IMG/VR virus record: IMGVR_UViG_3300037231_000117
Span: 1-55,474 of that record
DNA: 55,474 nucleotides
From: a virus
Direction: 5' to 3' (one strand)
Part shown: positions 1 through 55,474 of the stretch, piece by piece
Position numbering within the stretch: the stretch's first letter is position 1
Layout: the number at the start of each line of letters is the position of its first letter
Position numbers and translations under genes: made by a program
The notes under the pieces: generated by a model
Told to the model about the DNA's origin: nothing
Databases searched by the model: none
What the model saw: the letters and a program-made list of their open reading frames with translations, nothing else

Positions 1-127
1 GTTCGGCGGCGGCGCGTTCGGCGGCGGCGCGTTCGGCGACTCCTTCTGTGCATTCAGCGCGGCGCGGGCCGCCGTGGCTTTGTCCGTCGCGTCCTGCGCC
101 AAGGCTTCTTGCGCGACAACCTCGGCC
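1..127. repeat. Terminal overlap of a circular assembly (identical to 55348-55474)
   Basis: Bases 1-127 are identical to 55348-55474, giving a unique length of 55,347 bp. A length of exactly 127 equals the largest k-mer used by common short-read assemblers, so this is most simply an assembly overlap of a circular or terminally redundant genome, not a biological terminal repeat. The overlap includes two of the 15-bp NAPPP units, so the copy number of that repeat at the junction is the least certain part of the sequence. Confidence 0.9.
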
Positions 128-288
128 TCGGTGATGTCGGGGGCGACGATCGGCGTGGCGTGCGGCGCGTCGCCCTTTGCGTCGAGGCCGAGCTGGGCCA
201 GCAGATCGATCGCGACGGCTTCGTCGGCCCACCGGCGCGCCTCGCGGTGCGTAGTGAGGACGGCGATGATGCATTGCAGGTTCGTCAT
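1..288 (-). CDS. Pro-rich (NAPPP-repeat) protein, N-terminal part; gene continues at 55347
   Basis: This is the first 96 codons of a gene cut by the ends of the window. It begins at ATG 288, with an AAGGAA ribosome site about 8 bases upstream, and reads MTNLQCIIAVLTTHREARRW. Its reading frame leaves the window at base 1 and continues in frame at 55347, ending at 55153, for a total of 160 residues. The N-terminal half is a mixed helical stretch and the C-terminal half is NAPPP repeats. It lies between probable small-terminase genes and the large terminase in the late operon. No family was recognised. Its role is unknown; a packaging or virion accessory role is only suggested by position. Confidence 0.7.
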   Translation of the reverse strand, partial: MTNLQCIIAVLTTHREARRWADEAVAIDLLAQLGLDAKGDAPHATPIVAPDITEAEVVAQEALAQDATDKATAARAALNAQKESPNAPPPNAPPPN

Positions 289-317
289 GGTTTTGGTTCC
301 TTGTGTTTCGGCGGCAG

Positions 318-683
318 TCAGCCGCGCAGCGCGAGGCGTGCGAGTTTGACCTGGTCGGTCAGCGCCGCGATTTCCACGCCCCGCTTGTCGAGGATGCTGG
401 CCATTTCGTTGCGATTGGCTTCCATGTAGAACAGAATCCGTTGGTGTCCGGCCAGTTCCTCGACAACGGACTTGATCAGCCGGTGCTCGTCGGTGTGGCT
501 TGCGAACCGTTCGCCATGCATCATCACGGCCTTAACCAGATCGTCGTGCTTGCTGGTTATGCTGCCAGTCTTGCATTGAGCGGAGTCGCTGCCAGTCTGG
601 CCTTGAGCAGAGACAACGGTATTAGCCTGACGCCCCGCATCACCTTCGTTACGATCGGTAGTGGTCCTGTGTCCTTGATCCAT
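318..683 (-). CDS. Hypothetical late-region protein, 121 aa
   Basis: The start is ATG 683 (MDQGHRTTTDRNEGD), chosen over an in-frame GTG at 725 because AAAGGAAA lies 7 bases upstream. The N-terminal 50 residues are polar and low in complexity and contain a duplicated segment (GSDSAQCKTGSITS) made by a 27-bp tandem duplication. The C-terminal 70 residues look helical and could form a coiled coil (HRLIKSVVEELAGHQRILFY). It lies between the probable small terminase and the gene crossing the window ends, in the same direction. No family was recognised; the function is unknown, with a possible packaging or head role from position only. Confidence 0.65.
   Translation of the reverse strand: MDQGHRTTTDRNEGDAGRQANTVVSAQGQTGSDSAQCKTGSITSKHDDLVKAVMMHGERFASHTDEHRLIKSVVEELAGHQRILFYMEANRNEMASILDKRGVEIAALTDQVKLARLALRG
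561..614. repeat. Two imperfect 27-bp tandem units
   Basis: Bases 561-587 and 588-614 are near copies, each starting GCTGCCAGTCT. The unit is a multiple of three, so the surrounding gene stays in frame and gains a repeated nine-residue segment. Confidence 0.75.
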
Positions 684-737
684 CGGAAGTTTCCTTTGTG
701 CGAAGGGCGTGCGTGACACACGCACCTTGATTGTTCC

Positions 738-1298
738 TCAGCCGACCAGTTGAACGTGCTCGCGCATGTCCTCCGGAAGCAGCCCGAACCTGGCAGCGCC
801 CTCAGTGCGGGGCGGGGCGGCTTCACCAACATATTCCACAATGACTCGAAGTGGTGTGCCGGCCGGTTTGCCGTCGTCAACGATGATCCGTTCGGTCCAC
901 CCCATGCGGGCCTGCGAGAACCACTTTGCGGCGCGAAAGTCGGCCGGCACCGCAGGTTGCGCGGGAACTTTGTCCGTTCCGCGGCGCGCCGGCCTGCCGA
1001 CCGCCATTGTCACCAGCGACGCCACGACTTGGGCCTGGATTTCGGCCATGCCGGTGTCGATCTCGCGGCGGAAATGCTTGCGCAGCGTCGGCCGGCTGAT
1101 GCCGAGCACGCCGGCGATGTCCTTTTGCTTGATGTCGCCGGCGACCATGACTTTGACCATCAGCCGGTCTTTGTCAGTGACGACAAACTCCGGCCGGTGC
1201 TGTGGGGCCGGCTTCGCTTTCGCCGCCTTCCGCGCCGGCGGTTTCGGTGTAGGCGGTTTCGGCCGGACTCGGGGTTTCGGCGACGGTTTACGGGTCAC
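738..1298 (-). CDS. Probable small terminase / helix-turn-helix DNA-binding protein
   Basis: This 186-residue protein has a basic, Lys/Pro-rich N-terminus (about 35 residues), then a helix-turn-helix of the form KQKDIAGVLGISRPTLRKHF (about residues 57-76), followed by REIDTGMAEIQAQV and FRAAKWFSQARMGWTE. That series (HTH, RKHFRREIDTG, then an A-x-W-x-x-x-RxGWxE segment) is familiar from small DNA-binding proteins encoded just upstream of phage large terminases. It would recognise the packaging site and hand DNA to the large terminase, three genes downstream. The start is a GTG with no clear ribosome site, so the N-terminus could differ. An alternative is a transcription factor with the same fold. 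Confidence 0.7.
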   Translation of the reverse strand: MTRKPSPKPRVRPKPPTPKPPARKAAKAKPAPQHRPEFVVTDKDRLMVKVMVAGDIKQKDIAGVLGISRPTLRKHFRREIDTGMAEIQAQVVASLVTMAVGRPARRGTDKVPAQPAVPADFRAAKWFSQARMGWTERIIVDDGKPAGTPLRVIVEYVGEAAPPRTEGAARFGLLPEDMREHVQLVG

Positions 1299-1319
1299 TT
1301 TCGGGTCACTTTCGAGTCA

Positions 1320-1436
1320 TTACCGGTTGATCAGCCCGTGACCAGACGCGCCGAGTTCCGCGTTCGCGCTGCGCCGGCTCTGCGCTTTGCCGACCTTGGC
1401 GAGTTTCTTGCGCTCGACCTTGCGTGGAGGCGCCAT
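1320..1436 (-). CDS. Small basic protein, 38 aa
   Basis: A short reading frame starting MAPPRKVERKKLAKVGK. It has a strong ribosome site (AGGTGG) six bases before its ATG and sits in a gap of the late operon between two larger genes. It is Lys/Arg-rich in the N-terminal half, suggesting nucleic-acid contact. No family was recognised. Its support is the ribosome site, the position and the direction; the small size leaves real doubt. Confidence 0.5.
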   Translation of the reverse strand: MAPPRKVERKKLAKVGKAQSRRSANAELGASGHGLINR

Positions 1437-1486
1437 CGTTCCACCTGCGCACTTTCCGATACGCGGCGGTGGCGCGGTTGCCACGC

Positions 1487-1807
1487 CTACGCGGCTCCGA
1501 CTTTGAGAGCCGCGCGGTATGTCGCGCGGAACCAGTATGCCTTGTCGGCGCGCGGCCAGAGTTCCAGACCACCAACCAGGCGCGCGAAGTATGTCGGGCG
1601 AGCGGACGACGGTTGATCCTCGGCTGCCGTCAGCTTTGCGTGGTGACCTGGCGTCAACGCCGCGAGCAATGTGCATGGCGCCGTCGGGTTGGCGACGGGA
1701 TCCACGTCGTAGATCGCCGCGCTCGCGAGGGTCGTCATATTGCCGAGTGACACGCGATAGTCGAGGCGTGCCAGTTCGACCACGACGGGCACGGCTGCGT
1801 CGGGCAT
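1487..1807 (-). CDS. Hypothetical late-region protein, 106 aa
   Basis: This starts MPDAAVPVVVELARLDYRVS, three bases downstream of the stop of the preceding gene (1811), which supports co-translation. It is a globular-looking protein with mixed composition and ends at a TAG. No membrane segment, signal peptide or known motif is visible. It belongs to the group of small genes that opens the late operon before the terminase genes. A structural or head-maturation role is possible, but only position suggests it. Confidence 0.65.
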   Translation of the reverse strand: MPDAAVPVVVELARLDYRVSLGNMTTLASAAIYDVDPVANPTAPCTLLAALTPGHHAKLTAAEDQPSSARPTYFARLVGGLELWPRADKAYWFRATYRAALKVGAA

Positions 1808-1810
1808 CGA

Positions 1811-2317
1811 TCAGTACTTTTGCTTCATCGCGCCCGTCGCCGGCGTCGGCGACTGCGAGCCCGCGAACCCGGCGGCGAGCTGGTCGTCCGCGTTCCCCGG
1901 TGCGCCCTCGCTCGACTTGTCCGAGTTCAGGATGTCCATCGCGATCTTCAGCGCGGCGCCGATCGAGTCGGCCGGCTGACCTTCGGGTGCGGCCATGCCG
2001 CCGCCCATTCCGCCGGCCGCGCCGCCAGCGGCTGCGTCACCCGCTGCGCCCATGGTGTCGGCATCATCGGCCGACATATCGGCGCCACCGCCGCCGCTGC
2101 CATCGTCGGGTTCGTCGCCGGCGTAGACCATATACGAGCCGTCGCCGCTCTTGCAGATCGTGACGACGACGTCGCCACCGGTGTCGGTGTCGGTGTCACC
2201 GGTACCGGGATCGGCGCCCGCGGCGCCCGCGCCACCGGCCGCCAGTGGATCAGCGCCCATGCCGCCGGTCGCGCCGGCGGCCGGTGAAGCAGCCAAAGCC
2301 GCAGGTGCTCGTGCCAT
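1811..2317 (-). CDS. Gly/Ala/Asp-rich conserved phage protein, first gene of the late operon
   Basis: This 168-residue protein is dominated by Ala, Gly and Asp runs, with a short ordered core VVVTICKSGDGSYMVYAGDE (about residues 50-69). Proteins with this T-I-C-K-x-x-D-G-x-Y-x-x-Y-x-GDE core in an acidic low-complexity context are common in phages and have no assigned function. It has a CGGAGAA ribosome site and is the first gene after the divergent promoter region 2318-2499. The acidic flexible composition could suit a scaffold-like or chaperone role, but this is a guess. Confidence 0.65.
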   Translation of the reverse strand: MARAPAALAASPAAGATGGMGADPLAAGGAGAAGADPGTGDTDTDTGGDVVVTICKSGDGSYMVYAGDEPDDGSGGGGADMSADDADTMGAAGDAAAGGAAGGMGGGMAAPEGQPADSIGAALKIAMDILNSDKSSEGAPGNADDQLAAGFAGSQSPTPATGAMKQKY

Positions 2318-2499
2318 GTGGATTCTCCGATTAAGGTACGCAGATGAAAGAACGAGTCACCGACCTCGAAATGCTCGATCCGATTATGCGGGGAATTATA
2401 TATTTGGCTCCCCCACGATTTTCCGTTGACTTCTGACCCGACATTCCGCATATTGCGGATACCGAGGGAATGGACCCCGGCGAAACGAGGAACACGAAA
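2318..2499. promoter_or_regulatory. Divergent regulatory region with rightward promoter and operator
   Basis: On the plus strand, TTGACT (2426-2431), a 17-base spacer and CATATT (2449-2454) form a good sigma-70-type promoter for the 2500-3458 cassette. A 17-bp palindrome TTCCGCATATTGCGGAT (2444-2460, perfect TCCGCA/TGCGGA arms) covers the -10, so a bound repressor would block it. The same palindrome type overlaps the early promoter at 11685-11701. On the minus strand, a TATAAT-like box inside the AT-rich stretch near 2396-2403 could start the late operon, but no clear -35 is seen. Confidence 0.65.
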
Positions 2500-2868
2500 A
2501 TGGCCCGCTACATCCTGATCGACAACTGCTCCGGCTACATCTGGGGCGACAGCGCGGACCTCGATGGCAAGGTCTGGCACGGCGATTACACCAATGCCGA
2601 TGGCGAACTGATTAACGACGACAGCCCAATTGGTTTTGCCCACGCGCTCGATAAGAGCGTGGGACAGCACTTCATCAGCACATACGAGGAGGTGTCTCGT
2701 CGTGCATTGGCTAGCGACGAATGTGGATATCACGTCTATCGGGCCGATATTAATGGCTCCGACGCAGTGGCGACGGTGCAGGACGGGCAGGATCGGGAAA
2801 TGATAGAGGCGGTCGAGCGCGAATGCGAATATGTCACCACGATCCGCTGCATCGACGCCGAGGGCTAA
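2500..2868 (+). CDS. Hypothetical early protein, 122 aa
   Basis: This starts MARYILIDNCSGYIWGDSAD at ATG 2500, with a GAGGA ribosome site about 10 bases upstream; an upstream in-frame ATG at 2470 is less likely because it lies too near the promoter. The composition is acidic and the fold looks like a small alpha/beta protein (SGYIWGDSADLDGKVWHGDY resembles short phage proteins of unknown role). It is the first gene of a three-gene plus-strand cassette controlled by the operator at 2444-2460. No function was recognised. Confidence 0.7.
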   Translation: MARYILIDNCSGYIWGDSADLDGKVWHGDYTNADGELINDDSPIGFAHALDKSVGQHFISTYEEVSRRALASDECGYHVYRADINGSDAVATVQDGQDREMIEAVERECEYVTTIRCIDAEG

Positions 2869-2871
2869 CCC

Positions 2872-3255
2872 GTGAGCAGCTCCATACCGGCCGCTAGCGC
2901 ACTATTGGATGCACTGGCGGCGCTGAAAGTAGCTGAAAGCGCTGTCAACCAAGCGCTCGCCTTGATTGGGACGGACGAACCGTTGCCGACAGACCGTCAT
3001 CGTATCGGCGAGCGGACGACAGGCACTCAAGTGCGCGCCGTTCTTGCGTCCGCGTCTGCGCCGCTTACGTTGGTCGATATCGCTGACGGAGTGATGGCGA
3101 TCCGGCGCGGTGAGGATACGCCGAAAGGACGTGGCGGCACGCGCTACCAGGAGATGTGCCGGTCTTCGATCGCCAGGCTGATTGATCACGGATTGGTCAG
3201 ACGCATACCGCCGCCTGACGGCAAGGGCTTCATGCGCTTTGCCCTGAAACTTTGA
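2872..3255 (+). CDS. Winged-helix-like DNA-binding protein, 127 aa
   Basis: The start is GTG 2872, four bases after the previous stop, with GAGGG as ribosome site. The N-terminal 35 residues form a heptad-like helix (LLDALAALKVAESAVNQALA). The second half reads TQVRAVLASASAPLTLVDIA, followed by SIARLIDHGLVRRIPPPDGK and an FMRFALKL end, the pattern of a winged helix (recognition helix, then 'G-L-V-R-R' wing). It is probably a small transcriptional regulator of the phage, possibly dimeric through the N-terminal helix. The target is unknown. Confidence 0.6.
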   Translation: MSSSIPAASALLDALAALKVAESAVNQALALIGTDEPLPTDRHRIGERTTGTQVRAVLASASAPLTLVDIADGVMAIRRGEDTPKGRGGTRYQEMCRSSIARLIDHGLVRRIPPPDGKGFMRFALKL

Positions 3256-3257
3256 TC

Positions 3258-3458
3258 ATGACACCCACTTGCCGCCGTGAATGCCTTGCCACGCTAGGCT
3301 GGCCACAACGTGAGCTCGCCCGGCGACTTGGATGGGATGAGGGGACCGTCCGACGCTGGATGCGGGATGGAGGTGAAGCCCCTCCCGACATAGATGCGTG
3401 GTTGGAGCGGCGGGCGGTTGCCATGGCAGACGATCCGCCGCCGTCTCGACGTGGTTAA
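3258..3458 (+). CDS. Small helix-turn-helix protein, 66 aa
   Basis: MTPTCRRECLATLGWPQREL continues into ARRLGWDEGTVRRWMRDGG and an APPDIDAWL tail. This is the familiar small phage helix-turn-helix form in which the second helix is followed by a Pro-rich turn and a helix ending in 'W-L'. The start ATG 3258 lies two bases after the previous stop, so translation is probably coupled. It is the last gene of the cassette and is followed by a hairpin at 3479-3499. It resembles the 50-residue protein at 4059-4211 in layout. Confidence 0.65.
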   Translation: MTPTCRRECLATLGWPQRELARRLGWDEGTVRRWMRDGGEAPPDIDAWLERRAVAMADDPPPSRRG

Positions 3459-3478
3459 GCACTCCCTGGCAAGATGGT

Positions 3479-3499
3479 CCAGCGGCCAGCCACCGCTGG
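3479..3499. terminator. Hairpin between convergent genes
   Basis: CCAGCGG and CCGCTGG form a perfect 7-bp stem with a 7-base loop in the 57-bp gap between the ends of the plus gene (3458) and the minus gene (3516). There is no T-tract, so it would be a weak or factor-dependent terminator. Confidence 0.35.
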
Positions 3500-3515
3500 C
3501 GAAGGGTTGGCGGAT

Positions 3516-4022
3516 TCAAGGCATCGGCTTCTTGTGCATCATGAACGAACCCGAGGTCGAAGTACTTGAGATGAACCCGTGATCGGTGGTCACCCCCACC
3601 AGGCTCGCCGTCAGGATATGTGCGCCGTTGAACGTACGCGTGTGCTTCTTCACCAGCCGCCGGAGCGTCGCGAGTTTAACCCCGGCCCGTTCCAGGTCGA
3701 TTACGAGCGCCGCGACGTCCACCCGCGTCGCCTGTTCGACGACCTTCACGTCGATCCGAACCTGGGCGCCGCTGTAGACCGTCTCCGCCGTGCCGATCGG
3801 CATGGGATCGTCGGCGTAATTGGGGATCACGGCAGCGGCGACCGCCTGCTTCTTCGCCTTGTCCCGCCGCTTTTCGGCCAGGCCGAGCAGCGCCGACGCT
3901 GCCCAGTACTCCCACGCGGCCTTGTCCTGGACATCCCGAATGCGGACGCCGGTGCCGATCGTGGCGAATTCGCCGGCGACTGCGGCGGTTCGATCCAATG
4001 GGGCGGCAGCGGCGCGTGGCAT
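3516..4022 (-). CDS. Hypothetical protein, 168 aa
   Basis: This starts MPRAAAAPLDRTAAVAGEFA, with AGGATAAAGAG upstream. It is rich in Ala and has a Lys-rich central helix (EKRRDKAKKQAVAAAVI) followed by an alpha/beta-looking half with VRIDVKVVEQATRVDVAAL and LRRLVKKHTRTFNG. No signal peptide or membrane helix is seen. It lies on the minus strand between the two small helix-turn-helix genes, downstream of an orphan ParB-like gene. The family is not recognised. Codon use looks like its neighbours. Confidence 0.5.
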   Translation of the reverse strand: MPRAAAAPLDRTAAVAGEFATIGTGVRIRDVQDKAAWEYWAASALLGLAEKRRDKAKKQAVAAAVIPNYADDPMPIGTAETVYSGAQVRIDVKVVEQATRVDVAALVIDLERAGVKLATLRRLVKKHTRTFNGAHILTASLVGVTTDHGFISSTSTSGSFMMHKKPMP

Positions 4023-4058
4023 GTCTCTTTATCCTGGCTCGAATGAGCGTGATGCACT

Positions 4059-4211
4059 GTGCATTTTGGTGTTGCGGTTGGTGTGAACCGCACCACCGTC
4101 CGCTATTGGGGCTGTCCGCGGTCGGGTCGAAACGTCCAGCCATTTCCGGCCTGGGTGTCGCTGCTACTGGACGCGTGGGAACGCAATCCGGACCTGATAC
4201 CGCCGGCTTAA
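4059..4211 (+). CDS. Small helix-turn-helix protein, 50 aa (GTG start)
   Basis: GTG 4059 begins HFGVAVGVNRTTVRYWGCPR, then QPFPAWVSLLLDAWERNPDL and IPPA before TAA. This is a complete small helix-turn-helix protein of the type ending 'W-x-x-L-L-D-A-W-E-R-x-P-x-L-x-P-P'. It reads against the ParB-like gene, and the two genes share TTAA at 4208-4211, each using it as its TAA stop. The ribosome site is weak (GAGCG). The divergent partner starts at 4022, so the 36-bp gap between them is a possible control site. Confidence 0.55.
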   Translation: MHFGVAVGVNRTTVRYWGCPRSGRNVQPFPAWVSLLLDAWERNPDLIPPA

Positions 4212-4882
4212 GGCGCGAAACTATGGTGACACTCTGGACATTCCACCGTCTTCGTGGTCGTCCGCACCGGCGGCGTCGCCGGGGGCACCGGGTCATGATC
4301 CTGGAACAGCCCGGCCAGTTCACCCGCGTCGAAGCCGGTCAGACTGAGATCAAATCCCCCATCGCGCAAATCGCCCAACTCAAGCGCGAGCAGCTCCTCA
4401 TCCCACTCGCCCTCGATCGTCGATTTGTTGTCCCAGATGATGTAGGCGCGCCGCTGCGCCGGCTTCAGGTGGCCGATGTCGATCACCGGGCAAAAGATCA
4501 TCTTCAACTTGATCGCGGCCAGCCGCCGCCGGTGCCCGGCCAGGATGTTGTTCCGCTTGCCGGCGACCAGGATCGGGTTGGTCCAGCCGTTGGTCTCGAT
4601 CTGCACGGCCAGCGCGTCAACCGACTCGCGGGAGTGGAGGCGCGCGTTCCGTTCGTTCGGGATCAGCGAGTCGATGCGAGCGATACGATACTTCGGGAAC
4701 GCCGGCACGGCAGGGTCGCGCACGCGCGCACGCTCGCGAGAGGAAAATATCGCCGGATCGGCCGCGCCCCCCCCCGCGGCCGCAGCCGCCGCCGCCCCTA
4801 CGGACGTAGCGACGTTTGTCGTGACCTTGGGCTTGTTGCCACTTCCGGGCTTTCGCCCTCCGCTCTTGAAACCAGTTGCCAT
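4208..4882 (-). CDS. Orphan ParB/Srx-like nuclease-domain protein with C-terminal CPEC tail
   Basis: This is a 224-residue protein. The first 55 residues are low in complexity (GGRKPGSGNKPK, then an Ala run). A ParB N-terminal-type domain follows (about residues 65-140): IDSLIPNERNARLHS, VDALAVQIETNGWTNPILV, then AGHRRRLAAIKL with the G-H-R-R motif. The C-terminus ends VECPECHHSFAP, a half zinc-ribbon. In many phages this domain is fused to a DNA methyltransferase; here no methyltransferase follows, so the protein is an orphan or a truncated form. Its role could be DNA binding or nicking. It is downstream of the integrase and separated from it by 21 bases. Confidence 0.7.
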   Translation of the reverse strand: MATGFKSGGRKPGSGNKPKVTTNVATSVGAAAAAAAGGGAADPAIFSSRERARVRDPAVPAFPKYRIARIDSLIPNERNARLHSRESVDALAVQIETNGWTNPILVAGKRNNILAGHRRRLAAIKLKMIFCPVIDIGHLKPAQRRAYIIWDNKSTIEGEWDEELLALELGDLRDGGFDLSLTGFDAGELAGLFQDHDPVPPATPPVRTTTKTVECPECHHSFAP

Positions 4883-4903
4883 TTCGATTGGCCCATTTCC
4901 GAA

Positions 4904-5794
4904 TTACGCAGTCAGATACCGCGCGCTACTGTCACCAGGCCGCGCGTGGGAATAGCGAGTCGTCGTTGTCAAACTGGCATGGCCGAGCGTCGTTTGAACG
5001 ACATGAACGGGCGCGCCGCGATCGAGCGCGTGCGAGGCGTGCGAATGGCGCAGCCAATGCGGGGATATCGATTCCGGCAGCTTTGCGCGCTTCGCGGCCG
5101 CCTTGACGATGCGATGCACCTGCATCGGCCCCAATCCGCCGGCTTTTTTTCGCGAGAGAAAAACCGGGCCGTCCGGCTGGAAAACGACAGGGCGCAGGGC
5201 GATGATGTGACGCCAAAGCGCAGACGGCAGCAGGATGACTCGCGTTTTGCCACCCTTGCCGAAAATCGTGATTTGCCCCGCGTCGTCGCGCGCAACCAGA
5301 TCGCGCCACCGCAGGCCACACGCCTCGGAAATCCGCAGGCCCGCGCCGTACAGCAGCCGGAGGATCACGGCGTTCCGCGGGTGACGTTCCAGCCGCAGCA
5401 TATGCTGTACGTCCGCTTCGGTCAGAATCCGCTCGGCCAGCACATCCTTAATGTGTGGGGTGTCGACCACGCCGCCGACATCAAACGGGATGTAGCCGAG
5501 CCGGTGCGCCAGGTGGAGCAACGACTTCATGGATGACAGCCGGCGAGCGATCGTCGCCGGCGCCAGGTGGACAAGCGTCGCGGCGAAATCCTGCATGTCG
5601 CGAACGGTGATGGCGGCCAACAGCTTGGTGCAGGTGTTCCGGAATAGACGGACATCGCGACCGTAGCCGAGCTGGGTACCACCCGATCGGTAGCGGCCGA
5701 GCCACAGCGCGATCATGTCCTCGTCGCTGGACGCCTGCTGGACCATGGCGGCGGCGGGGATGATCGCGATCTCGGAGCCGGTGATGACGGTCAT
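4904..5794 (-). CDS. int: Tyrosine-type integrase
   Basis: This 296-residue XerC/D-like recombinase would insert the phage chromosome into the host by strand exchange at an attachment site. The N-terminal core-binding (SAM-like) domain covers about residues 20-105. The catalytic domain follows with all expected residues: R154 in GLRISEACGLRW, a beta-2/3 lysine (K180 or K183 in GKGGKTR), H246 and R249 in HWLRHSHASHAL, H272 in TLGHASL, and the nucleophile Y281 in TTTTRYSHA. The length is normal and the start is preceded by GGGGA. No attP core can be identified from this sequence alone. Its presence supports a temperate lifestyle. Confidence 0.9.
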   Translation of the reverse strand: MTVITGSEIAIIPAAAMVQQASSDEDMIALWLGRYRSGGTQLGYGRDVRLFRNTCTKLLAAITVRDMQDFAATLVHLAPATIARRLSSMKSLLHLAHRLGYIPFDVGGVVDTPHIKDVLAERILTEADVQHMLRLERHPRNAVILRLLYGAGLRISEACGLRWRDLVARDDAGQITIFGKGGKTRVILLPSALWRHIIALRPVVFQPDGPVFLSRKKAGGLGPMQVHRIVKAAAKRAKLPESISPHWLRHSHASHALDRGAPVHVVQTTLGHASLTTTTRYSHARPGDSSARYLTA

Positions 5795-5861
5795 GATTCC
5801 CCGAAACTGAATGTCAGAAAATGGGACTTATCGAACGTTCAAATAGCAGGTTTTCCGCCGA

Positions 5862-6605
5862 TCAGACAGCCTCGACCGCATCCTGATCGACGATGATGGG
5901 GCAGGGCCGGCCGAAGATAGACAACAGCACCCGTACCCGCTGGCCGTCGGACCAGTCACACGGCCCCTCGAACGAGGTCATCGGGCCGTCCATCATCCGA
6001 AGCAGCTTGCCAACCATCGAGTTCGGCGCATCGCCGGCCTCGTGAAAGCAGCCGTTGGCGTCGCACATGCCGCGGATTAGCTCGATGGCGCGCTCCGGCA
6101 TGGCGGTCGGAGCGTCAGGTGCCAGGCCAAGAATAGTGTCGATGCTCGGCATGTCCCGGATCTGCTGCCAGAAGTCGCTGATGCGAAACCGCGCAAAGAT
6201 ATAGGTCCGAAACAACGGCCCGACACCGGCCTCCTTGGCCGGAATGCGGGCGCCCTCGGCGTTGCGCCGGGCGCGTGTGGCCGCTTCCCATATCGTCGGC
6301 GCGAACACCTCAAAGCCGGCGGCACTGATCGCATCCGCCGCGTCCGACTCACTGGCGTACCGGGTGTGCGCGCAATACCACCGGCCGGCTTCGGGTGGGG
6401 GTAGAAAGACAATACGCTTTGGTCCGGAGTTTGGGCGCGCGCCGCCGCTGTTCGGACGCGGTCCCCCGCTGTTCGGACGCGCGCCGCCAGAATTCGGACG
6501 CGCACCACCGTGCTTCATCTTGCTGCTGCTGAACAATGTGGGTTTCCGGGATTGCTGCCGCACGGCGCGCTGATTCCAGATAGATGGAAATCGGCACCGC
6601 GGCAT
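5862..6605 (-). CDS. NusG/RfaH-like transcription elongation factor with RPNSG repeats
   Basis: This 247-residue protein has four GARPNSG repeats (residues 34-61). Next comes an NGN-like domain starting RWYCAHTRYASESDAADAIS and including VFAPTIWEAATR and PLFRTYIFARF. The C-terminal DGQRVRVLLSIFGRPCPIIV is the shape of a KOW domain. NusG-family proteins bind RNA polymerase and alter pausing or termination, so it may act as a phage antiterminator or host-transcription modifier. The repeats are basic and resemble AT-hook-like phage N-termini (G-A-R-P-G-S-G). The start ATG 6605 follows AGAGGT; an internal ATG (residue 30) is possible. The upstream 324 bp has no gene on this strand. Confidence 0.75.
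   Translation of the reverse strand: MPRCRFPSIWNQRAVRQQSRKPTLFSSSKMKHGGARPNSGGARPNSGGPRPNSGGARPNSGPKRIVFLPPPEAGRWYCAHTRYASESDAADAISAAGFEVFAPTIWEAATRARRNAEGARIPAKEAGVGPLFRTYIFARFRISDFWQQIRDMPSIDTILGLAPDAPTAMPERAIELIRGMCDANGCFHEAGDAPNSMVGKLLRMMDGPMTSFEGPCDWSDGQRVRVLLSIFGRPCPIIVDQDAVEAV
6423..6506. repeat. Four 21-bp tandem units encoding GARPNSG
   Basis: Four tandem near copies of a 21-bp unit (with one Ala-to-Pro change in the third) lie inside the NusG-like gene and keep its frame. The encoded segment is basic and flexible. Confidence 0.8.
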
Positions 6606-6929
6606 GACCTCTAATCACAAACATGTGTGCTTATCTATTTCCCTTGTCAATGAATCTCGCATTCCCAATCGAGTGTGATCGGCAGTTTGCACCTGAAAAT
6701 AGCAGACCAGATCAGGGAAAACAGCCACGGCGCGACACGCGCACGCACGACGTTTCACAAACTTTTCGGCGTTGATCGCGTCTAAATTTAATCGAGTTAT
6801 TCTTCTAATTTTTCCGGACAATCTGGCGGATGAGTGCGTCACTGTTTCTGTAAAATTGACGCGCAATTCACGCGCGGAATTACCGACGCGTTCCGTTGTC
6901 AGCGACGGTGCGGGGTGACAAAAACGCGC
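6606..6929. promoter_or_regulatory. Divergent AT-rich control region, 324 bp without a gene
   Basis: This region separates the leftward NusG-like gene from the rightward gene at 6930 and is clearly more AT-rich than its surroundings. On the minus strand a TTGACA box occurs about 50 bases before the NusG-like start, but its -10 is unclear. On the plus strand TTGACG (6856-6861) with a 17-base spacer and ATTACC (6879-6884) could drive the 6930 gene. A TTTTCCGGACA near 6808 partly matches the replication iterons. No RNA gene was recognised. Confidence 0.5.
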
Positions 6930-7352
6930 ATGAATCACGTTGAGCAGTTGGACGATCCGCACGACGATCCATTCGCCGATCGGCCGCCAGATACTGAATT
7001 CACCAACGAGGGTGCATGGATAGAAGCTGGCACGATGCGGCGAACGCAGCCGCGCGTGTTCGCCGCTCCGCCGGCGGATGCGAACCTGGCAACTGAATCG
7101 CGCTTCTTCGTCGATTGGGTGGATCAGCACCGCGAGTCCAGGTATCCGGCCGACCCGTCATTCGGACATGGCAGCGCAATCGACGTGGCGCTGGATGCGT
7201 TGCACGCGTGCCGGGTCGAACTGCCTTACCCGGCGGAACGGTGCGGCCTCTACGTGGTCACCTGCCGGGCGTGCGGTTACGCGATCTCGGTCTCGACGGC
7301 TGGGCGAGCGGATGATCCTCGGAGTGTGCGGATACCGTGCAAGCCGCACTGA
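6930..7352 (+). CDS. Small zinc-ribbon-like phage protein, 140 aa
   Basis: The first ATG used here is 6930 (MNHVEQLDDPHDDPFADRPP); GTG 6915, fifteen bases upstream in frame, is an alternative. The first half is acidic and disordered. The second half reads ALDALHACRVELPYPAERCG, then LYVVTCRACGYAISVSTAGR and ADDPRSVRIPCK. Cysteines at the start, in CRAC and at the end suggest a small metal-binding fold. This C-terminal pattern is common in phages of alphaproteobacteria, with no known function. It stands alone on the plus strand, convergent with the end of the replication operon three bases away. Confidence 0.7.
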   Translation: MNHVEQLDDPHDDPFADRPPDTEFTNEGAWIEAGTMRRTQPRVFAAPPADANLATESRFFVDWVDQHRESRYPADPSFGHGSAIDVALDALHACRVELPYPAERCGLYVVTCRACGYAISVSTAGRADDPRSVRIPCKPH

Positions 7353-7355
7353 CGC

Positions 7356-7556
7356 TTAAAACAGGTCGGAGATCTCGGGGGCGAGTGCGATCTGAGCTTC
7401 GATCATGCGGAGCACCGTGGCCTGTTCATCATTCGTTAACGGGCCATTGGTTTCCGACCAGGTGGCCAGCCGTTCGATACGGTCGGTCAGTTCGTCGAGG
7501 TCGTCACTGAGCATCCAGCGGGACGCGATTTCCTGGAAGCCTGGGCGCAGGTTCAT
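7356..7556 (-). CDS. Small helical protein, 66 aa, end of replication operon
   Basis: This starts MNLRPGFQEIASRWMLSDDL; its ATG overlaps the stop of the DnaA-domain-IV gene (ATGA), so it is translationally coupled. It is acidic and helical throughout (DELTDRIERLATWSE). It is the last gene of the leftward replication operon. No family was recognised; a replication accessory role is suggested by its operon only. Confidence 0.65.
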   Translation of the reverse strand: MNLRPGFQEIASRWMLSDDLDELTDRIERLATWSETNGPLTNDEQATVLRMIEAQIALAPEISDLF

Positions 7557-7870
7557 GTCGGCGCGTTCTCGCCGGCGCCGAAAAGCCGTGCCAGCTCGCG
7601 CACCTGAGCGCCGAACGCCGGATCGTCCTCCATGGCGCGCTCGATGTGCCTCACGGCATACATGACCGTGGAATGATCCCGATCGCCGAACGCTCGTCCA
7701 ATCGCCGGGTAGCTCAACGGAGTATAGTTCCTCGCCAGCCACATCCCGGTGTGCCTGGCCAGCACAACCCGCGCCTGGCGTCGGTCTGAGCGGACATCGA
7801 GCGCGGTGACTCCGCACACCGAGGCGACGGTGTGAATGATGACTGCCACGCTGGGATGGTCGTGGCTCAT
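7553..7870 (-). CDS. Stand-alone DnaA domain IV (DnaA-box-binding) protein
   Basis: This 105-residue protein consists of the C-terminal DNA-binding domain of DnaA with a short leader. Residues 20-80 carry the features: VTALDVRSDRRQARVVLARH, GMWLARNYTPLSYPAIGRAF, then the signature GDRDHSTVMYAVRHIE (family form G-x-R-D-H-S-T-V). It has no AAA+ ATPase domain. It would bind DnaA-box-like sites and may act with the initiator at 8740-10284, whose C-terminus looks like DnaA domain I. It starts at ATG 7870 in an ATGA overlap with the gene before it. It could alternatively be a regulator that competes with host DnaA. Confidence 0.85.
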   Translation of the reverse strand: MSHDHPSVAVIIHTVASVCGVTALDVRSDRRQARVVLARHTGMWLARNYTPLSYPAIGRAFGDRDHSTVMYAVRHIERAMEDDPAFGAQVRELARLFGAGENAPT

Positions 7871-8082
7871 GCGCCGGCCAGTGCGCAATCGAGGCAGCAA
7901 TACACCGCCGGGCCTTTGTAGAGCTCTCCGCAGTGATCGCATGGGCGCTCGGGAAAACCGGCGTCGCAATAGGCCCTGCGAGCGGCTTCGACCGACGCCA
8001 GAATCACCGGCGATTCCAGCGCTCGACCATCGACCGTGTCGGCGCGGGCAGAATCAGGTGCGGAAAGGGGGCTGTCGCTCAT
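7867..8082 (-). CDS. Small zinc-ribbon protein, 71 aa
   Basis: This starts MSDSPLSAPDSARADTVDGR at ATG 8082, which overlaps the previous stop (ATGA), and itself ends in an ATGA overlap with the next gene. The C-terminus has CDHCGELYKGPAVYCCLDCA, a C-x2-C...C-C-x2-C pattern typical of a small zinc ribbon. The N-terminal 30 residues are polar. It is part of the leftward replication operon; a nucleic-acid or protein-contact role is likely but not shown. Confidence 0.65.
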   Translation of the reverse strand: MSDSPLSAPDSARADTVDGRALESPVILASVEAARRAYCDAGFPERPCDHCGELYKGPAVYCCLDCALAGA

Positions 8083-8480
8083 GCGGTTGCCAACTGGAGA
8101 ACGTTGATCGCCTTCTGGCCGGGACAGATATCCTCGATCCACACCTTCGACGACTTTGCGATCGGCTGCATACCGAACGCCTCCAGGATCATGTCCACCG
8201 CCGCCGGGTGGGGCAGCTTGCCGGGCCTATCGACGCTGATGCTGATGTGCCGGCAAATACCCGGCGGCGGCGCGTTGGGCTGCACTTCGATGCTGTAGGT
8301 CGCGACATAGCCAATTGGTATGTCCACGCTCTGCATGTTCATCGCATCGCGAAAAGCCTCTATGTCCGCGGCGGCGACGGCGAGCAGGTCGGCCGCGGTC
8401 ATCGGCTCTCTGGCTTCGACCACAGCTCGGAGTTCCGCGATCAGCGCCCGTTCATCCTCGCCAATGATTAGCACTGTCAT
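8079..8480 (-). CDS. Hypothetical replication-operon protein, 133 aa
   Basis: This starts MTVLIIGEDERALIAELRAV; its ATG overlaps the previous stop by one base (TGATG). The N-terminal half is a helical Ala/Glu-rich segment (ADLLAVAAADIEAFRDAMNM) and the second half looks like beta strands (IPIGYVATYSIEVQPNAPPP). No family was recognised. Tight coupling on both sides shows it belongs to the replication operon. Confidence 0.65.
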   Translation of the reverse strand: MTVLIIGEDERALIAELRAVVEAREPMTAADLLAVAAADIEAFRDAMNMQSVDIPIGYVATYSIEVQPNAPPPGICRHISISVDRPGKLPHPAAVDMILEAFGMQPIAKSSKVWIEDICPGQKAINVLQLATA

Positions 8481-8740
8481 CAGCCAGCTTCTCCGACATC
8501 CACCCAGCGCACGCCGTTGGTTACTGGCATCCGCAAGGTGCCGCTCTCCAACCGCGCCAGCACGATCCGCAGCATCGGCACCAGGTCGATCGCAGCGGCA
8601 TTGCTATAGAGCGCGAGCCGCGTACTGCCGGCCGCCGGGTCGAACGCGATCACCACTACCCGTTCGTTCGGCTCGACCTGGCCCAGCGTGTCGATCAGCG
8701 TCGCCGCAGCGGTCGTCAGGTGAGGGAACGTATCGCCCAT
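8480..8740 (-). CDS. Hypothetical replication-operon protein, 86 aa
   Basis: This starts MGDTFPHLTTAAATLIDTLG, overlapping the initiator stop by one base (TAATG). It is a small alpha/beta-looking protein (NERVVVIAFDPAAGSTRLAL). It has no cysteines or membrane helix. No family was recognised. Its position directly after the initiator gene suggests a helper in replication, as with helicase-loader genes in other phages, but no loader motif is visible. Confidence 0.6.
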   Translation of the reverse strand: MGDTFPHLTTAAATLIDTLGQVEPNERVVVIAFDPAAGSTRLALYSNAAAIDLVPMLRIVLARLESGTLRMPVTNGVRWVDVGEAG

Positions 8741-10284
8741 TATCCGGTAACCGGTGCATCGGAAACTGCCGGCATCAACCGAAACTCGACGTCGTCGATC
8801 CCAAACGTTGGACCCAGCAACATCTTTCGCAGATAGCTGTAGCCGCCTTCACGTGCCTTATCCCGCTGGTACGCGCTTGGCAGCGCCATGATGGCCACAC
8901 CCTCATCGACGCCGGCGAAAGCCATCTCGCGCAGCCACATCCGGTATGATTCTTCTCCGACCAGGGTCTTTAGTGCCGCGCGCGCGTGCTGCCACTTCCT
9001 CAGCAGATCCGGGGAGGAGGCGAGCCACCCCTCGGTCGCGACAACCCGTTCCTCTTCGGCGGCAAGCCTGGCCTCCAGCGCCTGCTGCTTGGCTACAAGC
9101 GCCGGCGAGACGGGCGCGGTGGCAGCGACACGCTTGGCGGGGATATCGCCACGCCGGCGCTCCCGGGCTTCGCGCACCGAATTGCTGAAAAAGGCCAGGC
9201 CGTTCGGCACACTTCCCATCAAGTTCGCCATCCTGATCTGGACGACGGCGCGAATCGTGTCCGGAGTCTCCCCATCGTCAAGCCATCCCTGAACTGCCCC
9301 GAGGTCCTTGGCGTGAGGTGGACGGCCCGGCGACACGATCGCCTTCAGCTCCGCAGTGAGGCTGGCGACGGCAGGACTTTCTCCGGACACATCGGCGGGA
9401 CTTTCTCCGGACACTTCGGGACTTTCTCCGGACAAACCAGAGTGACTTTCTCCGGACAACGGCGCGCGGCTCTCAGTTGCTGGTACTGATGCTAAGTGAT
9501 GGATATCCCTTGTACTGGCATCAGTACCAGCCGCGCGGGCGATCCGCTCGCTGTCCGGAGAAAGTCGCTCGTCGTTGTCCGGAGAAAGTCCCGAAGTGTC
9601 CGGAGAAAGTCCCCCTGATGTGTCCGGAGAAAGTCCACTTTCTCCGGACAACGAGAGGTCTCCCATGACCACGTCATACATCGACGGATTTTGCGCGGGC
9701 CGCGTTCTTTTCGTCCGACGCGCGGCGGCCGTCTGGTCCCGGAAGCCCCACCGGTGCGGCATCGCGACGCCCCCGGCCGCCAGGTCCACCAGCATGGAGT
9801 GGCGGAACAGCTTATCGAGCTGGGCGCCTTCAATACCCTCGAACACCGACAGAAACTCATCTCGCGAGTGATATACGTCACCAGGTTGGCCGAACGTTAG
9901 GTTGACGCCATCGTCGGCGAGAGTGCGGATCTCGATCAGCGCCTCGACCCAAAATTCCCGGGTCTCCGCATCCAACAGCCCCTTGAACGCCCGCACGTTG
10001 CGGATCGCGGCGAAGGCGCGGCGCAGCATGTTGCCCTCGGACATGCGCTTGGGCGGCGCTGGCTCCCGATCAGGCGCGGCTTCGGGTTGCGCCTCGACCG
10101 CAGCAAGCGGGCGAACCAGCTTCATCATCCGGTACACTTCGGACCTCATCATGCCGGCCCGCAAGGCGATCGTGCTGACGGACACCCCATGATCGGCGAG
10201 CGTTATGTACAGCCGACCGCGTGCGAGTGTTTCAGGGTCGGCGCCCGCCGGGCGTCCCGTGCGTCCTGTTGCATTGCTGGACAT
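8740..10284 (-). CDS. Replication initiator with DnaA-domain-I-like C-terminus; carries the iteron array
   Basis: This 514-residue protein begins MSSNATGRTGRPAGADPETL at ATG 10284, with a strong GGGAG ribosome site; longer readings to 10464 lack one. A helix-turn-helix lies near residues 25-60 (VSVSTIALRAGMMRSEVYRM). A helical domain follows (about 75-180). Residues 211-303 are low in complexity (LSGES, LSPD repeats), encoded by the iterons. The C-terminal 75 residues (KWQHARAALKTLVGEESYRM, then WLREM and ALPSAYQRDKA) match the layout of DnaA domain I. It probably binds its own gene, opens the origin and recruits host helicase, as lambda O does. It heads a six-gene coupled operon. Confidence 0.75.
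   Translation of the reverse strand: MSSNATGRTGRPAGADPETLARGRLYITLADHGVSVSTIALRAGMMRSEVYRMMKLVRPLAAVEAQPEAAPDREPAPPKRMSEGNMLRRAFAAIRNVRAFKGLLDAETREFWVEALIEIRTLADDGVNLTFGQPGDVYHSRDEFLSVFEGIEGAQLDKLFRHSMLVDLAAGGVAMPHRWGFRDQTAAARRTKRTRPAQNPSMYDVVMGDLSLSGESGLSPDTSGGLSPDTSGLSPDNDERLSPDSERIARAAGTDASTRDIHHLASVPATESRAPLSGESHSGLSGESPEVSGESPADVSGESPAVASLTAELKAIVSPGRPPHAKDLGAVQGWLDDGETPDTIRAVVQIRMANLMGSVPNGLAFFSNSVREARERRRGDIPAKRVAATAPVSPALVAKQQALEARLAAEEERVVATEGWLASSPDLLRKWQHARAALKTLVGEESYRMWLREMAFAGVDEGVAIMALPSAYQRDKAREGGYSYLRKMLLGPTFGIDDVEFRLMPAVSDAPVTG
9375..9650. other. Probable replication origin: mirrored iteron array with central hairpin
   Basis: The iteron GACTTTCTCCGGACA occurs on the plus strand at 9375, 9399, 9420 and 9444, and inverted at 9552, 9576, 9597 and 9621. 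A ninth plus copy (14 bp) at 9637-9650 forms a near-continuous palindrome with the eighth. The spacings are 24, 21, 24 in each arm. Perfect 14-bp arms (GCTGGTACTGATGC) at 9479-9492 and 9518-9531 form a central hairpin. Every pair is mirrored about the same point, 9505. The array lies inside the initiator gene and keeps its frame. Iterons inside an initiator gene are the known layout of the lambda O-type origin. Confidence 0.8.
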
Positions 10285-10695
10285 CAATTCGCTCCCGTGA
10301 CGGGCGCCTGCGTGCCCGCGAACGCAGTCTCCCGGCTTGCATCGCCGCAGCCGCGGTAGCATCGAGCGTGTCTGAGCGCCCGAATCATGCGCCCACCCCG
10401 GCGCGAAACGATTTAACAAAGTTTGCGTTTCGGAGGGCTGGACAGGGCCAGATCGAATTGGCATATACGTTCACGTAGTTGGTTCTCCCCGCCCTCGGTT
10501 GACTTCTGATCAACCGGGGGTTCACTTTGATTTAGGTAGAGGACAGCTCATTCACCTCGTTAGATCGTGACGGAAGACAGATCACGCTAGAAACCGGACA
10601 CTCGTTTCTACGCACCGATCGATCCGTCGCCAGCACGCTGCTTTCGCCGTTTGTGTAGGTCTGGACTCGACGTTTTTGCCATAGCGATATGATCC
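10285..10695. promoter_or_regulatory. 411-bp intergenic region upstream of the initiator gene
   Basis: No convincing gene is seen. The region holds three inverted repeats: GGTTGA/TCAACC (10497-10515), CGTGA/TCACG (10566-10586) and TAGAAAC/GTTTCTA (10588-10610). The sequence GTTGACTTCTGA (10498-10509) is identical to the -35 part of the promoter at 2425-2436. Lower GC around 10400-10560 would fit a promoter or a helper region for origin opening. A leader RNA or small RNA is possible but cannot be shown. Confidence 0.45.
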
Positions 10696-11256
10696 TCATG
10701 GTGGTGGTCCGCGCGCCAGAGCGCCCACAGGCGCGCCGCCCCGGCGTAGACGTTCGGCGACTGCCCGCGCTGCTGCGGGGTTGTTCAACGTCAAGGTGGA
10801 TGCCCGCGCCGGTGGCTTCGGAGGTGCCTGACGCTCGGCCTTCGGCGCCTTACACGGCAGCGCTGCGGCTTTCGGTGGCTGTGGCGTCCAGTCGGGTCGT
10901 TCGACCCCGAGCAGCCGATGCCAGTTGCCGCGCACGATCAGGACCAAACCGTTCGGCAGCGTCACGCGGTAATGGTATCGACCCATGCGTTCGGCAGTGT
11001 GGTATTGGATCTGCACCCTGATAAGGCTGTATTCCCCATGGGCGGCGGGGCGGCCGACCAGGTGATAGAATTGCCGATGGAACGACCAGGACTCGCTGCC
11101 GAGTTGCCAGCCATCGGGGATAGCGGCCACGCCGGGCGGCAGGCATGCGCTGCACAGGTCCGCCTCAATCCAGTGACACGGGACGCCGGTGCGCTCGATG
11201 CAGCTCGAGCAATCGTCGTCCGTGCATCCACATACGCGGCATGATCGCGGGGTCAC
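10696..11256 (-). CDS. Zinc-finger-like phage protein, 186 aa
   Basis: The start is GTG 11256. The N-terminal 40 residues have SCRVCGCTDDDCSSCIERTG and CHWIEADLCSACL, a cysteine cluster (C-x2-C-x-C ... C-x2-C ... C-H-W ... C-x2-C) that is common in phage proteins of unknown function. A mid-section (about 50-110) looks like beta strands (SLIRVQIQYHTAERMGRYHY). The C-terminal 70 residues are Pro/Ala/Arg-rich. It lies between the repressor and the initiator on the same strand. The zinc cluster suggests nucleic-acid or protein binding; the exact role is unknown. Confidence 0.7.
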   Translation of the reverse strand: MTPRSCRVCGCTDDDCSSCIERTGVPCHWIEADLCSACLPPGVAAIPDGWQLGSESWSFHRQFYHLVGRPAAHGEYSLIRVQIQYHTAERMGRYHYRVTLPNGLVLIVRGNWHRLLGVERPDWTPQPPKAAALPCKAPKAERQAPPKPPARASTLTLNNPAAARAVAERLRRGGAPVGALARGPPP

Positions 11257-11361
11257 GGAAGCACCAACGGACAGTCAGCAGTTTGCAGCAGGCGCCACCG
11301 TCGGCGCGCGAGCGGACTGTGAACGCGGATTCTCACGATGAGATCCGCGAGTCCGATCATC

Positions 11362-11598
11362 TCAAGCGGCTTTGGATGTCTGGTCGGTATCGGACTCTTG
11401 GGTCTCTGGCAAAAAGTCGATCGGCTGCACAGAGCCATTCGTTGCCCGTTGGACCGCAAGCATTTTGACGAGGCCCGGCTTTCGGCGGCCATTTGTCCAA
11501 CCATGCACCGTCGTTATCTTCTCCCCGAGCGAACGGGCGAAGGCGGTCAGGCTTAATCCTTGCTGGTCCAGGTATGTGCCGAGCTTCATGGCCGTCAT
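11362..11598 (-). CDS. Cro/CI-like helix-turn-helix repressor, 78 aa
   Basis: The start used is ATG 11598 (MTAMKLGTYLDQQGLSLTAF); MKLG at 11589 is an alternative, and neither has a strong ribosome site. The helix-turn-helix is LSLTAFARSLGEKITTVHGW, followed by TNGRRKPGL. It is a short, single-domain regulator with no cleavage or dimerisation domain visible. It faces the rightward early operon, and the operators at 11652-11701 lie between them, the classic genetic-switch layout. It is the best candidate to bind the TCCGCA-N3-TGCGGA-type palindromes. Confidence 0.75.
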   Translation of the reverse strand: MTAMKLGTYLDQQGLSLTAFARSLGEKITTVHGWTNGRRKPGLVKMLAVQRATNGSVQPIDFLPETQESDTDQTSKAA

Positions 11599-11651
11599 TA
11601 CGCAATGAGCGTACGGTTGAGTCAAGAGCAACCACAGCGGCTCTCCGGAAA

Positions 11652-11704
11652 ATTCGCGGGTTGCATATATTTTGTTGACAGATAATCCGCAAGTTGCGAA
11701 TAAT
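11652..11704 (+). promoter_or_regulatory. Rightward early promoter with two operators
   Basis: TTGACA (11675-11680), a 17-18-base spacer and an AATAAT-like -10 (11698-11704) drive the rightward early operon. A 17-bp palindrome ATCCGCAAGTTGCGAAT (11685-11701) lies between and over the -10. A degenerate second copy ATTCGCGGGTTGCATAT lies at 11652-11668, exactly 33 bp (about three helical turns) upstream. Both resemble the palindrome at 2444-2460. This would let one repressor dimer pair block the promoter. Confidence 0.65.
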
Positions 11705-11747
11705 CCCCCATCGAGGCGCTCCGGCCTTGATGAGCGAGGACCGTTTG

Positions 11748-12239
11748 ATGCTGATAACCCGCATACTTCCGACTGTCGCCGAACTGGTCGCCCTGGCCAT
11801 CGTCAAAACACCGTTTGTCGCCGAATCCATCGGCCCCGATTCGCACGACTTGCGGATCAGCGCCGAACTCTGCGCCGAACTCGCCGCGGAATTTTGGGAG
11901 AATGAGCGCGGCGCCGTCGCCGGCGTGACCATCTCGCCGGATCTGACCGCCGAGACCGCCGTGGCGCTCGAAGCGCACGGCCGGACGATGCGCGATGCGA
12001 GCGACAATGCGCTCTATCAGGCTCACGCGAAACTGGGGCGCGCGATCGCACTGCTTGCCACCGCACAACGCAGCGTCGCAGGCACCCTCCCGCTCGCTGC
12101 CGCCGAAGTGCTGATGGACGGTATCGAGGACGATTTCGCCAACATCCGCGTCGCACTGACCCGCGCGGCCGAAGTGACCGGGAACGCGATCGACAGCATC
12201 GAGTGGGCCGCTTCGGCGCGGCGGCTAGAGGCCGCGTGA
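11748..12239 (+). CDS. Hypothetical early protein, 163 aa (first gene of rightward operon)
   Basis: The start chosen is ATG 11748 (MLITRILPTVAELVALAIVK), with GAGGA eight bases upstream; ATG 11730 is possible but lacks a good ribosome site. The protein is Ala-rich and almost fully helical (GRTMRDASDNALYQAHAKLG, RVALTRAAEVTGNAIDSIEW). It is the first gene after the early promoter. No family was recognised. It contains one copy of the exact 31-bp repeat found again at 14391-14421. Confidence 0.65.
   Translation: MLITRILPTVAELVALAIVKTPFVAESIGPDSHDLRISAELCAELAAEFWENERGAVAGVTISPDLTAETAVALEAHGRTMRDASDNALYQAHAKLGRAIALLATAQRSVAGTLPLAAAEVLMDGIEDDFANIRVALTRAAEVTGNAIDSIEWAASARRLEAA
11971..12001. repeat. 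31-bp exact direct repeat, copy 1
   Basis: Bases 11971-12001 are identical to 14391-14421, starting AAGCGCACGGCCGGACGATG. Each copy lies in a coding sequence but in a different reading frame (E-A-H-G-R-T here, K-R-T-A-G-R there), so the identity is kept at the DNA level. Confidence 0.85.
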
Positions 12240-12472
12240 TGGCCGTCGAACCACTCCCGGCCGGCGTCCGCGTGCATCTTCTGGCGATCCTGGCTCTCGG
12301 CTACCCGGCGGGCGCCCGGCAGACCCAGCTCGGCAACGCGCCGGACGCCGTGATCGCCTGGCAGGCACAGAGCATGCTCGACGATTACGCCGCCTATGCC
12401 AACGACAACACCGACCCCAGCCCGGACCCCAGCGACCGCTGGATGTCCATTCAAACAGGAGTTGCAGCGTAA
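12239..12472 (+). CDS. Hypothetical early protein, 77 aa
   Basis: This starts MAVEPLPAGVRVHLLAILAL, with its ATG overlapping the previous stop (TGATG), and ends where the exonuclease gene begins (TAATG). The first half looks helical (GVRVHLLAILALGYPAGARQ) and the second half is polar and acidic. It lies directly before the recombination exonuclease, so a helper role is possible, but no family was recognised. Confidence 0.65.
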   Translation: MAVEPLPAGVRVHLLAILALGYPAGARQTQLGNAPDAVIAWQAQSMLDDYAAYANDNTDPSPDPSDRWMSIQTGVAA

Positions 12473-13152
12473 TGGCCATTATTCATGACGTGATTCAAGG
12501 CTCGCCGGAATGGCTGGCCTTGCGCCTCGGGATCCCCACAGCGAGCGCATTCCACAAGGTCATCACTGCCGTCAAAGGCGACCTGTCCAAGTCCGCTCGC
12601 AAATATGCACAGGCCCTCGTCGCCGAGACACTGTTGGGTCATTCACTGGAAAGCCAGCCCAGCACCTGGGCGATGCAGCGCGGCAAGGACTTGGAGCCGT
12701 TGGCGCGGGCGGCATACGCCCGCGAGAACAACGTCGAAGTCCGCCAGGTCGGGTTCGTCACCACCAACGACGGGCATGTCGGCGCCTCGCCAGACGGTTT
12801 GATCGTCGGCGCGCGGCGTGGCGTCGAAATTAAATGCCTTCTCGACGATTCTCATTTCGCCGCCTTCATTGACGGTCCCGGTGACGACTTCAAACAGCAG
12901 GTGCAAGGCAATCTCGGGGTGTGCGAGTTGGCCGAATGGGATCTCTACCTCTGGCATCCGAACCCGAATCTGAAGCCGATCACGATCCGCACCCTTCGCG
13001 ATGAGCCATACATCACCAAGATGGGCGTCGCCCTCGCCGAATTCCTGGTGATGCGCAACGAGATGCTGGCGACCGCGAAAGCGGCGGGCTGGGGAGCGGT
13101 GCCCGGCTACACGCCGCCAGCGACGTTCGGCGCGATGAGGATCGCCGCGTAA
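12472..13152 (+). CDS. YqaJ-type recombination exonuclease
   Basis: This 226-residue protein matches the lambda-exonuclease-like (YqaJ) family, which degrades one strand of double-stranded DNA ends for single-strand annealing. Visible motifs are QGSPEWLALRLGIPTASAF (residues 9-27), a conserved Glu in GKDLEPLAR (E75), and the metal-binding core GASPDGLIVGARRGVEIKC, with D108, E119 and K121. The Q-Q-V-Q-G-N-L segment that follows is also typical. Its length is normal. The next gene is probably its recombination partner. It belongs to the rightward early operon. Confidence 0.9.
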   Translation: MAIIHDVIQGSPEWLALRLGIPTASAFHKVITAVKGDLSKSARKYAQALVAETLLGHSLESQPSTWAMQRGKDLEPLARAAYARENNVEVRQVGFVTTNDGHVGASPDGLIVGARRGVEIKCLLDDSHFAAFIDGPGDDFKQQVQGNLGVCELAEWDLYLWHPNPNLKPITIRTLRDEPYITKMGVALAEFLVMRNEMLATAKAAGWGAVPGYTPPATFGAMRIAA

Positions 13153-13185
13153 CGACTTCAACATCACACACAAGGGACCACGACA

Positions 13186-13863
13186 ATGTCACTCGGACTT
13201 TCAATCTACCACGCCAGCGGCGATTTTCAGCCTCGCATCGAGTTTAACGCGAAAAGCGGGCGCATGTGCCGGGTAGACCGCACAGCAGACGGCACCGACA
13301 CCATCAAGGTTGACGTGACCATGCAGCAACCGGCGTACGCATGGGATATCGGATCGATCGAGATCGGCTGGGCGAACTTCCAGGCCGCTACGGTCCCAAG
13401 CATGGTCATGGTGCCGTACGGCCAGTCGATGCCCGAGCGTCCGAACCGCGAGCATAAGGCGGGTTTCAAGTCCAAACTGTGGGACGGCCGCGAGGCGACC
13501 GCGCGGCAGTTTTGCGCCACCGCCGGCGTAACGGTCATCGCGATCGAAGCACTATGGGATCAGCTTGCCGCCGCGCCCGAAGCGGCGGCCGGCAAGGTGC
13601 CTGTCCTCCGCCTTGTGGATGTCAGCCCGATCACGACCGGCCGCGGCACGAACTACGCGCCTGTGTTCACCGTGCTCCAGTGGATCGCTCGCGACGAAAC
13701 CGTGTTCGGCCCACGCACGGTCGCAGCACCGGGCCAGCCGCCCATCGTGTTGACGCTGGTCCAGACGACGCCCGCAGCACCGGCCGCACTACCGCCAGCA
13801 GCTTGGGAGACGGCCGCACCCGCGATCGTCGATCGCATCGCCCAATGGCCGGTCGCCGCTTAA
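13186..13863 (+). CDS. Exonuclease-linked protein, possible ssDNA-binding or annealing partner
   Basis: This 225-residue protein begins MSLGLSIYHASGDFQPRIEF, with AAGGGA upstream. It has beta-rich segments (TIKVDVTMQQPAYAWDIGSI, EIGWANFQAATVPSMVMVPY) and a conserved-looking HKAGFKSKLWDG. Proteins of this shape often follow YqaJ exonucleases in phages and are suspected to bind single-stranded DNA. The C-terminal 30 residues are Ala/Pro-rich, without the acidic tail of a classical SSB. The functional call depends on context. Confidence 0.6.
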   Translation: MSLGLSIYHASGDFQPRIEFNAKSGRMCRVDRTADGTDTIKVDVTMQQPAYAWDIGSIEIGWANFQAATVPSMVMVPYGQSMPERPNREHKAGFKSKLWDGREATARQFCATAGVTVIAIEALWDQLAAAPEAAAGKVPVLRLVDVSPITTGRGTNYAPVFTVLQWIARDETVFGPRTVAAPGQPPIVLTLVQTTPAAPAALPPAAWETAAPAIVDRIAQWPVAA

Positions 13864-13907
13864 ACCCGCCTAACCCCGCTTAACCCACATCACCCGGAGT
13901 AACCCCG

Positions 13908-14246
13908 ATGACCGACCCCACCACCACCACCAGCCCACTCGACGCTGCAATCGCCGTCATCATGGATCGCGCCCGCGAACTCGAAACCGAGATCGTGGGA
14001 CACCAGCGCTGCATCGAAGTCGCGACCGCCAGCCGGAACGAGCTACTCGACCTGATCGCCACGCTCGGCCGCAAGCCGCGCGCTCGGAAACCCCGTATGG
14101 TCACCGAGAACGGCAACCAGACGGAGGAACCCACGCGCTCGGTAGGCGCTGGCCGGGCGCCGGAAAGCTCGACGGTGGACGCTGCCCCGGCGCTGAGTGT
14201 CTTCGGCGCGCTGCCCCCTCATGCGGCCAACGACGCGGCAGCGTAA
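13908..14246 (+). CDS. Hypothetical early protein with N-terminal helix, 112 aa
   Basis: This starts MTDPTTTTSPLDAAIAVIMD, with GGAG eight bases upstream. Residues 12-55 form a long heptad-like helix (ARELETEIVGHQRCIEVATA) likely to be a coiled coil; the rest is polar, low in complexity and Ala/Pro-rich. It is followed by a strong hairpin at 14276-14298. No family was recognised. Confidence 0.65.
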   Translation: MTDPTTTTSPLDAAIAVIMDRARELETEIVGHQRCIEVATASRNELLDLIATLGRKPRARKPRMVTENGNQTEEPTRSVGAGRAPESSTVDAAPALSVFGALPPHAANDAAA

Positions 14247-14275
14247 TCCAGACCAAAAGCTACCACGACGAGGAG

Positions 14276-14298
14276 CGGCGCCCTGACGGGCGCCGTTT
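14276..14298 (+). terminator. GC-rich hairpin terminator candidate
   Basis: CGGCGCCC and GGGCGCCG make a perfect 8-bp stem with a TGAC loop, followed by TTTCG. It lies 30 bases after the stop at 14246 and could end or weaken the first part of the rightward operon. The T-tract is short. Confidence 0.55.
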
Positions 14299-14363
14299 CG
14301 CGTTCGGGCCTGGACAGATCGCTACAACGCTGCGCTAAATCCGCTAGAAGCGAAAATCGAGTG

Positions 14364-14579
14364 ATGAACACCGATATGAACGACGAACCAAAGCGCACGG
14401 CCGGACGATGCGCGATGCGAGTCCAGGGGTCGCTGTTCGGAGCCGTGTCGCTGATCCGCGAATGGGGCCGGATCGGATCGCCCGGGCGCGTCAGGGAGGA
14501 CGCGCGCGCCACCATTGGAGATCTCGTCGCAGCAGCCGAGCGGATCGGCGCGGCCAAGCAACGGAAGGGATACCGGTGA
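14364..14579 (+). CDS. WGR-domain protein, 71 aa
   Basis: This starts MNTDMNDEPKRTAGR and contains VQGSLFGAVSLIREWGRIGS, followed by PGRVREDARATIGDL and AAAERIGAAKQRKGYR. The L-F-G ... L-x-R-E-W-G-R-I-G core is the signature of the WGR domain (named for its Trp-Gly-Arg), a nucleic-acid-binding module seen alone in many phages and plasmids. The protein is a minimal WGR unit. Its 5' end carries the second copy of a 31-bp exact repeat (14391-14421). The ATG overlaps a GTG; the exact start is uncertain. Confidence 0.75.
   Translation: MNTDMNDEPKRTAGRCAMRVQGSLFGAVSLIREWGRIGSPGRVREDARATIGDLVAAAERIGAAKQRKGYR
14391..14421. repeat. 31-bp exact direct repeat, copy 2
   Basis: This is identical to 11971-12001 but read in a different frame, inside the WGR gene near its 5' end. 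The copies are 2,420 bp apart in direct orientation, so recombination between them would delete the exonuclease block. Confidence 0.85.
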
Positions 14580-14989
14580 TGCTGCCTTACGAAAATGCGA
14601 CTTCCGGCAAAGCTGCGATCGACGGGATGCAGAAAATCCTGGAGCATTGGTTGGAACGAAAGGGGATTGCGGCAATGACCGAGGCGCACCGGGTCTGGAT
14701 CGCCCAATGCCTGTGTCCGCAACGGCACGCCATCCTGGCCGCGGCAGCCGTGGCCGAAGATGAGGCCGACGCCCAGGAAACCATTGTTAAGCCGCTTCGA
14801 ACGCAGATCACTGACCTGGTGCGAATTGGCGCGCTGAATCCGTGGTGTGGTCTATGCCACGCGCCAATTGATGATTGGCGCTATGAAGTCGGCCGTACGC
14901 CGTTCCGTTCGATGGAGGAAGGCACCTCGTCACTCAGGCAGAGCGAACGCGAGCAGGCCGCGACAAGGCAGGCGTTCGGAGATGGTTGA
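14579..14989 (+). CDS. Hypothetical early protein, 136 aa
   Basis: This starts MLPYENATSGKAAIDGMQKI, overlapping the WGR stop (TGATG). The first 60 residues are helical (EHWLERKGIAAMTEAHRVWI). Four cysteines are present, with NPWCGLCHAPIDDWRYEVGR forming one C-x2-C knuckle in the second half. The C-terminus is Glu/Gln/Arg-rich. No family was recognised; a DNA-binding or modifying role is only a guess. Confidence 0.65.
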   Translation: MLPYENATSGKAAIDGMQKILEHWLERKGIAAMTEAHRVWIAQCLCPQRHAILAAAAVAEDEADAQETIVKPLRTQITDLVRIGALNPWCGLCHAPIDDWRYEVGRTPFRSMEEGTSSLRQSEREQAATRQAFGDG

Positions 14990-15140
14990 TCAAGAACTCC
15001 CACCGTGTCACCGGCATCCCGACAAGCGATGCCCCGGCGAGTGCCAGTATATCCTGGCGCGTCACGAGTGCTGGGTAGAACTGTCGCCCGAACGTACGCC
15101 CGATGGCAGCGATTATCCGAGCGGAAGGGTGCCGTCATGA
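14982..15140 (+). CDS. Small cysteine-containing protein, 52 aa
   Basis: ATG 14982 overlaps the end of the previous gene by eight bases. The product is MVDQELPPCHRHPDKRCPGE followed by CQYILARHECWVELSPERTP. The cysteines and histidines (C-H-x-H ... C-x3-C ... H-x-C) suggest a small metal site. It ends in an ATGA overlap with the ASCH gene, which supports that it is real. No family was recognised. Confidence 0.55.
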   Translation: MVDQELPPCHRHPDKRCPGECQYILARHECWVELSPERTPDGSDYPSGRVPS

Positions 15141-15607
15141 CGGAGATCCTTCTCGCCATCACCATTTGGCAGCCGTGGGCATCTTTGATCGCCGCTGGCG
15201 CCAAGCCTTACGAGTGGCGCGGCTGGGAAGTGCCGAAGGGCATGGTGGGGTCGAGGATCGCCATTCATGCAGGTTCGCGGATGGTAAGGCGTCGGGAGAT
15301 CAGCGAACTGCTGATCGACCTTAGACAAGACGAAGCAGCTACCAGCCTCGTCCGCGATATTGCGCTTCCGTTGCTCATGCGCTGGCACACGTCGCCGTCG
15401 ATGCTTCCGCTGTCCTCGGTATTATGCACTGCCCAACTAGGTCCACCGGTCCTTGCGCGGGATTATGCAGAGAAATGTGGCATCGATAGCGACCGGATCG
15501 ACCATTCGAAGTGGGGTTGGCCATTGACGGCGATCGAGGTGCTGGAACCTTTTGTGCCGGCATCCGGCCACCAAGGCTTCTGGAGGTGGAGTCGCCCCGA
15601 TGCCTGA
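15137..15607 (+). CDS. ASCH-domain protein
   Basis: This 156-residue protein starts MTEILLAITIWQPWASLIAA and continues GAKPYEWRGWEVPKG, then SRIAIHAGSR. The I-x-I-W-Q-P-W-A-x-L-I-x-x-G-x-K-x-x-E-x-R and R-I-A-I-H-A pieces are the signature of the ASCH domain, a PUA-related fold thought to bind RNA and found in several phage and toxin-antitoxin contexts. A later WGWPLTAIEVLEPF is also typical. The start ATG overlaps the previous stop (ATGA). The natural ligand and role in this phage are unknown. Confidence 0.8.
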   Translation: MTEILLAITIWQPWASLIAAGAKPYEWRGWEVPKGMVGSRIAIHAGSRMVRRREISELLIDLRQDEAATSLVRDIALPLLMRWHTSPSMLPLSSVLCTAQLGPPVLARDYAEKCGIDSDRIDHSKWGWPLTAIEVLEPFVPASGHQGFWRWSRPDA

Positions 15608-15782
15608 TCCCGTCACCTGCCCGCTCTGCGGTGCGGTCACAAGCCGCCCGAACGACGGGCCCGTCGATTGGACCCTGGTGAAGTGGCGCACAGCTTTCCG
15701 TGCCGCCGTGGCCGCGAACGACACTAGAATCCAAGCGCTGCTGCTGGAGTTGTGCGCCGAATCCAAAGTGAGGGAGGGCTGA
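15600..15782 (+). CDS. Small protein with CPLC motif, 60 aa
   Basis: ATG 15600 overlaps the end of the ASCH gene. The protein begins MPDPVTCPLCGAVTSRPNDG and continues as a helix (KWRTAFRAAVAANDTRIQAL). Its C-P-L-C-G-A-V start resembles that of the next protein (C-P-I-C-G-A-V-S), but there is only one cysteine pair, so the knuckle would be a half site. The two genes may be duplicates that diverged. It is in the rightward operon, coupled on both sides. Confidence 0.6.
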   Translation: MPDPVTCPLCGAVTSRPNDGPVDWTLVKWRTAFRAAVAANDTRIQALLLELCAESKVREG

Positions 15783-16147
15783 TGTGCGGTCCCTTCACCT
15801 GCCCGATCTGCGGCGCCGTCAGCCATAACCGCAACGACGCCGTCCATCGCTACTGCGGGCGGTGCCACGTGTTCGTGGATGACGAGATCAATCGGCGCCC
15901 GCCGGAGGAAGCCCGCATGCAGATCACCATAAAGCCTACGGAAAAATTCTTCTTGCTCGGTGACGTCATGGTGCGCGCCTGGACCGGCACGACCGACGCC
16001 GGCGAGGCCGTTGTCGCCTTGGTCAGCGCGGTCCAAATCGCCACCGACGTTGACATCCCTGGATTGGTGTCGATCCCGCCGCCCGACCGGAAGCAGGCGG
16101 AAGAATGGGCGGCGAAGATCCAGCGCGGCGAGATTGATTTCAGCTAG
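15782..16147 (+). CDS. Zinc-ribbon protein, 121 aa
   Basis: This starts MCGPFTCPICGAVSHNRNDA at ATG 15782 (TGATG overlap with the previous stop). The ribbon is C-P-I-C ... Y-C-G-R-C-H, about 20 residues between the pairs, followed by VFVDDEI. Residues 45-110 form a second part with strands (QITIKPTEKFFLLGDVMVRA) and a helical end. It probably binds nucleic acid through the ribbon. No further assignment is possible. Confidence 0.7.
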   Translation: MCGPFTCPICGAVSHNRNDAVHRYCGRCHVFVDDEINRRPPEEARMQITIKPTEKFFLLGDVMVRAWTGTTDAGEAVVALVSAVQIATDVDIPGLVSIPPPDRKQAEEWAAKIQRGEIDFS

Positions 16148-16155
16148 GCGCGTCG

Positions 16156-16191
16156 TGCATAAAAAATGCATAAAATGCATAAAATGCATAA
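16156..16191. repeat. 9-bp AT-rich tandem repeat (ATGCATAAA type)
   Basis: TGCAT sites (three as the palindrome ATGCAT) lie at 16156, 16166, 16175 and 16184; the last three are spaced by exactly 9 bases with AAA between. It lies in the intergenic gap just before a strong ribosome site (AGGAGG) of the gene at 16204. TAAAAT-like hexamers within it could act as -10 boxes, or the repeated palindromes could be a regulator site. Confidence 0.6.
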
Positions 16192-16203
16192 TCAGGAGGC
16201 CGT

Positions 16204-16491
16204 GTGCCACGCATCAGCGCCGCTCAATACCTGGCAGAAGTGCGCTGCATCGCTGCTCGGGAAAACGTCCTGATCCCCGACGGCGAACCCGAGGTTCGAT
16301 TGTTGATTGCACACTATCGGAATGACCGGGCGCCCGAATTCTGCGCCCAATCGATCCTGGGATACCGCAGCGCTGCAAATCTGACGCACTATCCTTTGGA
16401 AGACGCAACCGCGAGCAGCCCCGGCTTCTCCCTGCGCGCGCGCACCCGGGCCGCCGGCAGCCCCTCTCGCAGCAACCGGTTGGCCCGCTGA
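16204..16491 (+). CDS. Hypothetical early protein, 95 aa (GTG start)
   Basis: GTG 16204 follows AGGAGG, the best ribosome site in the region. The product starts with PRISAAQYLAEVRCIAAREN and continues VLIPDGEPEVRLLIAHYRND. The last third (SSPGFSLRARTRAAGSPSRS) overlaps the end of the minus gene at 16389 by 103 bases and looks like an out-of-frame tail. The first 60 residues look like a normal helical domain. It is the last gene of the rightward operon. No family was recognised. Confidence 0.55.
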   Translation: MPRISAAQYLAEVRCIAARENVLIPDGEPEVRLLIAHYRNDRAPEFCAQSILGYRSAANLTHYPLEDATASSPGFSLRARTRAAGSPSRSNRLAR

Positions 16492-16775
16492 CGCAGCACC
16501 GGGGGCACATCCTGAGCGCCAGCCAGCGCCACGGCGGCCGCGATCGTGCGCTCGATGATGGCCAGCCAGTCAGGGGCGGACTGCTGACGATGCGGGGTGA
16601 TATCGACCGGCGACCCGGCGTCGGTCCATTCCCGCACCCGCCGCTCAAGCCACTGGCCGACGGTCAGGTTCTCGCGCTGTGCCGCACGAATGACCGCCTG
16701 GCGCGTTTCCGTCGGAATCGACTTCAGCGTCCACGGCCCAACTGTGTCTATCGGTTCGTTTTGATTGCCTGACAT
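16389..16775 (-). CDS. Ribbon-helix-helix-like protein, 128 aa
   Basis: This starts MSGNQNEPIDTVGPWTLKSI at ATG 16775, chosen over ATG 16787 because GAGGA lies nine bases before it. The core PTETRQAVIRAAQRENLTVG and QWLERRVREWTDAG is the shape of an Arc/CopG-like ribbon-helix-helix (strand, then helix 'E-T-R-x-A-V', then 'x-L-T-V-G-x-W-L-E-R'). The C-terminal half is a helical, Arg-rich segment. It may be a regulator or a plasmid-type antitoxin-like protein; no toxin partner is recognised. It converges on the 16204 gene and overlaps its tail. Confidence 0.6.
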   Translation of the reverse strand: MSGNQNEPIDTVGPWTLKSIPTETRQAVIRAAQRENLTVGQWLERRVREWTDAGSPVDITPHRQQSAPDWLAIIERTIAAAVALAGAQDVPPVLRQRANRLLREGLPAARVRARREKPGLLAVASSKG

Positions 16776-16887
16776 TGTGTTGGTCATCCTCGGTTGGAAA
16801 CACGGTCTGACTGCCCGTTGGATCGTCCAATAGGCCGGTATGACCCGGTTTCTGACTTAGTATGACCGAACTGATTAAGGCAATCCC

Positions 16888-17100
16888 TTATTGCGCGCGA
16901 GCGCCTGGCGGTCTGCGGCGCGCCGCCTCGGCCTCAATCCGCCGGAAAACGACCGCCACGAACAACGCGTCCGCGTCGGTCATGTGTTCAAGCCGAATCC
17001 GCCGCGTGTTGGTATCCACCCATTGCGTTCCAGGGAGCGTGTGCCGGCAAAACACAGCGATGTACTCGCGGGCCTTTGCGACGGCGTCGGCATCAGACAT
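16888..17100 (-). CDS. Small hypothetical protein, 70 aa
   Basis: This starts MSDADAVAKAREYIAVFCRH, with GAGGA nine bases upstream. It is a compact protein (TLPGTQWVDTNTRRIRLEHM) ending in Arg/Ala-rich residues. It is minus-strand, read from an AT-rich region that contains TGCGGAT and TGCGAAT half-sites (about 17118-17134), similar to half of the repressor operators. It is downstream of a bidirectional terminator at 17157-17197. Confidence 0.6.
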   Translation of the reverse strand: MSDADAVAKAREYIAVFCRHTLPGTQWVDTNTRRIRLEHMTDADALFVAVVFRRIEAEAARRRPPGARAQ

Positions 17101-17156
17101 GCAGTTAAATCCTCGAATATGCGGATATGCGAATAGATACGCCGGGCGCGAGGCAC

Positions 17157-17197
17157 AAAAAAGCCGGCACCCCGTTTCGAGGGCGCCGGCTTTTTTT
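17157..17197. terminator. Strong bidirectional intrinsic terminator
   Basis: AAAAAAGCCGGC and GCCGGCTTTTTTT form a perfect stem flanked by A and T tracts on both sides, with extra pairs (CCC/GGG) toward the loop. It separates the early region from the end of the late operon and works on paper in both directions. Confidence 0.9.
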
Positions 17198-17352
17198 CAG
17201 TGTCTCTCGGGCGCGCGACGTTACTCTGTTGAGGCACCGGTCGCAAGCTGAGTCGCCAGCAGCGAAAGCGGCGCTTGGGGATCGATCGACCTCATATGCG
17301 ACAACTGTCAAAATTCGACGACGATCGTGGAAGCCTGACCCAACAAACAGAA

Positions 17353-17378
17353 AGGCCCGAGGACAGCTCCCCGGACCT
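17353..17378 (-). terminator. Probable late-operon terminator
   Basis: On the minus strand AGGTCCGGGG and CCTCGGGCCT form a 10-bp RNA stem (two G-U pairs), with a 6-base loop, followed by TTTCTGTTTG. It lies 54 bases after the stop of the last late gene (17432) and is well placed to end the late transcript. The remaining bases 17198-17431 hold no gene that I can support. Confidence 0.7.
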
Positions 17379-17431
17379 GGAAGTGACGGATGTTGAGGAT
17401 GGGAACTGTTTCCGTTTTGGAAATAGTCCGA

Positions 17432-18088
17432 TTAGGCCGCGATCGGCGCCTGCATTCCGGTCAACACGCCAGTCATCCGGTGCTTGTCGGCGATGCTGAA
17501 TGAGTTCGGTACCTGTAGGCGCAGCAGGGGCGACCACTGCCGCCACGTCGGGCCGTTGACCGGAACGTTCGTCACGATATCAGACCCCTCCTCGTTGTAG
17601 GTCTGCGTCGCGATGATGTTCTCGCCGGCGAGATAGTTGATCAGGCCCGGACCGCCCGCCAGCGGGGGCTCCATGTGCAAGCCGAGCAGGGGGGGGATTC
17701 CGAGCGACTTCATGGCCGCGTGCATGACGAAGCCGACACGGGCACCGAGGCTGTGATCCACCAGGCGACACGGGCGCCCGTTGAGTAGCGCCATCATGAC
17801 CGGCAGACACGAGCGCACGTCTCGCAAGGTAGGCGCGTGAACCGGTCCGATCTCCGGGGCATAGCTGTCCGGCACTTCCATCGGGTTAAAGTCCTGCACC
17901 CAACCGGCAAAATTGACCGTCCCAGGGGCGAAGAACGTGTCCGTCTCATCAACGAGCTTGTGGTACATTCTGCACGCTTTGTCGGGACTCTGCCAGATCA
18001 TTACGCAGTCAGGACCGGCCGCTGGCAGATCGTAGTAGATGTCGTTCAGCAGCCCGGCGAGGGTGAGGGTGAGGGGATCGATGGTCAT
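17432..18088 (-). CDS. Lipase/esterase-like protein, 218 aa (last late gene)
   Basis: This starts MTIDPLTLTLAGLLNDIYYD at ATG 18088, with AGAGG seven bases upstream and an ATGA overlap with the gene before it. Residues 109-120 (LVDHSLGARVGF) hold an S-L-G nucleophile-elbow pattern like class-3 lipases (x-G-H-S-L-G), but with Asp in place of the first Gly. Downstream LGLHMEPPLAGGPGLINYLA is compatible with an alpha/beta-hydrolase. The candidate nucleophile is S113. It closes the lysis block, so it may attack membrane lipids or an envelope ester. No signal peptide is seen. The exact activity is unproven. Confidence 0.55.
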   Translation of the reverse strand: MTIDPLTLTLAGLLNDIYYDLPAAGPDCVMIWQSPDKACRMYHKLVDETDTFFAPGTVNFAGWVQDFNPMEVPDSYAPEIGPVHAPTLRDVRSCLPVMMALLNGRPCRLVDHSLGARVGFVMHAAMKSLGIPPLLGLHMEPPLAGGPGLINYLAGENIIATQTYNEEGSDIVTNVPVNGPTWRQWSPLLRLQVPNSFSIADKHRMTGVLTGMQAPIAA

Positions 18089-18339
18089 GCAAACCTCTGT
18101 AGCAGAAACATGATTAGTTCCCACAGACTGATAACGCAGCCGATCACTCCGTAGATCCGCGACGGCCCGAGCCGCTGTTTCCAATCGTAGATCGGAGCAA
18201 ACAGCAGGGCACCCACAATGATGTGGGACAACGCCTCGTATGTTCCCTCCAACGACGGCACCGTTGCCAGCCGAGGGACGATAAGCAGGCGGCCGATGAA
18301 AACCATCGCCGCTATCGCGTAGAGGACGAATGCTTGCAC
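18085..18339 (-). CDS. Small membrane protein, holin candidate, 84 aa
   Basis: The start is GTG 18339, directly after the lipoprotein stop. Three hydrophobic segments are visible: AFVLYAIAAMVFIGRLLIV (3-21), HIIVGALLFAPIY (about 38-50) and IYGVIGCVISLWELIMFLLQ (61-80). There is a short charged segment (DWKQRLGPSR) between the second and third. In a lysis block, a three-segment protein of this size is a natural holin candidate, but other small phage membrane proteins look alike. Confidence 0.6.
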   Translation of the reverse strand: MQAFVLYAIAAMVFIGRLLIVPRLATVPSLEGTYEALSHIIVGALLFAPIYDWKQRLGPSRIYGVIGCVISLWELIMFLLQRFA

Positions 18340-18340
18340 G

Positions 18341-18853
18341 TCACAGGCCAGCCAGCGGGAGAATGACCGGACTGGTGACCATCGCGCCCACCACACCGCC
18401 CGCCGCGATCACACCAGCGGCTCCGAGCACTTGATTGGCCTTGGCGACACAGCCTGTTGCCAGCGTGTCCTGTGCCTGATTGGCTTGCGGCGAGCCGGGC
18501 TGGAACAGGGACGCCATCTCGGCCAACGTTAGCACCCCAGCGCCCGGTCCATTTGCCGCGGCGTTGACAGCCTGGATTTGGGTCAGCACGACAACCCCGG
18601 CTTGTGCGCACTGCAAGCCCGCCTGATCCTCGATGCCGCCGGGCAGGCCAGTGTTTGGCACCGACGCGACGGCTTCGACGGATTTTAGGTCGCCTGTTCC
18701 AGCATTGCCGATCTTGGTCAGTTCCACGATCAGCGGGTTCGCGATCGAAGTGGTAGCGGGCTGCGACATCGCGGGCGTTTGCCCGGTCGTGGTCTGAGCG
18801 ACGCAGCCTGTGAGCATGATGACGGCGGCGACGGAGGCGATCAGGAGATTCAT
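18341..18853 (-). CDS. Lipoprotein, 170 aa
   Basis: MNLLIASVAAVIMLTGCVAQ is a lipoprotein signal with the lipobox L-T-G-C (C17). The mature part is rich in small residues, with a hydrophobic C-terminal region (GVIAAGGVVGAMVTSPVILP) that could be a membrane segment. Two further cysteines are present. It lies in the lysis block next to the lysozyme. It might be part of outer-membrane disruption or a surface protein; neither can be shown. Confidence 0.65.
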   Translation of the reverse strand: MNLLIASVAAVIMLTGCVAQTTTGQTPAMSQPATTSIANPLIVELTKIGNAGTGDLKSVEAVASVPNTGLPGGIEDQAGLQCAQAGVVVLTQIQAVNAAANGPGAGVLTLAEMASLFQPGSPQANQAQDTLATGCVAKANQVLGAAGVIAAGGVVGAMVTSPVILPLAGL

Positions 18854-18889
18854 GGCGGTGTTCCGTTCTTCGGGTGGTGGTGGGTCGCC

Positions 18890-19192
18890 CTACGCGGCGG
18901 CGGAAGGCGCGGTTTGCGACAGGCCGGCGGCCAGTGTCTTCGCGGCCGTCATCACCGCGACGAACACGTCCTCGACCTCTACGACCGGGACGCCGTGCGC
19001 CTCTGCCGCGGTAACGCCAGCGGTCCACGCCTCGGCGAACAGTGGCGAACTCTTCTCCAAGGTTTGCAGGCTTTCGCCACACATCGCGACCTTGCCCACG
19101 AGCCACGCGGCGGCGTGTTCGACGGCATCCAGGGACTCATGGCCGACCGTTTCGAGCTTCTGGATGATGGTCGGTTGGATATCCGTACTCAT
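18890..19192 (-). CDS. Hypothetical lysis-region protein, 100 aa
   Basis: This starts MSTDIQPTIIQKLETVGHES; its ATG overlaps the lysozyme stop (ATGA). It is mainly helical and Ala-rich (HAAAWLVGKVAMCGESLQTL, VFVAVMTAAKTLAAGLSQTA). It has no clear signal peptide. It is coupled to the lysozyme gene, so it may be a lysis accessory, but no family was recognised. Confidence 0.6.
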   Translation of the reverse strand: MSTDIQPTIIQKLETVGHESLDAVEHAAAWLVGKVAMCGESLQTLEKSSPLFAEAWTAGVTAAEAHGVPVVEVEDVFVAVMTAAKTLAAGLSQTAPSAAA

Positions 19193-19779
19193 GTTGGTTC
19201 ATCTCCAAGTTGTCGTAATTCAGCTTCATTGAGGTCGTCGGCCGTTGGCGCTGGTGGCGTCGGCGTAGGAATCACCGGCGATTCGGAATCGGCGTTGGTG
19301 ACGCACCATTGCGCGCCTGAAAGCCCGGTCAGGTACAGCGCCCGCTCGCGCTTCCGGCGATTGAGCAGTCCTCTTATCACCTTGTCGCCGGCTTCGTCGT
19401 ATTCAAGAAAATCATCGGCTACGGTCAAATAGTGACCGAGATTTTGCTCGGTCAGCAAAGGCGACCGCTCAAAATTACCATCGCCGATATTGTAGCACAG
19501 CGAGATCAGTGCCGCTAATTGCTGATCGGTAAGCGGCACGGTGACCTTTGCCGCTACGAAATGCGCTGCCGCCGTCATGTCGATCATCGCCCAGCGATCG
19601 GCCCGTTCCATGGTGCAGACCGTTCCAGGAGTGACCGGCTCGCCGTTGATCCGCGTGGTACCGTGGCCGATGGTCCACACCGGCGGGTTGGCGACGCTGT
19701 CGAGATACGCCGTCGCGGAAAAGCCCTCTGAAGAATCGCTTATTTGGACAGCGAGTGTCAGGGCGTTGATCATACTCAT
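19189..19779 (-). CDS. Endolysin, GH24 phage-lysozyme family
   Basis: This 196-residue muramidase would cut the glycan of peptidoglycan. The active-site region is SSEGFSATAYLDSVANPPVW, followed by TIGHGTTRING: E18 is the catalytic acid, D27 (nine residues later, as in T4 lysozyme E11/D20) the second carboxylate, and the Thr lies in GHGTT. The conserved LISLCYNIG and RRKRERALYL segments are present. No signal peptide or signal-anchor is visible, so release needs a holin. The C-terminal 40 residues are Pro/Glu-rich and unlike the family. The ATG overlaps the previous lipoprotein stop. Confidence 0.85.
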   Translation of the reverse strand: MSMINALTLAVQISDSSEGFSATAYLDSVANPPVWTIGHGTTRINGEPVTPGTVCTMERADRWAMIDMTAAAHFVAAKVTVPLTDQQLAALISLCYNIGDGNFERSPLLTEQNLGHYLTVADDFLEYDEAGDKVIRGLLNRRKRERALYLTGLSGAQWCVTNADSESPVIPTPTPPAPTADDLNEAELRQLGDEPT

Positions 19780-20162
19780 TGTGTGGTCACCTCTCCGGGC
19801 TGTTCATCCAGCACCTCGGCTAGATTGTAGACAGCATCGCGCGCCGCCTTGATCGCCGATCGCGCCGGAAGGTGTTTCCGATTCTGCATTACGAGAAGTT
19901 TGCGGCGGGCGCTGTCGTCAGCGTTTATCACTGCCTGGATGTAAACAGGCGTGGCGGCTTGGGCCGTTACGGCCCTAACCATCATCGGTTCGATGGCATG
20001 ATACAGCGCGGCAATGGTTTCCGCATCTGCCAGCTCGGGCGCAATCTCGGTCGGCGGGATCCGTAGCAGTGGCTCCCCTGTCGTGATTTGGAGCGACCTG
20101 GGCGCAATCGGACCGGCTGCGCACGCGCTGATCAGCAGAATCGCCAGCAAAACCGTTTTCAT
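19776..20162 (-). CDS. Small lipoprotein, possible outer spanin, 128 aa
   Basis: MKTVLLAILLISACAAG has a lipobox ending at C14 (I-S-A-C). The mature part is mainly helical (PELADAETIAALYHAIEPMM) with a basic end. It sits directly after a protein with an N-terminal membrane helix and a coiled coil, and before the lysozyme: the layout of an inner/outer spanin pair. It is longer than most outer spanins, so the call is tentative. Confidence 0.5.
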   Translation of the reverse strand: MKTVLLAILLISACAAGPIAPRSLQITTGEPLLRIPPTEIAPELADAETIAALYHAIEPMMVRAVTAQAATPVYIQAVINADDSARRKLLVMQNRKHLPARSAIKAARDAVYNLAEVLDEQPGEVTTQ

Positions 20163-20164
20163 GG

Positions 20165-20569
20165 CTAAGGCTCCTTTGGGTCGGGCGCAACAGACCTACC
20201 GGCGAAAAATTTGAGCTGCATCGTCAGTACGGCAATCTGCTCGTGAAGCTGGGCATAGTCGCGCAACTCATCGCGCTGACTGTTTATAAGGTTAGCCGCG
20301 CCCTCGTCTAGTCGATGATCGACACTGATCATGCTCTCGCTGCTAATCTTATGGTCATTTGTCAGACCGACTAGCGAGGTTTCGATCACTGCCATGCGAT
20401 TGTTTGTGTTTGCGAACGTCAGTGTCGCTGTGATCAATAGACCGATCATGACCGATAGAGTGCTCGTGATGAATATTGTCAGCGCGAGATAGTCGCGGAC
20501 CCATTGTAAGGCCGACCGATTGTTCGGCTGTTCTCTTTTAGTCTCTCGGAAACCGGGCGGAGACGGCAT
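20165..20569 (-). CDS. Membrane-anchored coiled-coil protein, possible inner spanin or holin, 134 aa
   Basis: This starts MPSPPGFRETKREQPNNRSA, with AAAGGAG upstream. A single membrane helix (about residues 28-52, YLALTIFITSTLSVMIGLLI) is followed by a coiled-coil-like region (RDELRDYAQLHEQIAVLTMQ). N-in/C-out topology with a periplasmic coil is the plan of an inner spanin; short holins with the same plan also exist. It is paired with the lipoprotein gene three bases downstream. Confidence 0.5.
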   Translation of the reverse strand: MPSPPGFRETKREQPNNRSALQWVRDYLALTIFITSTLSVMIGLLITATLTFANTNNRMAVIETSLVGLTNDHKISSESMISVDHRLDEGAANLINSQRDELRDYAQLHEQIAVLTMQLKFFAGRSVAPDPKEP

Positions 20570-20684
20570 CGTGGTCTCCTTTCACCGAGCCAGGAAGATT
20601 TCGGGATTCAAGATAAATGGCGCAAAGAGCGGATTGTGGATGAACCAGAAAAGGACTGAGCCGCCCTGTTGCTCGGCGCCCCGA

Positions 20685-23657
20685 TTACTGAGCGAACCCC
20701 TTGATGGTATCGGCGATCTGCTTGGACACGATCGTGTTGCCGACAATCCCGACATGACCCGCGCTGTCCAGCAGTTCATACCAGGGGCCAGTCCACTGGA
20801 GTGCAGACGAGCCGTTCAGGACCGGGAATGTCAATGGATTGACGATGTAACAAGTCGCCGTGCAAATGCTTGGCGTCAACAGGCTGCCGAACATCCGCAT
20901 TTGACCAGCCATCAGGTTGCCGACGCCAGGCGAAGCACCCCCGATCGTCCCGAACACACCCGCAGCGGCCGGAGCAGCTACCGTGAAGTGCTGACTATCG
21001 GTAAAAGACGTAACCGTGAATGAGGCGTTGATCGCCCCCGTGCCACCGGTTCCGCTGTTCGTCGCGCTGACAATCGCCACAACGTTGCCGACCGCGTAGA
21101 CCGATGATGCAGCACTGAGAACGATGGCGATCTGTCCGCCGTTGGTTGCCGACCACGCCGCACTACCGATAATCACCGTGCTTGGGAATGCGCCGACGAA
21201 ATAGCCCGCGTTTTTCGTTGGCTCCGGCGATGCCATCAGCACCTCGCCGGTTGTCGATCCCGGCGCGCGGAAGCTGCCGAGTGTATTTGCCAAATATTGG
21301 TAGCTGGCCAGCAGTGCTGTCGGCGTCCCCACGGAAACCAGCGCCTCGCTGCTGACGCCGCCGCCAGAGTAGTTGGTCATATACGTGCCGTCACCACCAC
21401 CGCCAGTGCAGGGCACGCCATTACAAGCAAGGATGTCCTGGATCGTCCCCGTGACGGTCGTATTGACCCCGGAGCCAGTGAGAACCATCGTCTTGGTGAT
21501 GTTCATCCCCGTGACGGTGCCGGAAATCGTCAGGACGCCCGTGTTCGACAGCGCGCCATTATAACTGCCCGTCCCGAAGTCATTGTACGTCCCGGCCGCC
21601 AGCACAATATTATTGCCGGTGTAGGCGCCTCCAAGGTGCGTGGACCACGCAGCCGCACTTCCCCAATAGAGCGCGGAGCTGGCCGGGTTTCCGTTAATTC
21701 CCTTGAAGGTGATCCCGCTCGCGAAGGCCGTCGCGTTGGCGAGCATCTCTGTCCCCGGCGCACCGGGATTGAAGACCACCACATCAGACCGGCCAAGGAA
21801 ACCGGGGATCATGGAAGACATGCTTTGTCCGATGCCAAATGCCGACTGGTAACCGGACGTGTTCGATGCCCCTTCAACAATAATGTGCATCGAAATTTGC
21901 GGGGTGTCCCCAAGCCAGTAGTCGAGAGACTCTCTCAACCGCTGTTGTTTGACCGCGGTGATCGGGTGCTTGTCGAACAGCACCGCGTCGATGGTCACGT
22001 TGCCAGTCAAGCTGGCACCCGGACCTTTCCCGAGGATGCCGCCCGCATAAGTGCCCCCGACGCCCGTGGTCAATGACGTGGAATGCGACATCGTGACACT
22101 GCCGAGGCCGTTGGTCACCGTCGCAAAAGTCCAGCCCGTTGCCGCCGCCACTCCAGCCGGGATGTAGCAGTTCATCTCGGGGCCGTAGTAATTTATCGCT
22201 GCGGGTGCGCAGACGATGCCCGCTGCCGCAAACTGCGGATTGGTGTTGACCGCACCTAGCAGGCCGCCGATCAGGTTGTTTGCAGGGTATGGCGCCGCGG
22301 CATCCGCTGTCGTTTCGGCGTAAGAGGCAAGTATCTGGTTGCCAGACCCGACCCCTGTGTTGCCGCCATAGACACTGATGCCAGCAGTCGTTCCAGCAAT
22401 GGGCGTGCCGGAAATACCCACGATGTAAGGCGCTGTGTTGGCCGGCGAGAAAGTCGTGTCCTGCAACGCCGCCCCGCCGGTGACCGACACACCGAACACC
22501 GCCGGGGTTTCGGGCAGTGGGGTGTTGAAATAGGTGTTGACGTTCGCCGTGTCCGCCGTGTTCCCCATGAACAGGGCCGCGTTGTTGAACTCGTTGGCGA
22601 TGCCGAAGTATTGTCCACCGGCACTCGGCCCGAGATATCCAAACCCGGACGGCACCGCTCCGGCAGTTCCAGCGAACACCATCGTCGCATTTGCCCCGCC
22701 GATCGTCACGGCCGACGGGATCGTCATAAAGGTGCCGGATGCCGGGACGCCCAATCCGCCGTTGCCGGAGAACAGTATCGGGGGGGCCGCAAACGGGCCG
22801 GTCCCATTGAATTTTCCCGAAAACAACATCGGCGGCGTCGCGACCGAAGCCGTTATATCCGTCGTGCCCGTTGGGTATGAGGCGTTATAGTCTGTCGTGC
22901 CGCCCGTGTCGTAGAGAGTGGTCACCAGCGGCACAGGCCCGCTCTGCCACGTCTGATACTCCGGCTGCGGTGTGGTGCCGGTCGCGAACGCGAAAGCCTG
23001 CTGGTAATCATAGCCATTGGTGTTGGCGAGGAACGGCACATTCAACGTGCCAGCGGTGACGCTATTCGTCACCTGCATGAGCGCCCCGGCATTTTTCCCC
23101 GCCGTCGTGTAGCAGGTCGATCCGCGAATCCGCCCATAAAATTCGGGGATGTCGAGGGTCAGGTTGAACGTCGTGGTCGAGAGAACGCCCGAACCGCTAG
23201 TCGCCGTCGCCTTGACCGGGTTCGCCGTGGCGCACGCATACATCCTGGGCGTCGTAACAGCGACCGCCGTAGCAACGCCGGCAGCCGCCGTGACAGTGCC
23301 AACAAGGTTGCCTGGGAACGTCACCGTATCGCCGGTCGTCCAGCCCGTGCCGCCAACCTGCACCGCGATGGCCGTCGCATACAGCCCTTCGACATCGACC
23401 GGCAGCGGCGGGGCCAGTTCAGGTTGCCATGCGGCTTGGCCCGCTCCAGTGCTAATGGCCTTCCAGATTTGCCCTGTGGTCGGGATGATCCAGTCAGAAC
23501 CGGGGAAATGCTGGACCGAAACGTCGTCAGTCGGCCCAGGGGCGCGACGGTCGGCGAATGTCGTGGTGATTGGCGCCGGGGCACCGGCCGGGATGGGCTG
23601 TGCCCAAGCCGATCCCGCTACCAGCAGCCAACCCAGCGGCAGCGCAAAACGCTTCAT
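20685..23657 (-). CDS. Large exported SGNH-hydrolase-like tail-region protein, 990 aa
   Basis: This starts MKRFALPLGWLLVAGSAWAQ, a classical signal peptide with A-W-A before the mature end; MVSPMKRF (ATG 23669) overlaps the previous stop and is the alternative start. Residues 30-570 are Gly/Thr-rich, fibre-like sequence. Near residue 590, IIVEGASNTSGYQSA looks like SGNH block I (G-x-S) with a modified first block; near 688, AGTYNDF resembles G-x-N-D; near 962, DSAGHVGIVGN resembles the D-x-x-H block. It may deacetylate or hydrolyse a host glycan. A signal peptide on such a protein is odd: either it is a receptor-processing tail protein or a secreted conversion protein. Confidence 0.65.
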   Translation of the reverse strand: MKRFALPLGWLLVAGSAWAQPIPAGAPAPITTTFADRRAPGPTDDVSVQHFPGSDWIIPTTGQIWKAISTGAGQAAWQPELAPPLPVDVEGLYATAIAVQVGGTGWTTGDTVTFPGNLVGTVTAAAGVATAVAVTTPRMYACATANPVKATATSGSGVLSTTTFNLTLDIPEFYGRIRGSTCYTTAGKNAGALMQVTNSVTAGTLNVPFLANTNGYDYQQAFAFATGTTPQPEYQTWQSGPVPLVTTLYDTGGTTDYNASYPTGTTDITASVATPPMLFSGKFNGTGPFAAPPILFSGNGGLGVPASGTFMTIPSAVTIGGANATMVFAGTAGAVPSGFGYLGPSAGGQYFGIANEFNNAALFMGNTADTANVNTYFNTPLPETPAVFGVSVTGGAALQDTTFSPANTAPYIVGISGTPIAGTTAGISVYGGNTGVGSGNQILASYAETTADAAAPYPANNLIGGLLGAVNTNPQFAAAGIVCAPAAINYYGPEMNCYIPAGVAAATGWTFATVTNGLGSVTMSHSTSLTTGVGGTYAGGILGKGPGASLTGNVTIDAVLFDKHPITAVKQQRLRESLDYWLGDTPQISMHIIVEGASNTSGYQSAFGIGQSMSSMIPGFLGRSDVVVFNPGAPGTEMLANATAFASGITFKGINGNPASSALYWGSAAAWSTHLGGAYTGNNIVLAAGTYNDFGTGSYNGALSNTGVLTISGTVTGMNITKTMVLTGSGVNTTVTGTIQDILACNGVPCTGGGGDGTYMTNYSGGGVSSEALVSVGTPTALLASYQYLANTLGSFRAPGSTTGEVLMASPEPTKNAGYFVGAFPSTVIIGSAAWSATNGGQIAIVLSAASSVYAVGNVVAIVSATNSGTGGTGAINASFTVTSFTDSQHFTVAAPAAAGVFGTIGGASPGVGNLMAGQMRMFGSLLTPSICTATCYIVNPLTFPVLNGSSALQWTGPWYELLDSAGHVGIVGNTIVSKQIADTIKGFAQ

Positions 23658-23662
23658 CGGGC

Positions 23663-24148
23663 TTACCATTGGACTTGCAATACGTCTGAGGCGCTGCACG
23701 CGACCACCGAGGGATTGAGCGGAGACAGGCCGCCGAGTTCCAGGGTGTATCCGCCCTTTCCCGCCGGCAGCGTGACCCCGTTCGTCACCGCTATGCCGTT
23801 CTCCGGGCACGTACAGGCAGCACCGGGACTCGATGCGTTCGCACAAATTGCAGCGTCGGTAGTGCCCAGGTTGATCACCGTGACGGATGTCAATGCCACC
23901 GGAAATGCCGCCGCCGACGAATTCACGGTCAGGGTGTTGAGCAACGCGCTCGTGGTGGTGGCCAGGATCGACCCGTTGCCGCTGAACGGTGATCCTGTCG
24001 GGCAAGGATGTTGTGGCGAGACCGGCCAATCCGCCGAGTTGGCATCTTGGCACGCGATCACGGTGGACGCGCGGGAGGGCGCAGTCAGCGCCACAAGCAC
24101 GAGGGACGACAGTACAAGCGCCAGGCACGTCGGAAAGACGCGGGTCAT
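23663..24148 (-). CDS. Exported cysteine-containing protein, 161 aa
   Basis: MTRVFPTCLALVLSSLVLVA is the start of a clear signal peptide that ends near T-A-P-S-R-A-S. The mature part has six cysteines (ACQDAN, HPCPTG, AICANA, AACTCPEN, VACSAS) and looks like a beta-rich secreted domain. Its stop overlaps the possible start of the SGNH-like gene, so the two are co-expressed. It follows the giant gene, with AAGGA upstream. The partner of this pair may be its neighbour. The function is unknown. Confidence 0.6.
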   Translation of the reverse strand: MTRVFPTCLALVLSSLVLVALTAPSRASTVIACQDANSADWPVSPQHPCPTGSPFSGNGSILATTTSALLNTLTVNSSAAAFPVALTSVTVINLGTTDAAICANASSPGAACTCPENGIAVTNGVTLPAGKGGYTLELGGLSPLNPSVVACSASDVLQVQW

Positions 24149-24203
24149 CGGATTTCCTTTGGGTTGGAGAAAGTGGCCGTCGATGACGGTCGCGCGGCGA
24201 AGC

Positions 24204-27200
24204 CTATTGTGGGCGCGTGCCGAAAACGTTCTCTGCGGCTTTGTTCCGCATGGCGTTGTATTTCATGATCTCAAGGCGCTTTTGTTCCGCGCCCAGGGTC
24301 GGGCTTTCACCGACGCGTTTGATCTGCCGGTTCGCCATCTGCTCGACTTCGGTCACTTTATCGACCAGTTCGTGCTTGGCGATCTGATCCTTGTTCGCCG
24401 CCGAGAATGCGCGGGCGTCGTCAACCCGTCCGCGTGCGATGAGGTCGAGATAGGTGGCGTAGGTCCGGCTGATCCCCTCGGCCTGCTGATAAAGCATGTC
24501 GATGTAGCGGCTCTGCGGGGTGGTTGATGTCGAAATCATGCCCCCCGTCGCTTGGTTCCACAGATCGGTGTTCGGCCGCACCGGCTCGACTGGCGCCACG
24601 CCGCGGAACGCCGCCTGTGCCTGATCGGCGCCGCGCACCGTCAGGTCGGCGAGATTGACGACGTGGGATCCCAACCAGCCGAAATAGCCGTTCACCAGGT
24701 AGTCGAGTTGGATCGGCGCCAGGAACTGTGCCTGCGGTCCACCGATTGCCCGCGCCGCCGCATTGCCCGCCGAACTGGCCGCCCGAGCGAACAGGGTCGT
24801 GGACGGCGTGTACCGTTCTTCCGAGCGCAGCCGGTCCATGCCTTTGCCGATAATCGGCGCGCCGGTACCGGACTCGTTTTCCAAAAGGTCCAGCACCGGG
24901 CGCACGATCTGCGGCACCGGGCTTAGCGACATATTGGTCCCGAGGATCTGCAGTACGGAGTTGGCGAACCGGCGCGGAGTCATCTCGTTGCGGCCAAAAA
25001 TGGCCTCGACCCCGTTGGCCGCGATCCGCGACATCGCCGCGATTTCAAAGCCCATCGGGATGCGGAACTGAGTGTTGCCGAACTTGAACCAGAAATTTGC
25101 GTCCCGGTCGTACTCCGTGCGCTTTTTGTAGTCTTCGTCGTTGGCGTAGATCGCGTCGAGAGCCAGCGTCAGCAGCGACGTAGCGCCGAGCACGATGGCA
25201 ACCCGCTTGGTGGCGGACGCTGCAACCCTGGCCCCGACCGCGACGGCGATGTTGCGATCCTGGTTCGCAGCCGCCCGCCCGACCTTGTACAGCCCCTGTG
25301 CCCATGCGTTCATAAACGGCACCGTCTGGGTAAGCACCCGCGCGATTGCGCCGGCACCCTTGAGGGTGAAGTCCTCCAGGTCGCGGGCGGCAAAAGCGGC
25401 TTGGTCGTGCGGGACACCATCGGCGATCAGCTTGTGATAGAGCGCGAACCGCTGGACATCCTCGCTCTGCGCACTGACTTCCTTGTATGCGCGGGCGATC
25501 TGGGAAACCCGATGCCAGAACGCGTTGATCGTGTCTGGCCGGTCCAGCATCGTGTCGAGATCGGTTCTCCGGCCGCCGGTGTCATGGCCCGATCCCAGCC
25601 GCATCGTGCCACCGCCGGCGATGGCGTCCGCCGCCTCGTTGCCCAGATTCAGCCTGTGTAGCTGCTGCCCGGCTATAGCCCGCGCCACGTTCTTCAACGC
25701 TCCGGGGAGGTCGCCCATGCCATAGCCGCTTATGACGTTTTTTGCGACGTTGTAGGACAGCGGCGCCGTGGCGATGGCCTGCTCGGCGTCGCGGATGCTG
25801 ACCCGCAGCATGAAGCGGGGATCAGCAGTGACGCCTTGCGTCAGGATGGTTTTGAACTTGGTCGCCGAATCCATGACGGGGTTGCGAAATCCGGAAAAAT
25901 CCAGTGCCGAGATCGCTGTGAACAGCAGCGGGTCGTGGACCTCGAAGAACTGCTTCTGGCCAGTGTTCATCACCCAAACGGTCGCTCGCTTTTCCGCCTT
26001 GGACTGGTAGGCGATGTCCCGCGCCGACAGCTCGCGCACGGCGCCGTTGGTGACGCCGGTGTCGAGGACGCCGGCGGATGCACGGTTGCGGAGCGACGCG
26101 TCGATCATGTGCGACCAGTTCTTGATCGCGTTGTCCCAGAGGTCGTTGTTCAGTCTTTCCGTGCCGCCCTTCAGCGTCTTGAACGCATTCTGCTTGACGA
26201 ACCCTGACGTCACGCTTGGGCCGGCGAAATGCCCGTCTGCCTCCGCGACGCGGTAGAACGGCACGTAGAACGGATTGGAGAACAGCGTACTGACCCGATC
26301 GCCATCGAGCAGGCCCGACTGCACGGCGAGATCGAGTACGTTCTTGTTGAACCCATCGAGCTTGCGGAGTGAATCGAGGTAGACCGCTTCGCGCGAGCGG
26401 GTAATCGAGCCATCCGGCAGGTGATAATCGAACGGCACCTGACCTTGGTTGGTCGCCTTGATCGTGTCGATATCGTCTTGCGACCATAGATTCTCCCGAT
26501 CTTCCGCGGTCAGCCGTTCGGCGCGGTTCGCCGCGACCCACCAGATGAAGCGATCTTGCTCGCCGTGTAGCGGCCGCACCAGGGAGTGCTCGACGCCGCC
26601 GTTACGCTCGTCCATCGCGTACGTGCTGCCATTGAACCGCAGCGTGCCATCGGTCAGGAACATCTCGGTCGCGCCGGCGGTCGTGTTGGCGTTGCGCAGC
26701 GCCATGTAGCCGGCCGGGTCGTCGGCCTTGACGCCGATATAGGGGTCAAGCCACGCGCGCACCGTGCGCCGGCCGAGGTCGTTGGTCGCGGCGGCGAGGC
26801 GTTCGCGCCAGGTCGGCGTGACGACCACGCGGCCGACGTTGCGATAGGCTGCGACCTGGTCTGGCGTCCAACGCTCGGTTTCCCGCTCGTCGCGGACGGC
26901 GACTTGCTGGCGTGGGGAGAACAGCGGCAGGCCCTGCGTCTGCACCGCTTCGCGGAGCTGGGGCGTGATGTCGAAGGAGTGGACGGATTGCCGGGTCTCC
27001 GGTTTGGCGTTCTCGGTAGACTCCCACCCGCTCGCATTTTGGACGGCTGGATTGGTGATCTCGCTCTGCCCGACTTTGGCGCCGAACTTGCTGACCAGCT
27101 TCTGGACCTCGGACGGCAGTTGCTTGTCGTAGAAGCCGCGCATGCCTTCGCCGCCGACTTTGAGATCAAGGCCCGTTAGCTCGCCAGTCGCATCGCCCTT

Positions 27201-30200
27201 GTAGCGAGTATAAATGTTCTCGCCGTTCTCAATCTTCTGGGCGATTTCCTTTCCGACTAGATCGGCCACTCGCCCAATCGAAATTCCATCTTCGTTGATG
27301 AGAGAGTTGCGGCCCTTCGACGCCACGATGTTGTACTTGCCGTCGTCTCGTTTTGTGTAGCCGATCCGATCAATCTGCTTGGACAGGTCATACCGATCGG
27401 CCTGTGCATCGCCGGGTGTCCACGCTACGCGATCGAAGCCATGATCCACCGCGTATTGCGTCATCCGCTTCATCGCGAGCATCGGCCATGTCGTTTTGAA
27501 CGGCGCGTCTGGGACGCCACTCGGAGTGTCGTAGCCCTGCCGACGTCCAGCCTGGTGCCAGTCTGATTGGATCTCCTCGATATGCAGCACCTTGGCGCCG
27601 TCCGGTGCGGTGCGCTCGGCAAAGCGCGTGTGCGCCACGACGTTCGGTTCGTCCCAGTGGGATGAACGGTAGGCCGTTTGCTCTCCGGTCATTACGGTCC
27701 GACCGTCAGCAATTCGCAGAGCCTCTTGATGGATGCGATCTGCTTCCGCTGTATTTCCATCCTCCATAGCATCATGCTCAGCGGCCTGTAGTGCTTGAAG
27801 ACGCGCCCCGATTCGTTCGTCGGCTGTCGCCGGAAGCGTCATCAGCATCTCGCGGTAGTTCTGACCGCCCGGCAGCGTGTATTGGCCGAACTTAGTCTTG
27901 GTATATTCCGACAAATACGGGTTCGGTTGGCGCGAAAGCTCGTTTAAGAGCCGGCCCATTTCGTCATCTTCGACCGGCGTCAGTCCGCGCCTTTCTCCCC
28001 CAAACCTTCGCGCACTTTCGTCGCGGTCATTAAGCTCCTGAAACCGATCCCGCTTGGCAGCGACGTCCGGCGCCTCGATCGGAGCGCCCCTTACGACGTC
28101 GCGCATGTCGAGCCGGTTGGCGCGTAGATAGTCCAGCACTTCGCCCTTGGTGACAGATTTCGGCTGCTTGCCGAGCCAGTCATCAAGCCCGGTCCACGCG
28201 CGTTCCTCGGGCTTCACGCCGGCCATGTTCCTGATCGTGGCGAGCCACTGGCCCGGTGTGGCCTTCTCCTGTTTGATGCCCTCTACCGCCCGCGTCAGCG
28301 CAGAGAACAGCGGCGTGCTGCCTTCCTCGCGGTCTTCCTGGCGGCGCGGCGAAAACTGCACACCGCCCTCCAGCGACGTGACCGGCCGCGTCTTGATGAT
28401 AGCCTCGATCGCGGTGGCGGCGGCCGTCGGCTCGGTCGGAACGAAAAACCGGGTCCGGCTGGCGATCCGCTCGCTGAATACCCCCGACCGCGCCAACTCA
28501 TCGCCGTAGCGGTAATCCGGACCCACCAGTTCGATGCGCGGTTCGCCAGCGACCAGAGAGCGCTTGATGGTCCAATCGTTCGCCAGCCGCGCGGTTGCGC
28601 CATTCAGCACCTGCGTCGCGATCTCGCCCGGCGACCCCGTCACCTTGACACCCTCGGCGCCGAGGCTTTTGAGCGTGGCATCGACACGCGAGGCCGGCAC
28701 GACGCGGCCCAACATCCGCTCGCCCTGGTCGGTCTGGAGCCGGAAAATCTTCGGGTTGCCGCCAAGCCGGTCCCAGATCGGCAGCACGGCGCCGGTGATG
28801 ATGTGCAAGCTGCTGTTGCGGAATTCGGGCGTCGCCGCGACCTGGTTGTCCCATAGCGGCTTGGCGTCTGCCGGCGTCAACCGTCTCCAGTTGTCGCGAT
28901 CGACCTTTTCGCGGTCCAGAAACTGATAGTCGGTCGGCGAGGTCAGCCGCGCCTGGGGGATGATCCGCCCATCCGCGTCGGTGTAATTGCCGGCCGAGGT
29001 CACCGCGAACACGCGCCCGCTTTGGACGTTCTGGATGAAGGTGTCCGGCTTCATGCCGTTGGTCTTGTTGCGCCCGGCCAACGTCTCGGCGAACCCGACC
29101 GGCTCATTCCGGTTCTGTGCGTTCAGGTGGACATGCTTGGTCTCGGCGCCCGAGCGCGGGTCGGTATAGACCGTCTGCTCGCTCAGTTTGGTGATCTTGT
29201 CCGCCTTGTAAGTCTCGACGCCGGTATCCAGCGTGCCGGCGGCGGACGCGCGGGCAATCGCCAGGTCCATGCGGTCACTGAACGCCTGGAAAACCCCGTT
29301 CTGATGATCGACCTTCAGCGACAGCACGCGGTTGAGGAACTGCGACATTTCCGGCAGCGGGGAAACGAGCGCGCCGTTATCATCGCGCATCTTCAAGCCC
29401 ATGCTCTTTTCGAGATCGTCTATCGAGACGCCCTCGACCTGGCCCATGGTCACGTCCTTGAAGAACTGGATCAGTCCGTCCCTGGCCTCGGTGCTTTCGA
29501 GGTTGTCCCGCATCCCGAACATGCCCTGGTCGGCCGCCCGGCGCTCGCCCTTGGTCAGCGCGCCCAACTGCGCCAGGCGCCGCGCGATCGAGGATATGAA
29601 CCGCTTCTGGCCTTGGAGGTCGGTGGTCACAAGATGGAAGATCGGCGCCGACGCCTGGTTGGTACGGTGCGTGCGGCCGAAGCCCTGGACTGCCTTGTCG
29701 GCCCGCCAGCCGCCTTGCACGAGGTAGTGCGACCGGCGCGCATCCTGACTGCCCGAACCGTTCTCTGCGTGGTAGCTGCGCCCGGTGCCGCCAGCCTCGG
29801 AGAACACCAGTATCGGCTTCTTGCCTGCCTGGAAGCTGCTGGCATCGGCGACGTTGGCGCCCGCGCCGCGCTGCTCGACCATCGTCTTGAGCTGCCCGCT
29901 TTCGTCCACCTGACGAACGACCCGCTGCTTGCGTCCTGTCACCTCGGCGACTTTGTCGGAACCAAAGTGATTGAGCAGCATTTCCAACGGACCATCGGGC
30001 ACGCGCAGGCTGCCGATCTGGTCAAGCAGGCGTTCCCGTCCCGCGACGGCCGCTTTGTTGATCACCGCCTCTCCGTTGCTGTCTGTCGCCGGACGCGACC
30101 GGAGGTTGCCGTTGTCATCGACATATTCCTCCATCTGCTGCACGGGATAGGCTTTCTCGACCAACTGCATGAGCTGGTCGCGCGGCGTCATATCGAGGTC

Positions 30201-33200
30201 CTCGATGTCCCCGTCGCCTGACGCCCGCGCCTTCTCCAACGCGCGCTCTTGCGCCGCCTCCATGGTGTTGACCAACTGCAACACTGCCTGGCGCCCGGCC
30301 TTCAGGTCTGCCTCAACCCCACGGATGACCGACGGCATCTGCATCGAGGTGATGATCTGGTTGAAAAACCGCTGATGGCCGCCCCAAAAGGCGGACATGA
30401 CGGCGGCTTTCGCCCGTGGGTTTTTCGTCTTGCCGTCCTCGGTTATGCCGGTTGCTTCGAGCGCCGCGTTGAAGTTCCGAAGCACCAACTGCCAGCCTTC
30501 GGCCAGCTTGTCGTATGTGTCCCGCTGATCAGCACTGAGGACGTGTTCGACCCGATCGTAATCCACGCCGTCATAGGACAGGTTGCGGGCGATGTAGTGC
30601 CCGAGCGCCTTCATGTCGCGGGCGACGAGTTCCATCCCGGCGATGCCGCCGCTGGACACCTGGCCGATGAAGTCATCCCGGTTCGCAAAGGCAGTCCCTT
30701 CGCCCCACAGGCCCAATCGGGTCATATACGCGAGGTTGGAAACTTCGGTGGCCCCCGTCGCCGACACATAGACCACGCGGGCATTCGGCAATTCGTCCTG
30801 AAGCCGCATGCCTGCTAAGGCTTTTTGCGCCGCTTTCTTCACGCCGCGAGTGCCCTTCGTATCAACGGAATTACCCATGTTGTGGGCCTCATCGAAGGCG
30901 ATCACGCCGTCGAAGTCTTTGCCCACCCATTTGATGATCTGATCGACGCGCGTTTGTCCGGCCGCACCCGGGGTAAGCGAGCCGCGCCTGGTCGGGTCGC
31001 CGTTCTCTTTCCAAAGGTGGGCGTCGCCGATGGTTTCGGTTGTGCCGTCTGCCTTCTCAATTGCCCAGGCGGGGTACTTCTCTTTTGTTGGACCGCTTTG
31101 GATCGTCCCGGTGTCGGTCTTTGTCGGGTCGTTAGCGTCAGTGTGCCATGTGACGCGGGAGCCAACCTTGAAACCACCGGTGGGCGCGGTCTTTTCCTCC
31201 GACTTCAGCGTGTCGTAACTGGTGAACAGGATGCCCTTGTCAGCCTTGATCGTGTCGCCCGGCTTGAGCTTGCCGTGGTCGATGATGTCCGTCGCCGGTT
31301 GCCCCATGCCGTTCCAATCCCGTCGGGCATCGTTGACCAGCGCCCGTTTCTCGGACACCCAGACGGCTTTGGTGCGGCCGTTCTTGAAGTTGTCGAGGAC
31401 TGTGCCGGCGATCTCGCGGCCCTTGCCGACGCCGGTACCGTCGCCGATTAGAAACCCGCGCCGCCGGCCATCGGCCATAACGTCGCTGTGCGCGTGCCCG
31501 GCATAGACGATCGCCTCAAGCTGGGCATCCGACAGCGCGCCGGACTTGACCAGCGCGATCGGGATGCGCGGCTTGTAGCCGGTGACCGGCGGCATGACCG
31601 TCGCCATGGCGGCGGACTGCACCAGTTCGCCCGGGTGCGGCCTCGCGCCGGCGATCTGCACGCGCTGGGGTTTGTAGGCCTCATAGACGGCTTCGCTGAC
31701 GGCTTGGTTGTCCGGTGCGGAAATGGCGTTCTCTGTCGCCAGGACCGCCTCGGGCGCCGGCGTCAGTCCGGGATCGTCTCGCTCTCCGCTACCATCAGGT
31801 CGTACGCCGTCTCCACCGCTATCGTTGCGGCCTCCGCCGGCGTCGCCGCCCGGTCCTCCAGTTGCGACGTGAGGCTCTCCTCCTGCTCGTCCCTGTCCAG
31901 GTTCGGATTGGACAGGAACCACTCCGTAGCCCGCATCGCCTGGTTCGGTCCCGACCCCAGCAGGGCGTTCACCGCGGACTCCAGGTTCGCGCGTTCCGGC
32001 TGGCTCGCTGACACCGGCGGCGATATCTCCACCACCCCCTTCTCCAGCCCCCACGCCGCCAGTTGGGCGATGTAGCTCACTGCCGGGTCCGGCGACGCCT
32101 TCGCCTCCCGCAGCCACTTCAGGGCCGCCTGGTTGATCGGCCACTGGTTCGACGGTGCTTCGCTCATCCCTTACACCCTGGAGTCGATCGATAACGTCGG
32201 CCGCATCGTGCGCCTGGCCGGTAACCAACGGCCTGCCGCTCGGCGGGTTCTTGTCAATTACCAACAATCGCGTCGGAAAGCTTGTGCCATATTTCGTGTA
32301 GATGTCGCGATCGACGCCGATGTTGGCGCGAACGTCGTATTCGGCGCCGATCTTTGCCCACCAGTCGCGAAAAGCCTTACCGGTTCCCTGCCGGCCGGTA
32401 CCTACGGCCGGGGTGCCTTCTGGCTTCATGCCGTCGCCGACGATCGCCACCAGCCGGCCGCCTGGCTCTAGCCGGGCCAAAGCCGCCTCGATGTGCTTGG
32501 CGCCCTCATCGAGCACCATGCGGCCACCCATGCGTTCGGCGGCGCGGCTGAATGGCGGGTTCATCACCACCACGGTCGGCCGCACGTCCGCCGGCAGGAT
32601 GTTGTGCAGTTGGGCCGCGTCCTCGCCAGCGACGCGCGTGGGGTGCAGTGCGGCGATCATGCCGCGGCGCTTGTCGCTCAATTCGTTGACCGTCGTCTCG
32701 CGCACGCCGGCGTTCATGGCATGGACGATCAGGCCGCCGACACCGGCGGACGGTTCCAGCACGTGATCGTCCGGCCGCAGGTTGGCGACCCAATTTGCCG
32801 CGAAGGCGTAATCGGGCGGCGTCGAGAACTGCTGGTAAGCGTCCTTTTCGCCGGCGCGGACGGTCTGCGTCGGCAGATTGTCCTTCAGCGCGGCCAGCTC
32901 GCGGGCGGCGGCTTCGGCCTGCGGAGCGTCAACCGCCGGATTGAAGCGTTCCGGATGGCGCTGGATGAAGCGGTTTACGCCGAGTTCAAGCGCGTCATAG
33001 AGCCGATCGCGGGTGAAGGCGCCGGACGCCAGCGTGCCGCCATAGGTGTTTTCCGCCAGCGCTTGGAGTTCCCGCGACGACAGCGGCGAAACGCCCTCCG
33101 CCACAGGCTGCTCCAGGCGGGACGCGATACCTTCGGCCAGAGCGTGGTCGCGATCCGCCGTGCGGGCGTCCGGCGCTTCCGGGATCGGCGCGGGGTTCGA

Positions 33201-36200
33201 CGGCGGTGCTGGTACCAGCGAGTCCGAAGCGGGGGCACCGGCCTCTACCGGTAGCCTGTACTCGGGTTCGCGCCCCTCGAACGTCGGATGCCACTCTGCG
33301 ACCTGGTATTCGGGGCGGTTGGTGCGATCGACCGTGATCTCTCGCGAGCCTGGCCGAATGCCGACCGGCTCGGTGGCGCGCACGCCGTTCTCGACGTAGG
33401 ACCGCACCCCACGCTGATCTTCATAAAGCGTCTGACCGATGTGGTTCTTGCCGATCTCGGTCCGGCCGTCCGGTGCGACGACGGGCGTCGCGTTCGTTCC
33501 AGCCTGGCGCAGCGCCGTGCGGGTGTCGCGCGCCATCTTCTCCCACGTCCAGCCGGCCGCGCGCGGATCGACGCCGGCCTTCGCGACCAGCGCCGCACGC
33601 TGATCGTTCGGCATGGCGTTCCACCATCCGGGCGAGTCCGGCGGCACCGTGCCGGGCGGCTGGATGTGCGTTGTCTTGCCGGTTTCCAGGCTGGTGAGGA
33701 TCAGGCCCGGATGCTCGGTCGGCGGTCTGCCCAGGTTTACAACCTGGTCAGCCTTCGTGGACTCAACCTGAGTCTGATCCGACAGCGCCTCGGCCGTCGC
33801 ACCGAGTTCGTTCCGCACCTTCGCCATCTCCGGCGTGTCGGCCGCCGGGTGCGTGACCGCGTCGAGTTTTTGACGCACGTCATCGAGCCGCGCCTTCGTG
33901 GGCGCCGGCAGCTTCGTTTCGTCGCCCGCGACCGGCCGCACGATCGCCGCCTCGGTCTGCGTCAGCAGCTTGGCCTGCGGTGTGGCCGCAGCCTTTGCGT
34001 CACGCTCCGCCGCCAACTGATCGAGCCAGCGGCGCAATTTCAGCACGACCGCCCGCGTGGCATCTTGGGCTTCGGGCGATCCCGCCGTCGGTATGACCGG
34101 GTTTACAACCTGGTCTGCCACAACCCGATCCCGCTCCGCCCGGTCTCGCATCTGCCCCAGCGCGGCCTGTTCGCGCTCAACCGGCGTGCCGAACCGCGCG
34201 GCATACATCTGCGCCAGGGTGTCGTGGATTTCGCCGATGTTCGTCACCCAATTCTGCGACCTTGTCCCGGAATCGCCGAAGATTCCGCGCACCGTCTCCA
34301 TCGCCGATTTCAGGCCGTCGATCAGGTTGCCAAGCACATCGCCGGCGACGCTGTTGCCGAACCGCTGCTGGATGGCGTCCACCACGCGCGGCAGGAACGA
34401 TTGGAACTTCGGCGCCTCGCCGCCGATATCCGATCCCAGCTCGTTTATCAGGTGCGCCTGGACCGCGGCGGCGTGGGCGGTGTCGCCTTCAGGACCGGCG
34501 CCGAAGCCTGCGCGCGCCGGCGCGGTCGAGCCGAATGTTGCCTGCGCGTAACGCGTACCCGCAGGGGTGATGCCGGCCGCGATCTGCTGATTGAGCAACT
34601 GGCCAAGATCGGTGCCGTCGGGCAGCGTCGTGGTCTGGAGAACGTGGGTAAACTCGTGCCCGGCCACCTGCGCGACATTGCGGGCCGGGTCGCTGCTCAG
34701 AAAGATCGTGTTCGGCTGGCTCGGGTCCATCGCGCCGTCAAACGGGATCGCGCCGTCGTCCTTGTAGAACACGACATCGACGCCAGCCTGTCCGTAGTGA
34801 GCGCGCAGCGCGTCCGCGGTTTCGGTGGAAATAGCCGGCTCGGCGCCAGGTGCGGGCGGCTCCGCCGATGGGGTCCACACCTCGATCGGATGCGTGATCT
34901 CCGTACCCGAGGCATCGGTCGTGCGGAAATGGTAGCCGCCGTCCGGCGCCTGTTCCACGGTGCCGGCACCGGTGTTGTCGAACAGCTTGAGCAGTGCGGC
35001 CTGCTGCAAGTCGGCACTGTCGCCCGTTGCCAGGTTCCCGGCCTCGGCATTGACGTCGATCGGCGCCCCCTCCGCGGGAGCGGACACAGCCTGTCTCGCC
35101 GTGTCGATGGCGGTGTCAACGTCCGGCGCATTGAGCACGTCCGCGACGGCCGGACGCGGCTGCACGTTCGGACGCCCCGGCATGGCCCGCCCGGCCAGCC
35201 TGCCGGCGCCGCCCAACACGGCCGCCGCGCCAGGCAGCAACGCGCCGGCGACGAACTGTAGGCCGAGGTCTTTACCGACGCCCTCGCCGATGTCCTGGTC
35301 CGGTTTGTAGGTCGCCTTGGCGATGACGTTGTCGGCCACGGCCTGCAACTGGCTGAAGGCGGTGAGGGTGGCACCGGACTTCGCCATATCGGCGAGCGTG
35401 GTCAGGAACTGGCCCCGCGCGGCACCCGGAATGCTGGCTGCCAACTCGATCGCCTGGTGGATCGGGACGGTCATCAGGCCGCCATCGACTAAGCCGCGGA
35501 ACAGCCCTGCGGTCGCTGCGTCTTCGTCTGTCGCTCCGGCTTGCTTGGCCTCATCGTAGCCCGCGCCGTAGCCCTGGACCCCCGCGAGGCCGATGACCGC
35601 TGCCGGGCCGCCGGCGACGCCCGCGCCGATGTAAGTCAGCAGGCCGCCGGCGAGATTGACGGCTTTGACGGACAGCCGCTGTTTTTCCTCATCCGTCATC
35701 GGGAAGGCTGCATTGCCGTAGTCGGTGACGGCTTGACCGGCGCCGCTGACGGAGCCGCCGACGTTCTTGACGGCCTGTCCTGCCTGTCCGAGTCCGGTGT
35801 CTTGCGGCTGCACCGCAACCTCGCCCTCGATCCTGGCCCTGATCTTGGCCCGCGTGTCCGCGTCGGAAGCGGCATACGCTTGACCAAACTCGAAGTCGGC
35901 GGCGGCCGGACTGGCTACGCCACCGGCTGTTGGCGGCTGGATGTGTTGTCCGCCGTCGATGCGGTCCATCAGACCAAGCTGACCGCGCAGCACCGCATCG
36001 GAGTTCTGTGCGGCGGCCTGCAAGGCGGTGCCAGCGCCGGTCACCATCTCGCCACCGGCTTTGACCAGTCCGCCGGCGATATCGGTCGGTTGGAGCGCAA
36101 TCGCCTTGCCGATGCCCCCGAGGGTGGACGACGGCGGCGTCGTGTCAGGCGACGCTGGCTGGACGGCAAGATGATCGATGATCTCGTTGGGCAGGTAGCC

Positions 36201-36344
36201 GGCCTTCAGCGCGGCGTCGGTGTTGAAGTTCGCCAGGCCGCCGACATAGCTCGCGATCTCGCCGTCCGAGTAGCCGGCTGAACGCGCGCCGGCGACATCG
36301 AACGGGATCGACCCGGCTGCTGCTGGTTCGCCGCCGTCAGGCAT
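24204..36344 (-). CDS. Giant polyvalent protein, 4046 aa: metallopeptidase, methyltransferase, Strawberry-notch-type helicase, LPD domains
   Basis: This is the largest gene. Two short UBA-like helices (AGYSDGEIASYV, AGYLPNEIIDHL) begin it, followed by a hydrophobic region (about 234-380). HEFTH (563-567) marks a zincin peptidase. HVLEPSAGVGG (about 1191) and NPPF (1262-1265) mark an adenine-type methyltransferase. Walker A GDGTGVGKG (1634-1642), DEAH (1818-1821) and GFGRTHRTNQ (about 2219) mark an SF2 helicase of the Strawberry-notch type. HIEEIQSDWHQ (about 2920) marks a frequent polyvalent-protein domain. A C-terminal LPD38-like part has a membrane helix (about 3714) and RIPMGFE (about 3760). 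Such proteins are packaged and ejected with DNA to block host defence, as for P1 DarB. This role is inferred. Confidence 0.85.
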   Translation of the reverse strand: MPDGGEPAAAGSIPFDVAGARSAGYSDGEIASYVGGLANFNTDAALKAGYLPNEIIDHLAVQPASPDTTPPSSTLGGIGKAIALQPTDIAGGLVKAGGEMVTGAGTALQAAAQNSDAVLRGQLGLMDRIDGGQHIQPPTAGGVASPAAADFEFGQAYAASDADTRAKIRARIEGEVAVQPQDTGLGQAGQAVKNVGGSVSGAGQAVTDYGNAAFPMTDEEKQRLSVKAVNLAGGLLTYIGAGVAGGPAAVIGLAGVQGYGAGYDEAKQAGATDEDAATAGLFRGLVDGGLMTVPIHQAIELAASIPGAARGQFLTTLADMAKSGATLTAFSQLQAVADNVIAKATYKPDQDIGEGVGKDLGLQFVAGALLPGAAAVLGGAGRLAGRAMPGRPNVQPRPAVADVLNAPDVDTAIDTARQAVSAPAEGAPIDVNAEAGNLATGDSADLQQAALLKLFDNTGAGTVEQAPDGGYHFRTTDASGTEITHPIEVWTPSAEPPAPGAEPAISTETADALRAHYGQAGVDVVFYKDDGAIPFDGAMDPSQPNTIFLSSDPARNVAQVAGHEFTHVLQTTTLPDGTDLGQLLNQQIAAGITPAGTRYAQATFGSTAPARAGFGAGPEGDTAHAAAVQAHLINELGSDIGGEAPKFQSFLPRVVDAIQQRFGNSVAGDVLGNLIDGLKSAMETVRGIFGDSGTRSQNWVTNIGEIHDTLAQMYAARFGTPVEREQAALGQMRDRAERDRVVADQVVNPVIPTAGSPEAQDATRAVVLKLRRWLDQLAAERDAKAAATPQAKLLTQTEAAIVRPVAGDETKLPAPTKARLDDVRQKLDAVTHPAADTPEMAKVRNELGATAEALSDQTQVESTKADQVVNLGRPPTEHPGLILTSLETGKTTHIQPPGTVPPDSPGWWNAMPNDQRAALVAKAGVDPRAAGWTWEKMARDTRTALRQAGTNATPVVAPDGRTEIGKNHIGQTLYEDQRGVRSYVENGVRATEPVGIRPGSREITVDRTNRPEYQVAEWHPTFEGREPEYRLPVEAGAPASDSLVPAPPSNPAPIPEAPDARTADRDHALAEGIASRLEQPVAEGVSPLSSRELQALAENTYGGTLASGAFTRDRLYDALELGVNRFIQRHPERFNPAVDAPQAEAAARELAALKDNLPTQTVRAGEKDAYQQFSTPPDYAFAANWVANLRPDDHVLEPSAGVGGLIVHAMNAGVRETTVNELSDKRRGMIAALHPTRVAGEDAAQLHNILPADVRPTVVVMNPPFSRAAERMGGRMVLDEGAKHIEAALARLEPGGRLVAIVGDGMKPEGTPAVGTGRQGTGKAFRDWWAKIGAEYDVRANIGVDRDIYTKYGTSFPTRLLVIDKNPPSGRPLVTGQAHDAADVIDRLQGVRDERSTVEPVADQPGGPEVAAGGEGVAGPGSELHRPTGGVGAGEGGGGDIAAGVSEPAGTREPGVRGERPAGVGTEPGDAGYGVVPVQSEPGQGRAGGEPHVATGGPGGDAGGGRNDSGGDGVRPDGSGERDDPGLTPAPEAVLATENAISAPDNQAVSEAVYEAYKPQRVQIAGARPHPGELVQSAAMATVMPPVTGYKPRIPIALVKSGALSDAQLEAIVYAGHAHSDVMADGRRRGFLIGDGTGVGKGREIAGTVLDNFKNGRTKAVWVSEKRALVNDARRDWNGMGQPATDIIDHGKLKPGDTIKADKGILFTSYDTLKSEEKTAPTGGFKVGSRVTWHTDANDPTKTDTGTIQSGPTKEKYPAWAIEKADGTTETIGDAHLWKENGDPTRRGSLTPGAAGQTRVDQIIKWVGKDFDGVIAFDEAHNMGNSVDTKGTRGVKKAAQKALAGMRLQDELPNARVVYVSATGATEVSNLAYMTRLGLWGEGTAFANRDDFIGQVSSGGIAGMELVARDMKALGHYIARNLSYDGVDYDRVEHVLSADQRDTYDKLAEGWQLVLRNFNAALEATGITEDGKTKNPRAKAAVMSAFWGGHQRFFNQIITSMQMPSVIRGVEADLKAGRQAVLQLVNTMEAAQERALEKARASGDGDIEDLDMTPRDQLMQLVEKAYPVQQMEEYVDDNGNLRSRPATDSNGEAVINKAAVAGRERLLDQIGSLRVPDGPLEMLLNHFGSDKVAEVTGRKQRVVRQVDESGQLKTMVEQRGAGANVADASSFQAGKKPILVFSEAGGTGRSYHAENGSGSQDARRSHYLVQGGWRADKAVQGFGRTHRTNQASAPIFHLVTTDLQGQKRFISSIARRLAQLGALTKGERRAADQGMFGMRDNLESTEARDGLIQFFKDVTMGQVEGVSIDDLEKSMGLKMRDDNGALVSPLPEMSQFLNRVLSLKVDHQNGVFQAFSDRMDLAIARASAAGTLDTGVETYKADKITKLSEQTVYTDPRSGAETKHVHLNAQNRNEPVGFAETLAGRNKTNGMKPDTFIQNVQSGRVFAVTSAGNYTDADGRIIPQARLTSPTDYQFLDREKVDRDNWRRLTPADAKPLWDNQVAATPEFRNSSLHIITGAVLPIWDRLGGNPKIFRLQTDQGERMLGRVVPASRVDATLKSLGAEGVKVTGSPGEIATQVLNGATARLANDWTIKRSLVAGEPRIELVGPDYRYGDELARSGVFSERIASRTRFFVPTEPTAAATAIEAIIKTRPVTSLEGGVQFSPRRQEDREEGSTPLFSALTRAVEGIKQEKATPGQWLATIRNMAGVKPEERAWTGLDDWLGKQPKSVTKGEVLDYLRANRLDMRDVVRGAPIEAPDVAAKRDRFQELNDRDESARRFGGERRGLTPVEDDEMGRLLNELSRQPNPYLSEYTKTKFGQYTLPGGQNYREMLMTLPATADERIGARLQALQAAEHDAMEDGNTAEADRIHQEALRIADGRTVMTGEQTAYRSSHWDEPNVVAHTRFAERTAPDGAKVLHIEEIQSDWHQAGRRQGYDTPSGVPDAPFKTTWPMLAMKRMTQYAVDHGFDRVAWTPGDAQADRYDLSKQIDRIGYTKRDDGKYNIVASKGRNSLINEDGISIGRVADLVGKEIAQKIENGENIYTRYKGDATGELTGLDLKVGGEGMRGFYDKQLPSEVQKLVSKFGAKVGQSEITNPAVQNASGWESTENAKPETRQSVHSFDITPQLREAVQTQGLPLFSPRQQVAVRDERETERWTPDQVAAYRNVGRVVVTPTWRERLAAATNDLGRRTVRAWLDPYIGVKADDPAGYMALRNANTTAGATEMFLTDGTLRFNGSTYAMDERNGGVEHSLVRPLHGEQDRFIWWVAANRAERLTAEDRENLWSQDDIDTIKATNQGQVPFDYHLPDGSITRSREAVYLDSLRKLDGFNKNVLDLAVQSGLLDGDRVSTLFSNPFYVPFYRVAEADGHFAGPSVTSGFVKQNAFKTLKGGTERLNNDLWDNAIKNWSHMIDASLRNRASAGVLDTGVTNGAVRELSARDIAYQSKAEKRATVWVMNTGQKQFFEVHDPLLFTAISALDFSGFRNPVMDSATKFKTILTQGVTADPRFMLRVSIRDAEQAIATAPLSYNVAKNVISGYGMGDLPGALKNVARAIAGQQLHRLNLGNEAADAIAGGGTMRLGSGHDTGGRRTDLDTMLDRPDTINAFWHRVSQIARAYKEVSAQSEDVQRFALYHKLIADGVPHDQAAFAARDLEDFTLKGAGAIARVLTQTVPFMNAWAQGLYKVGRAAANQDRNIAVAVGARVAASATKRVAIVLGATSLLTLALDAIYANDEDYKKRTEYDRDANFWFKFGNTQFRIPMGFEIAAMSRIAANGVEAIFGRNEMTPRRFANSVLQILGTNMSLSPVPQIVRPVLDLLENESGTGAPIIGKGMDRLRSEERYTPSTTLFARAASSAGNAAARAIGGPQAQFLAPIQLDYLVNGYFGWLGSHVVNLADLTVRGADQAQAAFRGVAPVEPVRPNTDLWNQATGGMISTSTTPQSRYIDMLYQQAEGISRTYATYLDLIARGRVDDARAFSAANKDQIAKHELVDKVTEVEQMANRQIKRVGESPTLGAEQKRLEIMKYNAMRNKAAENVFGTRPQ
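33731..33747. repeat. Palindrome CCAGGTTTACAACCTGG inside the giant gene
   Basis: The 7-bp arms (CCAGGTT/AACCTGG) are perfect with a TAC centre. It is one of three related sites (see 34089-34121 and 55219-55251), all read in frame as D-Q-V-V-N. Confidence 0.65.
34089..34121. repeat. 33-bp element shared with 55219-55251
   Basis: This element matches 55219-55251 in 31 of 33 bases, including GTATGACCGGGTTTACAAC. In both genes it codes for V-A-D-Q-V-V-N-P-V-I-P. The copies lie in different, unrelated genes. It could be a conserved DNA site or a shared peptide. Confidence 0.8.
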
Positions 36345-37306
36345 TACGGCGCTCCTCCGTTGTTCAGAAAGCCGGGCAGTGCTGCTGCCGGTGCTGGAGC
36401 AACCGCGCGTGGGCCGGCGTTCGAATTAAATGGCGGCGCTGCCTGCGTGGCGGGGCCGAAGCTGGCCAGCGGCGGCCGGGTGCCTGTCGCCGGCGAACCT
36501 GGCGCTTCATTGCCGGTCGCGGCGGCGACGCGGCCATGCACCAGGTCGCTTGAGTACTGCAACGCACGCTGCGCCCCGGTAAGCTGGATCTTCAGGTTCG
36601 CGACCAAGCCCTTTTGCGCGACCTTGTCGGTATCGCTTATTTCGGGGCTGTTGAGGGCCGCCGTCGCGGTGACGAGTTGCGTGTTGTAGTGCTGCACACT
36701 GTCCATGTCGGTTCGGTACATCGCCGCTGCGGCCTGGGTGATCGCTGCCTCGGTCCCGGCGGATACTTCCAGCGACGTGACCTGGTTCTTCAACTCGGTG
36801 ACCTTGGCCGGATCGGCGTCGGGCTTTGCGATCTCGGCCTGTAGCGCAGTGTGCGCCTGATCGAGTTGCTGGGCATTGTTGGTCTGTACCGCAGCCAGCG
36901 CCGTCTGCTGGTTCTGCGCGTTAATCTGCGCCTGCCGTACCGGCGCCGCCGCCGCGAGTTCGGCATAGGTGTTCTTGCTTTGCAGGTCCGCGGCGTATTT
37001 CGACGCGGCCGCCGAAATCCCAGCAGCGCCCAGCGTCGCGCCGGCGCCGATCGTGGCGATCGTCTGTGCCGACTGCCGTTGCAGATCGCCTTGTCCGGCG
37101 AGGAACCCGTGTTCCGCCGTCGCGGCCGTCGCGGCGATATCGCCCGCTTCCTGTCGCCCTTTCGACTCCCGCACCGTCGCCAGTTGGTCGGCCAGGACAG
37201 CCCCCTGCTGCGCGAGATCGGCCTTCTGCTGCTCCAACCCGGCCGATCCGGCAAACGCCGCCACGCCCGAGCCGAGGCTCGACAGGCCGTTCATCAGCGA
37301 TGCCAT
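36344..37306 (-). CDS. Probable internal virion (ejection) protein, 320 aa
   Basis: This starts MASLMNGLSSLGSGVAAFAG and is coupled to the giant gene by a TAATG overlap. The body is Ala/Gln-rich and helical (RQAQINAQNQQTALAAVQTN), with long coiled-coil-like segments, ending in a Pro/Ala tail. Such Ala/Gln-rich helical proteins placed before giant genes in podoviruses are typical ejection proteins that leave the capsid before the DNA. No enzymatic motif is seen. Confidence 0.6.
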   Translation of the reverse strand: MASLMNGLSSLGSGVAAFAGSAGLEQQKADLAQQGAVLADQLATVRESKGRQEAGDIAATAATAEHGFLAGQGDLQRQSAQTIATIGAGATLGAAGISAAASKYAADLQSKNTYAELAAAAPVRQAQINAQNQQTALAAVQTNNAQQLDQAHTALQAEIAKPDADPAKVTELKNQVTSLEVSAGTEAAITQAAAAMYRTDMDSVQHYNTQLVTATAALNSPEISDTDKVAQKGLVANLKIQLTGAQRALQYSSDLVHGRVAAATGNEAPGSPATGTRPPLASFGPATQAAPPFNSNAGPRAVAPAPAAALPGFLNNGGAP

Positions 37307-37878
37307 CAGCTATCATCCCCGGCCACTGGTCGGTTGATCATGCCACCAGGACTGGGAGGCATCGGCGTGGGCTTCGCGGCCATCGGGTGTTGCGTGATTC
37401 CGGCCTTCATGTTGATTTTCGCCATCGCAACAGGATCCTGCGTGATCGCGTGGATCCGCGTCGCGGCGTTCGCCAGCCCCGCTTTGGTGATGCCGAACCG
37501 GGCAAACAGAAAATCGGTGAAGATGTGGGTGGCGCGCACCAGTTCCGGTTCGCCGATCGCGACAATCTTTGACCGGTCCACGAAATCGAGGGCTTTCAGC
37601 ATGAGCGTCATAGCGGCTGGCACCATGGCCTTCAGCGGCATGATTCCGTGCGCCTGGCGGCGGAGGATCAGCACCAGGGCAACCGCGCCCTTGGCGGCGT
37701 CAGCGACCGGGTCCTGGCTCTGCCGGAGCTTGGCCAACAGACTGTCGGGTCCGTTCTGCAACCCGACGTGCATGCCTGCTACCACGATTTTGAGGTAGTT
37801 GGCGCGATTCTGCGGCGTGAGTCCGCTTTCGAGCTTGTCCTCGGCCTGCTGGAGCAGCGGATTGTTGAGTTCGGCCAT
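37306..37878 (-). CDS. Hypothetical internal virion or head protein, 190 aa
   Basis: This starts MAELNNPLLQQAEDKLESGL, overlapping the preceding stop (TAATG). It is helical, with a hydrophobic central part (GAVALVLILRRQAHGIMPLK, MVPAAMTLMLKALDFVDRSK). Its C-terminus (MAAKPTPMPPSPGGMINRPV) is Pro-rich. Its position between ejection-like proteins suggests an internal virion role. No family was recognised. Confidence 0.55.
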   Translation of the reverse strand: MAELNNPLLQQAEDKLESGLTPQNRANYLKIVVAGMHVGLQNGPDSLLAKLRQSQDPVADAAKGAVALVLILRRQAHGIMPLKAMVPAAMTLMLKALDFVDRSKIVAIGEPELVRATHIFTDFLFARFGITKAGLANAATRIHAITQDPVAMAKINMKAGITQHPMAAKPTPMPPSPGGMINRPVAGDDS

Positions 37879-39074
37879 TATGCCGGCGCTCCCGTTACCT
37901 GTGCCGCAGCCGGCGCCTGATTGATGAGTCCAGCCGGTTGCTGGGTGGGTGCCGCGGGTACCAGCGTCTGCGGAGCGCCCGTAACCGGCGCGCTGGAGGC
38001 GACCGCTTTTGGCTGAGCAAGGTTGGCCGTCTGCTGTGTTTGCAGCGCCGCCGCCGCATTGTTCGCTGCGGCCTGTGCGTTGAGCGCGGAAACCTGGGCC
38101 GGGGTAAGTGTGCTCGTCAGACCGGAAAGCAGCGATCCTCCGGCTTGCAGTGCGCCGTACGTGAGCAGTGGGTTTGCTTTAAGGAACGACCCGATGCTGC
38201 CGAAAACGCCCGAACTGGAACCGCTGTCGGGGAGACTGATGAGTTTGCCCGTGGTCGGGTCAATAGCTTGAGTGATCGTGTTGCCATCTGCACCGGTCGC
38301 TCCAAGACCACCCGGCGGCGCGGGTGGGGTGTCGATCACGCCATCCCCGCCTACGCCCGGTGCTGCTACGCCGCCTGGCCCCAGCGCGCCCGGCGGCAGT
38401 CCGGGAATCGGGTTTGCCGCCGCGGTAGTGGGTGCAACGACCGGACTTTCGCCAACGACCAGGCCGGTCGAGTTTGTGCCGCCCGCGGCTGCCTGCGCCG
38501 TACTGTCTTCCACCGTCGCCGCATCCTGGCTCGGCAATTCTGTTCCAGTCGGGACCGGAGCGGCGGCGTTGGTTGCGGTGGACGCTTGGGTCACACCCGC
38601 ATCGCCGCCGACCGAAGCCGCTTCTGCACCGGAAGTCGGCGCGGTAATGACCTCGCCCGTTCCTGGGTCGATAGCGCCTACGCCACCCGGAGGGGCTGGT
38701 GGCGTGTCGATCATGCCCGACGAAGTCGCATCTCCGCCGACGAAGTTAACGGTGTCGGCCGCCGCCGAGTCAGCCGTTGAAGCTGTCGGTGCGGCACCGA
38801 ACAGAGGCGCGCTGGACGCCGCATCGGCCCCAAGCAAGCCCGCGCCAACGGCGAGAGAGCCAATCCCACCTATAGCGCCGATCACCAGCCCCACCATTGA
38901 AAGTGTCTTGTTGCCGGTGATCGCTCCAATCGCGCCAAGGGTCGCACCCACGGCCGTCACAATCTCAAGCGCCGTGACCGTGCTGATCGCCGCGATTCCA
39001 CCGACGGTGGCCGCGACTGCCGAGGCAGCGATAGCGTCCGCACCGATCGCAACGCCGACTGCGATTAAGGGCAT
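37878..39074 (-). CDS. Hydrophobic Ala/Gly-rich internal virion protein, 398 aa
   Basis: This starts MPLIAVGVAIGADAIAASAV, with a GGAGGG ribosome site. Residues 5-80 are a long hydrophobic, Gly/Ala-rich stretch with possible membrane hairpins (GNKTLSMVGLVIGAIGGIGS). The rest is Pro/Thr/Gly-rich and contains two IDTPPAPPGG segments with similar flanks, so part of it is duplicated. The C-terminus has an Ala/Gln-rich helix (LNAQAAANNAAAALQTQQTA). It fits an ejection protein that inserts into the membrane; this is inferred from composition and position. Confidence 0.55.
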   Translation of the reverse strand: MPLIAVGVAIGADAIAASAVAATVGGIAAISTVTALEIVTAVGATLGAIGAITGNKTLSMVGLVIGAIGGIGSLAVGAGLLGADAASSAPLFGAAPTASTADSAAADTVNFVGGDATSSGMIDTPPAPPGGVGAIDPGTGEVITAPTSGAEAASVGGDAGVTQASTATNAAAPVPTGTELPSQDAATVEDSTAQAAAGGTNSTGLVVGESPVVAPTTAAANPIPGLPPGALGPGGVAAPGVGGDGVIDTPPAPPGGLGATGADGNTITQAIDPTTGKLISLPDSGSSSGVFGSIGSFLKANPLLTYGALQAGGSLLSGLTSTLTPAQVSALNAQAAANNAAAALQTQQTANLAQPKAVASSAPVTGAPQTLVPAAPTQQPAGLINQAPAAAQVTGAPA

Positions 39075-39439
39075 TTCTTGTCCCTCCGGTAATGCACAAA
39101 GAACTCGCTCGTTCCGGTCACTTGAAACCCCAAGAGTTTGTTGAGCCTGTGCTGGCGACCGGCGCCCTCGACTGGCGTCCGCGTCGTCACGAAGCCATGC
39201 CGCTCGATGATGGCATCAAGCCGAGAGTTGATCATGGTCCTGGTAATCGGCGCCCCGGTATCAAAACTGGCGAAATGAAACTCCGGCCCGTTCGTCAGTG
39301 TAGCGAAAGCCAATTGGCCGTCGATCACCACCGGTTCGATATCCCAGCACGCCAGGCCGGAAACGAACTGCTCGCGGGTTAGAAAAGCGAACGGCTCGAT
39401 CTGTTCCCACAGAGCGTCGATGACATCGACGCTCGTCAC
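39065..39439 (-). CDS. Possible GNAT-fold small virion protein, 124 aa
   Basis: This starts (GTG) with TSVDVIDALWEQIEPFAFLT and overlaps both neighbours. The core AFATLTNGPEFHFASFDTGA, followed by INSRLDAIIERHGFVTTRTP and GRQHRLNKLLGFQVTG, has the strand-helix order of GNAT acetyltransferases ('R-x-x-x-L-L-G-F'). Small GNAT-like proteins are encoded in the same position in T7-like phages (gp13), where they are core proteins. The catalytic state is unknown. The call is tentative. Confidence 0.5.
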   Translation of the reverse strand: MTSVDVIDALWEQIEPFAFLTREQFVSGLACWDIEPVVIDGQLAFATLTNGPEFHFASFDTGAPITRTMINSRLDAIIERHGFVTTRTPVEGAGRQHRLNKLLGFQVTGTSEFFVHYRRDKKCP

Positions 39440-40902
39440 CCGCCGGGGCCGACGTCTGCCACCGACAACGCGGCCTGTTCAAACGCCGTGAGAGGCCCCG
39501 TTGGCGTAGGCGTGTCCGTGGCAGCGCCCGTGGTAGAAGCGTCCGCGGTCGGATCAGTAAACACGAGGGTCGAGTTGGCCTGCTGGTTCGCCGCGATGTC
39601 ATTCAGCGCATTAAGGCCGTCCTTGAGCTGCGACACCCCGTCGTTCAACGCCGTCGTCTGCTGCGCCGTGCTCAGGTTCGGGTTCGTCATGATCGCGGAC
39701 AGATTCGTCAGCGCCTGGTTGTAAAGCTGGGCCGCCGATGCCGACGTTTGCAGCAACGTCTTGTTCTGGTCGCCCAAGTTCTGGATTTGCGTGTTGATGA
39801 CGCCGTTCGCCTGAATGTTGGCGAGCGAGGCGGCATTTTGCAGGTTCTGCACCACGATGGTGTTCTGGTTGTTCGCCGCCGCGATGATCTGCGCCGACGC
39901 GGTCTGCTGCTGTTCCACGCTCAGGCTGGTGTTCGCCGAAATGTTGGCGATGGCCTGGGCGCTGGTGTTGTTGACGGCCGCGAGTGCCGCCGAGGCGTCC
40001 ACCGATATCTGCTGCGCCGTGAGCGTGGTGTTGGCGCCCAACTGGCCAAGATAGGTCTGCAGCCCGGTCTGCTGGGCTTGGATCGCCAGCGTGGTCGCGT
40101 CCTGCTGTTGCTGGTTGCTCAGGCTGGTGTTCGACTGGATGCCAGCGATGACCGTCGATACCGCCGCCGACTGCTGCTCGACGGACAGCGACGTGTCCGC
40201 CTGGATGTTGGCGATGGCTTGCGCGGACGTGTTGTTGACATCGGCGATATTCGTCGAGCTGGCGATCGACTGCGCGGCCTGCGTCGCGGTGTTGGTCGCC
40301 GCGGCGTTCACCTGGCTTGTTGTCGTGGCGAGCTGCGCGTTTTGCAGCCCGGCCGTGTTCGTCGCCGCCGCCGTGGCCGCCAGAGCGGCGTTCTGCGCCT
40401 CCGTGGTGTTCGTCGCGGCTGCCGCGTAGGTGTTCGCATCGGCCGTGGCGATCGGCGTCGCGGCGGTGTAGAGCGCGGCCTGAGCGGCGGTAATGCCCTG
40501 GCTCGAATTGATGAGCCCCCGCTGGTTCGACAGCTCGTTGGCGTTGGCGACCGCCTGCTGCATGAGCGGCGAGCCGGACGCGATGATGTTGGATATCTGA
40601 CCGGAAACGGTTTGATTCGGCGTGACGGCGAACGAATTCGGAGTGGAACTCGCGGCCGGGGCAGCGTTCGTCGATGTTGCGGTGGCGGGTGTGTACGGCG
40701 CGACGGTCGTGCTGCCGACCGTTTGCGGCGCCGGCGGGGCAGCGGTGGACGGTGCGGTGTTGATCAGGCCCGTGGGTAGAAGTCCGGGAGTCGGCGTGGC
40801 GCCGGGTGCGGCCCCACTCGCGCTCGGTAAACCCGGGCCAGCGACGACAGGCGGGACGGTGGGCGCGTTGACGCCTGGCGTGAGGGATGCTGAGCCGGAC
40901 AT
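39436..40902 (-). CDS. Ala/Asn/Gln-rich repetitive virion protein, 488 aa
   Basis: This starts MSGSASLTPGVNAPTVPPVV at ATG 40902, with GGAGA upstream and a TGATG overlap. Residues 1-95 are Pro/Thr/Ala-rich. From about 130 to 440 it is a long helical repeat region with a variable motif like NNTSAQAIANIQADTSLSVE (repeated later as NNTSAQAIANISANTSLSVE). It is very rich in Asn, Gln, Thr and Ala, suggesting an extended coiled coil. It probably is a structural protein, perhaps an internal core or a fibre stalk. No enzyme motif is seen. Confidence 0.6.
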   Translation of the reverse strand: MSGSASLTPGVNAPTVPPVVAGPGLPSASGAAPGATPTPGLLPTGLINTAPSTAAPPAPQTVGSTTVAPYTPATATSTNAAPAASSTPNSFAVTPNQTVSGQISNIIASGSPLMQQAVANANELSNQRGLINSSQGITAAQAALYTAATPIATADANTYAAAATNTTEAQNAALAATAAATNTAGLQNAQLATTTSQVNAAATNTATQAAQSIASSTNIADVNNTSAQAIANIQADTSLSVEQQSAAVSTVIAGIQSNTSLSNQQQQDATTLAIQAQQTGLQTYLGQLGANTTLTAQQISVDASAALAAVNNTSAQAIANISANTSLSVEQQQTASAQIIAAANNQNTIVVQNLQNAASLANIQANGVINTQIQNLGDQNKTLLQTSASAAQLYNQALTNLSAIMTNPNLSTAQQTTALNDGVSQLKDGLNALNDIAANQQANSTLVFTDPTADASTTGAATDTPTPTGPLTAFEQAALSVADVGPGG

Positions 40903-41567
40903 CACCAAGTCTCCGTGCAATTAAGTAAGACGAACCCGGAGCCGGAGCCGGAAGCAGTATATGTTCCTGCTATGGGAACTATCCCAGAGACGCTTCCTTG
41001 ACCGCTAGAACTGCCGCCCAAGCCGTATTGGTCAACTAGCAAACCATTGATTGTAAGCAATAAGAAGTTTGTAGATGACGTGAATCCTATGACGGCTGAA
41101 AAGAACATCGGCCGACCGGTCGTATTCGTATATGCCGTGCCAAGCACCCGTGAACTCAGGACATTATGCACCGTCGCGAACAGCGCGAAGGACGCTTCAG
41201 CGGCCTCGGCGCGGGCCGTTTCCGCAGCTACCGCCGCCGCGTTGACGCCCTCTGCCGTCGTGGCGCGCGTCGCTTCCGCAGTCACCGCCGCCGCGTTGAC
41301 GCCCTCTGCCGTCGTGGCGCGCGTCGTTTCAACGGTCACCGCTGTCGATACGTCCGTCAGCAGCGCCAGCGTGCCCACCTCCGCCGGCAGTGTGAACGTG
41401 AAATTCCCCTGCTGCCCAAAGATCGTTTGGAATGCGCCGGTCGAGGTGAACGGCGGCACAAGGTCGAATGCCGTCTGGATCGACACGAACTCCGCGCGCA
41501 CCAACGCCGAGAGGCCCTGTGCTCCGGTCGCCGGATTGCCGCTCGCGCTATAGAAGATGTTGGCCAT
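40902..41567 (-). CDS. Tail-fibre-like protein with coiled-coil repeats, 221 aa
   Basis: This starts MANIFYSASGNPATGAQGLS. A coiled-coil stalk of about residues 80-120 (TAVTVETTRATTAEGVNAAA) has two near copies, encoded by two 54-bp tandem units. The C-terminal 95 residues look like a beta-rich tip (LLLTINGLLVDQYGLGGSSS). This is a small trimeric-fibre plan. It follows the nozzle gene, with which it overlaps by one base, so it may be attached there. Confidence 0.6.
   Translation of the reverse strand: MANIFYSASGNPATGAQGLSALVRAEFVSIQTAFDLVPPFTSTGAFQTIFGQQGNFTFTLPAEVGTLALLTDVSTAVTVETTRATTAEGVNAAAVTAEATRATTAEGVNAAAVAAETARAEAAEASFALFATVHNVLSSRVLGTAYTNTTGRPMFFSAVIGFTSSTNFLLLTINGLLVDQYGLGGSSSGQGSVSGIVPIAGTYTASGSGSGFVLLNCTETW
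41218..41325. repeat. Two 54-bp tandem units (coiled-coil repeat)
   Basis: Bases 41218-41271 and 41272-41325 are nearly identical and code for an 18-residue helical unit (RATTAEGVNAAAVTAEAT). Such recent duplications are common in phage fibres and change fibre length. Confidence 0.8.
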
Positions 41568-43696
41568 CAGACCCGAAGCCCACGCCGCATGGAATAGTGG
41601 TGGATGATGGATGACACTGTGAATGCCTCGATGTAATTCGTTCCGGATGTGATTACAGTCCGGATATTCTCGGCCGTTCCGGTCTCATCGACATCGGTTG
41701 GCGAGAGACCGGCGCCGTCCCACACGAACGCGTCCCAAACGAATGAGTCCCAATGCGGAACGTCCCCCAGATTGAGCGGGAGATCGATTGCGGGAAGCTG
41801 GGCAAGCTGGTTGCTATCGTAACCGAGTTGGTAGCCATACTGGATGTCCGCGTAGCTTCCGCCCTGCACCTCGATCGAAGCCGCCCGAAACCGTTTCAAA
41901 ATGCGCGGCGATTTGAGCGCATCCCACGCGGTCACGAAAAAGGCGTCGATCGGGCCGCCGTCGAAGCTGGTCCCCACATCGAGCTGATACACATATCCGC
42001 TCTCGGAACCGGCGTAAGTCGCTTCGACGTCAGTGGTGAGAACCTCGTAATCGACGCAGTTCATGACGTTCGGATAAAGCACGAGTCCGGACCCGAGATA
42101 TTGCTGGTTCAGGATGGTGCAGAACAGCGCATAGCCATCGCTGAAGAACAGCCGATATTGGCTCTTTTCCCGGTTAAGCGCGGACGCCAGCAGATTGGCT
42201 CGCTCGCGTTGGATGAAAGGCAAGATGTTCTTGGTCAACGTCGATGGCAGGAAATTGCCCCAGTTTAGTGTAGTCTTCAGGGTGACGACGCCGAGCGTGT
42301 CCAAAAAGAAGGTGTCGAACAGGTTCTGCATGGAATACGGCAGCGCGCCGATACCCGTGTTGAACGTGACGAAGTTGAACGTCGTCGGATCGGTGCCGTA
42401 GAGAAAGGCCGCATTGGTGCGCAGGAACACCGCCAGCGTCGCCGACGTTTGACTGCCGGGCAGCGTTATCATGCCGGTGATGGTGTCGCCGGTTGCGATC
42501 TCGCCTCCGCCGTCGATAGAGTCCCACTTGAAGGGTGTATCGGCACCGCAATAAAGCAACGAGGCGGCCTGCGAGATAAAGAGGAAGTTCTTGTGAAAAT
42601 AGATGTCCGACGGCTGATCCGGCGATAGGCCGGTCGAGATCGGTGCCAGCGTGACGCCGTCGAACTCGAAACACGGATTGACCGCATCGCAACCGTAAAC
42701 CCGCCGCGTGATCAACTGACCGCTGAAATTGCACTTGGTGAACTGGAACCGGCCGCCCTTCGCCATCGTGATCGGGATCTGCGGTCCTGACAGCGTCACG
42801 GTGGCGCCGCTTGTCGTGGTCGCTGCTCCAGTGGTGAAGTTGCCGCCAAACGGGGCAGCCACGACGAACTGGCCGACGGCCGATCCCGCCCAAGCGCCGG
42901 ATTGCCACATCACCCGCATGATCGTCGCGGTGACGCCGCCCTGCGTCAGCGTGTCGCCGTCCATCGGAGTCGCGGTGCCGCCACCCGTGAATGCGACCAG
43001 GTTGAAGTACGGCACCAACACCCACCCGGCCGGGGTGGCTTTGTAGAGCAAAACCGCCGTTCCGCCGGAATTGGCACGAAACGCAAAAAGGCAATCGGCG
43101 CCGAGAAACGCCATGGCAACGACACCGAGGACCATGCCACTGCCAGGGACGGCCTGGATCAGTGCCCGGTAAACATCAGCCGCCGCGGCGGTGTAGATCG
43201 CATCGGTCTGGCTGATGATCGAGACGGTCAACGCGGTGGCCGTGCCGATCGCGATCGGGCCTGGTGTGGTGAGGGCGCCCACGTTGTCGAAGATGCCCGT
43301 GATCTTAGTCAGCGCGAGATAGTGTGCTCCGGTGCTTGGGCGGGATCGGCCGCCTGATCCTACGGCGACGATCGTTCCGGTGGCTCCGCTGCTGACCTGG
43401 GTGACGACCTGGCCGACGGTGGGCGTGTTGGTGAACGCAGTGACCTGGACCAGCGTGTAGGAAGCCGCGGACGGCGATGCGCGGCCATCAACGCGCTCGT
43501 AGCCGTCTACCCTGCCGTACCCGCCGAACTGACCGACCTCGAAATTCAGCACGTCGGTCAGCGCGCCATTTTGGAGCCGCAACGGCGGCGTCACGAGATC
43601 GAGGCCGCCCGGGTACGACACGCCTTGCGCGGTTTGACCGCCGCCCAACGAGGTCATGGAGTATTTCACGGTAGGCATTGTCGGCACTGCATTCAT
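41567..43696 (-). CDS. Tail nozzle / tubular protein B-like, 709 aa
   Basis: This starts MNAVPTMPTVKYSMTSLGGG at ATG 43696, overlapping the previous stop (ATGA). Residues 25-55 (SYPGGLDLVTPPLRLQNGAL) have the typical start of T7 gp12-like nozzle proteins (G-G-L-D-L-x-T-P-P-L). The following beta-rich region has DSIDGGGEIATGDTITGMIT, SDIYFHKNFLFISQ and FLRTNAAFLYG, consistent with a large beta-propeller-like fold. It would form the distal tube of the short tail. The length is close to T7 gp12. Confidence 0.7.
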   Translation of the reverse strand: MNAVPTMPTVKYSMTSLGGGQTAQGVSYPGGLDLVTPPLRLQNGALTDVLNFEVGQFGGYGRVDGYERVDGRASPSAASYTLVQVTAFTNTPTVGQVVTQVSSGATGTIVAVGSGGRSRPSTGAHYLALTKITGIFDNVGALTTPGPIAIGTATALTVSIISQTDAIYTAAAADVYRALIQAVPGSGMVLGVVAMAFLGADCLFAFRANSGGTAVLLYKATPAGWVLVPYFNLVAFTGGGTATPMDGDTLTQGGVTATIMRVMWQSGAWAGSAVGQFVVAAPFGGNFTTGAATTTSGATVTLSGPQIPITMAKGGRFQFTKCNFSGQLITRRVYGCDAVNPCFEFDGVTLAPISTGLSPDQPSDIYFHKNFLFISQAASLLYCGADTPFKWDSIDGGGEIATGDTITGMITLPGSQTSATLAVFLRTNAAFLYGTDPTTFNFVTFNTGIGALPYSMQNLFDTFFLDTLGVVTLKTTLNWGNFLPSTLTKNILPFIQRERANLLASALNREKSQYRLFFSDGYALFCTILNQQYLGSGLVLYPNVMNCVDYEVLTTDVEATYAGSESGYVYQLDVGTSFDGGPIDAFFVTAWDALKSPRILKRFRAASIEVQGGSYADIQYGYQLGYDSNQLAQLPAIDLPLNLGDVPHWDSFVWDAFVWDGAGLSPTDVDETGTAENIRTVITSGTNYIEAFTVSSIIHHYSMRRGLRV

Positions 43697-44424
43697 GCGA
43701 GTGCGCCGCCGAACGTTATTCTGGGAGCCCGGACTGCCTGAAGCTGCGCGTACACCCGCGCGCCTTCCGAATTGCCGCGTTGGATGACTTCTGACGCCGC
43801 CTCGTATTGACCGTATTTTTTCATTGCGTAATAGACGATCAGCAGTTCGAAGCGGGCCGGCAACCACATCGGGGTGTCCGTGTCTGCCACCATCGCGGTT
43901 GGCGCCGCGAAGTAGTCGCCGGTGATCGTGTAAAGGCCGTTCGACGGCGGCCCAAGATTGAGCGACTGATTGGGGCCGACCGCGATCGCGACCGGTCGCA
44001 TTTGAACCGCCCGCTGGGCACCGAACATATAGGCGTCGCGCCAGGCGTCGTACGGGATTTCGTCCAGGAATTGCTCGCCCTGAATCCCGACCGATGTCGG
44101 AAAGCTGCGGAACGTCTCGCGGTCCCACTTGCCGAAGGTCGCCCATTCGACGCCAACGGTGCCCGCGCCAACGCCAATCGGATAGCTGGCTTGTCCCGCC
44201 ACGGTCGGGAACGAAGCGCCGGCGCCCAGCAGGTTGCTCGACCGCATCCAGTCCCAGTCGTCATGCAAGCATTGAATGTCGTTCCAGGCGTCGCCGACCC
44301 AATTCACGACGCGTCCCAAGCTGCCGGTCGCGCCCACGACAGTCGGCAGCGCGGACAGGATCGCCTGGCCGCTCGCGACGCCGCACTCGACGCATGTGCG
44401 CTGGCAGAGGGCGAGAAAGTTCAT
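43693..44424 (-). CDS. Head-tail adaptor-like protein, 243 aa
   Basis: This starts MNFLALCQRTCVECGVASGQ, overlapping the previous stop (ATGA). The core RVVNWVGDAWNDIQCLHDDW, followed by DWMRSSNLL, has the W-x-x-I-Q ... D-W-x-W-M pattern seen in many P22-gp4-like or T7-gp11-like adaptors. Its C-terminus (LLIVYYAMKKYGQYEAASEV) is a helix as expected for contact with the portal. It sits directly before the nozzle gene. Four cysteines at the N-terminus are unusual. Confidence 0.65.
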   Translation of the reverse strand: MNFLALCQRTCVECGVASGQAILSALPTVVGATGSLGRVVNWVGDAWNDIQCLHDDWDWMRSSNLLGAGASFPTVAGQASYPIGVGAGTVGVEWATFGKWDRETFRSFPTSVGIQGEQFLDEIPYDAWRDAYMFGAQRAVQMRPVAIAVGPNQSLNLGPPSNGLYTITGDYFAAPTAMVADTDTPMWLPARFELLIVYYAMKKYGQYEAASEVIQRGNSEGARVYAQLQAVRAPRITFGGALA

Positions 44425-44873
44425 GGTTCGATTGCGCTGCGCTTGATCTCGGCCGCAAAGGTCTTCAGCAACACCGCCAACCGGTCGCGAGGCAGCCGGT
44501 CAGAGACGCGCGGGAACAGTGCATCGGCGATCTGTTCGGCCAGATCGTCGGCGTTGACGTAGCGCACCCGTGCATCAGGTTCACTGCGAACCGACGTTTC
44601 GCTGAGACGCCAGAATCTAAAGGCGGCGACCTCCGAAGCACTAAAAGCCCGACCGCGCTGCGCCCATTGTGCGGCCTCGTCGCACCAGTAGACCTGGTGT
44701 TGCCATCCGTCAGCCGAGAGGACCGACAGATACGTGCCATCTTTCGGAGCGGTGGGTATAGGGCTTACCGGCTGCAAGTACATTTCGTTTTTGCACGGCC
44801 CAAGGCCGCACGACGCGCAGGTTCGCGGATACGCCCGTCCGGCGTCCCGCAGCTCGTGGCTGCACGCGTTCAC
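44421..44873 (-). CDS. Hypothetical tail-region protein with N-terminal cysteine motif, 150 aa
   Basis: This starts MNACSHELRDAGRAYPRTCA; the next residues SCGLGPCKNE complete a C-A-S-C-G-L-G-P-C motif, common in phage proteins of this genome type. A central part (TYLSVLSADGWQHQVYWCDE) looks like beta strands, and the C-terminus is a helix. It is coupled to genes on both sides. No function was recognised. Confidence 0.6.
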   Translation of the reverse strand: MNACSHELRDAGRAYPRTCASCGLGPCKNEMYLQPVSPIPTAPKDGTYLSVLSADGWQHQVYWCDEAAQWAQRGRAFSASEVAAFRFWRLSETSVRSEPDARVRYVNADDLAEQIADALFPRVSDRLPRDRLAVLLKTFAAEIKRSAIEP

Positions 44874-45361
44874 AGATTGCGCCGGCGAAGCTCGCTTACC
44901 CAGGCTGGACCTTTTGGATTTTTGTCCTCCAGGATGCTGAAGCTATGCACCGGCGAGGTAAATCGTTGCGCGACATTAATCGGCCGCTCCCCGTCCATGT
45001 CCTGGATTTTTGTGTGAATCGTGTCGGTCTTCGCCCGGATGATGACCTCCAGGTATTTGCGTTTGATGGTCAACACGACACCAACCGGCAGGTAGCCTAT
45101 TTCCTCCCAGCGGCCGCGCTGAAACACCTCGGCCTTCTTGCCGTTGACCCAAACCGGGAAAGCGGTCGCCGCGTTTTTCTCCGACGACGGTTCGAGCCGG
45201 ATCGTCACCGGCTCCTCCATGAACGCGAGTTCGTCGAGGTAATCCTGTTTGTGCGTCCGCTCGGTCAGAACCACGTCGCCGTCATAGGTAGATTGATCGA
45301 CGATATCGGGTCTCTGCTCGACCTTCGGCAGCCTGTCGCTGTGCATTTCTTGACGTGCCAT
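44870..45361 (-). CDS. Hypothetical head-tail region protein, 163 aa
   Basis: This starts MARQEMHSDRLPKVEQRPDI, with AGAGG nine bases upstream. Conserved-looking parts are DVVLTERTHKQDYLDELAFM, EPVTIRLEPSSEKNAATAFP and VWVNGKKAEVF. It has no cysteine or membrane segment. It lies between the decoration-like genes and the adaptor genes, so it could be a head-tail completion or assembly protein. No known family was identified. Confidence 0.65.
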   Translation of the reverse strand: MARQEMHSDRLPKVEQRPDIVDQSTYDGDVVLTERTHKQDYLDELAFMEEPVTIRLEPSSEKNAATAFPVWVNGKKAEVFQRGRWEEIGYLPVGVVLTIKRKYLEVIIRAKTDTIHTKIQDMDGERPINVAQRFTSPVHSFSILEDKNPKGPAWVSELRRRNL

Positions 45362-45377
45362 GGGTAACCTCTATCGA
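45350..45377 (+). promoter_or_regulatory. Candidate promoter for the plus-strand gene at 45403
   Basis: TTGACG (45350-45355), a 16-base spacer and TATCGA (45372-45377) lie 25 bases before the ATG. The pattern is only fair and could be chance, since it overlaps the 5' end of the minus gene. Confidence 0.35.
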
Positions 45378-45402
45378 TATTGGATTGCGCTGGGAGCGAA
45401 CG

Positions 45403-45666
45403 ATGAGCGAGCCAGAGGGGAATCTCTTCCACGATATCCAGGTCGTTCTTGCCGACTGGCCGGAGCGGGCTGTCATGCAGGCGCTGCTACAGTGCCTGCT
45501 GGTGGCGATCGGCGTTTCGGCGCCCGACCTTCCTCGCGCCGAGGCGTTGATCGATGCGCTGCCCGCCGAGCTAAAGCCGCTGTTGCGAGCCGAGTGGGTG
45601 AACTACCGGCTGCACCGCGCCAGGACCGTCGGCGACCCCAAGTCGGAGGATGCAGCCGGTGTTTGA
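45403..45666 (+). CDS. Isolated plus-strand protein, 87 aa
   Basis: This starts MSEPEGNLFHDIQVVLADWP, with GGGAG seven bases upstream. It is helical (AVMQALLQCLLVAIGVSAPD) and ends with a basic helix (LRAEWVNYRLHRARTVGDPK). It is the only plus-strand gene between the capsid and tail genes, filling a gap of 398 bases in the minus-strand operon. Such isolated genes in late operons are often added later and expressed alone ('morons'), but nothing shows a function here. Confidence 0.6.
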   Translation: MSEPEGNLFHDIQVVLADWPERAVMQALLQCLLVAIGVSAPDLPRAEALIDALPAELKPLLRAEWVNYRLHRARTVGDPKSEDAAGV

Positions 45667-45759
45667 AGGCATAGAGCGACGGGCGGGGGACGTTGCCGCG
45701 ACATTGTCGCGACATTGCCGACGCATTTTTTTCAGACTTTATTCGGCGCCGGGGCGCCG

Positions 45760-46263
45760 TTAGCTGGACTGTGGCCGGCCCGGCAGCCATCCGACATTCT
45801 GGAACGTGCTGGCACTGACGCCGCTCGCCGTCCACGACCCGGTGCCAGGGGTCCACGCGGCGGCACTCGGCGCAGTGCGGACGATGGTATAGGCCAGCGG
45901 CACGAAGTTGTTCGGCAGATCGGGGAACTGCGGATCGTTGATCAGCGCCCCGACCGTGGTGGTCACGCCAATGCCGTTGGCGATAATCGGCCCCTGGACG
46001 AGCGCGAGCGCGCCGGCGGCGGTTTGGCCGAACACCAGAGTGCAGGTCTGGTTCGGTTGCAGCGCGTTGAACGCGACGCCGGTATTGGCGTCCAGGGTCG
46101 GGCTGGCGGCGTTGGTCTGTACGCCGAGCGTCGTGACGAACTTGCCGCCGATGACGCCGGCCGTGGTCACCGTCGAAGTAAACGTCGAGGTCGTTCCAGC
46201 GACGGCCCCCGCGTTCACGAGGTTCGTCGTGATGGAGGGATCAAAGTCCGTGTTGTAGGCCAT
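45760..46263 (-). CDS. Decoration-like structural protein, 167 aa
   Basis: This starts MAYNTDFDPSITTNLVNAGA, with AGGAG upstream. It is a Thr/Ala/Gly-rich, beta-like protein (TCTLVFGQTAAGALALVQGP; ATGs and stops are otherwise absent in the frame). It lies after the major capsid gene and resembles the next gene upstream (46313-46813) in composition, as expected of head decoration or head-fibre proteins. No sequence family was recognised. Confidence 0.6.
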   Translation of the reverse strand: MAYNTDFDPSITTNLVNAGAVAGTTSTFTSTVTTAGVIGGKFVTTLGVQTNAASPTLDANTGVAFNALQPNQTCTLVFGQTAAGALALVQGPIIANGIGVTTTVGALINDPQFPDLPNNFVPLAYTIVRTAPSAAAWTPGTGSWTASGVSASTFQNVGWLPGRPQSS

Positions 46264-46312
46264 GTGGGGTTCTCCTGAGACCGCGTTTTGGCGGTGATGA
46301 TGAAGCGCCGCG

Positions 46313-46813
46313 TTAAACCAGGACCGTCGCGTCGAAAGGTCCGAGCGGCGACACGTAGACCGTCGTCGCGGTATCGAGCGGGGTCGTGCCACCGGTGAAG
46401 GTCCCGGCGTTCGTGACGATCAGAAACCCGATCATCGCGTTGCCGCTCGGTATCTGCGGGAACACGACGCCACCGAGCGTCGCCGCTTGCGTGCCTGCTC
46501 CGACCGTAACGACGCCCGCGCTGTTCACGAAGAAACAGACGACGTTGTAGTAAGCCGCCGTGATCACGATCCCGGTCAGCACCGGGAGTACGGTGCCGGC
46601 GGCTATCTGCACCAGGTCTCCCGTCGCGCAGGCATAGAAGTTCGCCGCGCCGATCTTCGCCGTCGTCGCACCGCCGGCACTGATCACCAGCCCGGCGGAG
46701 GTTAGCGGTTGCGACGAATAACGTTCCGCCAGCGGCACCACGACCGTCCGCACCGCGCGCTGGTACAGGCCGTTCGTGATGCCCGCGAGGTATCTTGTCA
46801 CCGTGTCAAGCAT
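46313..46813 (-). CDS. Decoration-like structural protein, 166 aa
   Basis: This starts MLDTVTRYLAGITNGLYQRA, with GGAG eight bases upstream. After a short N-terminal helix it is beta-like and rich in Gly, Ala, Val and Thr (GGVVFPQIPSGNAMIGFLIV). It lies 24 bases after the capsid gene. It may be a capsid decoration or spike protein. The P-Q-I-P-x-G-x-A-x-I-G-F segment is common in phage structural proteins of unknown role. Confidence 0.6.
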   Translation of the reverse strand: MLDTVTRYLAGITNGLYQRAVRTVVVPLAERYSSQPLTSAGLVISAGGATTAKIGAANFYACATGDLVQIAAGTVLPVLTGIVITAAYYNVVCFFVNSAGVVTVGAGTQAATLGGVVFPQIPSGNAMIGFLIVTNAGTFTGGTTPLDTATTVYVSPLGPFDATVLV

Positions 46814-46837
46814 AGGCGTTCTCCTTCACCTGACCGA

Positions 46838-47908
46838 TTACATAAGGACTTTCGAGCCGACGTTCCCGACGGCCATCCAGCCCTGATTCTCGATCATCAC
46901 GGCCTTCCACCAGATGGTGCCTGCGTAGCCGCGCTGGCCCAGCGGGTCCGACTTGGACTGTTCGCCAGGCGGCAGGAATGTCGGCTTCATCGCGTCCTTG
47001 CCGCGCACCGCGATCTGGCCCCACGCATCCTGGGCGGCGACGATGAACGGGTACACGTCGATCGAGACGCCGGTCGTGCTGTAGAGACCGGTCGCGCCGA
47101 TCGCCGCGCCGCCGTCCTGGATCGACGGTAGATCGGGCGACGTGATGAACCGGAACCGCTCGCACTTGCCGACTTCGTTCGGCATCGGTGTGCCGCTCGC
47201 GTATGCCTCGGCGGGCACGAAATTCGGCAGGTCGCGGATGTCCGGCTCAAGATCGGTGTGGCAATAGACGAGGTAACCCTCGGCGACGGGGTCGGTCGCG
47301 AACATGGCGCTGGCCTTCAGCATCTTGTTCACTGGTTTGCCGTGATTCGCCTGAAGGCTCTTTACGATCTTACGGACCATGCCGAGCGTCAACGCTCCGG
47401 CGACGGTGGCGACGGACGTGCCAGCCCCACCATAATAGGCGTTCGTGCAACCGCGCAGCGCGCCCCAGATGATCATTTCGTTGACGAACGTTACGCGCTC
47501 GCCGATCTGTTCGATCATCGCCTTCGGGATATCGTCCTCGTACAGGTCATAGGTCTTGTCGGTGAACCCGTAGAGGCAACCGAACTGCTGGACGACCACG
47601 GTGATGTCGATGGGCACCAAGCTGTCCGGCGGCGGCGTCACACCTTCCTGGATTTGGTTCGCCTGGGCGATTGCGTTGCCGCGGTCGCCGGTGCCGTTCT
47701 GGAAGAAACTGTTCTGCGAGTTGGGGGTGGCGGCGGTCGCGCCATACGGGATCCAGCGCCTGGCGACATAGGTATCGCTCATGTTGCGGGGCATCGGGAT
47801 CTGACGACCCGTTTTGCCGAGCACCTCCATTGGAACGGAGTGGGAGAGAATCTGGCCCTTGAACTTGTTGATTCTGCCTGGCGTGAGGCCGAAGTTTTGC
47901 ATTGCCAT
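46838..47908 (-). CDS. Major capsid protein, N4-gp56-like
   Basis: This 356-residue protein would form the icosahedral shell. It starts MAMQNFGLTPGRINKFKGQI and includes GKTGRQIPMPRNMSDTYVAR and EGVTPPPDSLVPIDITVVVQ, then QFGCLYGFTDKTYDLYEDD. The order (E-G-x-x-P ... x-x-V-x-Q-x-G ... x-T-D) is the pattern of the N4-gp56 capsid family with an HK97-type fold. The C-terminal GTIWWKAVMIENQGWMAVGN is also typical. Upstream is a scaffold-like gene, and downstream are decoration-like genes. No protease is recognised. Confidence 0.75.
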   Translation of the reverse strand: MAMQNFGLTPGRINKFKGQILSHSVPMEVLGKTGRQIPMPRNMSDTYVARRWIPYGATAATPNSQNSFFQNGTGDRGNAIAQANQIQEGVTPPPDSLVPIDITVVVQQFGCLYGFTDKTYDLYEDDIPKAMIEQIGERVTFVNEMIIWGALRGCTNAYYGGAGTSVATVAGALTLGMVRKIVKSLQANHGKPVNKMLKASAMFATDPVAEGYLVYCHTDLEPDIRDLPNFVPAEAYASGTPMPNEVGKCERFRFITSPDLPSIQDGGAAIGATGLYSTTGVSIDVYPFIVAAQDAWGQIAVRGKDAMKPTFLPPGEQSKSDPLGQRGYAGTIWWKAVMIENQGWMAVGNVGSKVLM

Positions 47909-48050
47909 AGGTATATCGTCCTGTTGCGCTGGTTGGTTTCAAGAGTCATTGCTGCAAGAAACCGCCGTCACAGGGCGCCGGTCGTAGGCCAAACCGCAAA
48001 ACGCGCGGTCTGGTCGAAGCGGTGTCGTTGTATAGCCGAAAAGGCCGGTG

Positions 48051-48932
48051 TTACCGACTACTAAATCCGGCCAGAAATTCGTCGTCGTCACTCTTGCCGG
48101 CAGGGGTCCCGGCATTGTCGCCGCGTGGCTGCACCGCGCCCCGAATCCGATCGGCGCGCGCCACATCGCGTGGCGACGGTGCGGGTTTCGCAGGCCCAGC
48201 CTTGGTTTCGAACTGGAATAGCCGAATGGCTCGGCCGATTATCTGAGCCGATTCCGAGCTGTTAATCCGATTCTGGTAGGCCGCGTCTTTGGTGCCCAGC
48301 CATTTCCGGAACGGATTGTTCTTGTCAGGCTGCTCCCGCGTCACGTCCACCGCGCCGACGATCTTGCGCCACTCCGGATAGGCGTCTTCAAGAGCCTCGA
48401 CCTCGCGCTTGGCGGTGTAGGTCGCCATCAACTTTTCGACCCCGGTAAGGTCCGGCTCCGCGGCAGCACCGCCGCTACCGGGCATGCCGGACAGGGCGGC
48501 TTCCAGTGCGGCCCGGGTTTGCTGTGCGAGTTCCGGAAAGTCGCGCTCCATCGCCGCGAACGCGTCCTTCGGAATCTCGACTTTACGCCCGGTCGCTGTC
48601 TGAGTGTGAAGGCTGGTGACCAGTTGTTGGAGCTTGCCGAGCGTCCCAAATGCCTTGGATAGCTGGCCCTCGTGCGAGTTCGTCTTTGTGGCGGCGACCC
48701 GCATTTCATCCCAGTCTGCCTTAGTGATCTGGACGTATTCCGGCGGCGGAATGACCGCCGCCCGTGGGGTTGCCGCGGGTCGGGGTGCGTCCGGTTTTGC
48801 CGGTGGCGTCGCTGCTGCCGCTGCTGCTGCTGCTGCTGCTGGTGGTTTTTCGACCTTTGCCGCCGGGAAGCCCGATGCGAAGTCTGCATCGGCTTCCGCG
48901 TCAGCGAGTGCCGTTTCGCTCTCGTCAGCCAT
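48051..48932 (-). CDS. Probable scaffolding protein, 293 aa
   Basis: This starts MADESETALADAEADADFAS, with GGAGT upstream. It is acidic at the N-terminus, then has an Ala run (coded partly by GCA/GCT-type triplet repeats near 48805-48842) and a Pro/Ala-rich section. A helical middle follows (QLSKAFGTLGKLQQLVTSLH), and a polar, disordered C-terminus ends the protein. This composition and its position between portal and capsid genes are typical of phage scaffold proteins. No protease motif is visible. Confidence 0.65.
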   Translation of the reverse strand: MADESETALADAEADADFASGFPAAKVEKPPAAAAAAAAAATPPAKPDAPRPAATPRAAVIPPPEYVQITKADWDEMRVAATKTNSHEGQLSKAFGTLGKLQQLVTSLHTQTATGRKVEIPKDAFAAMERDFPELAQQTRAALEAALSGMPGSGGAAAEPDLTGVEKLMATYTAKREVEALEDAYPEWRKIVGAVDVTREQPDKNNPFRKWLGTKDAAYQNRINSSESAQIIGRAIRLFQFETKAGPAKPAPSPRDVARADRIRGAVQPRGDNAGTPAGKSDDDEFLAGFSSR

Positions 48933-48959
48933 TTTTGTGGTTACTCCGTTCGACGGGCC

Positions 48960-49187
48960 TTAAAGTCCGTCGTCGCCTGCGCCGGTCACCGTCGGCCGGT
49001 CTGCCCCGAGGGCGATGAGACTCTTGAGGCATTTGATGCGACCGCGTAATGCTGCGGTCTGCTGTTCCGTGATCGTCTCGTCGTCATTCTTGCGCCGTGC
49101 CGCGGCCACCATTTCGACCAGGTGGGCTTCCAGCCGTACCCAGAGCGAAGACGACCTGTCGTGGGACGTGAGTTCGAAGTCGTCCAT
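48960..49187 (-). CDS. Small hypothetical protein, 75 aa
   Basis: ATG 49187 (MDDFELTSHDRSSSLWVRLE) overlaps the end of the portal gene (TGATG). It is helical and charged (VEMVAAARRKNDDETITEQQ). It sits between portal and scaffold genes. No family was recognised; a small scaffold or portal helper is possible from position. Confidence 0.6.
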   Translation of the reverse strand: MDDFELTSHDRSSSLWVRLEAHLVEMVAAARRKNDDETITEQQTAALRGRIKCLKSLIALGADRPTVTGAGDDGL

Positions 49188-51688
49188 CAAGTCTGCGCCG
49201 TCGATTGATCGAACGCGTGACCGTTAGCGGCGCGGCCTGGCGCCTGGATCGGCGGCTTGGCCGGCTGCGGCGTGCGGTGCTTCCGCATGGTGTTCTGGTT
49301 GTTCGCCGCGTTCAACCTTTCCTCGGTCTGCAACTCCATCGTCGTCCTGGCGAGCAGAGTCTTGGCCGCGTTGAGCGATATCTTCTCGCGGTTGGCATAG
49401 GCCAGCAGCGCATTCTGCCGCTCAATGTCCAACGCGTGCGCCTTGATCGTCAGCTCGCCATGCACACGGGTCTGCTCGGTCTGAGCGGTGCCAACATCCA
49501 GCGCGTGTCCCGCCGCGGCCATCTGCCCCCTGTTCTGCTCGGTTCGCTGGTCGGCAGTCTGTTTCATCGCGCCCAGCTTCAGCGCCGTATCCTGCGCGAT
49601 CTTTGCGACCGTGACGGACGGGTCTTCCGGCGGCGGGGCGGCGTCGATCCTGTTTTGCTCTTCCTCGGTGTACTGCACCTGCTCCGGGTCCAGCCGTTTG
49701 GATTTCAGGAACAGCTTCGCCCATTTCTTGGGGTCAATCCCATAGATTGGGTTGGCAGCCATAGCGCCCATTTGCGCGATACTCTGATCCTGGATCGCGC
49801 GCTCGACCAGCGCGATCGAGCCGTGTGCGTCAATCTGGTACTCGCCTTTTTCTTCATTCGGCACCTCCGGGTCGAGCAACAGCCACTCGTAGTACTGCCG
49901 CACGACGGGCTCGGTGATGTAGTCGTCGAACGCGTAGCCGATCGAGCGCAGGAGCTGGTTCGCGTTGTTGTCTTGAAGCTGCGTGCCGCCGAACGTGTCG
50001 GGGGTCGTGGCGCCGCTCTGCCCCTGTGTGATGAGCGGGATCGAGGTCGTTTCCTCGGCGAACTGCTGGCCGAGGTTGATGATCTTAATCAGTTGGTCGG
50101 TGACGTTGGGTATCTCGATCGCCAGGAATGCCTGGCGCACGTCGATCGGCGCGTCGTCGGTAGCCAGCCATATCTTGTCCGGGGTGATCGACCAGACGCC
50201 GTCGGCGGGCCGGATGGCGGCCTGGTTGATGACCAGTTGGCTGCCGGCCGATTTGCCCGCGTTATTCAGGAGCGCCCGCAGCGACGCGTTGGTCACCCGC
50301 TGCGGCGTCTTCATCTGCTCGGCGACACCAACACCGGCCCAATGGCCGGCACGCCGCTGCCATGGCATCGAGTGGTACGGGAAGCTGCCGCTATCGAGCG
50401 GATTGATCACCGCTCGCACGACTGAGTCGTTGATCAAGGTCACGATGGCATGCGCTTCGTCGCAACCGTCGTCCGCCTGCGACGGGGTTTTGGCGCCGCT
50501 GGCCTGGTCGATCGCCTGCATCTCGTCGCGGGTCAGCGCGCCGTAGAAATACCAAACGGTGTACCTGCCCTTGTTCTTGGATGCGTCGCTGGCCCGGACA
50601 TCGCCTTCCGCGTTGGACTTTTCGGGGCCTTCCTCCAGCACCTGGTCGATCTGCGCCGCGATATAGCCCGGCAGTTGCTTTAGGCCGCGAACCTGCCGCG
50701 CCGACATGAAATCCCGCTCGAAAATGTAGTCGCCGTCGTGGATGTTCTCGCCGCAGGCCGCGTCCGGGAAAATGTTCCACGGGTCCTTCCACTCGGCCGC
50801 CGGGATGATTTGCTCCTTGATCGTGAGATCGACGCCGCCATCCTCGCTTTCGGTGATCGCCATCACCCGCTTTGACCGCGGCGTTGGCGCTTTGATCACG
50901 CCGACGCCGATCCGCGCGCCGTCGCCGATGACTTTCCGGAGCTCGGCACGGTACTGGGTCTGCGTCATCCAGTCGTAGATGCGCGTCTCTGCGGCCTTGG
51001 CGCGCTTACGGGCCATCTCGATCTTCTCGATCGCGAGATCCTTGACCGTCAGCGGCACGCGTGGCGGCCCTGCGGGGGGCGCTGGTGCCGCTGTGGCGTC
51101 CGAGGTCGGCGGTGGCGCGCCGGGCGGCCCTGGCGCCACTGGTGCTGCGGCTGGGGGCGCCGGTGCGGGTGCTAGGGCCGGGGGTGCCTCGCCCTTGGCA
51201 AGCGGGCGCGTCAGCGGCACGCCCATGTCACTGTGAACGACCTGACTCTCGTCCTCGCTCGCCTTGATCAGTTCCGGGACCGGCATCTCCGAGAACGAGA
51301 ACGCCTTGTCGTCCGCCGGTAGCAGGATTTCCTCCAGCTTCGCGACACCCGCATCGACATACCGCGAGGTCAGCCGCAGGAAGACAGTGGACCTGTGATC
51401 CGCGGTCTTGGACCGCTTGCCCGTCGTTACCGGGCCGTCGATCGACATCGGCTTGGACCAGCGTGCGTCGCTGGACTCGTGACGGTTGGCGTCATCGATG
51501 CCGAGATACGCCTCCTCGCAGTCCTTCCAGGTCGTCTCGATGCCGCTCGATTCGCGGGCGCCCTTCGCTTCTTCCCGCTTGTGCGCGATCTGCACACCGA
51601 TGGCGGCGAGGACTGACGGCGGCGCGTCCATGTGCGGCGCGATTGCCTGGCGCACGTCGTCGGGAAAGTCGGAGAGGTCGCCGCTCAT
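49187..51688 (-). CDS. Portal protein, 833 aa
   Basis: This starts MSGDLSDFPDDVRQAIAPHM. It has the features of large podovirus portals: an N-terminal wing region (SSGIETTWKDCEEAYLGIDD), a long Pro/Ala-rich insertion (about 170-210, PAPPAAAPVAPGPPGAPPP), a core with YRAELRKVIGDGARIGVGVI and PLDSGSFPYHSMPWQRRAGH, and a conserved GVAEQMKTPQRVTNASLRAL. The C-terminal 200 residues are a Gln/Ala-rich coiled coil that could form a barrel into the capsid. It would form the DNA channel dodecamer. It is next to the scaffold and capsid genes. Confidence 0.8.
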   Translation of the reverse strand: MSGDLSDFPDDVRQAIAPHMDAPPSVLAAIGVQIAHKREEAKGARESSGIETTWKDCEEAYLGIDDANRHESSDARWSKPMSIDGPVTTGKRSKTADHRSTVFLRLTSRYVDAGVAKLEEILLPADDKAFSFSEMPVPELIKASEDESQVVHSDMGVPLTRPLAKGEAPPALAPAPAPPAAAPVAPGPPGAPPPTSDATAAPAPPAGPPRVPLTVKDLAIEKIEMARKRAKAAETRIYDWMTQTQYRAELRKVIGDGARIGVGVIKAPTPRSKRVMAITESEDGGVDLTIKEQIIPAAEWKDPWNIFPDAACGENIHDGDYIFERDFMSARQVRGLKQLPGYIAAQIDQVLEEGPEKSNAEGDVRASDASKNKGRYTVWYFYGALTRDEMQAIDQASGAKTPSQADDGCDEAHAIVTLINDSVVRAVINPLDSGSFPYHSMPWQRRAGHWAGVGVAEQMKTPQRVTNASLRALLNNAGKSAGSQLVINQAAIRPADGVWSITPDKIWLATDDAPIDVRQAFLAIEIPNVTDQLIKIINLGQQFAEETTSIPLITQGQSGATTPDTFGGTQLQDNNANQLLRSIGYAFDDYITEPVVRQYYEWLLLDPEVPNEEKGEYQIDAHGSIALVERAIQDQSIAQMGAMAANPIYGIDPKKWAKLFLKSKRLDPEQVQYTEEEQNRIDAAPPPEDPSVTVAKIAQDTALKLGAMKQTADQRTEQNRGQMAAAGHALDVGTAQTEQTRVHGELTIKAHALDIERQNALLAYANREKISLNAAKTLLARTTMELQTEERLNAANNQNTMRKHRTPQPAKPPIQAPGRAANGHAFDQSTAQT

Positions 51689-51694
51689 CGGATG

Positions 51695-51723
51695 TTGCTA
51701 TGTCCAGTCATTGTTTATATGTT
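51695..51723 (+). promoter_or_regulatory. Promoter of the plus-strand island
   Basis: TTGCTA (51695-51700), a 17-base spacer and TATGTT (51718-51723) lie in the 75-bp gap between the portal gene and the plus-strand gene at 51764. A small hairpin (GCTTT/AAAGC) lies at 51725-51740. The pattern suits independent expression of the island. Confidence 0.55.
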
Positions 51724-51763
51724 CGCTTTGCGCGGAAAGCGGCCGCACAACAGGAGCAACGTC

Positions 51764-51868
51764 ATGGCAAAAATACTCGGGATCATCATCGTCGCCGGCG
51801 TGGTGTGGGTGCTTTGGCTGTCGGCCCGGTGGGAGGAACAGATCAAAGAGGAACGGCGGCTGCGATAG
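51764..51868 (+). CDS. Tiny membrane protein, 34 aa
   Basis: This reads MAKILGIIIVAGVVWVLWLS followed by ARWEEQIKEERRLR. It is one membrane helix with a charged C-terminus. GGAG lies 8 bases before the ATG. It is the first gene of the plus-strand island and follows a good promoter. Small single-helix phage proteins often act on the host membrane or lysis timing; no evidence chooses between them. Confidence 0.6.
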   Translation: MAKILGIIIVAGVVWVLWLSARWEEQIKEERRLR

Positions 51869-51876
51869 GTCGCGAC

Positions 51877-52170
51877 ATGAAGATCGAAATCGCGGTGATG
51901 GTGGTCATCGAGACGGACGATCCGCGACTGACACCGGAGGCTGTGGTCGAGGCGATGACAACGGCCAGCGGCGTTGCGGGCATCCGCCGGGTGGTACTGG
52001 GGCATCTCCCGGACGACGTCACCCGAGTGCTTGCCGTGATGGACCAGGAACAGGCGGAGTTGCTGATGATGATGAGCGAGGGAGTCGGGCGCACCGTCGC
52101 CCAGGCACTCGGCTTACGCCACCAGGTCATCCACCCGCCGGCCGACTACATCCCGCCGACCAGGGACTGA
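51877..52170 (+). CDS. Hypothetical island protein, 97 aa
   Basis: This starts MKIEIAVMVVIETDDPRLTP, eight bases after the previous stop. It is an alpha/beta-looking protein with EAMTTASGVAGIRRVVLGHL, QEQAELLMMMSEGVGRTVAQ and a Pro-rich end. The first strand-helix-strand unit resembles small ACT/ferredoxin-like folds, but this is not certain. It has no cysteine. It is part of the plus-strand island. Confidence 0.6.
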   Translation: MKIEIAVMVVIETDDPRLTPEAVVEAMTTASGVAGIRRVVLGHLPDDVTRVLAVMDQEQAELLMMMSEGVGRTVAQALGLRHQVIHPPADYIPPTRD

Positions 52171-52209
52171 GGCGAAAGAAACTCGACAGGAACTCGAAGG
52201 AACTCGACA

Positions 52210-53109
52210 ATGCAACTCGACACGATCCCCGCCGAACGCCTCGCGCTGCTGGATACTGTGACGCTGTTCCACGGCCAGCATCGCGGCGGTTCGGGTGATT
52301 TCAACTGCAAACATTGCGCCCGTGAATTGCTGTTCGAGGTCGTCACCGGACAACATGCCGACCGGACACCTCCGGGATGTACATTCTTGATCGATATTCT
52401 GGCCCGGGTGAACGACGGTCCGTGGCGTTCCGATGACCACCGCACCACGGTGATGCGTCCTTATCTGCGGCCGATGTTGGCGCTCGATCCCGCATTAGAT
52501 CGGCGCCGCGTTTTCGCGCTGATCGACCATGTTTATCGGACGCTTATGCCTGATGTCTGCGATGCGCTGAAACTTGACGAGCACGGTTCGACACTGCGCG
52601 ACTTGGCACCGATTGTGGACAGCCAAACCGCCCTCGCCGCCCGCGCCGCCCGCGGCGCCCTCGACGTCCTCGCCATCCTCGCCGCCCTCGCCGCTCGCGC
52701 CGCCCTCGACGCCCTCGACACCCACGCCGCCTTCGACGCCCTCGACACCCACGCCGCCCTCGCCGGCCGCGCCGCCCGCGCCTTGCTCGCCGGCCGCGCC
52801 TTGCTCGTCGCCCTCGACACCCACGCCGCCCTCGACGCCCTCGACACCCTCGCCGCCCTCGACGCCCTCGACACCCACGTCGCCCTCGCCGACCGCGCCG
52901 GCCGCGCCGCCCGCGCCTTGCTCGCCGGCCGCGCCTTGCTCGTCGCCCTCGACACCCACGCCGCCCTCGACGCCCTCGACACCCACGCCGCCCTCGACGC
53001 CCTCGACACCCTCGACACCCTCGCCGACCGCGCCGCCCGCGCCGCCCGATCGGCGTCATGGGAACGCGGTGTCCGCGAAATCCTCGATCTGGTGTGTGCG
53101 ATTACCTGA
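52210..53109 (+). CDS. Ala/Leu/Asp repeat protein, 299 aa
   Basis: This starts MQLDTIPAERLALLDTVTLF. Residues 1-135 form an ordered part with a cysteine pair (FNCKHCARELLFEVV) and LIDHVYRTLMPDVCDALKLD. From about 138 to 279 it is a run of units such as ALDTHAALDALDTHAALAGR, ending with SWERGVREILDLV. The run has high helical propensity, as in phage proteins with Ala/Arg/Asp-rich helical tails. The DNA behind it is a 9-bp-based repeat, so several frames are open; the plus frame is chosen because it has a normal N-terminal domain, a start and a sensible end. Confidence 0.65.
   Translation: MQLDTIPAERLALLDTVTLFHGQHRGGSGDFNCKHCARELLFEVVTGQHADRTPPGCTFLIDILARVNDGPWRSDDHRTTVMRPYLRPMLALDPALDRRRVFALIDHVYRTLMPDVCDALKLDEHGSTLRDLAPIVDSQTALAARAARGALDVLAILAALAARAALDALDTHAAFDALDTHAALAGRAARALLAGRALLVALDTHAALDALDTLAALDALDTHVALADRAGRAARALLAGRALLVALDTHAALDALDTHAALDALDTLDTLADRAARAARSASWERGVREILDLVCAIT
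52620..53047. repeat. Degenerate repeat built on GCCCTCGAC (9 bp) and larger units
   Basis: About 430 bases are made of near copies of GCCCTCGAC, with variants such as GACACCCACGCC, arranged in longer blocks; one block of about 57 bases (TTGCTCGCCGGCCGCGCCTT and following) recurs around 52783 and 52918. The pattern keeps frame on both strands, giving an open minus frame with Gly-x-x units (GVEGVEGGVGVEG) that looks collagen-like by chance. Confidence 0.75.
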
Positions 53110-53122
53110 AGGGCGGAAATCC

Positions 53123-53368
53123 ATGACAGAGCGTCAACGGCTACACTCCGTAATCTGGCGATTTGTGATCGAGCATCCGTTTTACGTTGCGTGCTGGATA
53201 GTCAGCGCCATCTGCATCCCAGGCACGATCTACTTACTGGCGCTGCCGACCCCTGACCCGCCGACGATCGCCTGCTACCCAGGGATGACGTTGCTTCCGC
53301 ACCAAAGCTGCACCGTCACGATCGAGTTGCATTTCCCAAAGCCCCACGCCACACGGGACGACCTTTGA
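53123..53368 (+). CDS. Small membrane protein, 81 aa
   Basis: This starts MTERQRLHSVIWRFVIEHPF. A hydrophobic helix (VACWIVSAICIPGTIYLLAL) covers about residues 22-41. The rest is a short soluble tail with two cysteines (IACYPG, HQSCTV). It is the last gene of the island and is followed by the hairpin at 53434-53453. No family was recognised. Confidence 0.6.
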   Translation: MTERQRLHSVIWRFVIEHPFYVACWIVSAICIPGTIYLLALPTPDPPTIACYPGMTLLPHQSCTVTIELHFPKPHATRDDL

Positions 53369-53433
53369 CACCGCAACGAGTTACAACCGGCGAGAATCAA
53401 GTGACGCACACATTCGGCCGTCCTAAGTAAAGC

Positions 53434-53453
53434 GCCGTGCAGATTTGCACGGC
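53434..53453. terminator. Hairpin between convergent genes
   Basis: GCCGTGCA and TGCACGGC form a perfect 8-bp stem with a GATT loop in the 103-bp gap between the island and the end of the large-terminase gene. No T-tract follows, so its strength is uncertain. Confidence 0.45.
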
Positions 53454-53471
53454 CAGCGTCAAGCGGCTCCG

Positions 53472-54851
53472 CTAACCCAGCAGCCCCATCCCCTCATCGA
53501 CATTCGCGAACACCGGCACCTGCGGTAGCGGCATATCGCCGTCGTTCCGGATGCGATCCACGATCTCCGCCAGGCCCCCGAACGCATCGGCGCCGTGCGA
53601 GGAGACATCGTGCAGCGGGCCGGTCGGCTCCAGCGTCGTCTTCGGCACATTCCGCTTGTACCGCTTCAGCCGGTCCATCAGGTTTGCCGCGCCCAGCAGC
53701 CGATCCGGCCGCTCCGGCGGCGTCGCGAACTTGGAATTGTCCATGTAGATGCGCGGCCACATCATGCGGCCGGCCTTGACGCGCGCCTCCGGATTGGACT
53801 TCGGGATCATCATCACGCGGCAACCAAGCCCTCGCAGCAGCTTCCGCGCGCTCGTGCCGCTTTTCGGATCGTGGCTGTCGCCGTCGTGCGGCAACCAGTC
53901 AGTCCCCCACTTGTAATTCAGCCGGTCCATCGCCGCGATCATGTTCGCGTACGTGATGTGCGACTCTTCGAGGTAGTTGATCACGTTCAGCGCCGACGGG
54001 TGCGGCTTCTGGACCATGATGCACACCATCAGGTCGTTCCAACCCAGGTCCCATATGCGATGCACCGGCAGGCGCGGGTCGTAGGGTATCGGCCGATAGC
54101 GGCCCTCGGTGATCATCTCGACGACTTCGCCGGCATAGATCGCGCCAGCGATCACGATGTTCGGCTTGCCGTCCCAGATATTTGCGTATGCGTCCTTCGA
54201 GTGGACCAGGTCGTATTGCCGCAGGCGTTCCTGCTCCGGTGTCCACCATCCGCACGCGACGGCGTCGCGCCAGTTCATTTCGACAACGACCGCGCCAGGC
54301 GGCGTGGCGACCACGAAGCGTTCCCACGCCTCGTCGGTGTCCATGCCGGGGTTGAACGACACCCAGACCTCTGAATTGGCGGTCCGGAAGATGGTCGGCA
54401 GCAAAATCTGCCACGACCGCTTGCGAACTGAATGGGCCTCCTCGATCCAGCAGATGTCGAAGCCTTCGTACGATTTTATCGAGTCAACGGTCTGGTCCGA
54501 CAGGCCGGTGAACCGAAACAGCGTGTCCTGGACGGTGCCGCGGATGGCGTTCTCGGTCACCTCGTAGCGGTTGTCGTAGCCGAGCGCGGTGATCTGGTCC
54601 TTCAGCAGCTGGTGGACGCTTTGCGCCAGGGACTTCTGGACTTCGCGGGCGCACAGGATGCGGAGCGGTCGGTGGACGCCTCGCGTCAGCAGCGCGCGGG
54701 CGAAACTCCAGGACTTGAGCGAGTTGCGTCCACCCCAGGCCACCTTGTAGGCGTGCATCTCCATCAGAAATGCGAGCTTGCGCGGTAGCTGGAGCCGAAC
54801 GACCTGTTCGGGTTGAGCGGTGGCCGGGCGGCGTTTGAGCGACGCCCTCAC
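53472..54851 (-). CDS. terL: Large terminase subunit, PBSX type
   Basis: This 459-residue packaging motor and nuclease starts at GTG 54851, in a GTGA overlap with the previous gene; longer readings to 54974 only enter that gene. The ATPase part has a Walker-A-like AWGGRNSLKSWSFAR (unusual N-S-L in place of G-S-G), Walker B FDICWIEEA, then WVSFNPGMDTDEAWE. The nuclease part has RIWDLGWNDLMVCIM and a DGDSHDP. It should cut concatemers and pump DNA into the head through the portal. It is followed by the plus-strand island, not directly by the portal gene. Confidence 0.9.
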   Translation of the reverse strand: MRASLKRRPATAQPEQVVRLQLPRKLAFLMEMHAYKVAWGGRNSLKSWSFARALLTRGVHRPLRILCAREVQKSLAQSVHQLLKDQITALGYDNRYEVTENAIRGTVQDTLFRFTGLSDQTVDSIKSYEGFDICWIEEAHSVRKRSWQILLPTIFRTANSEVWVSFNPGMDTDEAWERFVVATPPGAVVVEMNWRDAVACGWWTPEQERLRQYDLVHSKDAYANIWDGKPNIVIAGAIYAGEVVEMITEGRYRPIPYDPRLPVHRIWDLGWNDLMVCIMVQKPHPSALNVINYLEESHITYANMIAAMDRLNYKWGTDWLPHDGDSHDPKSGTSARKLLRGLGCRVMMIPKSNPEARVKAGRMMWPRIYMDNSKFATPPERPDRLLGAANLMDRLKRYKRNVPKTTLEPTGPLHDVSSHGADAFGGLAEIVDRIRNDGDMPLPQVPVFANVDEGMGLLG

Positions 54852-55156
54852 GCCCACTCTTCTATGCGGCGGGCGAGCAATCGATTGCGGGCGAAGTCCG
54901 GAATCAAGATGGTCGGGATGTTCGACCCCGGATAGGCCCGGCCAACGGCGTCGCTCGCGCCGTCGGCATTCCACATAACCATCGCGAACCCGACGGGCGG
55001 ACTGTCGCTAGAGCACATCGTATCGAGCAAATCGCGCACTTCGAGCATGATCGAGCGCCGCGTGCGTTCCGGACCATCCGACAGCCGCACGACGCGGAAG
55101 CCGCTGGCCTTCAGCGTGACCGCGCCAACCCGGCAGTGTGGGTGGGGTGCGTTCAT
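54848..55156 (-). CDS. Hypothetical protein before the large terminase, 102 aa
   Basis: This starts MNAPHPHCRVGAVTLKASGF and ends in a GTGA overlap with the terminase gene. Its start overlaps the stop of the Pro-rich protein gene. It contains RSIMLEVRDLLDTMCSSDSP and PVGFAMVMWNADGASDAVGR, an alpha/beta pattern. Proteins of this size here may be helpers of the terminase, but no family was recognised. Confidence 0.65.
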   Translation of the reverse strand: MNAPHPHCRVGAVTLKASGFRVVRLSDGPERTRRSIMLEVRDLLDTMCSSDSPPVGFAMVMWNADGASDAVGRAYPGSNIPTILIPDFARNRLLARRIEEWA

Positions 55157-55474
55157 CCGTTCGGCGGGATCGGTTCGGCCTGGAGGCGCGGCGCCCCGCC
55201 GTCGATCGGCTCGGGCACCGGTATGACCGGGTTTACAACTTGGTCAGCCACCGGCGGGTTCGGCGGCGGCGCGTTCGGCGGCGGCGCGTTCGGCGGCGGC
55301 GCGTTCGGCGGCGGCGCGTTCGGCGGCGGCGCGTTCGGCGGCGGCGCGTTCGGCGGCGGCGCGTTCGGCGGCGGCGCGTTCGGCGACTCCTTCTGTGCAT
55401 TCAGCGCGGCGCGGGCCGCCGTGGCTTTGTCCGTCGCGTCCTGCGCCAAGGCTTCTTGCGCGACAACCTCGGCC
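55153..55474 (-). CDS. Pro-rich (NAPPP-repeat) protein, C-terminal part; gene starts at 288
   Basis: This is the rest of the 160-residue gene that begins at 288 on the minus strand of the other end (bases 55348-55474 duplicate bases 1-127). It contains KATAARAALNAQKESP, eight NAPPP units, then NPPVADQVVNPVIPVPEPID and LQAEPIPPNG before the stop at 55153. The DQVVNPVIP segment is shared with the giant protein. The flexible Pro-rich linker could project a terminal peptide. Its function is unknown. Confidence 0.7.
   Translation of the reverse strand, partial: AEVVAQEALAQDATDKATAARAALNAQKESPNAPPPNAPPPNAPPPNAPPPNAPPPNAPPPNAPPPNAPPPNPPVADQVVNPVIPVPEPIDGGAPRLQAEPIPPNG
55219..55251. repeat. 33-bp element shared with 34089-34121
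   Basis: It matches 34089-34121 in 31 of 33 bases and includes GTATGACCGGGTTTACAAC. It is read in the same frame there (ADQVVNPVIP), in a different gene. Confidence 0.8.
55258..55377. repeat. Eight 15-bp tandem units encoding NAPPP
   Basis: Eight exact copies of GTTCGGCGGCGGCGC make 120 bases; two copies lie in the duplicated window ends. The true number may be larger, because the circular joint of the assembly lies in this tract. Confidence 0.85.

Follow-up and report, generated by a model that had tools for sequence, protein, structure and literature searches.

A putative phage replication initiator with a DnaA domain I-like tail and mirrored iterons, and a separate DnaA domain IV protein encoded in the same operon

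Does a phage that encodes likenesses of the two ends of DnaA in separate genes carry a single DnaA function divided between partners, or two parts with roles of their own? The question is raised by the window (the whole stretch of 55,474 nt analysed here), the genome of a temperate phage of bacteria judged complete by its direct terminal repeats. Six genes on the minus strand form one translationally coupled operon: a 514-aa ORF (8740–10284), a putative replication initiator with an ATG start and GGGAG upstream; an 86-aa ORF (8480–8740) that overlaps the initiator stop in TAATG; a coupled 133-aa ORF (8079–8480); a coupled 71-aa cysteine-rich ORF (CDHC...CCLDC; 7867–8082); a 105-aa ORF (7553–7870) joined to the preceding gene by an ATGA overlap; and a final coupled ORF of 66 aa (7356–7556). 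The 86-aa and 133-aa ORFs match no family. A sequence-only reading had assigned a DnaA domain I-like segment to the C-terminus of the 514-aa protein, DnaA domain IV to the 105-aa protein, and an AAA+ domain to neither; both ORFs lie exactly where it had put them, and no match to an AAA+ family (domain III, Walker A/B) is found in either protein.

The assignment of the initiator C-terminus is supported by profile searches. Pfam DnaA_N (PF11638) matches residues 431–475 of the annotated protein with an E value of 3.1e-5 and 24.0 bits, slightly short of the gathering score of 24.6 bits, and a six-frame search gives 28.1 bits (E 9.1e-8), above that cut-off. A profile of our own, built from other DnaA_N-bearing proteins that are not DnaA, matches residues 429–501 (8782–9000, minus strand) with 22.2 bits, compared with 5.3 bits for the best of 1000 shuffles and a maximum of 9.8 bits among 5416 other viral ORFs. 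When aligned by hand with E. coli domain I (sequence verified against 2E0G), the phage segment has W at Trp6 and retains the M-W motif, has Y at the Phe46 position, and has S at the Glu21 position, which is thus unconserved. From the single sequence of residues 405–514, AlphaFold predicts just the helices, with low confidence (pLDDT 66), and gives no confident domain I fold. The best sequence match of the tail is to the prophage initiator L103/L112 (34% over 73 aa), and in comparison with a set of DnaA proteins the C-terminus lies nearer to initiators of other mobile elements. Judged by these alignments, the C-terminal part of the 514-aa protein appears to resemble the helicase-recruiting domain I of DnaA.

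Searches of phages, plasmids, IMG/VR and genome contigs returned no homologue of the whole initiator, and it has no Pfam or PHROG match to O or Phage_rep_O. The best family score of the N-terminal half is at noise level (HTH_IclR, E 0.05), a search with PF07120 for an N-terminal winged helix found nothing, and AlphaFold prediction of residues 75–215 from the single sequence is of low confidence. A DUF1376-type winged helix could not be recognised in this half: its profile score falls below those of shuffles and the hhalign probability is 0.1. That the 514-aa protein binds iterons is suggested by their position within its own gene.

The iteron array, which had been noticed from the sequence, proves to be real. 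It spans 263 bp within the initiator gene, and its two groups of four iterons are exact mirror images across a centre at base 9505. The left arm (9374–9461, plus strand) has four copies of GACTTTCTCCGGACA at 9375, 9399, 9420 and 9444, and the right arm (9549–9636, minus strand) has four inverted copies at 9552, 9576, 9597 and 9621, with a 24-21-24 spacing in both; the arms are complementary at 80 of 88 positions. A ninth iteron matching at 14 of 15 bases follows (9636–9650, plus strand), such that eight exact 15-mers and one near-copy are present where 1.3 matches with up to three mismatches are expected, and all nine (9375–9650) lie inside the initiator coding sequence. Nested between the arms and sharing their centre is a 14-bp exact inverted repeat (9479–9492 and 9518–9531), which has a single-strand fold z of -5.2 and is a possible unwinding or hairpin element; the central spacer is no more than moderately rich in AT (53% over its best 40 bp). 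The same iteron occurs in 61 contigs of other viruses as a single copy each and with no array, consistent with chance. The array is likely to be the phage replication origin.

The sole domain of the 105-aa protein is Bac_DnaA_C (PF08299; residues 10–76, E 4.5e-24, 84.7 bits against a cut-off of 31.5), it matches DnaA structures (1J1V, E 9e-11), and it keeps the box-reading motif, including the SDRR basic loop, the P and the D-R-D-H-S-T-V of GDRDHSTV, in agreement with the earlier domain IV assignment. From these features it is predicted to be a DnaA-box-type DNA-binding protein. A scan for consensus DnaA boxes found none in the phage genome (0.8 expected), and so none within or near the iteron array, and no repeated DnaA-box-like site anywhere in the window. 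The proposal that the small protein marks DnaA-box sites on the phage is therefore unlikely, and because the phage lacks such boxes the protein probably targets those of the host, or works as a regulator, rather than acting at the phage origin. Titration of host DnaA, also proposed, is mechanistically doubtful, since DnaA molecules contact one another by way of domains I and III, both of which are missing from the protein; competition for boxes is another way in which it could act.

Both parts recur in other elements, and they do so separately. Outside DnaA itself, a DnaA_N-type domain is found in 26 ORFs from 14 of the 289 alphaproteobacterial genomes searched, in some cases within prophages. 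In most of these ORFs the domain follows an initiator-like N-terminus, a swap that recurs in prophages and Rickettsiales-type elements. Rickettsia shuttle vectors can be supported by parA and a plasmid gene described as 'DnaA-like' (PMC3244465, PMC9004397), whose product may share this architecture. No separate domain IV accompanies the DnaA_N-tailed initiators in the seven genomes checked, DnaA_N is absent from all 13 virus records fetched with two of them (L100 and L103), and all 20 of the other phage records fetched with a stand-alone domain IV lack DnaA_N; in those phages the domain IV gene often adjoins a winged-helix initiator. Among the 34 virus records tested, only this phage has both. 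A literature search covering few subscription journals yielded nothing on free-standing DnaA domain IV in phages, on PRK06030 or on phage inverted iterons. Since each borrowed piece is known from other mobile elements, what is unusual about the locus is the combination, and the machinery is not of a new type.

These observations bear on whether the phage has a split DnaA whose two proteins cooperate at its origin. The DnaA parts do lie in separate genes of one coupled operon that also contains the iteron array, and jointly they cover the end domains of DnaA, so that this much of the original proposal stands. However, the two parts are found independently elsewhere, which speaks against one DnaA cut in two. 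The box-free array and its surroundings, and the kinship of the initiator tail with other mobile-element initiators, also argue against cooperation, as does the position of the 105-aa protein in a tree, outside the alphaproteobacterial DnaA clade with its placement otherwise not fixed; we consider a divided DnaA quite unlikely.

We favour instead a reading (probability about 0.6) in which a lambda-O-like initiator with a DnaA domain I module recruits host DnaB, and a separate domain IV protein is made alongside it. The 514-aa protein would be a theta-type phage replication initiator on the lambda-O plan, with its N-terminal part binding the iterons inside its own gene and the DNA opening at the inverted repeat (9479–9531) between the two mirrored groups of four. 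The domain I-like tail, on a flexible linker, would make the first contact with host DnaB, so that the phage could do without a DnaC- or P-like loader; the opposed arms could recruit one helicase each, giving bidirectional forks. No match to DnaB_C or to the IstB/DnaC-like family is found in the phage genome, and no P- or DnaC-type loader lies downstream of the initiator, where the next genes match no family. In E. coli, domain I of DnaA binds DnaB via Glu21 and Phe46, and loading needs a second contact in domain III (PMC6127211), a domain absent from the phage initiator; direct contact of domain I with the helicase has been demonstrated for E. coli only (PMC5448010). Further points against the reading are the S at the Glu21 position, the low-confidence fold, the N-terminal half with no DNA-binding family above noise and the modest AT content of the central spacer; the DnaA_N match, the mirrored iterons within the initiator gene and the recurrence of the domain swap in other elements speak for it.

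The tail could alternatively bind another partner of domain I, such as host DnaA domain I or a DiaA-like factor, and so recruit or trap host DnaA rather than DnaB. DiaA, HobA, SirA and DnaB all dock on helices 2 and 3 of domain I, a surface of general use (PMC5448010), and the phage tail does not retain the Glu21 equivalent. Yet host DnaA has no evident role at a box-free origin, and with no phage helicase or loader detected DnaB must be brought in somehow, making this alternative rather improbable. Within the favoured reading, two roles can be proposed for the small protein only, and we hold each tentatively. It may be a host-takeover factor that sits on the host's DnaA boxes, at oriC and in the dnaA promoter, and blocks host DnaA and replication while sparing the box-free phage origin; its conserved core box-reading motif, the absence of phage boxes and the recurrence of stand-alone domain IV as a phage gene are all in keeping with this, and there is a phage anti-DnaA precedent in YfdR, which is reported to bind domain I (PMC4776307). 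Binding without oligomerisation may nevertheless make it a weak competitor, and its gene is located in the replication operon. It may equally be a transcription or copy-number regulator acting at a diverged phage site, as befits an HTH DNA-binding protein encoded within the initiator operon whose counterparts often sit beside an initiator, suggesting a common local target, although the window has no repeated site of the DnaA-box type for it to read. A bolder composite, in which two oppositely facing sets of domain I tails at the mirror-symmetric origin load two host DnaB hexamers directly, with neither AAA+ domain nor loader gene, while domain IV sits on the boxes of host oriC and shuts off host initiation, is speculative and we regard it as unlikely.

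The favoured reading suggests that initiators of mobile elements use DnaA domain I as an interchangeable tail for recruiting helicase, and it makes the phage a compact, testable case in which such a tail would have to function in the absence of the AAA+ domain, which E. coli DnaA also requires for loading. With their exact mirror symmetry inside a coding sequence, the iterons are a natural system well suited to the question of whether two helicases are loaded by two opposed clusters of initiator, and stand-alone domain IV, as a recurring phage gene, may affect host replication.

Among known systems, lambda O and the Stx-phage O proteins share with the phage the placement of iterons in the initiator's own coding region, between presumed N-terminal DNA-binding and C-terminal helicase-recruiting parts (PMC7466680). 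The phage differs in that its initiator has no PHROG family match and ends in DnaA_N, no loader of the P type is found, its iterons form two mirrored groups rather than one series, and its origin has no strongly AT-rich tract. The alphaproteobacterial DnaA_N-tailed initiators of Rickettsiales-type elements and prophages (e.g. L100, L103/L112, L113, L115 and L116) likewise have DnaA_N at the C-terminus after an initiator part, with neither AAA+ nor domain IV in the protein, whereas their N-terminal halves differ (DUF1376, RepC-like or DnaD-like) and neither a mirrored iteron array nor, in the genomes checked, a stand-alone domain IV is seen. Other phage domain IV proteins (Bradyrhizobium ppBeUSDA76-2, Rhizobium RHph_N28_2, Caudoviricetes ctOK67 and 16 IMG/VR loci) share the single Bac_DnaA_C and a G-x-RDH[ST]T-type motif, the one described here being short and without an N-terminal extension. 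In contrast to chromosomal DnaA, the phage has no AAA+ domain, its modules are split over two proteins and its iterons are unrelated to DnaA boxes; it shares with DnaA the domain I-like and domain IV modules, and the chromosomal oriC is also two-halved, with one DnaB-DnaC bound per half (PMC6127211).

The initiator gene (8740–10284, minus strand) encodes 514 residues, of which 431–475 match the Pfam DnaA_N family (E = 3.1e-5), bearing out the sequence-only reading that the protein ends in a part resembling DnaA domain I. The match, at 24.0 bits, falls just short of the gathering score (24.6), which a six-frame search exceeds with 28.1 bits. Against a profile made from DnaA_N regions found in further non-DnaA proteins, residues 429–501 score 22.2 bits; 1000 shuffles of the initiator reach at most 5.3 bits, and 5416 ORFs taken from 94 other viral loci at most 9.8 bits. 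The C-terminus is nearest to proteins of two alphaproteobacterial loci with a DnaA_N-type domain outside DnaA (L103 and L112; 34% over 73 residues), and the DnaA proteins in the set rank behind these. In an alignment to E. coli domain I (2E0G) read by eye, Trp6 and an M-W pair are kept, and Phe46 and Glu21, which make the primary DnaB contact in E. coli (PMC6127211), are replaced by Tyr, also aromatic, and Ser, respectively.

The 105-residue ORF at 7553–7870 (minus strand) is DnaA domain IV, as had been proposed (E = 4.5e-24; match to PDB 1J1V, E = 9e-11), and neither ORF contains an AAA+ domain. The initiator and the small protein are genes 1 and 5 of six minus-strand genes with overlapping stop and start codons, and therefore probably come from one operon. 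The small protein retains the DnaA-box-reading motif, and the earlier suggestion was that it may mark DnaA-box sites or titrate host DnaA. Marking of canonical boxes at the phage origin is unlikely because a consensus DnaA box is missing from the genome (0.8 expected), and one-mismatch sites number two (3.7 expected). Titration of the DnaA protein itself is also unlikely, as the small protein lacks the domains by which DnaA molecules contact one another. Competition with host DnaA at host boxes is about as likely as regulation at a diverged site on the phage.

Domain IV is matched in 40 records of the phage collection, and in all 16 IMG/VR loci and all four phage records examined it is a stand-alone ORF without AAA+. 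Six of these 20 records have a DUF1376 initiator no more than about 1.2 kb away, and we judge a neighbor to be initiator-like in three more (L006, L017, and L022). In L010 (11338–11925) and L009 (11183–11650), two other virus records with a domain-IV gene, related proteins sharing ECK(Y/F)LPTYGE adjoin the domain-IV and initiator genes and could be phage helicase loaders; we noticed no relative in the window.

A DnaA_N-type domain is present in 26 non-DnaA ORFs (two with matches just above E = 0.001) from 14 of 289 alphaproteobacterial genomes, nearly always near the C-terminus, and none of the 26 has a Walker A or domain-IV motif. The N-termini examined are initiator-like, with DUF1376 in L103 and L115, a weak RepC-like match in L114, and in L105 a relationship to DnaD-type replication proteins of phages and plasmids. 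Some of these ORFs adjoin terminase, GemA, antirepressor, or methylase genes and are in prophages, and some (L107, L101) contain iteron-like repeats within the gene. An initiator-like protein in L106 (2023–2562, minus strand) has a tandem pair of C-terminal DnaA_N domains. Mobile elements of Orientia carry DnaA_N genes, a related named example (PMC10732058); another may be the 'DnaA-like' genes of Rickettsia plasmids, which sustain shuttle vectors when combined with parA (PMC3244465, PMC9004397).

The sequence-only reading was right in its observation of a domain-I tail and a separate domain IV, and its interpretation is supported in part. We find no evidence that one DnaA was divided over two genes: DnaA_N is absent from all 20 domain-IV phage records and from 13 additional viral records retrieved alongside L100 and L103, seven genomes with extra DnaA_N matches have domain IV in no protein but their chromosomal DnaA, and in a tree the small protein falls, on a long branch, outside a well-supported alphaproteobacterial DnaA clade, with no other firm placement. 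Since each is found elsewhere without the other, the modules move independently, and their co-occurrence in this phage is unusual.

The 55,474-base sequence, with 127-base direct terminal repeats in the IMG/VR record, is a complete-looking phage genome encoding a lysozyme, portal, major head protein, terminase, tyrosine integrase (4904–5794), and YqaJ/RecE-type exonuclease (12472–13152). There is no match in the window to DnaB_C or to IstB/DnaC-like ATPases, and the phage should therefore depend on the host helicase. Its ParB-like protein (4208–4882, minus strand) has relatives, 42–48% identical, close to the domain-IV gene of L006, L009, L017, and L021, which suggests a loosely conserved gene neighborhood. 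The NusG-family protein (5862–6605, minus strand; PF02357, E = 2e-12) has an N-terminal (G)GARPNSG repeat and a weak relative near the domain-IV gene in L010. An ORF of 4046 residues (24204–36344, minus strand) is probably a giant virion protein; comparable ones are known in Bcep22-like podoviruses. The segment at 52495–53109 is of low complexity with strong GC skew and is open on both strands, with GVEGVEGG or collagen-like GRRG repeats in the minus frames and LDTHAALDAL repeats in the plus frame.

The iteron array is more regular than first described. Within the initiator gene, GACTTTCTCCGGACA occurs eight times exactly and once more at 14 of 15 bases; allowing up to three mismatches, the expectation for the whole window is 1.3 matches. 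The plus strand carries four copies (9375, 9399, 9420, 9444) and the minus strand another four (9552, 9576, 9597, 9621), both sets spaced 24-21-24, forming a 263-bp hyphenated inverted repeat (9374–9636) within coding sequence whose arms are mirrored exactly about base 9505 and complementary at 80 of 88 positions. A nested 14-base exact inverted repeat (9479–9492/9518–9531) shares this center, and its folding is much stronger than that of shuffled sequences (z = -5.2); no further such pair within 300 bases occurs outside the array region. Because every spacing is a multiple of three, the iterons share one codon frame, the arms encoding (V/L)SGES and LSPD. In L017, another phage with a domain-IV gene, the initiator gene next to it likewise contains repeats in both orientations.

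The most economical reading is that the initiator is lambda-O-like: its N-terminal part would bind the iterons, its DnaA_N tail would bring in host DnaB, and the array, through its mirrored arms, could load a pair of helicases facing opposite ways. Against this, no DNA-binding family gives an above-noise match to the N-terminal half, and DnaB loading in E. coli also needs a contact in DnaA domain III (PMC6127211), which the phage protein lacks. In E. coli, the two halves of oriC each bind a single DnaB-DnaC complex (PMC6127211). The central place of the array in the initiator gene is also that of the lambda and Stx phage origins (PMC7466680), but these have one iteron series beside an AT-rich tract, whereas here there are two mirrored arms and no such tract at the array (best 40 bases 53% AT). 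Each part is of an already known kind; the novelty lies in bringing them together and in an array of exact symmetry within coding sequence.

Follow-up and report, generated by a model that had tools for sequence, protein, structure and literature searches.

A mirrored iteron array within a putative lambda O-type initiator gene: a candidate symmetric replication origin in a phage genome

Described origins and the layout of the locus

In phage lambda and the Stx phages, the replication origin is located inside the initiator gene (gene O of lambda), where iterons adjoin an easily melted region, and host helicase loading is set off by the initiator (PMC5043065, PMC7466680). Lambda carries four near-palindromic iterons and the Stx phages six, all flanking a 40-bp AT-rich region on a single side (PMC5043065, PMC7466680). 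Although the lambda origin is asymmetric, replication from it is mainly bidirectional in vivo. When transcription is omitted in the purified system, replication almost always proceeds in one direction, and the way in which transcription contributes has yet to be settled (PMC5043065). In the PICI/SaPI origins of phage satellites, an AT-rich melting region has a set of iterons on either side (PMC6092414); in the island of E. coli CFT073, short GGTAGAYA sites in opposite orientations surround AT-rich stretches. These origins are located 3' of a rep gene for a primase/helicase, which is the initiator and is not O-like, and their 8-9 bp iterons are degenerate and form no exact mirror. In the archaeal oriC1 of Sulfolobus, inverted ORB initiator sites flank the unwinding element (PMC12141716), but the initiators are of the Orc1 type and the sites are few and lie outside any phage initiator gene. 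Weak DnaA sites in E. coli oriC are grouped into two phased arrays with opposite orientations (PMC5043065), and domain I of DnaA recruits DnaB; this origin is served by the chromosomal DnaA, mixes strong and weak sites, and is not intragenic.

The locus analyzed here belongs to the virus record IMGVR_UViG_3300037231_000117, the whole 55,474 bp of which are referred to as the window. The two ends of the record overlap exactly over 127 bp, which gives a circle of 55,347 bp, the same length as in the original prediction made from the sequence. This overlap falls inside a 15-bp tandem repeat, GTTCGGCGGCGGCGC, present in about nine copies across the circle junction (window 55252-55385 and 1-38), and the circle length may therefore be off by repeat units. 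The record encodes an integrase, a RecE-like exonuclease, a NusG-like protein, a portal, a capsid and a terminase, and thus most likely represents a temperate tailed phage. The features of the locus are the following.

8740..10284, minus strand: putative initiator gene, 514 aa from ATG 10284 (ORF open to 10464), with an SD-like GGGAG before the ATG and a C-terminal DnaA domain I
8791..9000, minus strand: region coding for the C-terminal DnaA domain I (HMM E 2.3e-14; hhalign probability 98.4, E 4.3e-15)
9374..9461, plus strand: left arm, four iterons (9375, 9399, 9420, 9444) directed at the centre
9475..9527, no strand: 53-bp stretch with the lowest duplex stability in the gene, a proposed unwinding site surrounding the mirror centre 9505
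9479..9492, plus strand: central inverted repeat, left half, 14 bp
9518..9531, minus strand: central inverted repeat, right half, 14 bp
9549..9636, minus strand: right arm, four inverted iterons (9552, 9576, 9597, 9621) directed at the centre
9636..9650, plus strand: ninth iteron, CACTTTCTCCGGACA, with a single mismatch, adjoining the eighth in opposite orientation

As in lambda, the array is intragenic (nine iterons in 8740-10284) and adjoins an easily melted region. Unlike in lambda, it is not one-sided: each side has its own inward-directed set of four, an inverted repeat occupies the centre, and the C-terminus of the predicted product is a DnaA domain I. The flanking iteron sets are shared with the PICI/SaPI origins, but the array lies within a gene rather than 3' of a satellite rep gene, in a genome that carries its own capsid, portal and terminase. 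The original prediction held that no phage origin with this layout had been described. The paired iteron sets of phage satellites (PMC6092414) and of Sulfolobus oriC1 (PMC12141716) show that the layout principle is already known, whereas none of the related initiator genes that were checked contains a clearly mirrored array. As far as searches of the open-licence literature reach, the new elements are the exactness of the mirror and its occurrence in an intragenic origin of the O type.

Geometry of the array and constraint on its DNA

The 15-mer iteron GACTTTCTCCGGACA occurs in exact form at 9375, 9399, 9420 and 9444 on the plus strand and at 9552, 9576, 9597 and 9621 on the minus strand, with no further exact copy in the 55,474-bp record. 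The spacings are 24/21/24 in both arms, and the iteron centres lie 54, 78, 99 and 123 bp to either side of base 9505. Between the arms, 80 of 88 positions match; spacers 1 and 2 match (13/15), whereas spacer 3 does not (4/9), and the 17-bp gap between arm and hairpin matches at 3 positions only. The eighth and ninth iterons together form a 30-bp palindrome, the central pair of which is mismatched. These data confirm all coordinates and counts of the mirrored four-plus-four arrangement in the original prediction, including the lack of mirroring between arms and hairpin. Its estimate of agreement at about nine in ten arm positions also holds, spacer 3 being an exception, and its 30-bp palindrome is refined by the single mismatch of the ninth copy and the mismatched central pair. 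Elsewhere in the window, a lone iteron-like site with 3 mismatches, TAATTTTTCCGGACA (6806-6820), is found where the intergenic DNA of the region is richest in AT; it could be an operator, but chance alone would produce one match of this kind.

The mirror score at the array is 101 of 131, compared to a genome mean of 35 (sd 5.8); the second-best score in the genome, 67, falls in a tandem repeat. Among 100 protein-preserving codon shuffles of the gene, the highest mirror score was 77. Likewise, 11 iteron matches with at most three mismatches were seen, against 1.3 expected. On the coding (minus) strand, the left-arm iterons and the ninth are read as SGES and the right-arm iterons as LSPD, and the iteron codons, some of them rare, are invariant among copies. 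Given the codon usage of the phage, the chance that all codons are shared is about 2e-7 for the five SGES copies and about 3e-5 for the four LSPD copies. One DNA word that is read as two peptides with invariant codons indicates that selection acts on the DNA, and the results support the conclusion that the iterons are constrained as DNA and not as protein. A repeat at the protein level was ruled out, since the two arms encode different peptides, and an assembly artefact is unlikely, since mismatches separate the two arms (8 of 88 positions) as well as the inner flanks (14 of 17). The matches still retained in spacers 1 and 2 suggest that the array probably originated by inverted duplication of one iteron block and later diverged outside the sites; after the duplication, it was probably kept by selection on the sites and their spacing.

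The hairpin formed by the central inverted repeat is complementary at 14 of 14 positions and shares the centre of the iterons, base 9505, as had been predicted. Apart from iteron-derived pairs, it is the sole perfect 14-bp inverted repeat in the window with a spacer of at most 60 nt. Its 25-nt loop has a GC content of 40%, compared to 64% for the window. On the whole circle, the hairpin stretch has a z of 2.4 over 53 bp and is one of the fifteen least stable separate 53-bp sites; by the standards of the genome, the central duplex is thus only moderately weak. The single-strand fold of the whole array is very strong (z -22), mostly due to the inverted iterons.

The predicted initiator and its relatives

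The ORF probably starts at ATG 10284, to judge from the preceding GGGAG. Pfam detects DnaA_N alone, at the C-terminus, with 23.8 bits, slightly under the cut-off of 24.6; the stronger assignment of this region (see the feature list) was obtained with a DnaA domain I profile of 11 DnaA N-termini from our proteobacterial survey. The AAA+ domain III and the DnaA box-binding domain IV are absent by Pfam, which indicates that the ORF is not a chromosomal DnaA, and Pfam likewise finds no helicase, primase or Rep/HUH nickase domain in it. There is no PHROG match, and in hhalign comparisons with O-like proteins the DnaA-I end alone was aligned, weakly. In the domain I alignment, with residues numbered as in E. 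coli DnaA, Trp6 is kept, Phe46 is replaced by Tyr, and Glu21 by Ser. Domain I of E. coli DnaA contacts DnaB, Phe46 and Glu21 being its two contact residues, and Trp6 is needed for dimerisation (PMC5448010). AlphaFold models are of poor quality, with a mean pLDDT of 42 and 60, and Foldseek searches returned nothing significant. At this low confidence, the part encoded by the iterons is predicted as coil, which fits a linker. Since no N-terminal homologue was detectable, a DNA-binding domain in that part of the protein is proposed from a predicted helical fold in a low-confidence model. With its C-terminal DnaA domain I, the ORF is plausibly an initiator. Of the window proteins that were scanned, none could be recognised as a replicative helicase, a primase or a helicase loader.

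Relatives of the initiator and of the array were searched for by several routes. By tblastn against phages and plasmids, no match beyond DnaA-I was obtained; exact initiator peptide patterns found no homologue in viral and genome contigs; and the iteron-pair pattern was absent from the viral contigs. The initiator without its DnaA-I domain gave two weak matches only among 385 Alphaproteobacteria. Across 41 viral records sharing the capsid, no initiator homologue beyond DnaA-I was found. The six long capsid relatives (77-86% identity) carry other replication modules, with neither an initiator homologue nor a mirrored or mixed-orientation cluster, and the two exonuclease relatives (L122 and L123) have no homologous initiator and no mirrored array. 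In one capsid relative (G034), GCGTCAAACCA recurs as an array with spacings that are multiples of 37 bp (L098, 740-1816). An annotated Acinetobacter phage record with an apparent DnaA was rejected, as it is actually a chromosomal rpmH-dnaA-dnaN region; this record (CAKLQH020000026.1, 30874-34602, L130), labelled 'Acinetobacter phage MD-2021a', is host sequence in a phage collection.

The C-terminal DnaA-I domain, in contrast to the rest of the protein, has counterparts. In a DnaA_N survey of 337 genomes from the class of an alphaproteobacteria-like genome, about eighteen contained extra copies, compared to two of 350 genomes from the class of a Curvibacter MAG. We take the former to be Alphaproteobacteria, to judge from their DnaA sequences. 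Both surveys, together with a related order, yielded 31 other non-DnaA proteins with a C-terminal DnaA-I (L164-L196), one of which (L168) carries two DnaA-I copies. Among six of these scanned against PHROGs, five matched replication initiation, O-like, primosomal or DnaD-like proteins; several members of the group are lambda O-like phage initiators. Intragenic arrays with a 20-24 bp period were found in about nine of 25 genes, where they scored above all 60 shuffles (about 0.4 expected), in most cases between one third and one half of the way along the gene. For some of the nine, the margin over the null is one or two matches only; the clearer cases are L164, L167, L169, L170 and L176. The array of L170 consists of five direct copies spaced at 21-23 bp, that of L169 of four palindromic 23-bp units. 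The co-occurrence of such arrays and a C-terminal DnaA-I in several phage-type initiators suggests that an architecture of DNA-binding part, iteron linker and C-terminal DnaA-I is recurrent. The survey thereby reveals little-described alphaproteobacterial phage-type initiators with a DnaA-type helicase-recruiting domain at the C-terminus. Their arrays, unlike that of the window, are one-directional or composed of palindromic units, and the N-terminus of the window protein is not detectably homologous to theirs. No surveyed initiator gene has a clear mirrored array beyond the effect of palindromic units; the mirrored array is the trait that sets this phage apart from the surveyed initiators, and it is a single example.

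Proposed use of the origin and genome context

The original prediction placed a replication origin inside the initiator gene. The sequence evidence in favor of this comprises the DnaA-I domain, the iteron-like arrays in the linker of comparable phage initiators, the constraint at the DNA level, and a centre at which the duplex is weaker than anywhere else in the gene; GC skew, which had been suggested as a check, gave no origin signal (its maximum lies at 52,091 and its minimum at 34,442) and is uninformative, as its range falls inside a block-shuffle null (p 0.22). A role of the array as an origin appears well supported; its two-sided use is an inference. We consider it probable that this is an intragenic origin of the lambda O type, the array of which was duplicated in inverted orientation, and that both arms load helicases around a melting centre. 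According to this proposal, the origin of the temperate phage would lie in the linker-coding part of its initiator gene, and the N-terminal part of the initiator would bind the iterons. Since the sites are directed inward from both sides, an initiator complex may assemble on each arm, and the resulting strain could open the 53-bp centre. Host DnaB would next be brought in by the C-terminal DnaA-I domains, with a helicase for each strand, and a bidirectional start would thereby be favored. That no phage helicase or helicase loader was recognisable among the scanned proteins speaks for this proposal; the replacement of Glu21 and the moderate weakness of the central duplex speak against it.

Symmetric, bidirectional use of the origin is plausible. 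More tentatively, the origin may have exact two-fold symmetry also in its operation, with matching assemblies loading two helicases in opposite directions, so that the bidirectional start is set by the layout of the DNA and not by transcription; we hold this stricter form to be possible but somewhat doubtful. An origin that is symmetric in sequence, with every part contained in 300 bp, makes it possible to ask whether symmetry is enough for a start in both directions.

The strongest competing explanation is that initiation needs a single arm; the other would be a relic of an inverted duplication, or would serve regulation by titrating or handcuffing the initiator, thereby limiting firing or repressing the gene. 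The trace of duplication in spacers 1 and 2 is compatible with it, the arrays of related initiator genes are all one-directional or built of palindromic units, and lambda initiates with one array (PMC5043065). However, the eight sites are identical, and their spacing and common centre have been kept despite the diverged spacer 3 and inner flanks, which makes a relic arm unlikely; a regulatory arm is still compatible with the data. Overall, we judge this explanation unlikely, though deserving of attention.

The stem-loop could itself be the active element, as a cruciform or in single-stranded form, serving as a primosome or nicking site, with the iterons merely aiding its extrusion; the original prediction likewise suggested that cruciform formation may be needed. 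The perfect stem at the exact centre, with no non-iteron equivalent in the window, and the very strong fold of the array are in line with this idea. Nevertheless, a 25-nt loop is large for cruciform extrusion, the gene lacks a Rep/HUH nickase domain by Pfam, the fold of the array derives largely from the inverted iterons, and pairing is broken directly beside the stem (3/17). We therefore consider an active stem-loop very unlikely, and support for the suggested need for a cruciform is weak. It is scarcely credible that the array is no origin but an operator or silencing array for transcription control, bound by this or another phage protein: the lone intergenic site at 6806 would suit such a function, though chance predicts one, but the array lies about 0.6-0.9 kb inside a coding region, O-like initiators have their arrays in the corresponding linker, the product carries a DnaA-I, and the duplex is weak at the centre.

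Two further observations concern the remainder of the genome. A single ORF of 4046 aa (window 24204-36344) occupies more than one fifth of it, and its relatives resemble parts of it only. In addition, a large tandem repeat array with 9-bp and 126/135-bp periods (window 52628-53057) is located between the portal and terminase genes.

Follow-up and report, generated by a model that had tools for sequence, protein, structure and literature searches.

The DNA analysed here, a 55,474-nucleotide IMG/VR virus contig (the window), encodes a 4,046-residue polyvalent protein that we read as a virion-carried delivery frame with exchangeable cargo, a reading to which we assign a probability of roughly 0.65. 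The frame would consist of the N-terminal ~890 residues and of a C-terminal ~890-residue module containing LPD38, and would load this giant protein into the head. The giant, which closes the ejection cassette and is its largest protein, would then be put through the envelope by its frame, in the slot taken by T7 gp16 and the N4 vRNAP. The cargo entering with the DNA would comprise an adenine methyltransferase, a Strawberry-notch-type DNA translocase and a GNAT-like acyltransferase. Methyltransferase and translocase would protect the entering genome from restriction by modifying or shielding it, while the GNAT-like domain would modify a host protein or nucleic acid and the zincin may cut the cargo loose.

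The gene is a complete minus-strand open reading frame (24204–36344) with an ATG start, the sequence GGAGGAG upstream of the start and zero internal stops. It occupies 12,141 of 55,474 bases (21.9%), in agreement with the original prediction of one gene covering about 22% of the genome. The motifs named in that prediction are all present: HEFTH at residue 563, HVLEPSAGVGG at 1194, NPPF at 1262, the Walker A sequence GDGTGVGKG at 1634, DEAH at 1818, GFGRTHRTNQ at 2221 (given as 2219), HIEEIQSDWHQ at 2921 (given as 2920) and RIPMGFE at 3761. A further motif, FSTP, lies at 1173. Of the membrane/RIPMGFE part proposed for the C-terminus the RIPMGFE motif stands, but the membrane portion is thin, with a single hydrophobic stretch at 3714–3735; other hydrophobic stretches of the protein are located at 235–253 and 359–378. 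The record carries an exact 127-base terminal repeat. A 15-base tandem array at the contig end (55252–55385) runs on at positions 1–38 inside this repeat, and a GC-rich array with a period of 126–135 bases (52628–53057) possibly codes for a repetitive protein on either strand.

On the minus strand the giant closes a virion operon whose genes are tightly packed. Read from right to left, the operon comprises the genes for the terminase large subunit (53472–54974), the portal (49187–51688), the major head protein (46838–47908), two tail genes (41567–44424), namely a 243-aa SU10-type adaptor (43693–44424) followed by an 859-aa ORF, then six genes encoding proteins of 320, 190, 398, 124, 494 and 221 aa (36344–41567), and finally the giant. 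The 859-aa ORF has a PHROG match labelled ‘amidase’, and its first ~124 residues probably precede the true start. The six genes directly upstream of the giant are candidates for internal or ejection proteins; relatives in conserved order precede the giant in two other loci (five of the six in L016, four of the six in L005). From 44424 to the giant each gene directly adjoins or overlaps the next, by one base at the last three junctions; the start codon of the giant overlaps the preceding stop by 1 base. The giant thus has the position beside virion (late) genes that is typical of polyvalent proteins. Other genes in the record encode an integrase (4904–5794), an antiterminator-like protein and an endolysin. 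Two 24-base repeat arrays (9369–9458 and 9548–9636), which look like mutual inverted copies, fall inside a 574-aa minus-strand ORF (8740–10464) with a weak DnaA_N match.

The integrase gene, together with the occurrence of proteins with the GNAT-like domain in bacterial assemblies, would also suit a giant that is made late, stays unpackaged and has its site of action in the producing or lysogenic cell, as a lysogeny gene or superinfection factor. We regard this as quite improbable, because the giant lies inside the virion operon with 1-base overlaps and because, in the phage group to which giants with the same C-terminal module belong, a protein of this type is described as a major virion component.

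The N-terminal part of the frame (residues 1–891, 33672–36344, minus strand) is conserved in identity to the L005 and L016 proteins. It includes a zincin-like region (residues 480–720, 34185–34907, minus strand) around the HEFTH motif; the motif is preserved in L005, and the surrounding region is conserved in both L005 and L016. The region yielded no Pfam or other profile match and no convincing match among PDB sequences. Because the HEFTH region matches no profile, we consider a zincin-like metallopeptidase likely rather than proven.

The first enzyme of the middle part is an N6-adenine-type DNA methyltransferase (residues 1154–1366, 32247–32885, minus strand), identified by matches to PHROG 9133, 6263 and 799 and by its FSTP, EPSAGVGG and NPPF motifs, which are all intact. 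It is followed by an SF2 helicase/translocase (residues 1626–2378, 29211–31469, minus strand) with matches to PF13872, PF13871 and PF04851. AAA_34 (E 2.5e-110) and Helicase_C_4, the SNO C-terminal domain (E 2.3e-81), occur together here, as is characteristic for the Strawberry-notch type. No strong PDB-sequence match was obtained with the methyltransferase and helicase segments, and a Pfam scan at E ≤5, with a library that may or may not hold LPD36, gave no match to this domain before the methyltransferase. An N6-adenine methyltransferase (TP motif, NPPF) followed by a SWI2/SNF2-like helicase corresponds to the dyad of P1 DarB, so that the DarB-like arrangement originally proposed was broadly right, but the helicase has to be corrected to the Strawberry-notch type. 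The DarB helicase belongs to another SWI2/SNF2 branch. The segment after the helicase (residues 2379–2640, 28425–29210, minus strand) is conserved in the same position in the giants of L045 and L081 (phmmer E 2.7e-42 and 5.3e-39).

With Pfam and PHROG matches and a 66%-identical relative, the domain assignments are not due to chance, as judged from sequence. Two or more disparate activities are thus combined on one polypeptide, and the earlier reading was supported: a polyvalent protein whose zincin-like motif, N6-adenine-type methyltransferase and SF2 helicase are encoded in a late/virion region. A further suggestion, that the regions 2300–2900 and 2950–3650 may hold uncharacterised effectors, has to be corrected: they contain no series of separate effectors, since residues 2379–2640 form the conserved region described above, 2640–3145 a single GNAT-like domain and 3152–4044 a single module.

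This C-terminal module (residues 3152–4044, 24213–26891, minus strand) was delimited by tblastn and profile searches. It contains the domain LPD38 (PF18857; residues 3736–3907, 24624–25139, minus strand), matched with E 5.9e-30 and 105.2 bits against a cut-off of 27, which assigns the giant to the phage-type polyvalent proteins; LPD38 is stated to be phage-only in the text of Iyer et al. (PMC5512222). PHROG 18222 covers residues 3159–4042 (E 4.9e-128). In a tblastn search with residues 3159–4046, 35 of 50,697 phage records matched, ten of them over at least 80% of the query, among them phages of Achromobacter, Aeromonas, Vibrio, Escherichia, Planktothrix and others. In IMG/VR 436 stretches matched, 410 were confirmed and 80 were kept. 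A profile built from 40 modules identified 107 ORFs carrying the module among the loci collected, and in 103 of these the match ends at most 30 residues from the ORF end. The giants BcepIL02 gp70 (E 9e-51, residues 3878–4663 of 4667) and Bacteroides phage BS-TP4 gp3 (5,391 aa) likewise end in this module, whereas three shuffled controls gave no match. The 2,684-aa InPase/LPD3/LPD38 polyvalent protein of Achromobacter phage CF418P1 (L006:8451-16505) is annotated as ‘putative portal’.

Three seemingly stand-alone module genes (L243, L244 and L249; 824 aa) were taken as truncated copies and not as solo genes, because L243 is 98% identical to the C-terminus of a 2,787-aa protein in L245; no large ORF lies directly upstream of L243 on the plus strand. 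The ‘internal virion protein’ gp33 of Pelagibacter phage HTVC028P, tried as a relative of the module, did not match. The profile of 40 modules retrieved only two irrelevant weak matches from the PDB sequences, T7 gp16 not being among them, and the structural model, large and helical, gave weak matches only and no known fold. Matches in BFVD are C-termini of other polyvalent proteins, some of them labelled RelA/SpoT, LT_GEWL or type I methylase.

The ends of the giant are constant and its middle is exchanged. The L005 homologue (2,312 residues) matches residues 1–842 with 51% identity (L005 residues 1–830), residues 716–891 with 44% and residues 3135–4042 with 66%, and has ~450 other residues where the window protein has a 2,240-aa middle. 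In L016 residues 1–799 are matched at 67–73%, where the contig stops. Conversely, a cargo block (residues 927–3193, 26766–33566, minus strand) is shared at 31–47% identity with the giants of L081 (matching 927–3193) and L045 (matching 1057–3148), which have no significant C-terminal module. The right-hand edge of the cargo is marked by the hexapeptide PLFSPR (residues 3140–3145, 26910–26927, minus strand), which is identical at the L005 junction. The replacement cargo of L005 was considered as a ParB protein and is kept as ParB-like only: it has a GHQR-type motif and matches the ParB-like PHROG 1033 (E 1.7e-4), lacks a Pfam match and was absent from the phmmer results with the ddrB-ParB of ARM81mr.

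The part upstream of the module comprises 925–3,792 residues in the window protein and 69 5′-complete ORFs with at least 400 upstream residues. Among 99 pairs with 50–70% module identity, the upstream parts align over less than 25% in 35, over 25–75% in 56 and over at least 75% in 8, measured as the fraction of the shorter of the two. Because module or domain served to collect the loci, sharing of the module is a given, but the mismatch of the remainder is not. For a Pfam scan 26 upstream parts were chosen and one (L220) was left out. The remaining 25 contain InPase (8), RadC (5), ddrB-ParB (4), ART (4), LPD3 (3), LPD37 (2), SNO helicase (2), LPD1 (2) and zeta toxin (1). Constant ends and an exchanged middle therefore lead us to the delivery frame with exchangeable cargo.

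The same pattern bears on two other explanations. If the giant were mainly a structural ejection protein whose ends form a conduit and whose enzymatic middle is incidental or partly inactive, the ends would be expected to be the conserved parts, as they are, and replacement of the middle in L005 would be tolerated; conduit roles are moreover described for T7 gp16 and the N4 vRNAP (PMC8954989, PMC12633501). Yet the methyltransferase and helicase motifs are intact, 39 columns are invariant among 36 sequences of the GNAT-like domain, and the cargo of other phages is again largely enzymatic, which together make this explanation improbable. That two phage genomes were wrongly joined in assembly to give a chimeric ORF is suggested by the different closest relatives of ends and middle, but is contradicted by the single open frame without a stop and by two proteins, those of L077 (4,683 aa) and BS-TP4 gp3, that independently join the methyltransferase-helicase part to the C-terminal module; we regard a chimera as highly improbable.

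The last part of the cargo is a GNAT-like domain of ~505 aa (residues 2640–3145, 26910–28427, minus strand) with the signature EEIQSDWHQxGRxxGY, which ends in PLFSPR. An IMG/VR query with these residues matched at least 599 stretches, of which at least 595 were confirmed and 80 kept. In bacterial and archaeal genome assemblies 330 stretches matched the patterns, 123 were confirmed and 80 kept, spread over many phyla and including archaeal bins. Among isolate phages, queried with residues 2381–3158, only 5 of 50,697 records matched; the domain is therefore represented much more strongly among uncultivated phages. An alignment of 36 sequences, one from the window and the others from viral loci (of the 80 loci, 46 had sufficient coverage and 35 were left once close copies had been removed), has 39 invariant columns, with 33–42% identity to the window sequence.

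No Pfam family covers this domain. Pfam acetyltransferase models hit none of the 36 members; such weak Pfam matches as occurred each fell to a family found in a single member, and none was to an acetyltransferase. Neither a search of PDB sequences (no convincing match) nor hhalign against two phage acetyltransferases (no profile match) revealed a relative. PHROG 7348, a profile of 2,564 positions labelled endolysin, was matched by 34 of the 36 members; this label probably stems from another part of the long profile and is probably a name wrongly transferred.

The AlphaFold2 model of the domain has a mean pLDDT of 83. Foldseek against the PDB gave no match at E ≤0.001 (best 2.1e-3), and the 50 matches listed are, judged by their titles, GNAT proteins or proteins with a GNAT domain, including an isocitrate lyase 2, which we take to be such a protein. 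With VIA-align (top 1000 chains) all 50 PDB entries listed are GNAT by title, with Z 8.0–10.3 over 117–147 residues; the best match has Z 10.3 and an rmsd of 3.3 over 135 residues. This list is not generic, because the C-terminal module model, searched likewise, gave no such list. On the predicted model residues 2640–3145 have the GNAT fold, and in our reading the elements are ordered as in GNAT proteins, with extra segments separating strand 2 from strand 3 and strand 5 from helix 4. The acetyl-CoA pyrophosphate loop of GNAT enzymes has the sequence (Q/R)xxGx(G/A) after strand 4. Directly after the EEIQSD strand the domain has invariant Q292, G294 and G298, whose spacing differs from that of the canonical loop.

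Acyl transfer by this domain is what the model suggests. If the domain had borrowed a GNAT-like fold for binding or for a structural role, without being an acyltransferase, this would agree with the large insertions, the lack of a Pfam acetyltransferase match, a Foldseek E of 2.1e-3 at best and the PHROG label. The uniformly GNAT entries listed by VIA-align and the invariant EEIQSDWHQxGRxxGY signature, which looks enzymatic, speak against it, and we consider it unlikely, though well worth keeping in mind. Acyltransferases carried by phages or other elements and acting in conflict have precedents, e.g. the anti-CRISPR protein AcrVA5.

The GNAT-like domain is not tied to giants, because 37 of the 80 viral loci have it in complete ORFs of less than 1,000 aa; 8 are of 1,000–2,000 aa, 20 of at least 2,000 aa and 15 are truncated. 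In phage HTVC028P it is found in gp34, flanked by gp35 and by gp33, which is annotated as an internal virion protein. Two copies occur in a 2,387-aa protein of Dolichospermum phage Dfl-JY45 (L013:9862-17025), where another protein holds a partial one. Small annotated acyltransferases also occur among internal or virion genes, as BcepIL02 gp65 (L261:22066-22503) and HTVC028P gp37 (L015:8483-8944), a split parallel to the fused domain; no sequence relation of these two to the GNAT-like domain was found. As the domain is widespread, has no Pfam family and bears an ‘endolysin’ label, a misleading name may conceal a common enzyme of early infection.

At the other end of the giant a tag of ~20 aa is duplicated (residues 15–59, 36168–36302, minus strand; FDVAGARSAGYSDGEIASYV / FNTDAALKAGYLPNEIIDHL). 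By internal repetition the window protein is a weak case, with 8% of its other windows scoring as high and a z of 2.3 versus shuffles. Many giants start with a short segment repeated two to three times within the first 120 residues, and the segment differs between phages, e.g. LRPLDFDPF in L024, GPWxKYA in L252, IDFSGIDxx in L253 and NLLDEFxLR in L203. Duplicated N-terminal segments were likewise seen in L104, L112 and L236. When windows of one protein are ranked by internal repetition, the first 120 residues fall within the top 5% in 14 of 35 N-terminal clusters (75 proteins; 1.75 clusters expected, binomial 5e-10) and above every other own window in 11, the repeats having been first spotted by eye and then counted on largely the same proteins. 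BcepIL02 gp70 shows no duplicated N-terminal tag (73%). An initial regular expression for a tag motif was hardly enriched (N-termini 10 of 66, inner windows 7 and 5) and was discarded. In 21 loci, a search for the tag elsewhere in the proteins of the same phage found it confined to the giant, apart from weak matches and one ORF in L205; this 126-aa ORF, which has NFFDQFD close to its C-terminal end, resembles a small secreted protein and was taken as a coincidence. Because P1 DarB is packaged through its N-terminus, the first 30 residues sufficing to bring a reporter into the capsid (PMC9024508), a role as loading signal is a reasonable guess, and the duplicated tags are candidate capsid-loading signals by this analogy.

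Beyond the window we tentatively propose, at less than even odds, that many phages use such an interchangeable frame: a phage-specific, often duplicated N-terminal tag would load the head, the ~890-residue C-terminal module would deliver any enzyme placed between, and the commonest cargoes would include an unrecognised, insertion-bearing GNAT-type acyltransferase acting on the host in the first minutes. With constant ends and a replaceable middle, a list of motifs becomes a testable design. If the frame loads and injects any insert, it would be a natural protein-delivery device and would explain how early-infection enzymes are traded among phages. A literature search that covered the text of PMC5512222 yielded no description of the GNAT-like domain or of the frame-and-cargo design; the GNAT-like domain and the duplicated N-terminal tags are new, testable parts of the giant.

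As a polyvalent protein the giant is of a known kind. Iyer et al. 2017 describe the arrangement of zincin, N6-adenine-type methyltransferase and SF2 helicase in a late/virion region, and report a Strawberry-notch ATPase ‘in a few instances’; the giant, too, has an SNO-type helicase beside polyvalent domains (PMC5512222). Two RimI-like GNAT families appear in the text of the same paper, and the ~505-aa insertion-bearing domain may or may not be one of them. P1 DarB, of ~251 kDa as against 4,046 aa here, is likewise a virion protein that unites a methyltransferase with an SF2 helicase, and it is believed to pass into the cell together with the DNA (PMC5512222, PMC9024508). From this likeness and from the identity of the domains we infer that methylation and translocation by the giant would act against restriction, its substrates and its proteolytic activity being presumed likewise.

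N4 vRNAP (gp50) and T7 gp16 are, like the giant, the largest proteins of an ejection operon. N4 vRNAP contains, besides its enzyme, an HExxH motif and a C-terminal part that is helical and of no known fold (PMC12633501), and T7 gp16 is contained in PDB 7EYB (PMC8954989). The enzyme differs in both and no sequence relation of the C-terminal module to PDB chains was found; because the module has no relevant PDB sequence or fold match, the comparison rests on gene order and published analogy. A Sinorhizobium podovirus, AP-20-A, was dismissed as a relative, as ‘polyvalent’ appears there just in a reference title. The closest parallels are offered by the DarB-like giants of Bcep22-like podoviruses, temperate phages in which, as here, a giant ends the virion module (BcepIL02 gp70, 4,667 aa; JC1 gp69, 4,515 aa). 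BcepIL02 gp70 shares the C-terminal module and the PHROG 9133 methyltransferase with the window giant, but its helicase matches PHROG 16, and it has neither the GNAT-like domain nor the duplicated tag. JC1 gp69, which takes up 22.1% of its genome, was detected with 51 unique peptides in CsCl-purified virions (PMC9144972), and this proteomic result, together with the operon position and the C-terminal module, suggests that the giant of the window would be packaged and injected as well.
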